From Lunularia cruciata (lineage: Eukaryota; Streptophyta; Marchantiopsida; Lunulariales; Lunulariaceae), in the NCBI GenBank assembly GCA_948567375.1, contig OX419760.1, positions 13,454,001-13,518,000 of the forward strand: DNA of 64,000 nt. Direction: 5' to 3'. Position 1 is the stretch's first letter. Each line of letters begins with the position of its first letter. Positions 1 through 64,000 of the stretch are shown here, piece after piece. The position numbers were made by a program, and so were the translations under genes. The notes below the pieces were generated by a model. The model made no database searches. It was not told the origin of the DNA and was given only the letters and a program-made list of their open reading frames with translations.

Positions 1-461
1 AAAAACTCGCCTCGCCTTGTTTATGTGACTTTATAACCTCTCACCCAACCTTGTGAGATGGCACAGATGTCTGATTCACTCACGTTCTCATTCTACATGC
101 TCGATTGATTATGTTCGTTCCAGTCAGCCGATCTAGTGCAGATTGATGGGAAAGCCCGCTCATGTTCTCCTTCAACTGAAATCTGAAAACAACGGTCATC
201 ATATTGACCTATTTCAGAGACCCTTGCCTCTTTCAGGAACGGGTCAATATGCTTTAATCCAATTTAAGTTTCAACGCAACACTGCTGCATGCAAAGACAC
301 TTGTGACTATGCTTTAGAACAAGTAAACAATGACCTCCCCGTTCTCCTATCGTGTAAACCGTTCTCTCACATTCTGTCCAATTTATCGATACCGAAAATT
401 GCTTCTCAGCGCTATGGTATCCACAGGGTACTGGGAAGCGAGAAGCACGAAATTCTTGTGA

Positions 462-683
462 TCTATCTTGAGAAGGTCAGATCCGAGCTCAGAGAACAAA
501 GGGGATAGAAGTAGAAATGTTAAGATCCAGATATTTCTACTCCTCTCTCCTTAGTTCTGTGACGTCAGCACTTAATTTCCGCATGAGTATGAAAACCTGT
601 CAAATCAATCTTGAAAAGATCCAATCTCAGAGAACCAAGGGGATAGAAATGAAAATGCTTAGATCGAAAGACCCATCTATTCC
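462..683. repeat. Diverged direct repeat, about 80 bp, two copies
   Basis: The stretch around 462-540 and the stretch around 602-683 share a run of short blocks in the same order: a tcTTGA-gAAg start, then CTCAGAGAAC, then AAGGGGATAGAA, then an AAATG-TTAGATC block. The offset is roughly 140 bp. The copies have diverged by substitutions and small indels, so this is an old local duplication. No function is evident. Confidence 0.55.
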
Positions 684-1767
684 CCTGGTTATCCGCGGTT
701 GAATTTTCTCGCGTCATCCGCTAAACTTGTCTCTCGTTCTTCGGACCACAGACTCCAGGCTGACTCTTTTGAGATCAGTCTCCTGCGTCTCACTTTCACA
801 TGTGTCCTAACCGATTAAGTGTTCAGCTGAGGGTAGAGGTCATAAGAGGTGATAGTACAGAGCATACGCTTCAGACGCATTTCCAGATACCTATCATGGC
901 AGTGTCGATAACAAGCCTAAGTCATTTGCAGGAAACAGGAACGATAGTTGAGGTTGGCGTGAAATCCCCTCAGCTAACGGACAGACTCTTTGCTGATAGC
1001 TAACCCATCTGGAGAGCTTTTGCGGCGTAAGAGACCAAACTGTCTCGCCTGTGGGTGAAGATTGTTCTGCAAGCGTGAGATTGTCAGATTTGAAAAGGAT
1101 AGTCCCCACGCATGATTTCTGTAAACCTTGTCTTTAAAGAGATGTGTAAGCGTTTGCCAGGCCGGTCTTCCTGAACCTGCTGAGCAACACCTTGGTCTTC
1201 ACATGCATGCATCAACCACATCCATACTACGCTTACCGACATACAGAAGTGTCGGACATATACCCACAATTGCTAACATCTCCGTTCGCGTCTCCATCCG
1301 AGTCAATGTTGAGCACCTCCTTCATGGAGGAAGCCATAAAGGTGCCCCATCTTCACCACGTAGACAGTTCCCTGAATTTAGGGGTCCGTATTAAACATCC
1401 TCACACCAACAATATGCTTCGAGTGAAACGACGCACTAAATTTTGAGTCCGTCTTGAAGCTCAACTTCACGATCATATCGAGGTGCCTCAAATGTGTCCT
1501 GCCGACGATAATCATCAGCACATCAGTAACAAGTACGTCTCCGTCATGTTTTACGTATCCACAGCCCTCTAGTTGGACACACAATATTCTTCAAAGACTT
1601 GCAGGATTCAGATTCAGATATCGACACACACAATCAATTCGACAATCCTGTGGAGAAGATAACAAATTGCACAGCATCGCCTAAGAGACCCTCCACTGTG
1701 ACGGCCTCGATCCCGAAGGAAACCTCCTTCAATTCAAGAGATTTGGCCGCAGATGTTGCCCTAAAAC

Positions 1768-1836
1768 GCCTGGATGTTATTCCACCAACTCTGTTAGTCC
1801 AACCGAGTGCCTGGATGTTATTCCACCAACTCCGTT
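1768..1836. repeat. Short direct repeat, 28-bp unit, period 41
   Basis: A 28-bp block beginning GCCTGGATGTTATTCC occurs at 1768 and again at 1809, nearly identical, separated by a 13-bp spacer. It is a simple local tandem duplication in non-coding sequence. Confidence 0.75.
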
Positions 1837-2032
1837 GCACGTTCCTAAACTCCGATCAAATCTTGACCATTAATGACCCCGATGGATTAAACCCTATATG
1901 AGATCCTTGCTTTTACTGATTTGCTGTACAATTTTATGGTACCTCTTTCTTATTTGATTTTTATTATTATTTAATATTTAATTTGTTATTATTATTATTT
2001 AATATTTTTTATTTAATTCTTACTTCTTAACA

Positions 2033-2112
2033 TGGGGCTTAGTCCCATGTTACCTTTCTTTTCTCTCCCTTGATGGGGTCTTCCCATCCTTCGTTTTTCC
2101 TACGCCATAGTT
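2033..2112 (+). mobile_element. Short 3'-end fragment of the R2-like non-LTR family
   Basis: The segment containing ATGGGGCTTAGTCCCATGTT, then a pyrimidine-rich stretch and GATGGGGTCTTCCCATCC, matches the reverse complement of the 3' tails of the two larger minus-strand copies (near 6115-6170 and 35400-35470) and the fragment at 58519-58652. Only the last 80 bp or so are present, as expected for strong 5' truncation during target-primed reverse transcription. Its boundaries and target duplication are not clear. Confidence 0.7.
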
Positions 2113-5100
2113 TTTCACTTTTCTTATTTCATTCGCTTGACTACAGAACAGTCGAATTTATCCTTAGAAAATTCATTGCATTTTATATATACTATTACGT
2201 GAACAGTAATGTCCAAAGACTATAGCGGACATAGAAAAACAATCGTGAATTCATGAGAATAATCAATAATATCTTAGTAAAAGTTGACATTGAAATACAT
2301 GTAGTATCAGTTGGTTTTCATTTAAGCGTTTTCCTTAATTTGTATTTTTCATTCATAAGTAAGGCATGGATAAACACCCAACTCGGGCAATGGGAGTTGA
2401 CTAAAATTGATATATGAATGTAAGCACCAAGGAGGAGCTATAGGAACGGAGTAAAATGGATAAAGTTGAGTGAAAGGAAATTTATTTTCTGTTAATTACC
2501 TGAATTCATAAAAAGTATTTTCTTAAAATAACTATGCCTTTCGATTGGTTTTGCTTTACCTTGCAAAAGCGTCACATTCTATGTGAAAAGAACAATGACC
2601 AAAGAGAAATAGGAAATGTTATGATTAGCTTAGAGATGAGTTTGTTAAATTGTTATACATCGAGACTAGTAACAATTAGGATCTAGATATAGCAATTAGT
2701 CATTAGTACGAAGGTCCAGCATTCAAACCTTTGTTTTTGTAAGTCAAATGTTCAGAAAACAAGATTACATATTGCGAATAACTAAAAATTTATATCACGT
2801 GAAATTTAAAATGTCTCAAGATTCAATTCATGTAGCATCGTACATAAATTATCAATAGAAGACTATAAGTAATTGCAAAAAGTATTTTAATAAAAAAGTG
2901 AACAATAATGAAGATTTATTGAAGCCATGTTATATCATTTTTAAAAATATTTTATGTAATTGTTTCAATAATTATCATTTACAATGAAATTTGGAAAAAT
3001 AAAACCCAAGTCTTCCAAATTGGTAGAGCATTCTTGCGTCTAGAATAATAAAAAATACCTCCGTTAGTATGTTTTAGATGTTAAAATAATTTACTAGGTA
3101 TCTTATTTAATTTTAAATTAAATGCAATCAATTGCAAACACTTGATCAATCTCTTGACTTAAGAATACTCCCCTTCTTCCTCTTTTCTCACGAGAGACCT
3201 CCCGACAATATACTTGTATCTTTGAAAATGCTAAAATACACTGCTAAGTTCATATATATATATATAATTTTGCTTGGTGAAGTCTAGTATCCTTCATAAA
3301 GACTTCGTACCTAGTCTTGCAAAAGATTAATGGGAGTTTCTTGATCATATCATATTACCCTTATATTTTGTTTCTTATTGGACTCATTGTAACTACTAGA
3401 AGATAAATACGATGGAATGCATTAAGAATAATATACTATAAAATAATTAAAAACCATTCTAGAATAAATTCAAGGTGGATTGCTCTAGAATGAATCGTTT
3501 AGGTTACTTAAAAAATTTATTGCAATTTTCAATCATATAGTATCTATCAAAAAAACCTTTATGGACATCTTGTCCACTTACAAAAACTATCTCCATTTAT
3601 GATCTTAAGAACTACAAGAAGAAAATAATTTTTGGATAGCGATATTCAGATGCTCTCTAAAATCTCCAACAAGGTCTAAAAAGTGTTGTTATTCCTTTAT
3701 AGTCAAGATTTTATTTTTTGAGATCACTACTCCATACATTTAGCACAACTCTTTCATTGGTTCTAAATCATTTTACTCTTAAACTTAATGAAGAAGATTC
3801 AATATGCTATCCCACATCAAGTAGGCTTCTCTTTTTCTCTCAAACCTTATGCTCTAAACACTCAATGTACACGTTTAATTGATGTTCATTTTCACTACAT
3901 TAAAAGCACTTAGAATCATGTTTTTGTTTGATAAAAGATCTTTATAGTCCTCTTCGTACTCTTTTCAAACTCCAACCTTCATACCCTTTTCAAACTCCAA
4001 TCTAAACTCTCCTTTTTAATAAATTAACCATTATTATCATTCCAACTATATCAAGAAATTTACCTAATCTCAACTTTATTCTTTGTAGTCTTCTCTACTT
4101 TAACACTCAAATAGGCTTTTGGCCATTTCAAACTCTTTATGTAGAAGACCCATCACCACTACATAGATAGAACTCTCTTAATATTATTCCCACTTGATTG
4201 ATCTAACTCTCTAAAAAATTTAACCTTGAGTAAAATCTGCATTCTTTTTCTTTGTTAAAATTTTGTTCTATTTTATTTCATCATTAGTACTTGTCTCTAA
4301 TGAATACTAATCTTCCGCAATCTGATCTAAATACCACCTCCTTGATCGCAAGAACCCTCACTTCCTTTAAGAGAATAATCTCCTTATAAATTTTGGGCTA
4401 GAAGTTATTGTAATTTTCACTTAATTTTGTATTAAAATTAAAAATTTATAATCTAAATTAGATAAATGATGGACTATATACTTTATATTTTCATGGGAAA
4501 TTTCACCTTATTAACTTCCATGTATTTTAGTTAAATGCTTGTAGGACACATGATATTTCACTTATTCTAAGTGGAAGATAAACTATGATGTAATCCAAAA
4601 TCTCAAGTAAGATCTAAAACTTGAACTTTTACCAAATTTAAGCTAGTACTTAAACCTTACAAGTCCACCACACATGATCTCTCAGAATCCTCTCAAGTGT
4701 CCAAGATTAAAAGTATTAAACCAAAGAATTCATTATGACTTACAAGACATATAAATGGATTTAGGTTTGCTAGTTTAAAGTTAAGCCTTCTACTCCGCCA
4801 AGGTTCTTTCTAAGTAAGCTCTCATTTATACTTTTATAGGAAAAAAATATTCTACACATTCTTATGCCGTATGCCACCACAATGGAACTATAAAAGCTAG
4901 TTGGACTATTTTAACTCAAATTGAACCTTAAATATCTTTTAAAGCAAAAAATTATGGACTAAGAAGGTAAGGAACTTAACCACACCTCTTTAAGACTAGA
5001 ACTCCAAGGCGTCTCCAAGATTCAAAATATTACCTACTAACAACTCAATTAGAGAAATAAATAGTTTGAAATAATTGCAAATGAGAGGATGATGAGTACC

Positions 5101-5156
5101 TACTTATCTTATCCTTTGTTTTTTCACTCATAAAATTTTTACAACAAAAAGATTAT

Positions 5157-5446
5157 AAACTATTAGAGTAACAAAAGTCAAAAAATCTAAAAGAATATCC
5201 AAAATCATGAGTTTGATCAAACATCTAAGTTAAATATTCCTTCACATAAGACATCCTTAGATTATAGAAAGATCCATATCAAATTAGCTTGTGGATCAAA
5301 GATAGAAACTATTAGAGTAACAAAACTCAAAAAATCTAAAAGAATATCCAAAATCATGAGTTTGATCAAACATCTAAGTTAAATATTCCTTCACATAAGA
5401 TATCCTTAGATTATAGAAAGATCCATATCAAATTAGCTTGTGGATC
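5157..5446. repeat. Tandem duplication of a 141-bp block, period 149
   Basis: The block 5157-5297 is repeated at 5306-5446 with only about two differences seen over 141 bp; 8 bp (AAAGATAG) separate the copies. The near-identity in otherwise decayed AT-rich DNA means the duplication is recent, or that the assembly has duplicated a read segment. It contains no open frame. Confidence 0.9.
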
Positions 5447-6082
5447 TCTTCTTTCTTTCTCAAAACAAAATATCTTGAAATAATACTAAGTTAATATAAT
5501 ATATTCCGAATTACAAGTTTCTCAATAATAGTAAAACCTTTATTCTAGCTAAGAGTAACCTTAGTTCTCTTAGATGCTTTTAGCAACTAATGTAAAAGAT
5601 TAACTAAACTTTTAAAAAATTACAATACAAAACTATAGATGTTATAGAATCTCAAACACATAATACACAATCCCCATCATAAGAATGTTGGACATCTGAT
5701 TCAAACTTAGATGAATCAGATGTTGGATATCTAATTCAAACAATGATTTAAGTTATATGAGCAACCTAAGTTTGAAGCATCTAAGAACATTACATAAGAT
5801 GATTGCTCCCTTATAGACCAACATCACTAAATGCTCCTTATAGAATAATGTATATCCATTCTCTAAAGTAAACTACAAGGAAAAGAGAGTAAAAGTGAGA
5901 CTTCTTGTTACCTAGAACTAGAAGCTCTTATGTAATCTCCACTAAATTTGACTCATAATTTAATAAAAAAATATAAAGCCAAACAAAGAGGGGACCCTTA
6001 TTGCATATTTATACAGTAAGAGACTTTGGCAAATGCCACTTTGTTTGCCATCCATCTTCTTAGATAGACATCACAGTAGAAG

Positions 6083-7134
6083 GAAAAGGAGGCCGCATAG
6101 AGAACACGTAGGATGAGAAGACCCCATCAAGCCGCACAAGGGAGAGGCACAAAAGGTAAGATGGGACTAGGCCCCAATAGAGTCTATATGAGAAATCTAC
6201 CCTATTGCACCTAAGATATCCAAGCTATGCAAGTCATATGGTCTACAAACAACTAGAGCATCTGAAGAAGCATCACTTAATGTGATTGCTTTCTTATGGA
6301 TTGGACCAACCACTGCCCTCTATAGAGCAATGGACACACATTGCCTAAAATATGCTACAATGTATGAGAGTGTTACCCCCTGACACCTAAGATGATAAGC
6401 TCTGGCCTAACATGATAAGCTCTTGTGCACTCCTTGACAAATGTATCAAACGCCGTGTCCATCACTCCATATAACTCCAAGGCTAGAGGGACAACGAGGT
6501 GACCTTGCTACATGCCCCTATACTTGGAGACCTTGCAACATCATGCTGCACTTGCCACCTATCTAGGGGATGGGTAATCATTCCCTCCAAAACTATATCC
6601 TGCATGGGGTCCATAACCACAATATCCGCTACTATCACTTGATCATCTCAGACCAAGTATAAATCTGCCCTAACATATGTCATCTGCAAAGCATATGAAT
6701 GCTCCCTCCAAGCCACGTATCCATTCTCTCGTGCCATAGCAAACATTATGTCCCTAATAGCATCAAAAGGACACCGTGTCATATGGAACGCTATTGCATC
6801 TAGTGTAGAAAGATGCAAATGGGTGGACCAAACCTAGGCAAAACCTCATCATTGTAGAGAAAGTGGTGTGAGTCGGAGCACCCTAATGCACGGTCAAGCT
6901 AGGATCCAAGAGCCTGCACCCTTGCTGGAGCAAGAGAAAAGACATGCTCTAGTAGCTTGAGGAATAGATGAGTTAACTAAGAGAGAATGTAGCATATGCT
7001 CACATTGTTGCTCTATCAAAGAAGATTGTAAACCTCTAGTCCAATCTAAAAATAGTGAAAAAAGATGGAAAGTCCTCTCGAGCTCATGTGGAAAGACTAT
7101 CTCTTGTCTGTCATAATAACATCTAGAGAAAATA
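6083..7134 (-). mobile_element. R2-like non-LTR retrotransposon copy 1, 3' part
   Basis: This segment aligns by eye throughout with 35380-36473, the 3' half of the better preserved copy 2. On the minus strand it corresponds to the C-terminal part of the element protein: the CxC...HxxxC zinc-binding region, the restriction-like endonuclease and the 3' untranslated tail. It is broken by indels and stop codons, including a deletion near 6800 through the zinc-binding region. The alignment stops abruptly at 7134 where the chromovirus target duplication begins and resumes at 12756, so the two parts were once continuous. Confidence 0.85.
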
Positions 7135-7139
7135 GGATC
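7135..7139. repeat. Target-site duplication GGATC, left copy
   Basis: GGATC directly precedes the 5' LTR and is repeated directly after the 3' LTR at 12751-12755. In the uninterrupted relative at 36467-36471 the same bases occur once within GAAAAGGATCCTCC, which confirms a 5-bp duplication made on integration. Confidence 0.92.
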
Positions 7140-7209
7140 TGTAACAATATGGAGTTTAACAATGTAGTTAGTAAGGCTAACGAAGTAGAGAATAAGTCAA
7201 ATTAGCCTA

Positions 7210-7358
7210 GAATATTCTAGAAGGATCTAGGAAGCTTCTTGGGAAGCTTCACAACTAGTTAACTTGTAGCCCAAGCAGGTAGCTTCTAGAAGCTTCTAAC
7301 TATCTTAGCTTGCATACCAAGTAGGCGGCTTCTAGAAGGAAGCTTCTTGAGAAGCTTC
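7210..7358 (+). promoter_or_regulatory. Cluster of heat-shock-element matches in the 5' LTR
   Basis: Heat-shock factor trimers bind alternating GAA and TTC triplets spaced by 2 bp. Two perfect three-unit arrays are present: GAAtaTTCtaGAA at 7210-7222 and TTCtaGAAgcTTC at 7284-7296. Further partial arrays occur at 7330-7337 (TTCtaGAA) and 7351-7358 (GAAgcTTC). All lie 80-230 bp upstream of the TATA box. The palindromic AAGCTT and TTCTAGAA words that make up the LTR are largely these units. Heat response is an inference from the motif. Confidence 0.6.
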
Positions 7359-7437
7359 CTAGTTAACTTTGCTTGCACTCTAAGAAAGAGGCTCGAGGAA
7401 ACTTCTTGAGAAGCTTCTCAAGGGCTTTGTCTATTAC

Positions 7438-7446
7438 CTATAAATA
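7438..7446 (+). promoter_or_regulatory. TATA box of the 5' LTR
   Basis: CTATAAATA matches the plant TATA consensus. It is also present in the 3' LTR near 12638 and sits 105-113 bp before the LTR end, a normal position for the start of R. Confidence 0.75.
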
Positions 7447-7550
7447 CCAAAGCCAAAGCTTATGCTAGGCATTCAGAGTTTTCCCTCATTCAAGCGTCCC
7501 AATGTGAGCTTCCATTCTCCGATTTCTCTCCTTGGTTTGGATCTTTTACA

Positions 7551-7563
7551 TTGGTATCAAAGC
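7551..7563 (+). other. Primer-binding site, tRNA-Met type
   Basis: TTGGTATCAAAGC begins right after the LTR end. TGGTATCAGAGC is the usual plant retrotransposon site complementary to the 3' end of initiator tRNA-Met; this copy has one mismatch in the core. Confidence 0.85.
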
Positions 7564-7899
7564 AGGAATGGGATGGATGGAATTTATGGACCACCAAATC
7601 CACTTCTTCCAAACCATTGGGATTTTCATGTCCAAATATTACCCAAGCATTGTTTCACACAATTCATCACCTCGTGCTTTGGGCATGATTTTATGCATAT
7701 GATCATCGTGTTTGAGGAACCCTTGATACTTCTGATTGTAACTTATGGAGAATGATGGACGTGTTGGATCTATGTGTTAATCAATTAGATAAATTGAGGG
7801 TAATGGAATAGAGTAGTAGCTATGGTAACAATACCAAGTGTTATCCTTGCAATGCAACAACAAATTGAGCATCTTACTTGATTGTTGGATGAACAAGAC

Positions 7900-8720
7900 C
7901 AGGAACGACGAGAACATATAGATAGAGTGCTAGTTTGAGATGGAGAAGATCGCATTCAATTTTTGAAACCCAAGGTGTTTGAAGGCAAGAATCTTCTAGG
8001 CACGGTGGAGAATTTTGTGTTTGATTGCGAATGTTACTTTGAAGCCACCAATCTTCAAGACAAGTGGAAACAAATTCTGTTGGCTTCTAGCCAATTGGAT
8101 AGTGTGGCAAAACTTTAATGGCAATTCCAAGTAGAGCAAGTTGAACGACACATTGTTGCACCCATTTTGACATGGGCAGAATTCAAGGATGCAATACTTG
8201 GTTGATTTCAAACTATAAATGCTATCCAAGTTGCACAAGATAAATTGGAGGAGTTGAAGCAGATTGGCTTAGTAAGTAGCTACATCACACAATTTCAAAA
8301 CACCATCATGCAAATTCCAGATATCCAAGAAGGTAAAGTTCTGGATTGATTTGTGCAAGGATTGAAGTCACAAACTAAATTGGAGGTGACCATGCGGGAG
8401 CCACAAAATGTAGAAGAAGCCATGCAATTGGCTGAGCATTTTGATTCTTTGGTTGTGACAACTTGGTCCTGACCTTGACCTATACAAAACCTACCAATAC
8501 ATTATGCACGAGTGGAAGAACCGATACCAATGGAGATTGATGCTATCCAACAAAGACCACTTGGTACAACATATAAAGAAAGATTGTGACAAAATGGAGG
8601 TTGCTTTTATTGTTGCCAAGTTAGACATTACATTGCTAAATATCCACTTAGGAATGGGCAACCTCAACAAGTTGCCCAGATGGAGTTTGTAGAACAAAAT
8701 GATCAAGGAAACAAAGAATC
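7900..8720 (+). pseudogene. Gag remnant of the chromovirus
   Basis: Translated in segments, 7950-8480 reads as a plant Ty3/gypsy Gag: a segment like KPKVFEGKN, a WAEFKDAI block and an LAEHFDSL block, interrupted by several TGA and TAG codons. A zinc knuckle follows at 8602-8643 as CFYCCQVRHYIAKY, where the usual CX2CX4HX4C pattern has lost its last cysteine to tyrosine. Gag coats the RNA in virus-like particles; this copy cannot make a full protein. Confidence 0.8.
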
Positions 8721-8753
8721 CCAGTAGGAGATTTTGAGCCGTTTACTAGAAGC

Positions 8754-11700
8754 TTGATTAGTTCCAATGGGATTAAAGACTCAACCTATGCAAGTTTGCT
8801 TCACTTGCAAGGTACAATATCTAATCAAGGTTGTAGGATTTTGGTTGATTTTGGAAGTTCAAAGAATTGCATGTCTATGCAAGTAGCAAAGGAATTGGGT
8901 ATTCCTATCAAGCCAGTGATTGGAAGTAGATTGATGATGACGGATGGTAGATAGAGTTTTGCATTCCGTACCTCACATCCTGTTACCTTCAAGATTGGGA
9001 AGGAGTATTTGGAGTGTATGAGGTTTGTAGTGACACCTCTACACTATGATATCATTCTAGGTCTACCTTGGCTTGAACGTCATAAGGTTCAATTTGATTG
9101 GACCCGACAACAAATTCAAGTACAACACCAAGGTAGGAATATCAGACTAGGTTGTCTGGCACCTCTAAGTAAGACACCTAAGAATAGTCAATCCCAAGAC
9201 AAGAAGTTTGTTGAGAAGGTAGCCATAGAACAAACCTTGAAGGGAGATGAGTCCCAAGATAGGAAGTTTGCCAAGAAGGCAACCATAGAGCAAGCTTGGA
9301 AGAGAGATGAGTCACTGGAAGGGAAGTTGGTTAGTAAAGCGGCCATAGAGCAAGCTTTGGGGGAAGCTAAGTTTGTATTCACGATGTGGATCAAGCCGAT
9401 TGCACAAGAACAATCTAAGGAGGGCCAAGAGCTTCATCAAGCAATGGTTGATCAGATAGTTCAAGAGTTTGCGGATGTGTTTCTGGATGATTTTCCGAAA
9501 GGATTACCCTCTGATCGAGGTATGCCCTTCAAGATTGAGTTATTGCCAAGGAGTACTCTAGTGAGTAGACCAATCTATCGACTCTCACCAAAGGAGTTGG
9601 AGGAGTTGCAAACAACACTTACAGAGTTTTTGGAGAAGGACTTCATACGACATAGTACCTCTCCTTGGGGAGCACCAATACTATTTGTTCCAAAGAAGGA
9701 TGGAGGACTTTGTTTTTGTATTGATTACCTTGGGCTCAATAAGCAAACCGTGAAGAATGCATATCCCTTGCCTTGGATTGATGACTTGCTTGATCAACTA
9801 AGTGGAGCATGCTACTTTTCCAAGTTGGATCTTTGTAGTGGCTATTAGCAAATCCTTATTGATAAAGAGAATGTGCAAAAGACTACATTTTGCACAAGGT
9901 ATGGGCATTTTGAGTGGAGAGTTCTACCTTTTGGACTCACTAATGCTCCATCGGTCTTCATGGATCATATGCATTGGGTGTTGGATGGACTATTGGATCA
10001 GTCCGTAGTGGTGTTCTTGGATGATATCTTAATCTATAATAATATAGAGGCAGAACACGTGAATCATGTGCGAGAAGTCCTAAGATGACTACAACAATGG
10101 AAGTTTTACTACAAGAAGTTGAAGTGTGCCTTTTGGCAGAAGGAGGTTACCTTCTTGGGTCATAAGATCTCATCAAAGGCAATCAAGATGGAATAAGAGA
10201 AAATCAAGACCATTACTGATTGGTCTACCCCCAAGGATGCTATAGAAGTATGAGCATTCAATGGATTGGCCAATTTTTACCGACGGTTCATCCACTATTA
10301 TGTTCATGTGGCTGCACCATTGACTGACCTCTTGGGAAAGAACTTGAGCTTCTAGTGGACCACCAAGCATGAAGAAGCATTCTAGAAGTTAAAGCATATG
10401 GTGTCTTCAAGACCCATTCTTCAACCATATGATCCTTAACTACCTTATGTGGTTGATTTTGATGCTTCTAACTTTGCAATTGAAGCTATGTTGCAACAGG
10501 AATTCCCAAATGGATTACATCCCATTGCCTTTATGTCTTGCCGACTAAATAAAGCTGAAAGAAATTACTATGCTTGAGATTGGAAACAACTTGCAATGGT
10601 ATATGCCACCAAGGTATGGTGGCATTATCTCTTGGGAAAACAAGTGATCATGCAAACTGATCACAAGCCATTGTTACAAACCTTACACTTAGAACACATG
10701 AAGAGTCGACATCATTGATGGCAAGAGCAACTCCAATTGTTTGACATCAAACTTGAGTACAAACCAGGTTGGTTCCATGTCATCCCTAATGCTCTATCAC
10801 AACAACTTGATTTGAAATCTCTTCCTCTCATCACGTCGCCAATTATGACAGTTGACCCCAAGGTCCATAACAAGTTTTGGTCAGCTCTACAACAAGATCC
10901 CTTCTTCCAAATGGTACATGGTTGTCTATCAACAGGCAACAAGGGGTACAACACCTTCTCTTTCAAGGAAGGCCTTCTATTCCATGCAGACCAGATCTAT
11001 GTTCCAGCCAAAGGTGATCTCCGACTTGTGCGCCTTTAGGAAGCCCATGATCTACCAATAGTTGATCACATGGGGGTGGACAAGACCTTGGGTACCCTCC
11101 AACGCCAATGGTGGTAGCCCAACATGACACGAGATGTTCAAGAGTTTGTTAAATCATGTGAGAGCTGTCACCGCAACAAGGCCAATAACCAGAAGCCGAG
11201 TGGACTCTTTCAGCCACTTCCCATTCCAACTACTTGTTGGGAACATGTGACACAACAAAGTCACACAACAATTGTGATGTTTGTGGATAAGCTTAGTAAA
11301 CAAATCCATTTGGCACCAATAGTTGATATTGTGGATGCTCTAACCTTGGCGCAACTCTACTTCGATAATGTATTCAAGCATCATGGGATGCCATGTGTAC
11401 TCATCTCCAACCATGATCCTTGCTTCACCAAAAAGTTTTGGCAAGCCCTCTTCTAGATACTTGGCACCAAACTTGCTTTGTCCACAGCCTATCATCCTCA
11501 AATTGATGGACAAATTGAACGTGCAAATTGCACCTTAAAAGATATATTTTGTGCCTTTGTCAACATTCACCATACCAATTGGGATGAATGTCTTGCAGCT
11601 ATAGAGTTTGCATACAACAATTCTAAACACGCAAGCACTGGATTCTCTCCTTTCTTTGTCAATTTTGGCCAAGATCCGTTTGTCTTAGATTCTCTTCTTA

Positions 11701-12267
11701 CTCCTCCCCCGTCTCAGGTCCCTCATACTTCAACCTTCTTGACCACCATATCCAAATCTCTCCAACAAGCCAAATCTCACCTCCTTGTTGCTCAAAATTA
11801 TCAAAAACAATATGCGGACCACCATCATCGTGATCTCACCTTTGAAGTTGGTGATAAAGTTATGCTATCCTCTAGTAATCTAGTAATTCCTCTCACTTGA
11901 TACCCAAATTTGTAAACTTGCCCCTAATTGGATAAGACCTTTTGATGTCACCCAAATTGTCCCTCTTGTTGCTTATCGACTTGCCTTGCCTTCTCATATG
12001 CGCATCCATCCTGTCTTTCATGTTTCCAAGTTGAAACCCTTTGTTCCTAACCCCTCTTCTTTTTCCTCTCAAGTCCAACCTCCTCCTCCTCCTATCCCTA
12101 TCAATGATCATGAGGAGTATGAAGTTGATTGTATCCTTGTGCATCGCCACATCCAACGAGGATGCCAACAACATATGGAGTACAAGGTCCTTTGGAAAGG
12201 GTATCCCCTTCATGATGCTACATGGGAACCTCTTTCTCACCTCCAAAATGCACAAATGACTATCTAG
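8754..12267 (+). pseudogene. Pol remnant: protease, RT, RNase H, integrase, chromodomain
   Basis: Domains in order: aspartic protease with the active triplet changed to DFG (ILVDFGSS, near 8840); RT with motif A in KLDLCSGY at about 9830 followed at once by a TAG, and the catalytic box as FLDDILIY near 10015; RNase H with VDFDAS (10450) and TDHKP (10660); integrase zinc region with CX2C near 11160, then a catalytic core. The core has lost the segment holding its first aspartate after WEHVTQ, has SNHD in place of the usual SDRD near 11410, and keeps the glutamate in GQIERAN near 11510. At least ten in-frame stops occur, many explicable as C-to-T or G-to-A changes. The C-terminal chromodomain (12118-12267) is well preserved. 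Coordinates span the whole remnant, not one reading frame. Confidence 0.9.
12118..12267 (+). pseudogene. Integrase C-terminal chromodomain
   Basis: The segment YEVDCILVHRHI...YKVLWKGYPLHDATWEP shows the chromodomain pattern: an opening beta strand, the W-K-G-Y aromatic segment and the closing WEP before a terminal helix. In chromoviruses this domain directs integration to particular chromatin, in many cases H3K9-methylated. It is one of the least damaged parts of this copy. Confidence 0.88.
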
Positions 12268-12307
12268 GAGTTTGAAGCTTCAATGGCAACGAGGACTTCA
12301 CCAACTA

Positions 12308-12325
12308 GCAAGGGGTGGGAGAACA
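12308..12325 (+). other. Polypurine tract of the chromovirus
   Basis: GCAAGGGGTGGGAGAACA lies directly before the TG of the 3' LTR at 12326, where plus-strand DNA synthesis is primed. Confidence 0.85.
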
Positions 12326-12750
12326 TGTAACAATATGGAGTTTAGCGACATAGTTAGTAAGGCTAACAAAGTAGAGAATAAGCTAAATTAGCCTAGAATA
12401 TTCTAGAAGCATCTAGGAAGCTTCTTGAGAAGCTTCCCAACTAGTTAACTTGCATCCCAAGCAGGTAGCTTCTAGATGGAAGCTTCTAGAAGCTTCTAAC
12501 TAGCTTAGCTTGCATGCCAAGTAGGTGACTTCTAAAAGGAAGCTTCTTGAGAAACTTTTTAGTTAACTTGGCTTGCACTCTAAGAAAGCGGCTTGAGGAA
12601 GCTTCTTGAGAAGCTTTTCAAGGGCTGTGTATGCTACCTATAAATACCAAAGCCAAAGTTTATGCTAGGTATTTGGAGTTTTCCTTCATTCAAGCATCCC
12701 AATGTGAGCTTCCATTCTACTATTTCTCTCCTTGGTTTGGGTCTTTTATA
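12326..12750 (+). repeat. 3' LTR of the chromovirus
   Basis: 425 bp, beginning TGTAACAATATGG and ending TTTTATA, so the terminal CA has mutated to TA. It carries a 14-bp block absent from the 5' LTR, around 12470. The heat-shock-element matches recur here: GAAtaTTCtaGAA at 12396-12408 and TTCtaGAAgcTTC at 12484-12496. The GGATC target duplication follows at 12751-12755. Confidence 0.92.
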
Positions 12751-12755
12751 GGATC
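12751..12755. repeat. Target-site duplication GGATC, right copy
   Basis: Direct repeat of 7135-7139, immediately after the 3' LTR. The R2-like sequence resumes from this point. Confidence 0.92.
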
Positions 12756-14912
12756 CCTCCTCTACTTCTACCACATAAGTCTCTAAAACCGGCCTATCAA
12801 CAACCATAAAATGAGAGGAAAGTAGGGGTGCCAAGAGAGCTCAACTACCCAAACATGCTCTAGGTGTTGTCTCCTCTATAGATAGCAAGCCAACCTCCAC
12901 ACAAGAGCGACAAAGCCATTTATCTACATGCCAAATCTCCTATCACACACTCAAAAGTCCCTAGTCCAACAATATCACCAAAGACTCCCATAATCCTCCT
13001 ATCAAAGGCTCTTAGACATGATAGGAAGGACAAGGATGGAGGAACTGTGTGATGAGGTACATTGGTTGATGAGCAATACACAAGGAGAGTATACCAAATG
13101 CCACTTGCGGATCTCCTAGTAACGGAAGGTCATCTACATGGAGAACATCCTCTACAAGAGCAACGTCTAAGAAGCATGTGACAAAATCCTTGGATCCTAC
13201 CGGCACTCCAAGAACACGTAGTCCATTTGTAGATGTGATGCACCCCTTTGGAGGCTCAACGTGGGGAGGGATATCTAAAAGGGACCATGCCTTGCACTTT
13301 GACACCTTGACTCCCAAGCCAACTAGATGTAGCTTGGTAGTAAAGTGATTGAAGGCCTGCCTAATCTGATCTACAAGGCTCATAATGTGTGTATCATCTA
13401 CCAAGGAGTGAAATACACAACTTTACATGGCCAAAGTAGTAGATAGGAGAGCTCTAAGTGAGCCATGGAAAATAAGGGTCCTCCTAAAGGATCTCCCTAA
13501 TGTGTACCAACAATTGATTCCAAGACGGTGACTCCTTCCTATGAACAACTGTGTTGGTAGTAAAGGGAAGCAGGAGAGCCTTAAAAAGACCGCACAAAAG
13601 GAATAAAACTTGCCAAGGATCTATCAACCTCCTTAAGCTCTTTAAAGATGGATGTACGTGAGATGCTATTAAAAGCATTCTCAACATCCACTTGTAGGAC
13701 GACCCACTCTGGATGGATATCTAAGAGTGTTCTAATGCCTAGAAGTATAGCCTCACATCCTCTAGGTGTAGCTATACCAAACTGATGTGGATTGAGGTGT
13801 TGTCAAAACTGAGAACGATGTTGAAGGATAATGGTATGACTGACCAAACACAAAAAGATTTCTCCAATAGTAATTGGTCTAATGCTCCATGTGTCCTTCT
13901 CCATGATGAGAAGTCTACTAGCACCTAACACCCAACAAACATAAGAATGTCTCCTCTCGCTATTGCTGCAGCCACCTGAAACGACTCGATGAAACAAGTA
14001 GAAGGATCATCTGCCTAAAAGAAATCTCTAAGGTGCTCATAAACCATCCCTAACAAGCCTCATGAGGAAAGGCAAGGGGCAATGCACAGTGCTTGTGCAA
14101 AAAGCTACTCCCTATCAAGACTTAAGGACTACTCCGATTGATAATCTAAGACCTCTAGTGGTAGCCCCTCTACTGCCATAGGATGCAGTGAGTGTAGGGA
14201 AGAGATAGTCTCATCAGTAGAACTAGCCATAGACAAAAAGGTGTAGCACTTATGCTACTCTACTAAACTCTCCCGCTTGACCAAATGTCCTACATCGTCG
14301 TAATTGAGTGGACTTTGTGGTATCCTATGGCGAAACGTATCTCCTAAAGCATGTAGCCCTAACGGACTCCTCCTGAAGGGCTGCCCAATCCTTGCTTGAA
14401 ATCAGCCAAATCTAGTAGCTCCTTCTCTATGCCCCACATGTCCCCCTCTAGCATAACGAAGACACCATCAAGGGAGTAGGAGGAATAGGAACCATGCTAA
14501 CTCGTCCAAGGGATCATGTGCCAAACGATCAAGTGGTAGGCACAAAGCCTATCTAGCCTCATCATGGAGTGTGTGGAGTAGCCTATGGAATAGACGTGGA
14601 CATGGAAATGAAACCCGCCTCAGAAGCTAACCATTTCCATGACTCGATCGGTATCCTTGGAACGGTCAATGAAGGGATAGAAGAAGCGTGCATAGTCCCG
14701 AGTGTCACTATTGTCAATGTGGTCATTTGGCTCACGTGTGCATCCCAAGTGGTCCAATCATAGTCCTTGTGCATCTTTCCCACATGAGTCTTTACCCCTT
14801 GTGAGGTAAAACATCGGTGACACACAAGGCATGGTGTATCTTGAGCTACCCTAGGCGACCTCACATGAGGAGTGTAGCTATGGCTAGCACAAAAATAACG
14901 ATAATAATACAT
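12756..14912 (-). mobile_element. R2-like non-LTR retrotransposon copy 1, 5' part
   Basis: Minus-strand continuation of the element interrupted at 7134. From 12756 to about 14190 it parallels copy 2 (36472-37886) and encodes the RT region. Near 13390 the RT catalytic box reads VDDTHIM, so it keeps both aspartates, unlike copy 2. It then extends further 5' than copy 2. Around 14770-14835 it encodes a C2H2 finger (CLVC...KTHVGKMH, spacing CX2CX11HX4H), as found at the N-terminus of R2-group proteins. Several frameshifts and stops break the frame. The exact 5' end is unclear, between about 14900 and 15000. Confidence 0.8.
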
Positions 14913-15642
14913 GATGCATTACTCCATATCTCTCCATATCAACAAAACCACAACCTCTCACATCCCAATTCACATAAGAAAATACAATCTCTCCAAACCC
15001 TAAAATCTACAAAAGTCTACAACCTCTCGTACCTTTCAAATTCTATCTTCAAAATTTTCAAACTAAATTCACCTGGAACTTAATCATGAAAACCAAGAGA
15101 TTAGAAATAAAAATTCTTGACCCATCACTCTCAATGTGTACGGTTCACTCTAAACCCTACAAAACCTTGAAAAGCAAACAGACTAAACTAGTCTATGGAA
15201 TACTATATGCTAAAGAACCCTCGGAACATAAAGATCTTTCCTCTCACATCTCTCCCCCCTCCTCTCCCATCTACACACTCTCCCGATGCCTCCCCCGATC
15301 TCTAGAGATCCGGCACACAAGAGTGGGAAATCACCCTTTTCCCATGCTACACTCTATGTAAGATCATTAAGCACATGTCCACACGTTTAACTTTATCCTA
15401 CCTGTTAAATTTATCTTGGACCATATGCAAGTCAGTCTCTGTAAATTGGTGTTGTCTACCAAACATAATAGCTCTTTCTATGTTAAACATTCTCTTTCCC
15501 ATGTTATTGTAAAAACCACCTCCTCGATGGATCAATTGTAGCAATCCTCTCTCTTCTAAACGTACAACTAAGTATATTCACACTCTTTTCATGTCAAATA
15601 TACACTCTCGCGTGCCATTACAAAAACCACGTCTCTAATAAT

Positions 15643-15645
<3 letters not shown>

Positions 15646-15679
<34 letters not shown>
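15646..15679. repeat. (TA)n microsatellite
   Basis: An uninterrupted run of about 17 TA units. Such runs are common in plant intergenic DNA and prone to length error. Confidence 0.97.
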
Positions 15680-15680
<1 letters not shown>

Positions 15681-16029
15681 GATCTTTCGTCCTCCACCAA
15701 TGCGAGGACTCACATGCATCACTATCATTATGGCACACTCAAATCTAACGTGGATTCAAGGTAGTATCCATTTACACTCTCAATTGGATAACAAATATAT
15801 GTGGTAGTATCACCTTCGCAAATTGGATAACAAAGAGATAGAAAATTGGACCACACCTAGATAAAAAACTCATTATAAATAGCTATAGTCTGTAAAAATA
15901 AAAATATATTAATATAAGATACAAGAACCTACACCAAGACAAGAACACACCCTGAAGTCATCCACACTCTCCGTTTTCCTTTCATTACTGGAATTTAATT
16001 TAAACTCTCATCAATGGTAAATTATTCAA

Positions 16030-16172
16030 CGGTCCCCTCTGAACTACTTGATGGTACCTATAAATTTATTTTCGGAAAGGATACTCTTCCCATAACCATC
16101 GGTCTCTTAGTGACTATTTAGAAAGGTACCCTTAGATTTATGTCGGAATTGACCACTCCACCCATAACCATC
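16030..16172. repeat. Degenerate tandem repeat, period about 72
   Basis: Two copies of a block containing CGGTC, then CTCT or TTAG, then GGTACC, a TTTAT-TCGGAA segment and CCCATAACCATC. The GGTACC words lie at 16053 and 16125. It lies about 400 bp upstream of the FES1 start. Confidence 0.7.
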
Positions 16173-16546
16173 CATCCCGTCTATATGCCAATAAACTCCC
16201 TTCCAAACCACCCGTAAGCGTCTTTAGGTCCCTGAAGTTCTGAAGAACCTCGAAGCATCGCTTCCGTCTGTCACAACTGCGCACGTCGTTCTTCCTTGTG
16301 CGGCACATTTCCTTCACTTTCTTCGCGATCGGCTTCGGAGTTACTTGTTCATGTTGCTCGTTGTTCTTCCAAACCCTGCATGTTTGGTCACCTCAGGCTG
16401 CTTCTCAAGGCTTTCCCATAATTTGTTACAATTCGTGTACTGAAATTCGATCATCTACTGTTACGAGTTGAAGCGAATTCTACCGAGCACAGGCAAAATT
16501 TCACAAGAAAGCGAGGGACATTGGTTTTGAAGTTTGCAGATACAGG

Positions 16547-18648
16547 ATGGCAGGGAAGGAGCCTGATTGGCAGGGACTGCTCAAGTGGAGTCTTGCTCAC
16601 AGTGATGGTACGAGGGACCCCCAAGAAATAAGGTCTGTTAGTCTTGAATTCGTAGTTCTGCACCAGTGCTTTATTTATTAGGGTTATTTGCTCTTTCTGC
16701 GTTTGATTTCTGGTGTTCCTTAGTGAAGTTAGTTATATTTGAATTTCTCCGCTGCAGTGAGGAGAAAAGGAAATTTTTTCTCGAGGCAATGGAAAATCAG
16801 ACAATCGATGTGATTCGGAGGATGAAGGAAATCACGCTGGTCATGAGCATGCCGCAGCACGTGTTGGATGAACAAAACGTCACTACCTCAGAGCTCGAGG
16901 GTAAGGAGGTTACACTTTCAACCTTTTGCTGGTTTTTACTGTTGTGATGGGATTTCGTGTTCTGTTCATAGGCCAGTTTTACAATTTTCTTCATTGATAC
17001 TGTTCTCATTCCTTCCTCGTATGTTTGCAGAAATGCTGGAAGAATTGCAAGAGCACGTGGAGTCAATAGATATGGCGAATGGTGCAATTTCTACCTTGGA
17101 CATTGCCTGATTATCTTGTTTCCTTGAATTTATTTTTACAACATTACTACAAGTGACTTTGTGGTTGACGGTTTAGACTGCTGTATTAATTACCGAGTTT
17201 GACTTTGAGGAGCTCATCAGTACTCTCTATCATGTGACTTTCAGATTTACACGCAATCGGAGGACTGGTTCCTCTCCTCAATTATCTGAAACACCCAGAT
17301 GCGTCTATCAGGGCACGAGCTGCAGAAGTGGTCACCACCGTCGTGCAAAACAACGAGAAAAGCCAGAAGCAAGTAATGGACGTGAAGGGCCTGGAGCTGC
17401 TTTTAGAAAATTTTACCTCGGACCCTGACCTGAATGTTCGTGCCAAAGCACTCGGCGCCATTTCATGTAGGCCCTTGGTTCACATTGATTGCCTGGATCA
17501 TCTTTCCACTTCGATATCTCTGGACTTTGAAATTGAAAAGTTTGAAGATCTTGAACCCTGAGATGGTGTTGCTACATGTGCAACTATGCTCATTTTTCAG
17601 GAGAAAGGTATCATTGACGTGCAGAACATGTGGGGATTTAGTTGTTGGTAGACTTGTAGACTTTCTTCATCAACTTTCTACTTGGAGTAGAATAGGGCCA
17701 AGTTGTGGTCCCAACTCATAGTCAGGTTGTCCTCAAGCCGGTGAAGGAGCAACCTTGTGATGGCTTCACCACTCACACGTCAATCTGAACTCTTGCAGCC
17801 TTAATTTCGAATAACAAGCCCGGAGTCGCTTCTTTCCGGTTATCCAATTGCTACGCTGGACTTCGAGATGCACTTGGATCAGGGCATGGGCGGTTGCAAA
17901 GGTATTTTCTCTTTGCTTCATTAGCTTTTTGTGCACCATAAGAGGTAATTTAGTGGGAAGGAGCGTAAAAGATGTATTCAGACGTCCGCCTACCTTTGCA
18001 ATTCAGGTGCTCTTTCTTGATTGATTTTCTCAACCTAAACTGAGGACACATAGAATACTTCTGCTCTGATTTCCTGAGACCTGTTGTACGTAGATACGGA
18101 CTGGTCGATTATCCTATGATTACTGGTTTGCACAACGAAGGCAATGCAACAATGTAACATGTTTGATTTTGATTCTCGGGTTGGCTTGTAGGAAAGCATT
18201 GCAAGTGATTTTAAATCTTCTACAACAATATCCAGCTGATGGAAAAGTGGTGGCTGGCTTAGGGTTGCCTCGTGTAATCACTAGTCTGATCAACAACGAA
18301 AATGGAGGTATTAGACAGGCAGCCTTGCAGACGCTGGTCGAGATAAGCAGAGATGGCGGCCAAACAGAGGTTGCTGATTGTAACAATCAACTGAAGCAAA
18401 TACTGAGCACGAGAATAGAGCAAATTAAGCTGTATGATGCTGAAGACCTGGCAGCTGCTAAGGAAGAACGGCACTTGGTAGATGAATTGTGGCGCCTTGC
18501 TTTTGACGAGGCATCGCCCCTTAGAGAAAGTGGTTTATTAGTTTCTGAAGCAGACGAGTCCGAAGCTATGGACGTTACACATACTCCACCAAGTGGATCA
18601 ACAGTAAAGAAGGAGAAGAAGGCTCCTATGATGCTTTTGGGGCCTTGA
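16547..18648 (+). CDS. FES1: Hsp70 nucleotide exchange factor FES1 (HspBP1 family)
   Basis: Six exons: 16547-16632, 16758-16900, 17031-17081, 17245-17466, 17799-17901 and 18192-18648; 1062 bp of coding sequence, 353 residues, phases consistent throughout. FES1 is a cytosolic armadillo-repeat protein that releases ADP from Hsp70 and so drives client cycling. The N-terminus (WQGLLKWSLAHSDGT) is a family signature, followed by the conserved RRMKEITLVM and ELQEHVESIDMAN segments. Armadillo repeats follow from about residue 90 (GGLVPLLNYL, ALGAIS, NKPGVASFRL, LPRVITSLI). The C-terminal 100 residues are charged and end in a basic tail. The start ATG sits just before the signature and gives the usual family length. 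All introns are GT-AG. No damage is seen. Confidence 0.93.
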
Positions 18649-21297
18649 ATAGCTAAAGAAAGCCAATTTTGAGTACCTTGAGGTCAGTCATAGGATGCCT
18701 TCGATAGGCACATCCTAACGTTCAAGTTCACACCGATAGAAGAATCAATTTTGTTAGTTTTCAGCTTGTAAAGTTTACGAATCATTTCTTCCATCCGGAA
18801 GAGCTCAGAATCTTGTCCAAGAAAATGAGTGCTGCACGGCTCTGGTATACAGTTGATGTATGGGTTCCAAATATCGAACTATAGGGAAACTACGAATCAT
18901 GGATATAGACCATATCATGAATTTTGGTAACGAAACGAAAACTCCGTCTCAAACTGCTGTGACAATGTTTAAAGGGAAGATCACGAAACTCGTACTTTCA
19001 TAAGCGGACTCCTTTTATTCAAGTCACTCTCGAGGACCTCACTACGTGGGAATCCTTCTCTTACCCTCATCTGAGCGATACCCACAGGTTTCTTGCACAC
19101 AGAGAAACCGGATGGTTTTCACAAAGTAATGATTGATTGCTTTTCCTCTTGAGTTCTATAATCTAGTGACTCTCTACTAGTTTTCCAGAACCTAGATCAA
19201 GATCTGCTGAAGTGGCTGGCACCTGTCAGATGCCCGAGTTAAGGTATAATTCGTCTTCCATACACATTTCAGCAACAATCCGCGCATTTTTGTTTCGGAC
19301 TTGACGAGGAGGTACTCCTTTCCTGGACATGTGAAGAATTATAAGCCATGTGAAAGTGAGCAATGCCAGAGGTCTCATAAAGGCTATGCCATTGTGGCGC
19401 TTTTCTGGGAAAGTGGTCCCGTAAAGGTCGTAATCAAGACCAAAGTTGTTTTGGGAGGCCCGTGAGGATACGGATGGTATGCTACGTTTCAACGGCCAGA
19501 GCTATTTGTTATCCAATGAAGCCAATAATTTGGGGAATTTCCCTAGCTGTTGCATTTCATGGAAGAAAGGCTACGACGGATTACTGACATATGGTCATGT
19601 TATATCCATATCTTGAAGTAAATACTGCACAAAGTATGGGGAGCTCTCTCCACATGATGAGAGAGGCCTTTTCTTGTAGCAACGATTGTGTCCAGAACTA
19701 ATAGCTGTATATATATGGACAAGTACTTTATTCGTTCAAAGATCTACCTGGCCATCAGCAAGACATTCCTTCCTACTAGATCCTGCCGGTAATACTTCCT
19801 TGAGTCTGACTCGGACTGCCACTCAACTTGAAGACAAGACGGAAGGTGATGATGGTAAGGAGCTCATGTCTTATATTTTTCATATTTGGCAAACGAATGC
19901 CTCTGTTAGGAGACCCTTGCTTCAATGTACCATGGACTCCGTATCCCTTATAATTGTCGGAATTTTCAGAATTCAGCAGTGAAAGTATCGATATCTCAAC
20001 TACTAGATAACGGCACTCTTCTCTATATAATTTGATTAGAAACACAAATGATAAAACAATTTATCAAGGGCTTGGTTATTCCTCCGTATTGCGAAACTAA
20101 TCAATAATAAGTGGTATCAAGTCCTTGGAAGTTTCTATTATGCGGACACAGTTTGTGTCGCATTGTTTGTCCAAGGTAATCGGATACATCCTCGAGCACA
20201 GAACAAAGAGCCAACAAGCACCGAACTATTACCTTCACTAGAAGGATGCACTTACCGATTACAAAACATCCGTACCAGCCACGGGAAGTGTGCCGAACGG
20301 TACACCGAACCTTACTGCTCGGGGGAAACGGTCCCAGAGAAAGTGATGGTCCAAGCGGCGAGGGCATCCTATGCGCGGACAGAAATTTGGACAGAAGTCA
20401 TGACCAATCGACGGACTTCGCGCGGGAGCAGCGGGACTGCAGTGAGAGGGTGAACGAAAGTACGGGAGTCCGTAAATGCGGTACACCAGGATCGCCAGAA
20501 GTTGTCGGAAATGGATATTGACGGACCTCTGTGACGGACGGAGGCGAATGGGAAACAGGGAGCTTTGCTTGCGGACTTGGGACTTGCTTCGTTCGCTTTA
20601 TGCACGAAGAGGACAAACGAAGAAGAAAGACGGGGAAAGGTGAGGAGACTAGACCAGATCGACGTCTATGCTCCTTGTCTCAACAAGCTCCTTGTCTCAA
20701 CATTTTCGTCTGCCATCATTCGGAGTAGCTCTATCGTGGAAGGCAGGAGAGCAGACGGGAACTCGCGCTGTCACCCTTCGTCTGGAAATTACATGAACCC
20801 GGAGATAGGCTCGTAGGTTTAGCATCTGTTTCGTTCTGGAATAAATCATTCAGCCGTACCCTGGACGAATCGAGTTTTTGGAAATATTTCGGTCGACGCC
20901 CGCTGTTATCATGAGAATCAAATGCCGCGAGCTAATGTGAAAAGCTATGCTTTGATAATCTGCCGTCCGGAGGAGAAGTAGAAGCAACTCTGCGACAGGA
21001 AGGCCTTCATCTTATGCGATTTGATGGTGAGTGAGACTACCACTTTGCCCTGGACGTGCTCAAGTTGTATTGCCGGATACATGTGTTAGATGTCAGGTGT
21101 TTTGCAAAAAACGCGATAATGAATGTTACACATAACTCCCCACGGCTTTGTCCAATGCTCATCCATGGATTCTGGTTTTATGTTCACGAGACGTGATCGG
21201 CAGTAGGCGATGTTAAACGTCTCTGTAGTGATTGTGGTAATAATGTTTTCTTTGGTGGAATTTGCAGGAGAGGGAACGGGATGTAAGTAGTGAGAAT
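18649..21297. other. Intergenic region between FES1 and SEC10
   Basis: Holds the FES1 3' UTR and the SEC10 promoter and leader. No family was recognised in the short overlapping open frames. The part near 20160-20820 is richer in GC and resembles promoter or leader sequence. A splice donor AAAG|GTGAGG near 20640 could pair with TTTGCAG at 21261-21267 as a 5' UTR intron of SEC10; that pairing is a guess. Confidence 0.45.
21281..21286 (+). promoter_or_regulatory. Minimal start-stop upstream frame (ATG TAA) before SEC10
   Basis: ATGTAA lies 12 bp upstream of the SEC10 start at 21298. If it is in the mature leader, scanning ribosomes meet a start followed at once by a stop, which in other genes can stall ribosomes and lower main-frame output. 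Whether the transcript includes it is not known. Confidence 0.4.
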
Positions 21298-24200
21298 ATG
21301 AAGAATGCGAAGGGCCCGTCATCGAAAGATTCATCAGCCAGTTCACTTCCACTCCTCCTAGATGTCGAGGACTTTAAGGCACGGGCCAACTGATTTCCTC
21401 TAGTATATCTAGGGATGATGAACTGATATAATGCTGCACAAAATACTATTTTGTCGTGTTTGAATCTTTGGATTTTCCGTATGACAGATATCGAGGCGTT
21501 TCCAACTTCTCTGAATTGCTGTCTTAGGTACTCCATGTATTTGAGATCATCAACCATGAAGTCGCCGCAATCGTCAATAGTATCCCATGGAAGCTTATTT
21601 GTCTAATTTAGGTAGAATTATTGCAACGAATAAAACAGCGCATGACGAGATGACAAGATGAATAAAAGTTACGCTACCCACCTTTGTTGAGGTATTGATA
21701 CTCTGTTGTCGTACTATACAGGGAACCTTCTCCTTTGACGAATTTTACAAAAACCTAGTTTGTGAGGTTATACCACCCATACAAGAAGAGGATGTCACTT
21801 CTCCTAGCACAAATGAGCACACTCCTAATTTAAATGGTCATTATCGCCGTAGCGATTCGGACACTGGAAACCGACTAACGATCTTGACAGGACCTCCCTT
21901 TGCCGAGGCCGAGTTGCTGCAGCCTCTCTTCAAAGATGCTCGCAGGGAACTTGTGGATCTTTGCAATCAGGTACTTGCAGTGTTGGCCAATTCTTCTTCA
22001 AAGATTGATATTGTCAAGATTTCTATCGAGCTCCTGACATAATCGACCGCAGGAGAAACTCGACCGACACTGCGGGAAGAATCTGTGACTAAAATGAGTT
22101 TAACAAGCAAAGAAATGTGACAGGTTGATACAAGACTTGAGAAGTTGAAGAAAGAGGTTGCTGCATATGATGTGAAGCATGGCAAGCGAATTGGCGAGGT
22201 GAGCAATTTTGGTAGGTTGCCAATACACTTGTATAGAATCAGTTTTGTCCGTCTAACTGGTGAGTTTAGAGTCTACAGTTCATGTAGTAAAAAACTTAAA
22301 GTAGGCAATGATGATCTTGTGGAATAAGGAATGGAGCCATATTATCATCTACTCAAAGAGCGTTCAGGGATCATGTTACACTTGCTCATCGCTGACTTAA
22401 TGTCTGGTTTGCAGCTGGAGAAGGGGGTAGAGATTTTGTTCGAAAGTTTTGGCCGCTTGGATTCTCGAATTAGTGGTGTAGGTCAAACTGCTGCCAGGAT
22501 AGGTGACCATTTGCAGGTAAAATCTTGCTGGAGTGCTCGAACCTAGTTTACTTGCTAAGTAGTAACAAAAATTTTCCAGTTTTGCCGACGATGCCAGTCT
22601 TGAGTACACGAGTCGAAATTCGACGGATGTTTTTTTTGCATGTGGACTTCTACACTACAAACTGCAAACTTCAAACTACATAGTAATGACCATTCCATTA
22701 TACAATTGTAAGCTTTTCGTAAGTAGTCGTCTGATAATTGCTTATATTCCTTACACTGGCCGCAGGCTGCAGATGCCCACAGAGATGTCGCAAGTCAGAC
22801 TATCGAACTTATCAAGGTATGTGGATAAATGTACTCCTCTCATTCTGAAGAGGCTGTTCACGAATCTTTTCTTGTCACGTCCACTTATAGCTCTCAGAGT
22901 TGAAGAATACACTAACAGACAGTACGTTTGGTTACACGATTGATGAATACACTGGATGTTGACAAAAGAGGTTAACAGTACTTTCATGGGCGATTGTACG
23001 CAGTATCTGATGGAGTTCAACAGTAGTCCAGGCGACCTCATGGAGCTGTCCCCGCTGTTTACAGATGATAGCCGGGTTGCCGAAGCTGCAGCCGTTGCAC
23101 AAAAGCTTCGTAAGTTTGACCTCAGAGGTGTCAGATCCAATCGTTCGTTAAGGTGCTGCCTATGCTTGTAGGCTCACTGTTTGACGTTAGTCAAGTCCAA
23201 CGCCCGTATCGCGGGATGGTTCTTTACTTTTATTGGATGCTGGTGCTGGTTAGGTTCCTTTGCGGAAGACGATCTTGGAATGCCTGGACCAGCCACTTCC
23301 GCAATGAAAAATATCCCAAATGCAAGCCTAGGTTTGGAGGTTGCTGTTGCAAATCTGCAGGAGTACTGCAATGGTGAGTGTGTCTCCACCATCTTATCGC
23401 GGAATTATTAGCTTGACTCTTGAATCTTAGGGCAGAATGACTTTAGTGTCCTGCAAAATACGCGTCACTGAATACTACGGTAGCATGCAGAGGGAGTGAA
23501 CATGTCATCGCTTTTCCTCCTTTTAATTTGGCGTAGTTGCTTGGACTCAGAGCTTGAGAACCGACTTCTCGCCAAGTTTGATGCTGCCTCTCAACGGCGA
23601 GAGCTATCAACCATGGCGGAGTGTGCAAAAATTTTGAGCCAGGTAGCTAAGGCTAGAGACTCTGCCATGAGCTTGCTTGTCGTTTGATGAATCCAAATCA
23701 TCATCAGCGAAGAGCAGTGTGCTTCGATGCGAGTGGATACTGCAAGTCCATCACAAAGTTTATATTTTATTTGTGCTGATTAAATCTATTGTCTGTGCAT
23801 TCTGACTTCCCCTCAGTTCAACAGAGGAGTTAGCGCCATGCAGCGATACGTTGCGTCACGTCCTATGTTCATGGATGTTGAAATGATGGAACTAGACGCA
23901 AAAACAGTGGGGGAGCCATCTAATATTGCAAGAGGATTAAATGCCCTCTACAAGGAGATTCTAGGTCAGTCCCTGTCTTGGCAAGGAATAGAGTATGCTA
24001 ACTTCCTATTGGTTTTTCGTTTCCGTTCGGTAAGGAAATTAACTTATATTTTCTTTAACTGCTCTCAAATCCTCTAATAGTCAAATGCGTTTAAAGCATC
24101 TCAGGATAGCACCAATGTTTTCTAAATTTGTGCTGATTGCGACGGTCGCATCTACAGAAACTGTTCAAAGGGAGGCAGCTATGGTTACCAGCGTATTCCC

Positions 24201-27200
24201 GTCACCAGATACCGTGATGTCCATTCTTGTCCAGGTAAGTCTCTGGAATCGAGCTCATAGTGGACACTTGTCGAGTCCAAATTCTGGACCTGATATTTAA
24301 GTATAGCTTTTTTGAGGTGCATTGTCACTGTAATGAACGAGTTCACCTTCAGCAGCTCAAGAGATTTTCAACTTTCAGGACAACGCCAGGTTGTTCAACA
24401 AGTTGAAATCTTTTGTAGCAAGTTCAGTCTATATTCAGTGGGTTCCATTGGGTGTGCTCGTGTCCACCTAACTTTAAGGATCCTGTGAGCTCTATCAGAA
24501 ACCTTATCTGGCTCTCGCTCATAACGTATGCACTGGACCACTCATTGGGTACTTGATTTAGTTGTATTAGATTAGACGTGCACTTTCGTCTATAGGTACA
24601 CGGACCCTGATAAGGATGTGGGCCTGCAACCTACGTTTTACAGCTGACAGACACTTCGATCAAGTTGCCTTGCGTGTAAATTCATGTGAGATACTGAAGG
24701 GGGGGATTCATCTATACCACCTCAATGGCCCTCAGCTATGTCCTGCAGCCTAAGGGGAGATGTCTAACAAAGCTACTGTTGTGCTACTTTGTACTTGCAG
24801 AGGATCCTCGAGCAGCGTGTAGTCGCTGTCCTCGACAGAATATTGGAGAAACCAACACTGGCTAACCCTCTACCAGTTGAAGGAGGTTACCTGCAGGTGC
24901 GGTTACCCATCAATGTTTATGACTTAAGTACTCTACATTGTAACTAAATTTTTGCACTAACGTACATTGCTTGCATGCTTATGCTTATGTAATGCGTGCA
25001 TCCTCTTCAGTATCTTCGGACCCTAGCTACTGCAGTTGAGAAGACTCAAGACCTTGCGAAAGAGCTACAAACTCTTGGATGTGGTGACTTGGATGCTGAA
25101 GGTGGAGTTCAATCTGTCGAGGAGATTTGCATCTGGAAACCGATTTTGTTAAACCTTGATTCTACATAACCTTCATGTGTGATGTTTGTTGATCGACTTT
25201 CTTTTAGTGGAGAGAAGAAACTCACCGATGCATACATGGAGGCATTCGTGTCCTGACATACTCGAGAGTTGATCCATCAGTCGAGATTTCATTGACATCG
25301 TTTCACTTGAATGTGCTACATATGCAGAGCTTGCAGAGGCCCTCTTCTCCTCACATAGAGATGAATATCCAGAGCTGGAACAGGCCTCCCTTTCTCAGCT
25401 TTTTCAGCATAAGGTACCATAATGAGCGTACTTATGACCCAGATGGGAAGAAGAATACAGCTGTGGTTAACATGTAGTTATGCAGCTTTTGTAGATCAGG
25501 ATATATGGTGGCCGCGATGGTTGTTTACTATAATTTTATCACAAGGGCCCCACTGATTCCGATCTTTCTTCTTTGTCTTTTCCTTTCTTCGTGTAAACTA
25601 GGTCGCTGAATTAAGATCTGCGGGGCCACAACCAGGTGACTCAACTCCTGTAGGGGCACCTGGTACACCCCGTGGTGCTGGCAGAGGTCCGGTCACAAAC
25701 TTTGGTGGTCAGATGGTCATGTCAGTTAGCGTGGTGACTGAATTTGTGCGGTGGAATGAAGAGGCTGTGCACCGATGTACCTTACTTACGCCACAGGTGA
25801 CATTGGGACTGTGAGATCAATGAGTAACTGGCGTTAATATCTTTTTGTTTATCTTTTTTGGACCATTGCACCATGAACTACTGAGCTGTAGGTTATGTGA
25901 CTTGTCAAGCTTTCTGTTGCTACTATCACTCTCCTAGCTATCTTATTTGAACTAAATATATCGGTGGATCCCACTTCTCACGTCGTTCAGTGAATGGCTT
26001 CTGCTCACGTTACTCACATGTTGTCGGTGGATTGCAGCCATTACGGCTTGCAACGAATGTGAGGGCAATTTTCACTTGTTTGCTCGATCAGGTGCGTATC
26101 TTCTTTTCTGAGTGCCTCGTCATGTTCGTGCTGTCCATGCCTTTGCCGTCTGTTCAGCAAAGCTTTTTAACTAAATTTTGCAGAATTACACAAGCTTGAA
26201 GTTGATCTGGGCTCTATGAACATTTGGATGTTCATATTGTCTCTCGACCACTGCTTTGAAATTCTCCTGTGGACTACTATTTGCTTATTTGCTCGTTAGA
26301 GATGCCTTAGATTGAATTTGTATGAGATCTTGCAGGTGAGTCAGTACACCACGGAAGGACTAGAAAGAGCCCAAGAAGCCCTGAACGAAGCGGCAGCACT
26401 GCGAGAACGCTTTACACTTGGTTCTAGCGTTAGTCGAAGAGTGGCAGCTGCTGCGGCTGCAGCTGTAAGATACCTTGAACCTTACTAGCTAAATTGCATG
26501 GTCACAGTATTTTGTTTGACACCACAAAACCTCTCCATCATCACGAGACTAGCCAAAACTGGAGTATGAAAAACTAATTTGCAATTTGTTGTGGAAGTGG
26601 AAGATATACCCTCACTATCTCATGTCCTCCCCGTTGGTTGATTACCCCCAGGCGGAGGCTGCTGCTCATGCTGGTGAGAGCAGTGTGCGTGGTTTCATGG
26701 TCGCTGTACAGCGAGCTACCGCAAATGTGGCCCTTGTCCAACAAGTATGTAACCTCTATTTGCTTCTTTTCACAGCCAACCTTAGTATGCTATACAATCG
26801 TAGTCAGCTGATGCGGGCACTTCATGGGTGATCATCTGTACCACTGCTTGTTCTCATATGTGGAGAGGGAAGCGCAAAATAATCAGCATCCCGGACTTGA
26901 AGTTCCAGCTAGAACTTGCACTCCGGTGGTAATTCTCTAGGAAAGTGAGCAAGGCTGCGTTTCATTTGAATCTTCGTCACTGATTGGTCTGTGTACGGGG
27001 ATTGGAGACTTGCATACTAATGTAGTTGCGTTGCAGCACTTTGTAAACACAATCTCTCGACTGCTTTTGCCAGTCGATGGAGCTCATGCGGCATGTTGCG
27101 AAGAAATGGCTAATGCAATGGCAAATGCTGAAGGAGCTGCCTTGCAAGGGCTTCAAATTTGTATTGACACCGTACTTGCAGAGGTGTGTAAATTATCTCG

Positions 27201-30200
27201 TCTTTACTCGATTGTGCTTCTGAGAGCTAAAACCTGGACATGGTTCTAGCTTAGTGGACCGTGAACTGCCCAATGTGTTACTTTAGAGAAGCTTTCGGCT
27301 CTCTCTCAGATAATTTCATGAGGTTGAAGCTAGTCTCGAATTCCGTATTTAGTTAATGAACTAGTTTAAAGTACGCTTCAAAGGTATGTCGGTCGTATGC
27401 TTGCATGCCGTTAATAGACGCCATAAACTATCTATCTACACGCTCTCAAGTAACTAGATAGGTGTCTGACTGAATTAAGTGGTGATGAGAAGTTCGAACG
27501 TTGAGAAACGGGAGGAAGACACCTTGGAAAATTGCCACTGCATAGTATTTTACCTTCTCTCCATATGATAACTTACTGGGTTACCACTGTGCATGGTACT
27601 AGTTCTAACTCTCGCTAAGTATGTACCGGAGAACGTGCTGTGATATAAACTATACAGTCCTCTCAGCCGGCTATACATGGCTATACAGCCGTTCGATGAA
27701 CGGCTTCTGTCCTCATTTCTCTATATACAGTCTTTTCACACTTCGCTCCCACCCATCCATCACCCACGAACACGATGGTTCCTACTTATTCGATGGGTTC
27801 CGTTTACTTTCAAATGCATCTTCCTACTTGCCCGTTGGTTCTCCTTGCTTTCAGCTGCATCCTGTGCCTTTTTCGCAATGCTTTACTAAAGTAGGCACTC
27901 TCTTTCATCATATGCTGCATACCACTGTAGTGTTTTAGGACTCATGGATTCATAGTATTCATAGAGTATGCTGCGATATACAATATCCAGTCCGATCCCC
28001 CGTTTCGTCGAAGTCATGTCCTAAATATCCAGTCCGAGTCTAACACTTCTCTCTACTTCCATCGTTCTCTGAGCGATTTCATACGCCCGGACTGCTGACT
28101 CACGGATCTTCCACGACTTTCGATTTCCAGGCTTCTACATGATTCTCGACTTCTGTTTATCTTACTCTTTCTCGTCTGGCTCGTTATGCCGTCGCTTTTC
28201 CTGATGATTTTATTTCTCTACATGGGCTGTTGTTCTGTTTCCGCTTTTCCGATGCGCGCTACTTGTATATAGGTGTTACTCTTGAGATGTTTTCCAGGTT
28301 ATGTTTATTTATGCTATCATTCGATCAGATGTTCGTTATCTTGTATATATTGCATATCTTGCATCTCATTTGCATTCAATGATTTCTGGATCTCCTGTTC
28401 ATCGAACGGCTTCTGTCCTCATTTCTCTATATCCAGTCCAAGTCACAGTCCTCTCACAGTCCGAGTTTGCCTTGGCACTCATGAGCTTTCGCACAGAAAT
28501 TGGTTTGAGGGGTACTGACATTCGCTCAGCTACTTCGGCACTACGTTTGGCAGTGATTATGTCGTATGTGCTTTCGAGGAGGCTTACTATGACCGTCTTC
28601 TGCTTCCTTCAGTTGTTTCAATGTCTGAGGACTCATGTGTTCATAGCACATGCTGCAATATACTCTATCCAGTCCTCTAACGCTTCGCTCTACTTCCCTC
28701 GTTCTCTGAGTTATATCATTCGTTCAAGTTTTCATACGTTCAGGCTGACTCACGGATCTTCCTCGAATTTCCTTCCCTCGTCCTCTGTGCGATGTGACAT
28801 TTTCAAGTTTTCATTCGTTGGAGGCTGACTCTAGGTTCTTCCTCGACTTGCGTTTTCCTAGCTTCTACATGGGTCTATATGAATCTTTCTCTTCTGGCTC
28901 ATCAAGTCGATTTTATTTCTCTACTGGCACGATTTGTTCTGTTTCCGCTGTGCAAATGCAGGTTATTGGTATATAGGTTTTACTCTTCACATGTTTTCCT
29001 GGTTAGGTTTATTTCTGCTATCGTTCGATCAGTGGTCTGCCATATTGGTTATTTTACATATCTTTCATCTCATTTGCATTTAATGAGTTCTGGATCCCCC
29101 GTTCCTCGAACGGCATCTGTCCTCATTCTCTATAGCCAGTCGTCTAAGCCCTATCCCTCGTTCTCTGAGCAATTTCATACTCTCGGTCTGCTGACTCACG
29201 GATCTTCCACGATTTTCGATTTCCAGGCTTCTACATGGCTCCTGACTTCTGTTTATCTTAATCTTTCTAGCCTGGCTCGTTATGTCGTCATTTTTCCTGC
29301 TGATTTTATTTCTCTACATGCGCTGTTGTTCTGGTTCCGCTTTTCCGATGCATGCTACCTACATATAGGTGTTGCTCTTGAAATGTTTCCAGGTTACGTC
29401 TACTTATGCTTTCATTCGATCGGGTGTTCGTTATCTTGTATACATTACATATCTTGCATCTCATTTACATTCAATGAGTTCTGGATCTCACGTTCGATGG
29501 ACGTCTTCTGTCCTCATTTCTCTATATCCAGTCCTCTCTCCCACTTCGCTCCACTCCACCCATTCTCAACTAAAGCTCTGTCTTTCATTCCTTGCTCGAT
29601 GCTTTTCTTTTGATTGCCCTCCTCGGCTTTCAATTTCAAATGCTTAATCTGTTGTGTCTTGGTTGTTATCACATGATGTACACTAATTCTCTGTAGGTTC
29701 TACTTATGAAATGTATCAATTACGTCTTTACTTCCGCTTATCTTCGTAATGTTAGATTACTCAAATTCCATTCCCTTAGATGCAATTCATTTCGATTTGC
29801 ACACGTTCGCTATTGCAATTCATATGCACTTCAAATGCACGTTGTCGGTTCCATATTTAGTGTGTTCTGGGTCCCCCGTTTTTCGAACGGCTTCTGCTCC
29901 CATTTCTCAAATATGCTGCATACCACTGTAGGTATTGCATGCTACATTATGTTCATGGAATGTATCGATCTTCGCTTCTACTTTCGATCGATTTCACTCA
30001 TGTGTTTTTGTTGTCAATTCCCACTTACTTAGCCTTGCATGTAGTTTTTCGCTTAGCTCAGCATGCCTTCGGTTTGCATCCGTTCTTACTTGCTTGTCCT
30101 TACTTTCATCTGCATGTCTTCGGTCGTATCAGGTCGGTCCTAGTTGGGTTTGGATGCCCTGTCCGCAGAACGGCTTCTGCTCCCAGTACTCATTTACATT

Positions 30201-32019
30201 ATAGACTTACATATCCTTGCTTCCTTCTGCCTTCGGTTTGAATCGGTTCGGTTCTAAGTGGATTGGAACCCCGTTATGCAAATGGCTTCTGCTTCAAATT
30301 ACTCATTTACATCAGAGACATCAAATTCCAGAACTGTAATCCGGTCGCACTTTTCTTCACGGGGGACTGCAGGCCTTGACGTCTTCCCGTTTTGCTCTTA
30401 CAGGCGGAGAGACTTTTAATCGCAGAGCAGAAGCCTGGAGACTATCGACCTCTTGATGACGGTAATCCTCCAGATCACCGGCCTACTGGTGCATGTATCA
30501 GGTATTAAAGCATTCTAATCTAAACTTTGAAGGGAAAGTTTATTAACTAGAGCGATATAGCTCAGATTGTGGTAAAACGAGGTTGAAATCTGCGTTTAGC
30601 CATATCCTATAGGTCACCCTCTGATGGTCTCTAAACGATTGTCAAATCCAATGGATATGAGTTTGCATGAGTATATGGATGTTCAAACGGCTGCGATTCT
30701 TTAGAAAGATGAGTTTTTCCATGATCTAGGGAAGGCTCGACTCAATTTGTGCCTCTTCATTCAGGGCATGAGGCCTTTGTTCGTTGTGCCGGAAATGCCT
30801 GTCCCCGTAATCGTGGACGTTTCTTGACTGGAAATCAGAGTTGTGCAATATCTGGCACGGATGTTGGAGGCAGCCCAAGGCGCGTTGGAAGGACTGAATA
30901 AACAAGCCTTCATGACAGAACTGGTTCGTCCTTTGTAAAGAGAGGTTCCGTATATAATTATAATAACGTTGGTTGTTGAAAGGGATTCTGTTCCCATTAC
31001 TTAATATACCAAACATAATTTGATACGGGTACCATTATTCAGAGGACAGAGGCCTCGACTTTATGGTTTGTAGTGTGCAGTGTTTGTGGAAGATGGTCGT
31101 GGAACTCAACCGCTAACGTCATGTTGTTCTTTGCAGGGCAATCGCTTGCACAAAAGCCTTATCAGTCACTGGCTGAAGTTTGTATTCAGTGCCAGGTTTG
31201 GAAATCTTTCCATCAACTGCTTGTTATCCATAACATGGATGCCGCAAGCAGGGGATGTTTCTAGTATCCGTCATTTCTTGAAGACTTGCGGAAGCGCACA
31301 CGACTTGTTTAAGCTACGATCAGAATTTTGCAGGCCATCACATGCATATTGATTTCATTGATTTGGACATTTGTGCAGCGGTGGCCTGAGGTTGAAGCGT
31401 GACGTTTCGGAGTATGCAGATTTTGTTCGCAGTTTCAAAGCACCCGTTGTTGATGAGAAGTTCGAACAGTTGGGAACGTAAGCGAATTTGTTGACATTTG
31501 GCCCAATTAGAAACAAATCATTTATCGTTCTGGATTCAACCGATAAGATTGTATTTAGAGGATAGTAAGTCGGTGTTATGAGTTGAGCGAGAAAATATCT
31601 AAGTTTTCATTATCTTTTGTGTTGGGCAGGTTGGTGAACGTTTTCATCGTCGCTCCAGAGAGTCTGCCAACTTTACTCGATAGCAGTCTCAAGCTTGCTC
31701 GAAAGGATGCTCTTCGGTATGTATATCGCATGACACGCAGTTCGAATGTTGTGAACACCATGCGGTTGTCTGGACAACCCGACCTCGAACGTTTCTCAGC
31801 TTAACCACGTGTTGACCGTTTCACTTTCGTTTTCACGTCCAATTTTGCGGCCTTCATGTGTAAGCCAACACTTTTTTGAGCTTTGTGATCTACTACTGCA
31901 AACTAAATCAGGTCTAACGATCGCTTCCTGTTGTCTACTCGTGCAGTTTTATTCAACTGCGAGAGGATTACAAAAGTGCCAAGATTGCCACACGTTTCGC
32001 AACATTCGTAGTGGAGTAA
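21298..32019 (+). CDS. SEC10: Exocyst complex subunit SEC10 (EXOC5)
   Basis: SEC10 is a subunit of the octameric exocyst, which tethers secretory vesicles to the plasma membrane. Twenty-four exons: 21298-21378, 21722-21970, 22124-22198, 22415-22516, 22766-22816, 23004-23109, 23254-23373, 23551-23642, 23817-23964, 24158-24234, 24801-24896, 25011-25101, 25328-25413, 25602-25796, 26038-26091, 26336-26464, 26652-26744, 27037-27183, 30404-30501, 30839-30923, 31137-31195, 31379-31477, 31630-31716, 31947-32019. Together they make 2493 bp, 830 residues, close to other plant SEC10 proteins. Conserved blocks include LLLDVEDFKGTFSFD, SRISGVGQTAARIGDHLQ, YLMEFNSSPGDLMELS, LENRLLAKFDAASQRRELS, VQRVLEQ-type RILEQRV and SRLLLPVDGAHAA. 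Intron 1 appears to use a GC donor (21379). Intron 18 is 3.2 kb and repeat-filled; most others are 100-400 bp. The last exon ends ATRFATFVVE, differing from the WPSLS-like end of other plants, so the 3' end is less certain. Confidence 0.93.
27600..30330. repeat. Degenerate repeat field inside SEC10 intron 18
   Basis: The intron (27184-30403) contains many imperfect copies of several words. A unit with GTTC-n-GAACGGCTTCTGTCC TCATTTCTCTATATCCAGTC variants occurs near 27690, 28396, 29100 and 29493, and shorter forms (ACGGCTTCTGCTCCCA) near 29885, 30165 and 30280. A longer block beginning GCTTCTACATG recurs at 28131, 28861 and 29227, offsets 730 and 366, and continues for about 200 bp as far as a GTTCGTTATCTTG or similar end. 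The pattern suggests an ancient tandem array or repeated insertions of one family. Confidence 0.8.
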
Positions 32020-33417
32020 ATCAACTGGAAAAAAGAGTCTTTATCTTCTGTACATTTGGCTCTTGAAATCATTTTTTCAGCTCTCGGTTGTCTATCTGGT
32101 CTCCTTGAACTTTTGGCAGTAGTCACCAACTAGGGTGCCCGCATCCATCTTTCCCAGTTGATCGTTCCTAATGGCGTCATCAATCTACTACTGCAGAAGC
32201 ATCACCTGGACAGGGTTGACTGACAGACAGCGCTGAGTTGCAAGATGGCAGCATATTCTTTCCCCTCTCTTTACGAGAGGTTTCTATTCTGGTGTTACTA
32301 GTGCAGCCTCTTCCTATTGGTCACCACTTGGATTAGCCTTCGTGACTATAGCAGAGGGTCAAAATTTATTTACAGCAGCTGGTGTGTGCCAGCTAGCTAA
32401 TATGTGATGTGCAGGGGTCAGGAATGTATAAGAATCAGTGTACTTGTACATGGATCAAACTCGTGCCCTAATTGGAACATCCGATTGTGATGGTTTTGTG
32501 TGTGTGGACCCTGAGGTTCGTAGCATGCAGTTGGAAGTATTAGTTTTCGCTGCTGATGCACGCGTACTATCTATGAATAAAGAAAGGTCGCTGTACAGCA
32601 TACATACAACGATCCTCAACAGTAGCTCACGAAACCAACTTATTACCGGACTTGGCGAACTAAAGCTTCAGCAATGTTATCTTTCCCCCTTCCCAGACGC
32701 ATGTGGATAAATTCCCAAGAGTGTATTTGCTAAGGCCAAACTACACACTGGAGTCCCTTCTTATCTCAATATACAGCTCCATGATCAGGCTTTGTTAATC
32801 CGCACCTACGGCGTTTGTAGGTGAAGAAGCTAAGATCTGTAAAACCTGCTTTGGCAAGGGTGGGGTCGTGTGCCAGAAGCCCAGCACAATCCCGAAATCA
32901 CTACAATTAAACTGTCGCTGTAAGGGCCAAATCTGGAACTCTCTCTCTGGACATTCTGCACTAAACATGAAGAAGAGGACCTATGCAAAAGGGGCCTTTT
33001 ATTTGACAGCCTCACAGTCATTTTATTATTGATCGATTCGACAACAGCTCGCATACACTCTTTATCTCGAGGACTGAAGAAAGATAACTGAAATGAGGAA
33101 GACAGATGACGGTTGCGAGTACTTCCTAACAAAGACGTTATACACGATGAAAGCCCGAGCACCAGCAGGGTACTCTCCAAAGTTTCACTTTTTCTCGGTC
33201 CTATCCTGCGTCTGGGTGTGGTTTCACTTCTTGCCAGCCCGTTGGCCGCGTACGTGCCTTGTCCTCTTCACGCCCATGTCCCGTAGTGTAGAATAGATCG
33301 AGCAGGTTACTTGGACCGGGCCCCCGTCACAATTCGCAGCGAAGTGCCGGTGAAGGAAAGTCCGAACGCTGCGAAGAAGGCCTTAGGGAGACAGCGAAAA
33401 GAAGGGAAGAGGAGGAA
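32020..33417. other. Intergenic region between SEC10 and SECE1
   Basis: SEC10 3' UTR followed by about 1 kb with no recognised gene. Open frames on both strands are short and lack motifs. A GC-richer stretch at 33180-33417 is the likely SECE1 promoter and leader. Confidence 0.5.
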
Positions 33418-34134
33418 ATGGCTATGATGGAGGCCATTTCTGCTCGAAACGTGGTGAGAGTGGGAAGAATTGGAGTTGTGCTTCCTCCTGTTGTGCTAGC
33501 CCCGTCGTGTGCATACGTACATGCTGATTGCAGGAGCACAGGTTTGAGATCCGGGAAGAATGAGTGGACGGCCCTGACCTCAGACAATGGGAGAACTGAG
33601 GGCAGGAGAATCCGGTTGCTGGCGAAAAAGAGAGGGCCGTCTCGCCCCAATGGCCTTGAATCTCGCCGTTCTGTGCAGCAGGAAGAGAGGAAAGAAGATT
33701 CGGAGGGAGGCCCGAGTCCCAGTCCGAGTAATTCTGGAAGCAGTGACGAGGATTTGAGCGGAGAGGTTGTAGATGCAGAGTTTCAAACGGAAGAGACAGC
33801 TAAGGTTGATGAGAAGCCGACGACTACTACAGAGTCCCCAGATGACATAGGAAAAGGTCTGAGTGAGCTTAGGAAGGAAAGGGTTGCTTCTGGTGTTCAA
33901 GACCCTGCAAATACTACTGACTTTTGGCAGGGAGTGGCGGAAGAAACCAAGTTAATAGAATGGCCTGCTCTCCCTAAGGTTTTGGGGACAACAGGTGTAG
34001 TGGTAGCAATGATTCTTGGCTCCTCTGTTGTTCTCCTTACGGTTAATGCGATTCTGGCTGAAGGTTCCGACTTCCTGTTCACAAATCCGGCCTTTAAAGA
34101 ATTCGCAAGGGGCACCTTGAATCTCTACTGGTAG
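33418..34134 (+). CDS. SECE1: Chloroplast preprotein translocase subunit SecE (SECE1)
   Basis: A single-exon gene of 238 codons. SecE is the small essential partner of SecY in the thylakoid translocon that inserts and exports proteins together with SecA. Residues 1 to about 65 are rich in serine, arginine and small residues with few acidic ones, like a chloroplast transit peptide. A long acidic, serine-rich linker (about 85-165) is followed by the SecE core from residue 169: FWQGVAEETKLIEWPALPKV, then one membrane segment at about 188-213 (VLGTTGVVVAM...). The amphipathic helix with the conserved E-x-x-x-IEWP precedes the membrane helix exactly as in the family. Two ATGs (residues 1 and 3) could start translation. 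The chloroplast location is inferred from the leader and from similarity to plant SECE1. Confidence 0.93.
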   Translation: MAMMEAISARNVVRVGRIGVVLPPVVLAPSCAYVHADCRSTGLRSGKNEWTALTSDNGRTEGRRIRLLAKKRGPSRPNGLESRRSVQQEERKEDSEGGPSPSPSNSGSSDEDLSGEVVDAEFQTEETAKVDEKPTTTTESPDDIGKGLSELRKERVASGVQDPANTTDFWQGVAEETKLIEWPALPKVLGTTGVVVAMILGSSVVLLTVNAILAEGSDFLFTNPAFKEFARGTLNLYW

Positions 34135-35360
34135 AGATTGGCGCTCGAATTTTGAATTTGTACACTTAATTCGTTGTAAATCTTCACCAAATACTTGAGC
34201 TGAGATTATTATTGAGGTTAGACTGCGCTTTGGAGGCATCTAAGTGCCTCATGGTTGCTTTTAGCTCCGAATTGTCGTGTCTCGAGAGATTGCCTAACGT
34301 ATAACATTTTCGCTTTTGTTTTCTGCTTTTGCTCGTGGAATTGCTGTTCACCAATGGTATGTGCGGTGGTGATACTTCTATTATGGTTTACCTGTACACA
34401 TACGTTGGAGGAGCTACAACAGACTAGAGAATTCTAATCACTTGAAGCTCTTATCGCTCTCTCGAACTGGTTTGCAAGTTGTTGCACAGTAGGAGACTCA
34501 CATATAACAATATCTGTTTACTGGGGAGTTGCGTAAACAGTGATGTAAATTCATTTTGTCGACAGCTGGTCAGAGTTGATTGTGCTCGAGTGTGAAACAG
34601 TCACTTTATCCCCAGATGATACAGTTTAAGGCCGGAGTACATGAATTCCTGAGCTAAGCCTGATTGTAATCCATATCCAATTATCACCTTCATCCTGCTC
34701 TTGACGTGTGATTGGCGAACATTGCGAGCACTCAAACCCTCGGCAGCTGCAGATTCACTGTTGGAACAAGTCTTCACTGGTGATACAGTATTACGCCAGG
34801 TTCCATTCAGCAATATTCGATTTATAAACAGATCTTGTACTAGTGTTGGAAGAGAAATATTGTCCGTGCAGAGAAAGCAATTCGTGCGGAGCATGCACTG
34901 AGCTCGTTGATGGACTTTGGAAGTCATCCGTTACAAACTCTCTCCAGGTTTGTTTCACAAGTTGACATGATTAACTATGCAGTAAGTGACATGATTGATA
35001 CAGCACGTCTCCGTCATCCAAATAATCCCCCCTAATAGACGTTTCAGACAGTTCAAACAGACGAAACTCCTGCACTTAACGCAATCCTGTGCATGTGTAT
35101 CCTATAAGCAAACAGTCCTCATTTGAGAAAGTTTCACGCAAAAAAAAGTTCCTAACGAAGCTCCGGTGCTCAATCATACTGTACAAAAGCCCTCCGGAGT
35201 GGATAAAGAGAAGATCCAACAAGATATCCTTGATTCGACGACAGACTACTGTACATACTGCACCGTTCTGCAATGTCCTTCCTTTGGCTGGGTAACTACT
35301 GTGCTCACTTGATATCTCGCTCCAGAAAGTTACTGTAAATACTGCACCATCATGCGATGT
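34135..35360. other. Intergenic region downstream of SECE1
   Basis: SECE1 3' UTR and then unannotated sequence up to the second R2-like insertion. No gene recognised; open frames are under 110 codons and lack family features. Confidence 0.5.
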
Positions 35361-35372
35361 GGATCAATTAGC
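35361..35372. repeat. 12-bp target-site duplication, left copy
   Basis: GGATCAATTAGC directly precedes the R2-like element and recurs exactly at 37887-37898 after it, marking its integration site. Confidence 0.9.
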
Positions 35373-37886
35373 GAAAAAAGGCGACCGCGTAGGAAAAATG
35401 AAGGATGGGAAGACCCCATCAAGCCGTACAAGGGAGAGACAAAAAAGGTAACATGGGGCTAAGCCCCAATAGAGTCTGTATGAGAAATCTGCCCTACCGC
35501 ACCTAAGATATCCGAGCTATGCAAGTCGTCCGGTCTATACACAACTGGAGCATCCGAAGAAACATCACCTAATGTGATTGCTCTCCTATGGATTGCACCA
35601 GCCACGGCGCTCTGTAGAGCAATGGATACACGCTGTCTAAAGTAAGCTACAAAGTATGAGAGTGAGAGTGGTACCCCTGCCGCCTAACATGATAAGCTCT
35701 CGCGCACTCCCTGACAAATGTGTCAAATGCCGTGTCCATCGCTCCATATAACTCCAAGGCTAGAGGAACAAAGAGGTGACCTCGCTGCATGCCCCTGTAC
35801 TTGGAGACCTTGCGACCTGCTGCTGCACTCGCCGCCCATCCAGGGGGATGGGTAATCACTCCCTCCGAAACTGTATCTCGCGTAGGGTCCGTCACCACGA
35901 CATCCGCTACTGTCACCTGATCATCTCGGACCAAGTATAAGTCTGCCCTGACATGTGTCGTCTGCAACGCATACGAACGCTCCCTCCAAGCCAAGTATCC
36001 ACTCTCTCGTGCCATAGCAAACACTATGTCTCTAATGGCATCATGGGTAGCTATCCTCTGTCCTCCAAAAGGACACCGTGTCATGTGGACCGCCGCTGCA
36101 TCTAGTGTAGAACCACACTCACAAGTGAGTAGTGAAGATGCAGATGGGTGGACCAAACCTAGGCGAAACCTCATCGCTGTAGAGAAAGTAGCCGGTGCGA
36201 GTCGGAAAGCCCTAATGCATGGTCGAGCTAGGATCCACGAGCCTGCACCCTTGCCGGAGCAAGAGCGTAGACGTGCTCTAGTAGCCTGAGGAATGGACGA
36301 GTCAACTAAGAGAGAATGTAGCGTATGCTCACACTGTCGCTCCATCAAGGAAGACTGTAGACCTCTAGTCCAATCTGACAATAGTGAAGCAAACGGTGGA
36401 AAACCCTCTCGTGCTCGTGGAGATAGACTATCTCTCGTTTGCCGCAATAACACCTGGAGAGAAAAGGATCCTCCCTCCACCTCTGTCACATAAGTCTCCA
36501 AAACCGGCCTATCAGCAACCACAAAACGAGATGCAAGTAGGGGTGCCGAGAGAGCCCAACTACCCAAAAACGCTATAGGTGCCATCTCCTCCATAGAAAG
36601 CAAGCCAACCCCACCACATGAGATCGGTAGAGCCGTCTGTCTACGTGCCAAATCCCCTGTCACACACTCAAAAGTCCCTGGTCCAATAATATCACCAAAG
36701 ACTCCCATAATCCTCCTATCAAATGCTCTCAGACGTGATAGGAAGGACGATGAGGGGGGAACTGTACGGATGAGGTAGGATGGTCGACGAGCAATACTGG
36801 AAGAGAGTATACCAAATGCCACCTGCGGATCTCCTAGTAATGGAAGGTCATCCACATGGAGAACATCCTCTGCAAGAGCAGCGTCCAAGAAGCGTGTGAC
36901 AAAATCCTCCGATCCTACTGGCACTCCAAGAACACAAAGTCCCTCTGTGGATGTGATACACCCCTCTGGAAGCTCAAGGTGGGGAGGGATACCTAAAGGG
37001 GACCATGCCCTACACTTTGACACCTTGACTCTCAAGCCTACTAGATGTAGCTCGGTAGTCAAAGGCCTGCCTAATCTGATCTACAGTGCCTATGATGTGT
37101 ATATAATCTGCCAAGGATGGAAATACACAACCTGGCATGGCCAAAGTAGTAGACAGGAGAGCTCTAAAGTGAGCCATGGCAAATAAGGGCCCCCCCAAAG
37201 GATCTCCCTCACGTGTACCAACAGATGACTCCAAGACGGTGACTCCCTCCTGTGAACCACCATGCTGGTAGTAAAGGGAAGCAGGAGAGCCATAAAAAGA
37301 CCGCACAAAAGGAATGAGACTCGCCAAGGATCCACCAGCCTCCCTAAGCTCTCTAAAGATGGATGCACGGGAGACGCTATTAAAAGCGTTCTCAACGTCC
37401 ACATGTAGGACGACCCACTCCGGATGGATATCTAGGAGTGCTCTAATGCCTAGAGATATAGCCTCACATTCTCCATGTGTAGCTACTCCAAACTGATGTG
37501 GACTAAGGTGCTGTCGAAAGTGAGAACGATGCTGAAGGACAATGGTACGACTGACCAAACGCAAAAAGATCTCTCCAATAGCAATCGGTCTAATGCCTCT
37601 CGTGTCCTTCTCGATCGCGAGAAGTCGACTAGCATCTAAGACCCGACTAACAGACATAGGAATATCTCCTCTCGCTACTGCTTCAGCCACCTGAAACAAC
37701 TCGGTAAAACCACTAGAAGGATCATCTGCCTGGAAGCAATCTCTAAGGTGCTCATAAACCATCCCTGACAAGCCTCCTGAGGAAATGCGAGAAGCAGTGC
37801 ACAATGCTTGTGCAAATAGCGACCTATCAAGACATAAAGGCTGCTCAGGCTAATGATCTAAGACCTCTAGTGGTAGTCCCTCTACT
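35373..37886 (-). mobile_element. R2-like non-LTR retrotransposon copy 2, 5'-truncated
   Basis: A 2.5 kb minus-strand element flanked by a perfect 12-bp duplication. The 3' end (left side) finishes in ...GGTCGCC followed by a short T run when read in the sense direction, and contains a small hairpin GGGGCTtAGCCCC near 35456. It lacks the N-terminal part present in copy 1, consistent with 5' truncation. The architecture (RT, then a CxC...HxxxC zinc motif, then a restriction-like endonuclease) is that of the R2 and related groups, not of plant L1 or RTE elements with AP endonucleases. Confidence 0.88.
35647..37804 (-). pseudogene. RT plus restriction-like endonuclease protein, frameshifted
   Basis: Read 37804 down to about 37040 and then, in another frame, from about 37060 to 35647. 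RT motif A is VDVENAFNSVSR; motif B is GTREGDPLGG. The catalytic box reads LADYIHI, so the second aspartate is lost. An 8-bp deletion relative to copy 1 near 37060 shifts the frame. After the thumb comes a zinc motif CECG...VHMTRC (C-x-C-x9-H-x3-C, about 36070-36125). The endonuclease follows: RADLYL, 12 residues, then DVVV, matching the R-x-D-x12-D pattern of restriction-like endonucleases, and downstream KVSKY. In life it nicks DNA and primes reverse transcription at the nick. This copy is inactive. Confidence 0.87.
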
Positions 37887-37898
37887 GGATCAATTAGC
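37887..37898. repeat. 12-bp target-site duplication, right copy
   Basis: Exact repeat of 35361-35372, at the 5' side of the minus-strand element. Confidence 0.9.
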
Positions 37899-39694
37899 TG
37901 GGTAACTACTTATGCCAACTTTAGACATCATGTCATTGAGAATGATATCTGCCTAAACAAGACAATACTATCTGGTAAGTCTCACAAAAGTCAAGCACAA
38001 TGGAAAGGAAGCACGCTTGTTTTATTCCTCTTCCGCCAACATGAGAAAGGAATCTTCTCACTTGCATTGAACTCGGCATGTCAGTGATATGCATGAAGTT
38101 CCGTGCGGAGCTTCTCACATCCATCAGAGATACCAAAACTCCAAGGAGCACCAAGGAGACAAAGAGCTTATGTCACGAAGTATACGAAACATCATGTAAT
38201 GTGTTGTTTTCAAGCTACCACAACTCTTTGATCAACTAGAAGTTGATCCTATACCAGTGCATCTGTCATACCTTGAGGTGCAGATAGAGTCTCATGCATA
38301 TCGCTCGCCGCTTGCTTTGGGTAATCACCATACTGATGTATTCTGCCCGAACTACTCCGAACGAACGGGCTCAAAGCAGATTGAAACGACACACATTGGA
38401 TAACATGAAGGATGGGAAGACCCCATCAATCCGAATGACGTGGTTATAGCGTGAGCTTATGTGTGGTGTGATTATACATTTTATTGTCTGTACTAAAATG
38501 TTTTTGTCTTTCATTCGCTGATTTTATGTTTTTATTCTCTTTTCTAAATAAATATTGATATTTGATTTTCCGACGATAAAAAAACTAAATATGTGGATAT
38601 ACAACAGATATGTAAAAAAAATTGAATATGTTTATATATACATATATATTATTTTTAATTTATTTTTTGGTGTAGCCTTGGACCGCCCAGATCGCACGGG
38701 TGAGTGGCAATTGAATCTCGATTAGATCTCGCATGAATCGGCCCGTCTATCCTCTTTCAAATTGAAAAGCTAGTTCTCCTTTTGAAGCAGCTGCTCCATC
38801 TTCTAAAAGTTGTCCTTTTCTTAGTATACTATTTCAATTTTTTACTTCAGCTTTCTGATGGATAAATGTACTATTATAAGAATGTTGATATGTTATTAAA
38901 GTTAATATTTTAGCCTTTATTGCTAGGGCTTTGTTTATTTTGGTTCCTTCTGCTGTTTGAATTATTCCTCGTTAAAACACGAGGAATAATTTAAATTTTT
39001 ATCGCAGAAAAAAAATCAAAAATAAATTTATCTCACAAGGTTTTTTCTTATGGCAAAAGGAGTCAATTTGATATTTAAATGTGATGTGAAGTTATGGATA
39101 GAACTGCTCTTGAACCTGTTGCCTCGTTTACACGTGCGCCAATGCTTATCAAAATTTTATCGATTCTTCGATTCACAAATGAAAAAGGATGAAGCCTACG
39201 AGGTACAACGGGGGCTGAGCAGATTGAAACTAGCAGTGAGAGTGTTAATCCTTCTCTCGAGGCCGTGGTTCATCGACGCTCTCACTGGTGAAAAAGCGTT
39301 GACACAATCACAAGTTCCATGTTCAAAGTAGCCGCGAAGGCATCAAGCCAGTGCTGTAAGAAACGCTCAGAGGAGATCTACTGTTAGCGCCTATTTCAGT
39401 GCCGGAACTCTTGTCTGTAGCGACAAGTACTGGATTTGTTGCCTTTTTGGTCGGCGGGACCGACGGAGTGAGTAGGAGTAGATAAAGATGGGGATGACGA
39501 GGCAATAATCTTTTTTTAAATTTGGCACTAGAATGCCAAATATCGCTGATGGTACGCATGCGACGCTCGAGGGTAGTTGCACGCAAACTGTGTCTGAGAC
39601 AAAGACGCGGGGAGGAAGACGAAAGTGGAGAATCAAAGGAAAAGCTCCAGAGCACTGGAGAAGAGGGGGAGGAAGAATTGATTATACGGGTGTG
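37899..39694. other. Intergenic region upstream of the alpha-mannosidase gene
   Basis: No gene recognised. A 24-bp scrap resembling the R2-like 3' tail (AAGGATGGGAAGACCCC) lies near 38408. A perfect hairpin sits at 38961-38990. AT-rich DNA from 38480 to 39050 is followed by sequence richer in GC that probably holds the promoter and leader of the next gene. Confidence 0.5.
38961..38990. repeat. Perfect inverted repeat, 11-bp arms
   Basis: ATTATTCCTCG at 38961-38971 and its exact complement CGAGGAATAAT at 38980-38990, with an 8-bp loop. It could be a hairpin or a miniature transposon scar. No gene end lies close by, so a terminator role is not supported. Confidence 0.8.
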
Positions 39695-42600
39695 ATGGCA
39701 GCTCCGATCTGGAAAGCGGTGGTGATTTTGATCATCGGGTTGTCCATCGTGAGTGGAAGTGGAGCAGATCTGTTTGAGAAGAGCAATAAGAAGAGAAATT
39801 TTGGCCTGTGCTCGAGGAAGTCTAAGAAAGATGAAGGTGATGATGATGATGATGATGATGATGATTCTGGGTACAACACCGATGCAGGTCCAGTGCCGGA
39901 CAAGCTGAATGTGCATCTCGTCTCACACACACACGATGATGTTGGGTGGCTCAAGACTGTTGATCAGTACTATGTGGGCTCCAATGGTTCTATTCAGGTC
40001 GGACTCTTCTTTCAGAATTCCTCGAGTCACCGATAGAACTACTGCTATTCACAGGATATTCTTTTGTCTCTCTTTTGTGGGTTCAAAATTCCTTTATCTT
40101 TTGGGGTCCGCTCGTTGAAGCCCTGGTTTTAGATGACAGATTGTAGTGTACCTCACTCTCTCTAGTTAGGACATTTATCCTTTTTTGGTGGAGTTGCTTT
40201 TACGCTTAATATCAGAAACTGCTCTTGCCACTTGCTTCTTGAGGCTTTGTGGATTGTGTGGAGGAGCAGCTTTGGCTTGCAAGGGTGGATAATCCGCGTG
40301 AAGATGGCGGATTGGGTATTATGTCGATTGACACTTAGTACATGTGAACACGGATCGCTGTGTGAAGTTCAATGAAATTCAGTGGCTGTTAAGAAGAGTC
40401 CAACTGGTTCACAAAGCAGTGTAATCGATGCGTTTAAGCTCCACAGTAGTCTGCCTTTCTAGCAACACTGCCAGCAGTGGCGGAACAATGTTTTCAATAT
40501 TGATTTTTCTCTCTGCGGCTTAATGCTCATGAGAATTAAATTTCCTTTTTATTCTCTTCGGGCAGACTGCAGCAGTTCAGTACATTATCGGCTCTGTTAT
40601 CGATTCTTTGCTCAAAGATTCGAACCGCAAGTTCATTTATGTCGAACAGGTAAATAATCGGCTCTTTACTTACCTTCCCCCGTGATTTTATCAATTCTGT
40701 GCTAGCATGGTCCCAGCAGTTTTTCGCGTCTGATGAATGACGAGCTTGAATTTCACAGGCATTCTTCCAGCGCTGGTGGAGAGTGCAGAGCAAGTCCAAG
40801 CAGAAGGCAGTAAAGAAGCTGGTGAAGTCGGGTCAGCTTGAGTTCATGTGAGTCTACATTTCTACGTTTCTACCAGAGTAGGCGGTCAAGCAAATCCAAC
40901 TCGGTATGTAAAGACTAGCGTTTGTTCAAAATATGCGGAGTGACTGTGACTATGGAAATGAATGCAGCAATGGTGGATGGTGCATGCATGATGAAGCGAC
41001 CACACACTTCACCGATATGATTGATCAAACAACACTTGGACACCGGTACATCAAGAAGCAATTCAATGTTGCTCCTAGAGTTGGCTGGCAAATCGATCCT
41101 TTCGGGCATTCTGCTGTTCAAGGCTACCTCCTCGGAGCAGAGGTGCGAATGTTCGATAATCGTTAAATGATTGAGTTCACGAAGCGAGAGAAGTCTACGT
41201 GCTTATTTGGCAAATTCTAAGAGGTTGTACTGCTTCTTGTGGGCATCTTTGTGATTTCAACATAAGAGTCAAAGAAATTGTAAATGGCTAAATTATTAAG
41301 ATGGTCTATCGTTGATTTTACATGAAACACAGCTTGGTATTGCAGGTGGGTTTCGATGCATTGTTTTTTGCTCGAGCCGACTACCAAGACAAGCTCCAGC
41401 GCCAGAAAGACCGCTCGATGGAGTTCATTTGGCGGGGTTCTAAAAGTCTAGGGGCATCTGCCCAGGTAAGTAAAAGATATGGTTCCCCCAACTATGCCTG
41501 CTAGCCATTGCTGAGTTAGCTAATTGCATAGAAAGAAGTCCGGTTCACTCCTATAGAGTGAGGAGGTTCAGCAGATTTTGCACACTGGTTAAAATCCAGG
41601 TTCATTTCATCACGGCTGGTGGTTTTCCTGTACTCTCTCTAAAGTGCCTGCCTGTCCTTACGCTTCGGTTACTGCGATAATCACGTGTCTTGTTCTCTTT
41701 CAGCTCTTCGGTGGACTTCTTGCACACCACTACAATCCCCCAGAAGAATTCACCTATGACATTAAGTCAGGAGGCCCTCTAATTCAGGTATAGCTTGCTT
41801 CAGCAAGAAGTCATCATTTATTGAGAGGCATTCGAGATTACGATTGATGAGTGAGTACAAGTTGCGAAGATAAATAAGCTATTGGTTGGATGACTTTCTA
41901 TTATCACGAACTTAGGCCCGTGCCATGATCTGAGTCTCATTCTTATCGTTACACAGGACGATCCACTTTTGTATGAATACAACGTGGAAGAGCGCGTTGA
42001 GCTTTTTGTCAAACTTGTGCAAGAGCAGGTTGGTTCAAATTCTGACCATGCTTTCATAACTTAGGCGACTCTATGGGAGAACACCTTGAATTGTATTCTT
42101 TCTAGCGTTGTTTATTGACTTTTGGTCACCAATTCTGATCTGAGAGGCGATACTCCAACTGGTTCTACAGGCTATCCAATTCCGAACAAACCATATTATG
42201 TGGACCATGGGTGAGGACTTTTCCTACGAATATGCGGAGACTTGGTTCCAACAAATGGACAAGCTTATCCATTACGTCAATCTGGTACGAAGTACTTGGC
42301 TTTTGGGGTCCACTCGCATGATGGACATTGTTAGGCTGGCAGTTTTCCAGGTCTCGTGGTAGTGTAAACATCAATGCAGTATACATCCTGGTTATCGCCA
42401 GTTGAATTCCATGACTGTAATTTACCAAGCTGATTACTTGTGGCTATTTCGTTTCTATTTTACACTCATGCATCCAAGATTCTATCCCAAACTTGGTCGG
42501 ATACTAAATTGGAGCTTAATATGAGGGCTGTCAACAGACATTACTCATGGTTTGCATCGTCTTCATGCCAGGATGGGAGAGTAAACGTTTTCTATTCCAC

Positions 42601-45600
42601 TCCTTCAATATACGTGGACTCCAAGCACGCAGCAAATGAGACATGGCCTATTAAGGAGGAAGACTTTTTCCCGTGAGTGTTCCCCCTCATCTTGGAACTC
42701 TGACCAGTTTAACGCTAAGGGATTCTTCAGTCAAGTATATCAAGTTTATGTTTCCTACGTAATTTGATTTTTGAGAAATATGTCAAGAAAGCTGTATCAG
42801 GATTTGTAGGCCACACACCTTAGGTACAGCATTTCCAGTAAATCGCAAATACAATGCGAATATAGATGATCTTGTTATCGAATTCTGACAAAGAGGTCTT
42901 GCTTGCACTAGACTCACTGCGTGACTTTGGTGACCCAGTGGGCTATGTTATTAACTTAGTCTGTATAGTCACTTACCTTATTTAATAAGGTTTGACACTC
43001 CGTTTTTGCAGTTATGCAGATTGTCCCCACTGTTACTGGACCGGATACTTTACCAGCCGACCTGCTTTGAAACGATATGTACGCAGCCTGAGTGGTGTTC
43101 TCCAGGTAAGCTAGTTCAATAAAGTTTGGCTTAGATTAGCTTCATTATCACACTCTCATCTTCAAGCTGTAACGTGATGTAAAGGTGTGAACCAACTCAT
43201 CTTATCTTTGGCCTCCGTGAATGTTGTGTCAACTGGCCTCAGGCAGCGAGACAACTTGAGTTCATAGTGGGTAAAAATCAGACGGGCCCCAATACAGATG
43301 AGCTAGAGGAGGCAATGGCGATTGTGCAACATCATGATGGAGTCAGTGGTACTGAAAGACAGCATGTCGCAAATGATTATGCTACGAGATTAGCAGTCGG
43401 TGCCGCCGAGGTAAGAGGTACCCTTATCGAGGGGTAGATTCCACGTAATATGGCAGCTGATCTCCTTCTGTATAAGTCTAACTCGTTCAAATGAGGTTCG
43501 TCCCCTTGGGGTCACCACCTTTTTATCTTGCAAGACATGATGTGTACCACCACATCAGACAGACGTTCAATTCTGTTAAGCAATATGTACGTTGTACCTC
43601 AAACTAGAGCAGTCAATGGAGACCATTCTGAACTGGATAATGAAAATACTTCACGTCACTGAAATAAGTTGGGTTGTATGGTTGCAGGCAGCTGACGTTA
43701 TCAACATAGCTCTAACCCGGTTGATCAGTAGAAACTTAACCTCTCCTGAAAAGGAGGAAGAAGTCCACTTGGAACTGTTCTCGGAGGAAAATGTAAAGAT
43801 GCCGTCTATTGAGGAAAACACAACGGACCCTTTGAAATTTGAGCTGGCAAGTATCGATCCCCCAAGCCAACTCTTAGTTTCTGTAAGACTTGAAAAGCCA
43901 GTGGTCGTTCACAAGTCCAACTTGATGAGAAGATAGTTGCCAATCATCAGGCTACCTACAAAGAGTTCGCGAGTTCTCACATCTCCATTTTGCTTGAAAT
44001 TTGTTTCAATCACCTAACTAACTTTATGTCATGTAAAACTCGGTTCCATCTGCTTGTACCTCAATGTTGGTAGCATTACCTGGCCAATATTGGAACTTAA
44101 TCATTTTACTCAATTTCTTCTCTTTTTCTATCTCAACTTTTAATAAACCAAAGATCGCGAACAAGCTCCTACATCTGACTGAAGCTCTCATTCTTGAGTT
44201 CAATCTGTTGTTTCTCCATATAAAGTGTCTTACTATTTCGACCCCTGCAAAATAATATTTCAACTTATGCCGTATTTGCGCAGTGTTTCCTCCTGAACGT
44301 CAGCCATTGCCCACCCTCTGAAGTTGATCTGTCAAGCGGAAAAACTCTGGTATGTGAATGTGCAGTCCTATCAGGTATCTTTATTTTAAGCGAAGTGTTT
44401 GATTTAGATTTTGATTTAGATTTTGATTTGATGTCGATTGTTAATAGAACTCTGACTTCATATACATCGGAACGATTAGCATTGTTCATTAACTTGTTCG
44501 ATATTATTTCTCAATCAGGTGGTGGTTGCCTACAATCCCCTCGGGTGGGCAAGACAAGAGATGATAAGTATTCCGGTAGGATGAATCTGAACGTATCTTG
44601 TGTACTCCATGCGTAAAGTCGTGTCTACGCTCTACACTCACATGCATCACGGCGATTCTCACTCCCCTAGTTACCAACAGCAGTGTGGTCGTCTCCACTG
44701 CGCTCATAACTTGGAAATAGAAGCACGTCGTTTCAGTATTTGAAGCCATTTAGGGACTCATTCTGGATTGTGCAATTCTCGGGGTATATAGGGAACTGAT
44801 TCGGACTGTAACTGTCGTCGGTGAGTTCTCAGGTTTCCAATGCAGCGCTGACCGTTACAGATTCTGAGGGTCAAGCTATTCCCTCCCAACTTGTACCTCT
44901 GAGCCATGTCGCTGAAGAACTTCGTCTTAAGTACGCGAAGGGAAGTGAAGGATCTCTATCGCATCTCATCTTTCAAGCAGTTGTTCCTCCGCTCGGCTAT
45001 CGAGCTTTCCACATAAGAGCATCAAAACCAGGCTCTCTCTGTGAGATATATGCCTGTCTCAGATTTCCTTATTCTGTTCTGAGCAGATACTCAAGCAAGG
45101 AACCAACTTACAGTTCTGCTGGCCTTCCATTATCTTGGAGCATTAGTTGATGTTCTAATGGAGCCGCTTATTTCGCAGATTCTGCACACCAATCTTCTGT
45201 TGAGAAGGAAAATAGGAGAGCGGGTCACGTTCAACTTCAATCTAGCGGTGCACATATAGAAATCTCTCTTGAAACAGGACAAATGCAGAAGATTAAAAAT
45301 ATGAAGACTGGTGTAAGTTGATGCCAGCAAAGTTAATGTCAATCTAATCATTGAAATCGGCAAAGTTGTAATGAAATGCCAGTTAGTTTAGATACCAGTT
45401 GCTTAGATGATAATTCTTTTCTTGTATCTCAGCTTACGGCCGACGTTGAGCAAACATATTGCTGGTACAGTGCAAGTGATGGTTACACTCAAGACACATA
45501 CCAGGTCAGCTCCTCAAAGCAATCAGTTTTTCGATACCGAACATGCTTTAAGCAAGGGTTGAATTTGCACAACATCCTTCAAATTGAACTACGGTATTGA

Positions 45601-48489
45601 CTTCGACCTGAGGTTTCTTGTATTGCAGCCATCTGGAGCCTATATCTTCCGACCAAACAGCCAAGCCTGTTCCCCCGTTAACAATCCCAATGACACCGTA
45701 CATTTCAGAACTTAAACCCATGATTTATACTTTAATGATTTGTTCTTGTACCACTCCTTGAAAATTCTGACTTCGCTAACATGCAGAATTTTTAGGGGAT
45801 ACCGCAATAACCTGTTAATATGCTTTGTCCAGGTCCAGTTGACAGTAATACGAGGACCATTGGTGGAAGAAGTCCATCAAACTTTCTCTCCTTGGATAAC
45901 TCAGGTTCGTGCTAAAGTCCCATCATGTTGATGGTCACTGCATACGTAGAATGTACGTAGATAAAGATGTTGGGGCTGTGATTCATCCATCCTAGTCGTA
46001 TTGAGTAACACCTAAGGCTTTTGTACTGTTACCTAAATTCACTGACGACCTGTTTATGACGACGTTTCCAAGGTCTCTTCATAGACGATATATTGTATAT
46101 TGCTTTTCTTCACAGTCTCTGTGCCCGTATGACAGGTTATCAGGCTTTACAAGGATGCAGACCATGCCGAACTGGAGTTCACGGTGGAGATCGAAACCCC
46201 GTGTGGCTTTGATTTTCATGACGAAACACAATCTTATAATTATCTTTACTGTCAAATATATTGATGACACCTATCAGTAAATAATCTTTTCATCCTGTTG
46301 CAGGTGGGTCCGATCCCAATTGATGACCGTGTTGGCAAAGAGGTTGTTACCAAGATCACAACAAATCTAGCTACTGATGGAGAATTTTATACAGATTCGA
46401 ATGGGCGGGACTTCATAAAACGAGTAAGTTTGATGAAAGATGCAATCCCACAGCTCAGATGTGTGTCATAATTGAAGCTCAAATGATGCTTGAGCTTTAT
46501 GTAATTTCGTATGATCGTTCCGATTTTGCAATGTCTCGACAAATCAAGCTTTACAATTTCATCAAGTAGATGCACTAGGAAAACAGAGTCTATGGTGGTT
46601 TATCGCTCCCATTCCAGCTTGCTCATTACTCCTGTGTGTTTTAGGTGCGTAACTACAGATCAGATTGGACTTTAAATGTCACTGAGGAAGTGGCGGGTAA
46701 CTATTATCCTGTACGTCCAGCTCCTAAACTTTACGCTGATTGGTTAAACTTGACAGTCGCAGTTCTTCCTAGTCCATCTCTAGTTCTCGCAGAATGTGGT
46801 AGCTTGCAACTGGTAGTGAAGTTGGACAAAAGCCCGAAGCTAAGCTTGTGTGTAAGGAACTGTAGATGTATAATTTTGGTTCAAATGACAGTGCTGGACA
46901 ATGAGCTTACCTAACCTCTTCCCTGGATCACTTCTGGCAGTTAAATTTGGGCATCTATCTCTCCAACAACGGTACTGACTTCTCCGTTCTAGTGGATCGA
47001 GCTGTCGGGGGTGGAAGTATATCAGATGGGGAGGTGGAAATCATGCTTCACAGGTTTCTACCTTTCACAGCTTTTTACTTTTCACAGCCTTCTCTGCGTT
47101 TCATAGATGTTTTATAAGTCTGACGTCCCTCTTATCGAAATTGCTAAAGGCTTGAACTGAACACACTATTTCTTCAGACGGTTACTCAATGATGACAAAA
47201 GAGGGGTAAGCGATGTGCTCAACGAGGTGGAGTGCATAGGTGAAGACCAGAAGTGTGAAGGTTTGAAGGTATGTCCTACTCAGCCAACGAAGATAACCTC
47301 GTGTCTCTTGGTTTTGGAGTTGTCCTTGAACATGGGGCTCACCGATCAACTTTGAATTAAATAGTGTAGTAAATGCTTATGCCTCTCTCATGTTTGTGGA
47401 GTTCCCCATGTTACTGCAATTGGTTCGTCAGATACTGTATTTGATCCCAAGATTGCGGTAGCAGGTACAGGGAAAGTACTATGTGCGTGCAAGCTCTACC
47501 GCAGATGCACCACAATGGCGGAGATCGTATGGTCAACAGATTCTTTCCCCTATGCAGCTTGCGTTTACAATTCTTGAGGTAAGGGGGTTAGACTGTAGGT
47601 GTTCTTGACGAGAATCCTTCTGGACATGTCATTGTTCCGATGGAAGGTTTTCCGTACCGCTTACCGGACCTTGCATGAAAATATTGCACACGTCTTCTGT
47701 TGTGAGCAGAACAATGAAGAAAGTGTGGGTCCAAGACTCAACTTCTCTATCGCGGCCAGTGATTACAGTCTGCCACCAAATGTTGCCCTTATCACTCTAC
47801 AGGTAATGATGCTACAAGTAGCTCACTTCGCATTAGTTCTTCACACCTGAAGTATGCTCCTAGTACAAGACACTTCATTAACCTTCATAATCTTCCTGTG
47901 TCGTATGTATCACCATTCCGACTTTACAGGAGTTAGAAGACGGGGAGATCCTCTTCCGCCTGGCCCATATCTATGAGGTAACATATCTGTACTCTTGTGT
48001 TGAGACTGTTGTGGCCGAATAATACTTCCAGTACCTCCCAGGCGTCGGACATGGGTCAGGAATTTCCACTAACTTGTACTTCTTAACTGCTTCTAGGTTG
48101 GAGAAGGTGAAACCTTGTCAGCAGTCGCGACCGTCGACACTCGAGCACTGTTCGGTTCAAGAAAGGTAAAACCTTAGTCGCACTTTTTCACAACTTAGGA
48201 CTTCTGCATGTCGATTCAAGTCTTCTCAGCTCCGCAGTCCCTTGGAACTTACTCAATTTGTTGCCATCTATTATTACAGATCGAGGAAATCGAGGAGGTC
48301 ACTCTAACGGCAAATCAGAAGAAGACGCATTTCGCACCACTGGAATGGAACACGGAAGGAAACGCAACCTCATCCAAAGAACCAGTACGAGGACGTCTAT
48401 TGAAGAAACACGAAGTGCTTGTGGAACTTGGTCCGATGGAGATCAGAACCTTCATCGCTTCCTTCAAAGAAAAGTCGAGTTACCTGTAG
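39695..48489 (+). CDS. Acid (lysosomal/vacuolar-type) alpha-mannosidase, GH38
   Basis: Removes alpha-linked mannose from N-glycans in the vacuole or apoplast. Exons: 39695-39997, 40566-40649, 40759-40847, 40968-41142, 41346-41465, 41704-41787, 41957-42028, 42171-42284, 42572-42672, 43012-43105, 43243-43410, 43688-43846 (or 43882), 44284-44349, 44519-44575, 44833-45040, 45179-45312, 45433-45504, 45629-45697, 45833-45904, 46136-46183, 46304-46423, 46645-46710, 46941-47053, 47178-47268, 47465-47578, 47710-47802, 47930-47977, 48097-48165, 48280-48489; 1070 (or 1082) residues. The chosen ATG starts a signal peptide (hydrophobic 8-22); the frame is open upstream to 39533. Zinc ligands are H80, D82 (HTHDDVGW), D202 and H443 (QHHDGVSGT); D202 in QIDPFGHS is the expected nucleophile. 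A nine-Asp run (49-57) follows the leader. C-terminal GH38 beta domains are complete. Exon 12 has two possible donors. Confidence 0.92.
39837..39866 (+). repeat. Coding (GAT)n repeat giving a poly-Asp run
   Basis: A run of GAT codons in exon 1 of the mannosidase gene encodes nine consecutive aspartates just after the signal peptide and a basic segment. Trinucleotide runs of this kind vary in length between alleles. Confidence 0.9.
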
Positions 48490-49734
48490 ATTCGTCTTCA
48501 GCTTTGACGATAGCTATGTTCGCTTGTAGCACTGATCTGTGCCACTGTAACAGCGGAGGTTGAAATAAAAATGGAATACACCTTTATACAGATGCATGAG
48601 CAGAATGTGATACTTTCTCTCTGGTGACTTGCCCAACTGAGTTTCAAACAAAATCATTCTTATGGTAATTAGATTGAACACCCAGTTGGACATCATACTA
48701 GATCATCTCCACAAGAGGAAACGATCATGTCAGACGGGGAAGGAACAATGTTCACCAGCCTTCCCGAAACAAATAGGAAATATATTCTTAAATATGATTC
48801 GGTCCGAATGCCTTCGAGTCTTCTTTCAACCTTACTTCTAGAAAGACCGGTATCTTAGCGCATCAAAGATAATGCATCTGACAAACCTATTCCAAATATA
48901 CAGAAATTTATTTAATTGAATATATTTCACTGGAAAGGCTTTTCGTTTGGTTCAAGTCTTCGCTCAAAATTGACCGGTATTTACACGCATTGAGGACATA
49001 GCACCCAGGTTCAACCTCGCACCAGAGCGTTTTACTGGCCTTGCATGATCTACGATATCAAACTTAAGTAGGCAGATCTTAAGCTGAAGTAAAAGAGCTA
49101 GGGATCATAAATCTGTCCTGAAACGAATGCCCATTATTTTTACGCTTGGCAGGATGTAACCTACAGCTAGGCAATGCACATAGACTAGTCTTATACCATA
49201 GAAATTTAAGACTCGTCTTTCAAGACTGGCCCAGTACGAAGCCTAATGTTAAGCCCAGGGTTCCTTAGTATATATGGGAAACTTCACGAGTTCTACCATG
49301 TAAATTAGAGACAAAACTGTTGTTGCCAGAGTACAAGTCTGAACTTGCTAGCATGTCATAGAAGGATGCATCACCGCCTCATTGCTATGTTGAAAAGCTG
49401 CACAGAAGAGAAACAGAGATCTGCAAAATGTGAGAACGCAGAAGGAGATCTTGGACTCAAAGAGAATAACGGAATAAGCCGTCGTTGCATCTTCAATAAC
49501 TGGGCAAAACCAAAATAGTACCAATGTGAAAAGTCAGATGGAGATCTTGTGATTAGGAAGAATACTGAAATCAAGTCGTCGCATCTTCTAAAACGAGAAA
49601 TTACCATTAGTGATGGAATTGACTCGACATTACCACGTAGTATCCAATGTGGCAAGTCAGGAGGAGACTTCGGATCAAGAGGACTACTGCAATCAGCTCG
49701 TTGCATTTTCTGGTACGAGAACAATGTTACCAAG
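48490..49734. other. Intergenic region between convergent genes
   Basis: Lies between the 3' ends of the plus-strand mannosidase and the minus-strand coiled-coil gene, so it should hold two 3' UTRs. No gene recognised. Two related GA-rich blocks near 49435 and 49535 (GAGATCTTG-GA...AAG.AATA) look like a diverged local duplication. Confidence 0.5.
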
Positions 49735-51889
49735 TTATACGTTGACAAGTAGGATATGCAATGTCATGTGACAAACCTGGCGAGCTCCTTGCACGACTCT
49801 CCTGTCTTCTCGTGATGTCATTTTGGATTCACCTCCTGAAGTTGGTGTGACCTCTCCTCGTCCCATTGACCTTTTCCTCCTTTTCTCCTGACTCCCCATG
49901 TCAGAATTTCCCGGGAAGTTGCTTCCTGTATCATAGCTGGACTTTATCATTTCAGCAAGTACCAGGTTATTCTTCAGGACTTCCTGGGGGAAAGTGGCAC
50001 TTTCTACGTTCTCAACATCATCACTGCCCATTGAACCAGGCAACCCCATGATTCCCTTACCACCGCCATCCTTATAAGCTGAAGCCTCCAGAGAGTTACT
50101 TTCTGAATCAACGTTGGGTTTGCCCTGTTCTGGTTGTACCAGGGTACTCGTCGAGAGTTCTCGTTGGAAAGCTGTGGTATCCGCACTTTCACCACCACCG
50201 TTACAGCAACTGAAATGAGGCACAGCTGTGGTTTCCACATTGTCAACAGCTCCATCACCACACGTTGAGTGGACATTGTCACATTCTTCACTTCCATCCT
50301 CACTCCCAGTGGTCTGCTTTGAAGTTGAATTCGAGCTTTCAAGCTCGTCTGCCGTGGTTTTCTCCAACCCTTCCTGTGTTTCCTGTTGGCGAGACGGACC
50401 GTCGGAGTCTGGAGAAGCTTGAACACCCTCGCCGTTCCCATTGACGTGAGAAGATGTTTCATGATGGTGAGGGGGAGTTACAGACTCTGGCGAGGCTCCA
50501 ACATCACCAATATCTCCATCAGCGTGGTTAGCATCAGACTGGTCATCTTCACATGTTGGTAAAGAGTCCTCACCAGTGTGAACAACAGGATCGTATGTCA
50601 AAGATGATTTCTCTTCATCCGAATATTTTGATTCCATCTTCTTCAGAATCTGTAGGCCAACGTCTTCAGCTTGAAGTTCTTCAACATTTCGTTGCATTAA
50701 GTCGACTTCTTCTGACTTTCTGGGAAAAGACTTTAGCTCCAGCTCATTTACACTAGAGGCGATGCCATCCACTTCAGGAACTAGTCCCTTCCCAATTGGC
50801 TGAGCTTCTTTGCCTGCTGCCTCCTCTCCAAAACTTTCCACCACCACCTTTTCATTGCGTATATGAGTAATGGGAGTAGTGCGTGTCCTGTTAACACCAG
50901 GCTCAGCAACTTCAGCTTCTTTCATCTCCACATCTGTACTACTCTCAGGTATATGAGCTTCCAAGTTAGGCAGCTTCATTGCCGGAGTGTAGCTATTCAT
51001 AGTCAGATACCCCACACCAAAATGCCCATAAACGCTCTGCCCTTCCCCTACAGAAGAAGCTGGGTTTGACTTCTGCCGGTTGTAGCTCCCCTTGCATGAG
51101 ACCTGAGTCCTTCTCCCACTCTGCCTGTGCTGCTGCTGCCCCTCAGCTTCCTCAACCTGATCGCCTTTCCTCTTCAAAGACGATCTCCTCTGCGGTTCCG
51201 GCGACCCGGCCCCCAGCAAGCGTTTTGTGGAACTCTCCACAGGGTGCTCCCATAACTTCTTCTGCAAGCATAGACTCGAAACGTAAACACACGGCGAACT
51301 AAATCCAATTAACTCAATTGACGGCGCAACAAAACAAGTAAAAGCACCAGAAGGAGCGAAATCTTCTCACATTTTGATGCATGTTCATCATGAGCTGGAG
51401 AGCATTGGTCTTCGATCGCGAAAGCTCCCGCTCGAGCTCAAAGTTCTTCTTCCTCATCATCTCCACGACGTTTTGGAGGTAGTGAACGCAGGAAACCGCA
51501 TACGAAGCGTACTTGTTCAGCACTTCCGTTGCGGCCTGCTCCACACTCCTCAGCATCAGAGCTTCGAACTCCTGAACCCGCTGTTCAATTGGTGCATGGA
51601 CATTTTTACGCTCATCGAACTGATCGAAGCCGATTTTCATACTCTCCTCCATAAGTACATCTCTTCTGAACTTCTCCACCCAGCAATTCCACACTTTCTC
51701 TCCCTACAAACCACCACCCCAAACACAAACAGCAACGACAGTCAGAGCTCGAAATCCGTAAATTTCTTCCTCTACAATTCACCAAATTGAATAAACTCCA
51801 AAAATTCCAAACCAGCTAAGAAAAATCACAACCAAATCAATGTTTACCTCGTCGGGGGATTCCCGATTAGATGATTCTGGACAGGCCAT
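49735..51889 (-). CDS. Unrecognised coiled-coil protein, about 633 residues
   Basis: Three exons: 51889-51848, 51703-51371 and 51261-49735; GT-AG introns in phase 0; 1902 bp. I do not recognise the family. Residues 15-125 are helical and look conserved in style (GEKVWNCWVEKFRRD, FEALMLRSVEQAATEV, then NFELERELSRSKTNALQLMM), with heptad-like leucines suggesting a coiled coil. The large third exon encodes a polar, acidic, low-complexity region rich in Glu, Ser, Asp and Thr, with a basic KRKGDQ-like patch near its start that could be a nuclear localisation signal. The start ATG heads a short first exon and fits a normal donor. A good donor CAG|GTTTGT near 49780 could trim the last 15 or so residues. 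Nuclear or scaffold function is only a guess. Confidence 0.65.
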
Positions 51890-52540
51890 CGTGTGTTTCC
51901 CGGTCTCAGACTGAACTCACTCGGACCACCACGACCACCTCCTTCTCTTCCTTCTTCTACTTCCTTCGGGGCTCGGATGCCCAAAGCCACGTAGACATTT
52001 GGGGGGAGCACCTATTTCTTACGTGGAGATTTCTGATTGACAGGAGATGCTTGTTTCTACTCCAGAAACTTGATGTTTGCTCTACGTGGATGGATTTGCG
52101 CGGCCACGGATGTTTGAGATTGCTGACTGCGCAACAACGGCCTCGTCTAGAGCACACCTTGATGAGGAATCGAGCAGCCAGCAAGCTGCAGCTTCCGGGA
52201 ACCAGGTTGGGGTTGACTCAACCCTGGTCGGGTTGACAAGAGGGCAATACTGTGGTCAAGTTGGTATCCTCGTCCTGAGTAGAACTCGATAACCTTCAGT
52301 TATAAAGTGATGTTTGAACAACCCACTGTTATGGTTATGGTAATTTCCGTTAGATTGTCACTTATAATAATAAATTGTATAAGTGTGGAGTACATTGTTT
52401 CTTATGTTAATCCATCTCTTGAGGAGAGAACGGGAGAACAAGCATGACTAAAACTTACATGACTGCAATAAACTGTTCTACATGGACAACACACTTGTGT
52501 TCACCATGATAAGTACATATCATTCTTTGAAACCCATATA

Positions 52541-52568
52541 GATAATCGATATCTAGGAATCGATTATC
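52541..52568. repeat. Perfect inverted repeat, 10-bp arms
   Basis: GATAATCGAT at 52541-52550 and ATCGATTATC at 52559-52568 around an 8-bp spacer. Both arms contain ATCGAT. Function unknown. Confidence 0.8.
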
Positions 52569-52741
52569 GATGCTAGAACATATGATTCGGACATCAATTT
52601 GGTATTGAGTAAGTTTTCAACCATTCAAATTTGTTTAATCCCATGTAGGCCCACGCCACTTAAATTGTCCAAAGAAAGGTGGATTTCTATTGACGTATTC
52701 TCTTTCTTTTGTTAAAAGTATTGAAGGTTAAAACATATTAT

Positions 52742-52781
52742 TTAGTCTCTCTCTCTCTCTCTCTCTCAAAAGAGAGACTAA
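52742..52781. repeat. (CT)n run within a 9-bp inverted repeat
   Basis: TTAGTCTCT at 52742-52750 pairs with AGAGACTAA at 52773-52781; a CT run of about ten units fills the 5' side. Could be a hairpin-forming microsatellite. Confidence 0.75.
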
Positions 52782-54507
52782 GTAAAGAAGGATGAGAAAA
52801 AGGAATTTAACACTAAAATATGCTTAAAATGTTCTTCAATCTCACAAGAATGAAATCTGTAAAGAAACCCTTTTATTTTCAGTCAACCTTGCCCTTGAAG
52901 TCGAAATCACATTGAATCGCATTTTATATCCTACAATATTTAATTTTTCATATCTGATAAAATAAAAATTTTATATTTTCCCAAATGTCCTTGGAAGGAA
53001 ATGAAGCCAATATTTTCAACATAATGACCTTGAGAAAACCAACTCTAAACTTTGTAATTAAAGATCAGAGACTGTAAAGCATGTGTTTGATAGTCTTGGG
53101 GAGAGTGATCTTGAGATATTTTTCACTATCTGAACTATTACAGCATACTATAGTGTACATGAAAGCACGCATGCACTTGCAATGTATAGAAATCAATTTG
53201 AAAGGTCGGTTCGAAGGGACAATTTCTCAAAATAAATCACGCAACTGGTAGTATCCCATTTAAATACGCAGTACCTGAAAAGAAATTATACATTACTCTT
53301 CTCACTTCTACCCCTGTCAAGACTGATAGAAATCGAACCAGGGCAATATATAAGCCGACTTTGAATGTAGAAAAGACATCATATTTAGAGTATCATCATA
53401 CCAGCACGCTTTAATCAGGACATGATAACTCAATACAAGTTTTTCTTAACGTGATGAGTCTGATGACCTTTCACTCTATTAAGAGCCTACTTTTAACTAG
53501 CTCCAATATGCATACTACATTATGAGCATATTGGTGTCGTAATTTAAACGTTCAATCAAGTAAATATCTCTCAAACTATATTCCACAATGGTGAATTTTA
53601 GGTCTCATGCTCTCATAGTAACTTCTTGAAAGATTACACTTGGTGGGGTATACGGAGAACATGTCAGAAAGACTCTAACGATTGTTAGTGAAATCAAAAT
53701 CCAAATGCTTTTTCGTTCAATTCCATCTAAAGAGATCAAAATTGAATGTTTGCGTACTAAATGAATGTCGTCATACCTTAGTCTCCAGAAAATATTAGAT
53801 GAACAGAAACGTCGACCTTTTCTGTAGAGGTTTGTAGAAACGTAAGGCATAATGTAGGATTCTATAACTCAGAAGTTTATTTCCAAAGTTGTTTGGAAAA
53901 GATAATCGGGTGACAAACACTAAAATATAGTTTAGAACGAAGCAGTTTTTGCATAATTCGACTTGTGAGAAACTGACGTAAAACTCTGAATTATCAAAAC
54001 AGACTACAGTATAAACTCTCGTAGAATAGCCGAGACTTTGGATACGTGCAAGGTGTCTGTAGAAATTTTAAGATTGACACTCGCGGTACACTGTGTCGAT
54101 TGATCTTACCCAAGTTGTATAATTTTACATTGAATAAACTGATACCTTTGACGTTTGTATACCACATAGAGGAGCGCCAGACATAAAAAGAAGGAATGCA
54201 TGGACCAAAAAGATGCAACATTATGTATCTTAAATACCGAAGAGAAGGAGACTCATAGTTTATTATCCAATATACCATTTACAAAGTGCACGCTTTTCTT
54301 ACAAGCTATCGCCAGAGCATGGAAGATAAGATTCTCATCTCAAACTCGAACAAAATATACGAGATAGTGTCTAACATTGACCCTGAAATGCTAAACTCAT
54401 CGGCACCGACCCAAATGGTTTGTATGTTTACATAGCTGTGTACAGAGTAGCTTTGTGGTGTGACGATGAGGTGATAACAGGATTATCATCAAATTACGGT
54501 TGAATAA

Positions 54508-57500
54508 TCAGGACACCAACGGAAACAGGGGTGAATCTATTGCGGATCCAGGAGGCAGTTCCACCTTAAGACCAGCTTTTTGTTCCCAAATGAACTCCAT
54601 GGTTCCAGGACGTGGATCAAATCGCACAGAATCACCGACCCAGCGAGTTGCATAAGCGCGGCGTCGATTACCAGAGGATGATATTCCAGGAGCCCCATGA
54701 ACGGAGAAGCTATGGTGAACAAGGACGTCTCCAGGTTCCAAGTCCCATGTCAAAAGTTCAACCTTCAATTGCCACGCAAGAACGCTCTCTGGTCAGCTTG
54801 ACACTGTGGTTCCTAGTGCTTAAATGAATGAAATGGCAGATATTTACAAACTAAGATCTGTACAAGGTTCAGATGCTACATGAAACTGATTCTGAGAAGC
54901 TCCCAGACCTACCTTATCTAGCATGCTGTCGACGTCTGGGGCCTCTGGCAAAGGAGTCACATTTGCAGCCTGGTATCTGTCTGCGTCACCAGAGAAAGAC
55001 CTCAATCTGCATACAACCAACGGTTTAGTCCCTTTACCGCGGTCAGCACCAAATCTATGGCCCATCGCTTAGAAGATGTTTTCACACACTAATATCTCCT
55101 CGTTCATGGATAAAAACTTCTTTCCTCCAGAATTACATACCAAAGAGATCCGACTGGACGTAAGTGGGTTTGGTTGCAAAGTCTATGTTAGAACCCAGGC
55201 TTAACTGTCCAGATACCTTAATACCATTGATTCAAGTGCTTCACAAGCATCAAAAATATTCTTGCGTATCCTGACATATTAATCAATCATATATTCAAAC
55301 TTTTCCATTTTTCTCTGACTCTGTTTGGTAAACAACTCAAGATCTCGTACTCACTTGTGCAGAAGCTTCCATTTGTGAGAGCCCTTCACATATTGGACGC
55401 AGCTAGACTTGGGAATGTAGTCCAAGGAGAGCCACAAAGAGATGACCTGGTTACCAGCAAGTGGCCAGTAAGAGTGGTCATTGTGCCATGGAGTGGTTGT
55501 CTTTGTTCCCGGTTCCTTCACAAACAGCTGATCATAGAAAAGACGCACCTGCTTTGCTCTGTCGTTCATGATTACAGTAAATCAGCTTATTCATCTCTAC
55601 CTGAATAACATAGACAAGAACCACTTTTGCTAATTTTGGAACAGTCGACCAGTCGACTGAGTTAAACTGGTTTCAGACTCACATTGTTACATGAGAGGAC
55701 TATGTACAGAAGGCACACCTTTGAGACGGTTTACCAGAGTGTCAAGAATGTTTAAGGTTTCTCTGGTGCTGTAATCTGGTTAATTTATTTTGAGTCATCA
55801 ACCAGTAAGTCTGCGCTTCTTATTCCACATCGTTCATTGGGCTCTTCAACTTGATACCTGTTCTCTCGCTTTACATTCATGACAAATGACATTTACATCT
55901 CTTCGCCGACATGATATACGAGAAACTGTACTAGGAGTCGCTTAGCATGGAAAGAGATTCAACCTACTCATCCGCCTTGCAACCTCTCCTGCATGCGATT
56001 CAAACACAAATTCTCGCATAACCTCAGACCGCATCCATAAGAATTGATCATCATGAAATCGTCCTGGCTGCATTAAAACTTCAACCAGTGGGTCATAATG
56101 TCTGTATATGAGTAATGACGGCATAATGCGAGAATAGTGTACTGATTACTATGTCCTGACTAGCTTGCAAGAAACTTTACCTTTTCTAACCTAATTTGAA
56201 ATATGGTTATGGTTGTAGAAGTGGAACAAAGGCGATACGGTTCTGCTTTCCATATATACCAATGTCAACTTCATCCTGACAAGTTACAATGTCCGTCTTC
56301 GTTTGCCTTGGATAGGGGTATTACCTGCCCAGGTGTCACGTGCTCATCGCATAATGGACCTACCAACAAGAAATCCCCGTCACAAATGTGTCGTAGAGAA
56401 GTAAACTCTTGATATACAGAATCTTCCTGTACATTTTCTTTTGCTTGTCGACACTAATTCTGGCCATGACGCAGCTATTGTATCGAATTTTGAGCAAAGC
56501 TCAACAAAGATGTCAAACGAACCCTATGCTCCTCCATGCAGCTCTTAAATCTCTCCTTCGTGATTTGGAGGAAAGTCATACCTTAGGAAAGGTTCATAGG
56601 TACAAATCTGGACCCTATTACCCTTGACACGTATCCACAAATTGATTGATCCCGACTGGTTTCATGAACTTGGATAAGCTCTGGGAATAAGTCTCATGAA
56701 CCCTCAGGACACAACCGTAACGTCGGGTAGGAAGGACATGCAGACTAACCTGGATTTTTCAAGTTCACTTCTGCAGCTTCTTGCAGCTTCTCTACCCATT
56801 CAGGGGAGAAAACCTGACGCAGAACTGTAGCACCATCTTCCTCAAATTGTTGTACATCCTCCTCGGATATCCTGGCAATTCCAACTTCCAACACGTTATC
56901 TAAAGACAACACATATCCTTCCAGCAAGACAGTAGACAACTTGAATCTTTGAGCTAAAATCTAGGAATAAGAGTTCATTAGCTTGGCTTGAAGCTAAGCA
57001 GTAACTGTAACAAACTTACACAAGTGCAATGGGTAGTGACTGATCAGATGTGTTCAAAATGAGCTGAATAGGTAGTTCAATCAGCTAAAATACGATTCAA
57101 CGTCATTGCTATGGTTTCATGAAAATAGTTTCAGAGTGCTAAACTCTCCAATTTCTGGAAGGACATGGTACAGAAATAGCGCAGCCTGTCTAGTAAATGA
57201 CAGAATGTGGTTGAGAAGTGTTTGAAAGGTTGTGCTTCTAATAACGGAAAAGGTTTGTGGAGGGCTTCATATGGAAAGCTCAAAGAAGAATATATAATAC
57301 TGCAAAGCAGTGAGCTTCTGTCTAACCAGATGATCCTTAGCATGCGCTTAGCTGGTTGAAGTGCTTCGTTTCTAGTTCTATGGAGAGAAGGATAATCTGC
57401 ATCATCTTATCAAAAGGAGAAAATACCGTGGAGATGTTGCAATGGATGAAGCAAAACGATGTCTGCCAACAATAGGGTGTAATGCGCGGAACAAAGCTCT

Positions 57501-57509
57501 TCCTGCCAT
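54508..57509 (-). CDS. Phytanoyl-CoA dioxygenase (PhyH) family protein
   Basis: Seven exons: 57509-57427, 56946-56750, 56359-56325, 56067-55968, 55556-55355, 55006-54913 and 54786-54508; 990 bp, 329 residues. PhyH enzymes are Fe(II)/2-oxoglutarate dioxygenases that hydroxylate, for example, the alpha carbon of branched fatty acyl-CoA. Iron ligands are H163 and D165 (TPWHNDHSYW) and H267 (SVHGAPG); arginines at 278-280 are placed to bind 2-oxoglutarate. Other family marks are FYDQLFVKEPGT and WDLEPGDVLVHH. Residues 1-27 are Arg- and Ala-rich without acidic residues, like a mitochondrial or plastid presequence; I see no peroxisomal PTS1 (it ends PLVS) or PTS2. The acceptor of exon 5 (CAGAG|CAAAG) is chosen by phase and is the weakest boundary. 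The substrate is unknown. Confidence 0.85.
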
Positions 57510-58340
57510 TCCGCCTCCGCTGTATGCAAACTCACAAGGCTAAAAGATTTGCACAGATTTCACACCTACAGTGAATCTAATCTCGAATCAACCGAAAATC
57601 TCCGTTAAACAATTGGAGTTAACAACAAGGGGCACTTCCTAGTAGGATTGCTGCTACCTGCGAAGACTATCTGAACCAATGCTGCAGACTATGTTTCAGT
57701 TCAAGGAAAATTCGCCCACTGTTCACCTTCGGAGGAATTACACATCCATGAAATAGATTTTCACAGACGGAAAATTTCGAAATCGACGCAATTCGACCTG
57801 GCTAGCAACCGAATAAGATGTATCTTAACTACAAAGTTTAGAATCGAAGCTAACATTTGTAGATCCAAACAGGCTAGACTATGCACTGATTAATCCTGTA
57901 GTACTCAAATGCCAACGACTCCTCATTACTGATCCCTAGCACACTCACTGCATCAGAGAGAGGAAGTACAATTCGTCCGCTCTTAACAACGAATCCAGTG
58001 AATGAATGTTGGCGGTTGCCAACCAGAGTTTACAGAGTTTCTTCCACGGACCAATAGATCGGGTTTCCATACGATTGCTGAAAACCTCCTCTGCACTGTT
58101 TTCTGCTCTTGCAGAAGAACGAATCAGTAGTAGACAACCCCATAACCGATGTTTGGATGACTCCACCGTATCGTCATCATTCACTTGCAGCAATCCAGAC
58201 AACAAGGTATCCCTTTGAATTATGAAAGACAAGACAGACGCTAGATATTCATGATGCCATCAATTCATATCACAAGGTATCTTTTGAAAGACGATGAATA
58301 ACTACTCATGATTCCATCAGAATAACTACTCATGATGCAA
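57510..58340. other. Region upstream of the dioxygenase gene
   Basis: Likely promoter and leader of the PhyH gene near 57510-57900. The remainder shows no recognised gene; overlapping open frames at 57945-58232 on both strands have no family features. Confidence 0.45.
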
Positions 58341-58724
58341 TCATAATGTAGTGTTTACTATGGCTCAAGAAAGTGTATACGGTGAGAGAGTTCATATGTA
58401 GTCTACATATATCAAAGCATACTTATACTTGATTTAAGATGATCAAAGAGCAAGGAAGAATGATCATAATATGGTGAATGATCATAATATAGTGTTTACT
58501 ATGGCACAAGAAAGTGTATCTTAGGTGCGGTAGTGCAGATTTCTCATACAGACTCTATTGGGGCTTAGCACCATGTTACCTTTTTTGTCTCTCCCTTGTA
58601 CTGCTTGATGGGGTCTTCCCATCCTTCATTTTTCCTGCGCGGTCGCCTTTTATGTATATGGTGAAAGAGTTCATATGTAGTCTACATATATCAAAGCATA
58701 CTTATACTTGATCTTAGATGATCA
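58341..58724. repeat. Direct duplication, one copy interrupted by an R2-like fragment
   Basis: Block A (58341-58445) and block B (58482-58724) share AGTGTTTACTATGGC-CAAG, AAAGTGTATA, GAGTTCATATGTAG and CTACATATATCAAAGC in order. Block B is longer only because 134 bp of R2-like 3' sequence (58519-58652) interrupts it after AAAGTGTA. Block A therefore serves as the empty site. Confidence 0.85.
58519..58652 (+). mobile_element. R2-like 3'-end fragment, 134 bp
   Basis: Reverse complement of the 3' tail of copy 2 (about 35380-35512): it runs from TCTTAGGTGCGG through the GGGGCTtAG hairpin and GATGGGGTCTTCCC to GCGGTCGCCTTTTA. A 4-bp TGTA flanks it (58515-58518 and 58653-58656). It is a severely 5'-truncated insertion. 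Confidence 0.85.
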
Positions 58725-58766
58725 ATGACAACAGGAAGAATGAATACTTGATTTCGAGATGATCTG

Positions 58767-58871
58767 TGTCGTGCGTATATACATCGCTACACAACATATA
58801 TCGCTGTCAACATCATACACTATAAAAGCACAACTCACACATAAGTCATACATAGACTCTAAAGTGCCACA
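58767..58871. repeat. TG...CA direct repeat, copy 1 (105 bp)
   Basis: Starts TGTCGTGCGTATATAC and ends AAGTGCCACA. It is nearly identical to 59324-59428; one difference was seen. Both start TG and end CA, as LTRs do. A TATAAAAG lies inside, reading on the plus strand. This may be a second copy of the terminal repeat of the minus-strand element, or part of a longer LTR that contains an internal duplication. Confidence 0.75.
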
Positions 58872-59323
58872 ATAATCAGATTGCTTAACATTCTCAACTC
58901 AACTCAACTCAGATCAGTACTTGATCTGTCACTCTATAAACTGCCAACAACTGGGCACTGATTACAGTCAAGCCACACCCACTCAAGCATAGAGAATCCA
59001 GGTGACGCTCGCCGGCCTCTGTCCACCATAGCCAGGAACTCAAAGGCTCAACATCAGAGAAGTGAGCTCTCTGGAGCTCACTTCGAAACTATACCCCCTG
59101 GACTCGAGCTAGCCCTGAAACCCTAACGGTCCCACTGACGGCACACTCGACGGTGCAAACGGTGCAAAGTGACGGTGGGCCCCACCGTGAAGTCAGTACC
59201 CCGAACACGAAATCTAACCGTCGGAAAGTAGTCCCTGAGAAACAGCTAGAATAACTCTAACTACCATCACTGGAACTCCAGTGTCCGAGCATCTAGATGC
59301 GGAACTACAAATGGCGTGACAGC
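58872..59323. other. Spacer between the two TG...CA repeats
   Basis: 452 bp with no coding frame recognised. It includes the near-palindrome GTGAGCTCTCTGGAGCTCAC at about 59060-59080. It is either LTR-internal sequence or a remnant of an internal domain left between two short LTRs. Confidence 0.45.
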
Positions 59324-59428
59324 TGTCGTGCGTATATACATCGCTACACAACATACATCGCTGTCAACATCATACACTATAAAAGCACAACTCACACATA
59401 AGTCATACATAGACTCTAAAGTGCCACA
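59324..59428 (-). repeat. Probable 3' LTR (or its 5' end) of the methyltransferase-bearing element
   Basis: On the minus strand it begins TGTGGCACTTTAGAG immediately after a G-rich polypurine tract, as expected for the start of a 3' LTR. It is 105 bp if the LTR ends at the CGCACGACA in the second repeat unit, or longer (to 58767) if both repeats belong to one LTR. The matching 5' LTR would lie beyond the right edge. Confidence 0.6.
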
Positions 59429-59441
59429 ATCGCCCCCCTAG
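59429..59441 (-). other. Polypurine tract of the minus-strand element
   Basis: Read on the minus strand: CTAGGGGGGCGAT, directly before the TGTGG start of the presumed LTR and about 160 bp after the Pol stop codon. Confidence 0.75.
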
Positions 59442-59597
59442 CTGGCGGTTAGGTCCCTCTAACTCCAGATAGCCATCTACTCTAAGTATATGGTATACCC
59501 TCTAATGGGCAAAGATCAGGAGGCCGGGTGTTATGGAGCCCCATCGTTAGTCGCCTGTCTGCAATCTATACCATATAAAGAATGAACTAGCTATAGA

Positions 59598-62500
59598 TCA
59601 AGTACATCTAGGACATAACCACTGTCCCTGAGGAACCACCGTGAGGGGAGGAGTCATACATGCCATATGCCATCCTCTCGAACAGCTATCACACACTAAC
59701 ATAGTAGCAGCTCCACCAGAAGAGCCACATAACATACACCTCAAGCCTGCACGTACAAGTGCCAAGCTTGGGTCCATAGTACCATCAATGTTTGGAAGGT
59801 GGCATGGCGCACAATTGCGCACATGATCCTTCCAAACAACACCATCACGTCCTTCTAACACAAGGACTCCAGATGGCAAAACCTCGCGCACTCTCAAGAT
59901 AGTGCGGCCTGTAGAAACATCAAGTGTCGTCGGTGCTGTCTGCTGTAGATATACATAGTCGCCTGGATGAAATCGACGGATCGAGGGTCTATAACCTCCT
60001 CCTCGAATGGTAGCATAGCGTAAAGTATCTCTATGCTGAGCAATCGCCAAGTTCTCGAAGGCCATCGGCATCACTCTCTGAAAGATCTCTGCCCGCTGAG
60101 AACATGCGCTCATCCATACATCAGGGTCATCCAAGTCCAAAACTACAGTAGCATCTCGACGAATGGCTGCAGGTAAATCTGGATCTCGTCCATAGAGTAG
60201 AAAGTATGGAGAGAAGGATGCTAAGGAGGCTTGCCGGCTGAACCAATAGCCCATGGCCAACCAAGGTAATTGGAGATCCCAATCTCCCAAGTGGCCTCTC
60301 TGCAAACCATACTTTCGCAATCCTCTCTTCACCGTCTGAACCACTCTCTCTGCTAAGCCATCTGCCTCAGGGTGATCTCGGGATGTAGTACGATGATCAA
60401 TCAAAGCCTTGTCACACAAGACCTGAAACTCTCCCAAGAACTCTGTACCCTGATCAGTCAAAACCTCAGCTGGTGCACCAAAATGACTAAGAACTCGATC
60501 CAGGAACGAGTAAGCTGTCCCTTCACTAGACTTGTTAGGAAGTGCCACCAACTCAATCCACTTGGAGAAGTGCTCCACCATCACCAAAACATACCGATGA
60601 TGTCTCACAATCAGCGGTAAAGGTCCGGCGAAGTCCAAACTCCAACGGTAACCCAATCCCATGATAGGTAATGGGTGTAACTGTGCCGTAGGAGCATTGA
60701 ATGATGCTCTAACTCGGTCACAAACCACACATCTGGCAACAAACTGCTGTACCTCGGTCTGCATACCGCGCCACCAATAATGACTCTGGAGTAAGCTATA
60801 TGTACGCTTTACTCCAAAATGTCCTAGCTCCTCATGAGCATGACGGACCAACTGTGGTCTCTGTGATGGAAGTGGTACTACTCGCACTCTACCATCCTCC
60901 CATACACGCAAAAGGTGTCTACCCTCCAATCTGAACCGTCTGGCCCGCTGAAGAACACGGTCTCTCTCCTTGGCCCCAACTGTGCCACCCACAACACCAG
61001 TGCGAAGATAGTCCATCACTAAGACATCATCATGAATGTCTCGCTGAACTGTACCAATATCTTCACTCTCTGGATCTGTCACCTCAATAACTCCTCCTGT
61101 ATGCGCTGAGAGAGATACCACCAAAGTCTCTGCAAATATACACAGAAAGGCCGATGCATGCCAACCTGGCACCATCTCCTCATCTGTCTCACCATGCCAA
61201 CGTGCTCCGGTCTGATCCTGTTGGCTGGGACATGGGTTTCTACTCAACCCATCTGCATCACGGTTCACCACTCCAGGTCTGTGAACAACCGTGAAATCAT
61301 ACTCCTGTAAAATCAGAGCCCATCGTGCAAGCTTCCCTGAAAGCTTGTCGGACTCCATCAACCACTTCAGCGGCTGATGATCAGTGATGAGAGTGAAGGG
61401 GTTACCAAATAGGTAACATCGGAAATGTGCTACTGCCCAAACTGCTGCCAAGCACTCTCCCTCATATGAACTATACTTTGCCTCCGCTGAATTGTTGGAG
61501 CGACTAGCATAGGCCACCACAAACTCCTTCTCCTCATCATCATGCTGGGTGAGCACCGCTCCAAGCCCCAACATACTCCAATCAGTGTGAACCTGAAATG
61601 GTCGTCCCCTGATCGGTCTCCTCAAAATAGGAGCAGATGTCAACCTCTCCTTGAGCTCTACAAAAGCTCTCTCCTGCTCATCTCCCCAACACCACTCCTG
61701 TGTAAGCTTGGTCAGCTTCGTCAAGGCCTTGGCAATGGCACTAAATCCTCTAACATAGCGGTGATAGAAGTTTGCCAACCCAAGGAATGCTCGCACTCTG
61801 CTCACATCCGTAGGCCGAGGAATACGTGCAATAGCCTCCACCTTGGTCTGCTGAACACCGAGTCCTCCGGGGTAGATAGTGTGACCCAAATACTCAACCT
61901 GCTCATGGAAGAACCTACACTTCCCAGGATGTAATTTGAGTCCATGAGATCTCAACCTCTCAAACACCTCCAACAACTGTCTCTCATGCTCCTCCACAGT
62001 AGTGCTATACACCAAAATGTCATCAATATAGCACCGAGCAAAATCCAGTCCAGCTAGGATCCTATCCATGACCCTCTGGAACTCAGCAGGAGCATTCTTC
62101 AACCCAAATGGTAAGAATCTCCACTGATATAACACATCCTTGCCGTGAGGATCAATAGCCCAAAATGCTGTCTTGGACTTATCTTCCTCCCTGATCGGCA
62201 ACTGATGATATCCCGCTCGAAGATCCAAAGTACTGAAGACCTTTGCATGCCCAATCGCATCAAAAATCTCCTCCGGTGTAGGCATGGCATACCGATCAGC
62301 CCTGGTCTGTCGGTTGATAGGACGGTAATCTCCACACATCCGCCTATCTATATAGTTGCCATGCATATCCTTCTTGGCTGGCATCACTGTCGCTGATGCA
62401 TACTCTCCATGTGAAATCTCCACCAAACCAGCCTCAAAAAGGTCACTACTCCGGCTCTGAATCAATGTCCTCTCCATCTCACTATATCGATAAGGACGTC

Positions 62501-62711
62501 GGAAAACAGGTGTGTCGCTAGTCAGCTCAATCCGTATACCAGGTCCCTTCAGAGCACCCAAATCCTTCATACTGAAGGTAAAACAACTCATGTGACTCCT
62601 CAAGAACCTCCAAACCCTCCGTCTTTCCTCTCCAGTAAGCTTGGGTCCAAGATCTGGCTCCCAAGTATCCTCTGTAACTGTAGTAGGAGTGGAAGATGTA
62701 CTGACTGGCTG
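59598..62711 (-). CDS. Pol polyprotein: RT, RNase H, integrase and C-terminal PHD finger
   Basis: 1037 codons open without interruption. No ATG occurs until 62591, 40 codons in, and the frame is continuous with the upstream methyltransferase frame apart from one UAG, which suggests expression by read-through. RT: STLDLRAGYHQL (motif A), FGLKNAPAEFQ (B), CYIDDILVYS (catalytic box). RNase H: VHTDWS, the glutamate in YEGECLAAVW, TDHQPLKWL and RDADGLSR. Integrase: zinc-binding HAHEELGHFG with CVVCDR, then catalytic D in WSLDFAGP, D in LTDQGTEF and E in LAERVVQ. After a GPY/F-like region the protein ends in a C4HC3 PHD finger. No key residue is missing. Confidence 0.95.
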   Translation of the reverse strand, partial: QPVSTSSTPTTVTEDTWEPDLGPKLTGEERRRVWRFLRSHMSCFTFSMKDLGALKGPGIRIELTSDTPVFRRPYRYSEMERTLIQSRSSDLFEAGLVEISHGEYASATVMPAKKDMHGNYIDRRMCGDYRPINRQTRADRYAMPTPEEIFDAIGHAKVFSTLDLRAGYHQLPIREEDKSKTAFWAIDPHGKDVLYQWRFLPFGLKNAPAEFQRVMDRILAGLDFARCYIDDILVYSTTVEEHERQLLEVFERLRSHGLKLHPGKCRFFHEQVEYLGHTIYPGGLGVQQTKVEAIARIPRPTDVSRVRAFLGLANFYHRYVRGFSAIAKALTKLTKLTQEWCWGDEQERAFVELKERLTSAPILRRPIRGRPFQVHTDWSMLGLGAVLTQHDDEEKEFVVAYASRSNNSAEAKYSSYEGECLAAVWAVAHFRCYLFGNPFTLITDHQPLKWLMESDKLSGKLARWALILQEYDFTVVHRPGVVNRDADGLSRNPCPSQQDQTGARWHGETDEEMVPGWHASAFLCIFAETLVVSLSAHTGGVIEVTDPESEDIGTVQRDIHDDVLVMDYLRTGVVGGTVGAKERDRVLQRARRFRLEGRHLLRVWEDGRVRVVPLPSQRPQLVRHAHEELGHFGVKRTYSLLQSHYWWRGMQTEVQQFVARCVVCDRVRASFNAPTAQLHPLPIMGLGYRWSLDFAGPLPLIVRHHRYVLVMVEHFSKWIELVALPNKSSEGTAYSFLDRVLSHFGAPAEVLTDQGTEFLGEFQVLCDKALIDHRTTSRDHPEADGLAERVVQTVKRGLRKYGLQRGHLGDWDLQLPWLAMGYWFSRQASLASFSPYFLLYGRDPDLPAAIRRDATVVLDLDDPDVWMSACSQRAEIFQRVMPMAFENLAIAQHRDTLRYATIRGGGYRPSIRRFHPGDYVYLQQTAPTTLDVSTGRTILRVREVLPSGVLVLEGRDGVVWKDHVRNCAPCHLPNIDGTMDPSLALVRAGLRCMLCGSSGGAATMLVCDSCSRGWHMACMTPPLTVVPQGQWLCPRCT
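59601..59747 (-). other. PHD finger at the integrase C-terminus
   Basis: The last 49 or so codons of Pol read CMLCG..., then CDSCSRGWHMAC and finally WLCPRC: C-x2-C, C-x2-C, H-x2-C, C-x2-C with the aromatic residue two before the last cysteine pair (W-x-C-P-x-C). This is the classic PHD pattern. PHD fingers read the H3 tail, often H3K4 methylation state. In chromoviruses a chromodomain normally occupies this position. Confidence 0.9.
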
Positions 62712-62714
62712 CTA
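62706..62714 (-). promoter_or_regulatory. UAG stop with CARYYA read-through context
   Basis: Read on the minus strand, the only stop between the upstream frame and Pol is TAG followed by CAGCCA. CARYYA directly after UAG is the known type I stop-codon read-through signal of plant RNA viruses. Both sides are in the same frame (GTA TAG CAG CCA). Confidence 0.7.
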
Positions 62715-63317
62715 TACTGGGCCCTTGGGAGCAATGGTGTCATGCTCCCGACCACTAGAGGTCCCAACCTCTGTGTGAAAAACTCCCTCCACTCTGGCTG
62801 CAAGCTCCATACGTCCTCTGGCTGCATCCCATGTGGACCAAGGGTGTAATCCAAGTAGCCCACGCTCACCTGGATGGACTCCAAGTAGACCACTCTCCCT
62901 AGTAGCTACTGGATGTGTCCCAAGAATACCATGTCCACTCGGTCCATCGCCCCCAGCATGTGCCTGAATCGTCTCGATAGGCACAGGGCTCACAAGTGTC
63001 CGAGTGGTGATGCCTATCAAGCGCATCCTACGCTGCTCTGCCAAACCAAGGCTCACAATCCAGGTCAAACAGTTCAGGTCCATAGCCTGACCTAACACCT
63101 GACGCCTGGATGCCTCTGACACTGCTGGAACAGCGGTAATACCGGTGCAAAAACCCATCGCCCGCTCTCTCTCATCAGCATTGGGCTCCACCAACTGCTG
63201 TAACTGTGAGTCCCAAACAAGTCGAGGTCCTCCCTCTCGAAAAGCATGAGAGCCTGGGAAACTCATGAGTGTGGGAAATGCAGCTCTAGGCTGTCCAACT
63301 AGGTTCACCACTGCCAT
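62712..63317 (-). CDS. C-terminal part of the cytosine methyltransferase plus linker
   Basis: 201 codons from an ATG in a strong context (ACCATGG) to the UAG before Pol. Residues 40-90 carry the last methyltransferase motifs: ADERERAMGFCTGIT (motif IX region, with E-R-x-x-MGF) and SRRQVLGQAMDLNCL (motif X), as at the C-terminus of DNMT3-like enzymes. After about residue 110 comes a Gly/His-rich linker with repeated GLLGxHP or GILGTHP units, then a charged tail. The frame overlaps the preceding one by 13 bp in a different phase. The two frames together hold one methyltransferase, so expression needs a frameshift or reinitiation unless this copy is mutated. It could also be a fold assembled from two chains. 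Confidence 0.8.
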   Translation of the reverse strand: MAVVNLVGQPRAAFPTLMSFPGSHAFREGGPRLVWDSQLQQLVEPNADERERAMGFCTGITAVPAVSEASRRQVLGQAMDLNCLTWIVSLGLAEQRRMRLIGITTRTLVSPVPIETIQAHAGGDGPSGHGILGTHPVATRESGLLGVHPGERGLLGLHPWSTWDAARGRMELAARVEGVFHTEVGTSSGREHDTIAPKGPV

Positions 63318-64000
63318 GGTGACCTATCAGCCACTACCACTGTCTGAGACTGACGCCCAACATCCAAGATATCATCAACAAGAATGTGGTCCAGTCGCTG
63401 AATCCCATCATAAGCACGTTGTAGAACCTCTCTGGGTAAGAGGTTTGTCCACCAAAGACGAAGACGATGAGCCCGTGATCCCACTCTGGCTGCATCTAAC
63501 AATACAGCAGGTCCCATCCATGAATGGACCTGATGTGTACTCGCCACCACTCTAGTGCGAGAATCACCCATCAATGGAACGTTCTCCAAAAGGTAAGCTG
63601 GAGAAACAGACTGATGAACCTGGAGATGTCGTAGTATCCGTAACATCTCCCAAAACACACCAGAACGAGGATCCTGAAGACCCAAACCGCGGCCCGCACG
63701 TGTATGTCCCTGACATGGCCATCCAGAAATCACCAAGTGAACAGGCCCATGTCTCTCTAGGTCATGCGCCCCCAGTAAGGAAATGTCTCCTGGTAAGGCC
63801 TTTTGGTAACCTCTGACTGCTGACATCGGTAATAACTCCGGATACCGATAGGCCAAGTGTGCCACATGATGTAGAGAGACTCGCCTAGCAGTCTCATCTC
63901 TCTCTACATACAAGTACCTCTGTACTCGGATACCCGCCTGTAATACCGCAGCTAGTCCGGTGCTGATCCCACCAAACAACTCCAATAGGCATATCCCCTC
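63305..64000 (-). CDS. C5 cytosine DNA methyltransferase, catalytic part (cut by window edge)
   Basis: Open from the right edge to a stop at 63305; 231 codons, start not in view. Motif I: LLELFGGISTGLAAVL (S-adenosylmethionine binding, F-x-G-x-x-T/S-G). Motif II-like acidic turn: YVERDETAR. Motif IV: VISGWPCQGHTRAG, with the catalytic cysteine in PCQG. Motif VI: YLLENVPL with the ENV triad. Motif VIII: AHRLRLWWTNLLP, close to the RxRxxWGNLP form of DNMT3 enzymes. The order I-IV-VI-VIII-IX-X is canonical, so this is not a rearranged DRM-type enzyme. It would transfer a methyl group to C5 of cytosine in DNA. Its place directly upstream of Pol on the same strand and its fusion in frame through the linker show that the retroelement owns it. 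Confidence 0.93.
   Translation of the reverse strand, partial: EGICLLELFGGISTGLAAVLQAGIRVQRYLYVERDETARRVSLHHVAHLAYRYPELLPMSAVRGYQKALPGDISLLGAHDLERHGPVHLVISGWPCQGHTRAGRGLGLQDPRSGVFWEMLRILRHLQVHQSVSPAYLLENVPLMGDSRTRVVASTHQVHSWMGPAVLLDAARVGSRAHRLRLWWTNLLPREVLQRAYDGIQRLDHILVDDILDVGRQSQTVVVADRSPWQW

Follow-up and report, generated by a model that had tools for sequence, protein, structure and literature searches.

The minus strand of positions 58767-64000 in the window, by which we mean the whole 64-kb stretch of DNA analysed here, carries the 3′ 5.2 kb (5234 nt within the window) of a Ty3/gypsy retrotransposon with a DNMT3-type cytosine methyltransferase encoded ahead of its pol gene. We favor, at a probability of roughly 0.6, the reading that it belongs to an old DNMT3-bearing Ty3/gypsy lineage in which ORF1 ends in a leaky stop, the enzyme resides in the particle and methylates the element's own cDNA, and a PHD finger guides integration. 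Elements of this kind are already published, as in the description of KnitGypsy-Dnmt3 (de Mendoza 2018, PMC5890265). We found no mention in the literature searched of the bryophyte range, of a Gag-ORF enzyme followed by a leaky stop, of a PHD finger linked to the integrase, or of a second layout in which the enzyme comes after RNase H. Why a parasite should carry an enzyme that its hosts use to silence it could be examined through this family in Marchantia polymorpha, a tractable plant with 15 protein records.

Results

The pol gene and its domains

The 5′ half of the element lies largely beyond the window edge; for comparison, the full relative described below (L081) measures 9158 nt. Gag and protease of the element fall outside the window, and both were seen, as sequence motifs, in relatives only. 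The pol features are:

59598..62711, minus strand: pol ORF, 1037 aa (RT, RNase H, integrase, PHD); open frame and Pfam
61875..62342, minus strand: reverse transcriptase RVT_1, with YIDD; Pfam 9.7e-32
61299..61604, minus strand: RNase H domain; Pfam 2.6e-36
60369..60866, minus strand: integrase zinc-binding domain and rve core; Pfam 1.5e-18 and 1.1e-12
59604..59738, minus strand: PHD finger at the pol C terminus; Pfam E=1.9e-10

The Pfam matches stand in the gypsy-type order RT, RNase H, integrase. The first-pass annotation had reported an intact RT-RNase H-integrase downstream of a methyltransferase on the same strand, with a PHD finger as part of the element, and both statements stand: the 1037-aa ORF is open throughout and ends in the PHD finger. 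The closest solved PHDs are those of CHD4, KMT2D, MLL3, PHF12 and DPF3, several of which bind H3 tails without K4 methylation. Chromoviruses are Ty3/gypsy elements with a chromodomain behind the integrase; the present element likewise has a chromatin-reader module in that place, with a PHD finger instead of the chromodomain. Three plasmid records matched pol at 25-33% identity (one labelled Wolbachia, two Bacillus), and no tRNAs or Rfam families were detected in the 64-kb window.

The methyltransferase and its broken frame

The enzyme is encoded in two pieces:

63305..64000, minus strand: a 231-aa piece of a DNMT3-type cytosine methyltransferase (motifs I-VIII), cut at its 5′ side by the window edge; ORF and PF00145 3e-8
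63979-63956, minus strand: LFGGISTG (motif I), read in the sequence
63721-63707, minus strand: WPCQG (motif IV), read in the sequence
63715-63713, minus strand: Cys codon of WPCQG, within the first methyltransferase piece
63592-63578, minus strand: LLENV (motif VI), read in the sequence
63469-63443, minus strand: HRLRLWWTN (motif VIII), read in the sequence
63305..63323, minus strand: overlap zone with a one-nucleotide frame change in this copy; ORFs and relatives
62712..63323, minus strand: second methyltransferase piece, motifs IX/X and the ORF1 C-terminal tail; ORF, adjoins the first piece in relatives
63173-63150, minus strand: ERERAMGF (second piece, motifs IX/X), read in the sequence
63107-63081, minus strand: RRQVLGQAM (second piece, motifs IX/X), read in the sequence

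All motifs named in the first-pass annotation were thus recovered in the order it gave, from 63979 to 63081 on the minus strand. The profile search that it had suggested as a check matched PF00145 (E=3e-8 on the 231-aa piece), and its DNMT3-like assignment agrees with the best solved relatives, which are DNMT3A chains (E=2.8e-10). Given these two values, we do not regard the methyltransferase as a chance match. The motif order I, IV, VI, VIII, IX, X is unpermuted and includes the catalytic Cys, with the window copy spread over two frames. The enzyme is nearer to DNMT3 than to DRM, DNMT1, DNMT2 or bacterial enzymes, and its first piece matches Marchantia proteins at up to 74%. It shares with the catalytic domain of DNMT3A/DNMT3B the unpermuted motifs, a motif VIII of the form AHRxR.xW.N and the best sequence and fold matches, but differs in having WPCQG or WECQD as motif IV, not PCND, and in an identity of only ~25% in structural alignment. 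Pfam identified neither PWWP nor ADD in the same polypeptide.

The proposal that a shared reading frame joins the enzyme to pol did not hold. Motifs I-VIII lie in another frame than motifs IX/X, and the second piece, although in the pol frame, is separated from pol by an in-frame TAG at 62714-62712. In 13 of the 26 proteins from the first search (P0001-P0005, P0007, P0008, P0010, P0012-P0016) both pieces match directly adjacent residues of one protein; in P0002, for example, the first piece ends at 1106 and the second starts at 1107. The other 13 show small offsets, one piece only, or gaps. In the DNA of L081 the methyltransferase is continuous across the break site. Since 13 proteins and L081 read through unbroken, the frame change is either a lesion of this copy or a sequencing error, and judging by these sequences copies with an unbroken frame exist elsewhere. 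A programmed -1 frameshift inside the methyltransferase is ruled out, as neither the L081 DNA nor the 13 proteins need one. With this break, and barring a sequencing error at the site, the window copy could yield neither the enzyme nor an ORF1-Pol fusion of its own.

The stop between ORF1 and pol

One feature marks the junction of the two frames:

62706..62714, minus strand: TAG CAG CCA, an in-frame amber stop that separates ORF1 from pol and stands in the type I readthrough context UAG-CAR-YYA; sequence compared with the consensus in PMC2754532 and PMC2194720

Tobamovirus type I readthrough has the same UAG followed by CAR YYA (PMC2754532, PMC2194720). In plants, tobamovirus readthrough is stated to require the hexamer that follows UAG, and 32% readthrough was obtained in planta with the TMV region (PMC2754532); the consensus is given also in PMC2194720, which cites SIRE1 and Tca2 as retroelements with in-frame stops. 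Unlike in tobamoviruses, the stop here stands between Gag-protease-methyltransferase and Pol of a retrotransposon, and its readthrough is predicted from sequence.

The ORF1/pol junction of L081 reads TAG CAA TCA. A UAG CAR YYA between two in-phase open frames therefore fits both the window element and L081, the two elements in which the context was read at the DNA level. By base composition, the chance of each match is ~0.0012; the CAR-YYA pair occurs among sense codons at 3/1036, 4/1161 and 4/1046, and the pol-terminal stops of both elements do not fit the context. In the whole window TAGCARYYA was observed three times against 4.7 expected, and since this count is not raised, the weight of the match lies in where it stands: in both elements it is in phase and flanked by a long open frame on either side. 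The occurrence of UAG-CAR-YYA in two distant elements supports the read-through arrangement put forward in the first-pass annotation, at the level of a prediction. The methyltransferase is, however, not part of the Pol product; it lies upstream of the stop, in the Gag-protease ORF (L081, relatives).

Downstream of motif X the ORF1 tail measures 88-98 residues in five of six unfused relatives and 30 in P0012, compared with 110 in L081 and 121 in the window. Six fused bryophyte gene models (P0004, P0007, P0008, P0010, P0013, P0023) are without the stop-bearing stretch, which we read as the result of predicted introns, and the Closterium protein P0025 may have no ORF1/pol stop.

A complete relative

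Among 44 pattern matches in genome contigs, one (L081) encodes a relative. Its contig of 9285 bp has ends that repeat 127 nt exactly and therefore assembles as a 9158-bp circle, which could represent either extrachromosomal DNA or repeats collapsed in assembly. ORF1 (1346 aa) contains zinc knuckles (one canonical, one looser, CX2CX4HX6C), a protease-like DSGA region and the methyltransferase; the protease Pfam matches in L081 and P0016 are below the cut-off. The L081 pol runs from RT to PHD (the latter by alignment) and is 65% identical to the window pol, and the methyltransferases are ~50% identical.

L081 is a eukaryotic-type DNMT-gypsy element that assembles as a circle inside a metagenome-assembled genome (MAG) labelled as a cyanobacterium, and P0033 is labelled Obscuribacterales. 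We infer that the gypsy element in a cyanobacterial MAG is eukaryotic carry-over. Retrotransposon carry-over in MAGs may produce false bacterial DNMT annotations, and PF00145 matches in bryophyte and MAG annotations can be retrotransposons.

Repeats at the 3′ end

Downstream of pol the following features were recognized:

59431..59441, minus strand: polypurine-tract-like CTAGGGGGGCG, directly before B1; sequence, with CTAGGGGGGGC ahead of the B of L081
59324..59430, minus strand: repeat B1, 107 nt; repeat comparison
59315..59330, minus strand: B-A junction CACGACAGCTGTCACG with palindrome GACAGCTGTC; same 16-mer in L081
58874..59323, minus strand: segment A2, 450 nt, flanked by both B copies; repeat comparison
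58767..58873, minus strand: repeat B2, 107 nt, one mismatch against B1, likely right end of the element; repeat comparison

The 3′ end thus shows B-A-B repeats, the 5′ end being beyond the window. B2 ends in ACGACA, after which different sequence follows. The B of L081 is homologous to that of the window, and the 16-nt B-A junction CACGACAGCTGTCACG is identical in the two. From the repeats we read the end layout as a putative A-coding-B-A-B with termini TGTC...GACA and the left A beyond the window. If insertion produces identical B copies, as it does with LTRs, a single mismatch in 107 suggests that the insertion is young. It is improbable, in our judgement, that B-A-B represents instead a small LTR-type insertion or a nested LTR fragment. 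B (which starts ATTGTGGCAC and ends ACGACA) has a TG...CA stretch and could by itself be a short LTR, the 5′ A copy of the window element lies beyond the window, and L081, which has a single B and a single A, would on its own be compatible with a conventional one-LTR circle as well. But in the distant L081 the polypurine tract is followed at once by a homologous B with the same 16-nt junction, and KnitGypsy-Dnmt3 is described with DIRS-like A-coding-B-A-B repeats (PMC5890265), of which the window shows B-A-B. As single-stranded DNA the B-A-B end (58760-59440, minus strand) folds better than its dinucleotide shuffles (z -4.2, 20 shuffles).

Range and conservation of the family

The first protein search returned 26 proteins: 15 from Marchantia polymorpha, one from Sphagnum fallax, one from a Closterium and nine without such a name. 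The 15 M. polymorpha records carry the domain or part of it, and MARPO and Mp_ names may double one locus. A profile search that scored the 8000 candidates sharing most words yielded 372 proteins (E up to 1e-3), 120 of them listed. Calypogeia fissa, Marchantia paleacea and Sphagnum troendelagicum are among the matches listed, all with methyltransferase-only proteins whose retroelement context we infer from the tree. In proteins from Marchantia polymorpha, Sphagnum fallax, Closterium and metagenomes, the methyltransferase is accompanied by gag, protease or pol parts. The tree, built from 96 of 146 proteins with at least 240 of 337 columns plus L081 and the first window piece, places that piece in a 27-row set (SH-aLRT 99) that holds the tree's named bryophyte rows: Marchantia, Calypogeia and Sphagnum. 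A smaller motif alignment comprised 12 of the 26 first-search proteins.

Of the 124 rows that cover the catalytic Cys (out of 146 proteins and two window pieces), 120 retain it; the Glu of ENV is retained in 135 of 145 and the motif VIII Arg in 136 of 144, figures in which decayed copies are under-sampled because rows were found by likeness to motif-bearing members. Loss of the PCQG cysteine in most copies, which the first-pass annotation had named as evidence against its proposal, is not what the aligned relatives display. The gene models P0007, P0013 and P0023, which are without motif IV, count against the reading we favor. Before the catalytic Cys, most rows have Pro and 20 of 124 have Glu; the motif IV of P0017, P0018, P0020-P0022, P0024 and P0025 is WECQ or FECQ.

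Compared with L081, the window element differs at codon positions 1, 2 and 3 by 0.43, 0.31 and 0.64 in the first methyltransferase piece, by 0.31, 0.24 and 0.58 in the second, and by 0.34, 0.22 and 0.61 in pol; amino-acid identity is 0.49 and 0.61 for the methyltransferase pieces and 0.68 and 0.73 for RT and integrase. From these values it follows that the methyltransferase is held by selection, albeit less tightly than RT and integrase. Methyltransferase identity also tracks RT-RNase H identity (11 elements, 55 pairs; Pearson 0.82, Spearman 0.60, Mantel 0/5000), and this co-divergence indicates that the enzyme has long been resident in the element. Divergence in step with RT, together with the gag, protease or pol parts of relatives, bears out the earlier view of a retrotransposon-borne enzyme. 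Viral contigs held no DNA relatives of the methyltransferase ORF or of pol; of 109 matches from an alignment search, 80 loci were kept; their best segments are 22-48% identical, and we take them for phage methyltransferases.

Two layouts

RT follows the methyltransferase in the window, in L081, in P0004, P0007, P0008, P0013 and P0023, and in the Closterium protein P0025. The other bryophyte proteins and P0016 end before RT and have protease- or knuckle-like motifs ahead of the methyltransferase. In a second layout, found in the metagenome proteins P0017, P0019, P0020, P0021, P0022 and P0024, the methyltransferase comes after RNase H, and it precedes the integrase in the five of these six that reach the integrase. 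A PHD finger was found in P0018, P0020, P0021, P0022, P0024, the window and, by alignment, L081; since members of each layout have it, it is common to both. P0018 unites methyltransferase, G-patch (404-438), integrase and PHD in one metagenome protein.

Motif IV is mostly WECQ in the second layout and WPCQ in the first, with exceptions that include P0019 and P0025. We considered WECQ as the mark of one clade or one layout and rejected it, as the tree needs five label changes and its deep forks are weak; equating WECQ with the second layout is contradicted by P0019, which combines that layout with WPCQ. For these reasons we claim two layouts, not two clean clades. An RT match in P0003 (900-1011) overlaps its methyltransferase and was taken as spurious.

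Discussion

The reading we favor starts from the observed domains, frames, stop context, repeats, conservation and co-divergence, with Gag and protease as seen in relatives, and adds readthrough in vivo, packaging, cDNA methylation and PHD targeting as predicted steps. ORF1 would encode Gag, protease and methyltransferase at a high level and end in the leaky UAG-CAR-YYA stop, which a minority of ribosomes would pass to produce RT, RNase H, integrase and PHD. Encoded in ORF1 upstream of this stop, the methyltransferase would consequently be made at the level of Gag. It is most likely to be present in the particle in excess of RT, as the Gag-ORF placement and the leaky stop predict. There it would probably act on the cDNA of its own element and methylate it ahead of integration, a route that de Mendoza et al. 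put forward for DIRS elements (PMC5890265). The PHD finger behind the integrase probably recognizes the tail of histone H3 at target sites, and may steer integration. The CpG observed/expected ratio is 0.54 in the element and 0.65 in the rest of the window, so that no scar of self-methylation stands out; CpG depletion as such a scar was rejected for want of a clear signal, the 5-15 kb stretch being far lower at 0.26-0.29.

A bolder version, in which the methyltransferase is near-structural in the particle, the cDNA is pre-marked and the integrase PHD chooses the chromatin, with reader and writer split over two products and hosts maybe without another DNMT3, is a speculation that we grant a minor but real chance. 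Somewhat less probable is that the methyltransferase acts on the host genome or its silencing, for example at insertion sites or as a supply of DNMT3, instead of on the element's own cDNA. Marchantia polymorpha is described as having five methyltransferases of three classes, MET, CMT and DRM (PMC5784723, whose main text has no occurrence of DNMT3), and element copies might thus be its sole DNMT3-type enzymes; the domain or part of it is present in 15 M. polymorpha protein records (some maybe one locus twice), and the integrase-linked PHD could guide the methyltransferase to chromatin. However, the PHD would be made in the readthrough product and the methyltransferase in the main product, and the methylome of K. 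nitens resembles that of land plants despite similar elements (PMC5890265). A host DNMT3 may nevertheless exist, since a review passage that treats Physcomitrella and Marchantia together mentions two DNMT3-type enzymes for CHH methylation (PMC8566409), a wording that may apply to the moss alone.

Less probable again is that the methyltransferase fold is kept for a Gag-like role in RNA or cDNA binding, with catalysis secondary. The placement of the enzyme in the Gag ORF and, in some relatives, the Glu for Pro before the Cys of motif IV would suit such a role, but the retention of the catalytic Cys, the ENV Glu and the motif VIII Arg exceeds what binding alone would need. That a host DNMT gene or fragment lies beside a retrotransposon by chance, for which one could cite the different frames of the first methyltransferase piece and pol in this copy, is refuted to near certainty by relatives from several sources with the enzyme in a polyprotein with gag, protease or RT, by L081 as one complete element, and by the co-divergence with RT.

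The reading of an element-borne enzyme that acts on its own cDNA also has to be seen against published systems. KnitGypsy-Dnmt3 of Klebsormidium nitens shares the gypsy pol, a DNMT3-type methyltransferase with conserved catalytic residues and the absence of visible introns, and purifying selection was reported for it (PMC5890265). There the methyltransferase is described within the Pol polyprotein ORF, whereas here it belongs to the Gag-protease ORF and the leaky stop comes after it. The main text of PMC5890265 mentions neither PHD nor Marchantia nor moss, and the window element was compared with KnitGypsy by its published description. The KnitGypsy DNMT had no activity in yeast, a result that its authors call inconclusive (PMC5890265). 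Dinoflagellate SymbioDIRS-Dnmt3 and SymbioLINE-Dnmt are likewise retroelements with an in-built cytosine methyltransferase, and SymbioDIRS enzymes methylate CG in yeast; their backbones are DIRS (tyrosine recombinase) and LINE, in contrast to gypsy with a DDE integrase here (PMC5890265). The rve integrase core identified by Pfam sets the window element apart from the tyrosine recombinase of DIRS. DNMT3s embedded in retrotransposons are also stated for streptophytes and dinoflagellates (PMC12344493). The first-pass annotation had called the arrangement not a textbook one: this does not apply to the combination of DNMT3 and gypsy, which is published, but in the literature searched holds for the PHD and the leaky-stop placement. 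Among the titles and abstract starts listed from the open-access literature searched, none concerns a bryophyte DNMT-bearing retrotransposon or a PHD-bearing gypsy element with a DNMT.

Other features of the window

Between 5000 and 15000 the CpG observed/expected ratio drops to 0.26-0.29; the remaining 5-kb pieces examined lie at 0.67-0.83. By eye, this stretch contains a gypsy-like ORF (8955-9848) and an integrase-like ORF (11457-11900), with no Pfam match at 1e-3, and a LINE-like piece at 13012-13422 is likewise recognized by eye without a Pfam match. A LINE-like reverse transcriptase occupies 35647-37849 (minus strand), with RVT_1 at 37013-37849 (4.7e-8), and continues in an overlapping frame. 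A chloroplast-type SecE gene lies at 33292-34134 (plus strand); its closest relatives among 48 matches (P0147-P0194, left out of the element analysis) are from Marchantia paleacea (70%) and Riccia fluitans (67%), which points to a thalloid liverwort close to these genera as the host. The start of a family-38 glycosyl hydrolase (alpha-mannosidase-like) gene is found at 39509-40036 (plus strand).
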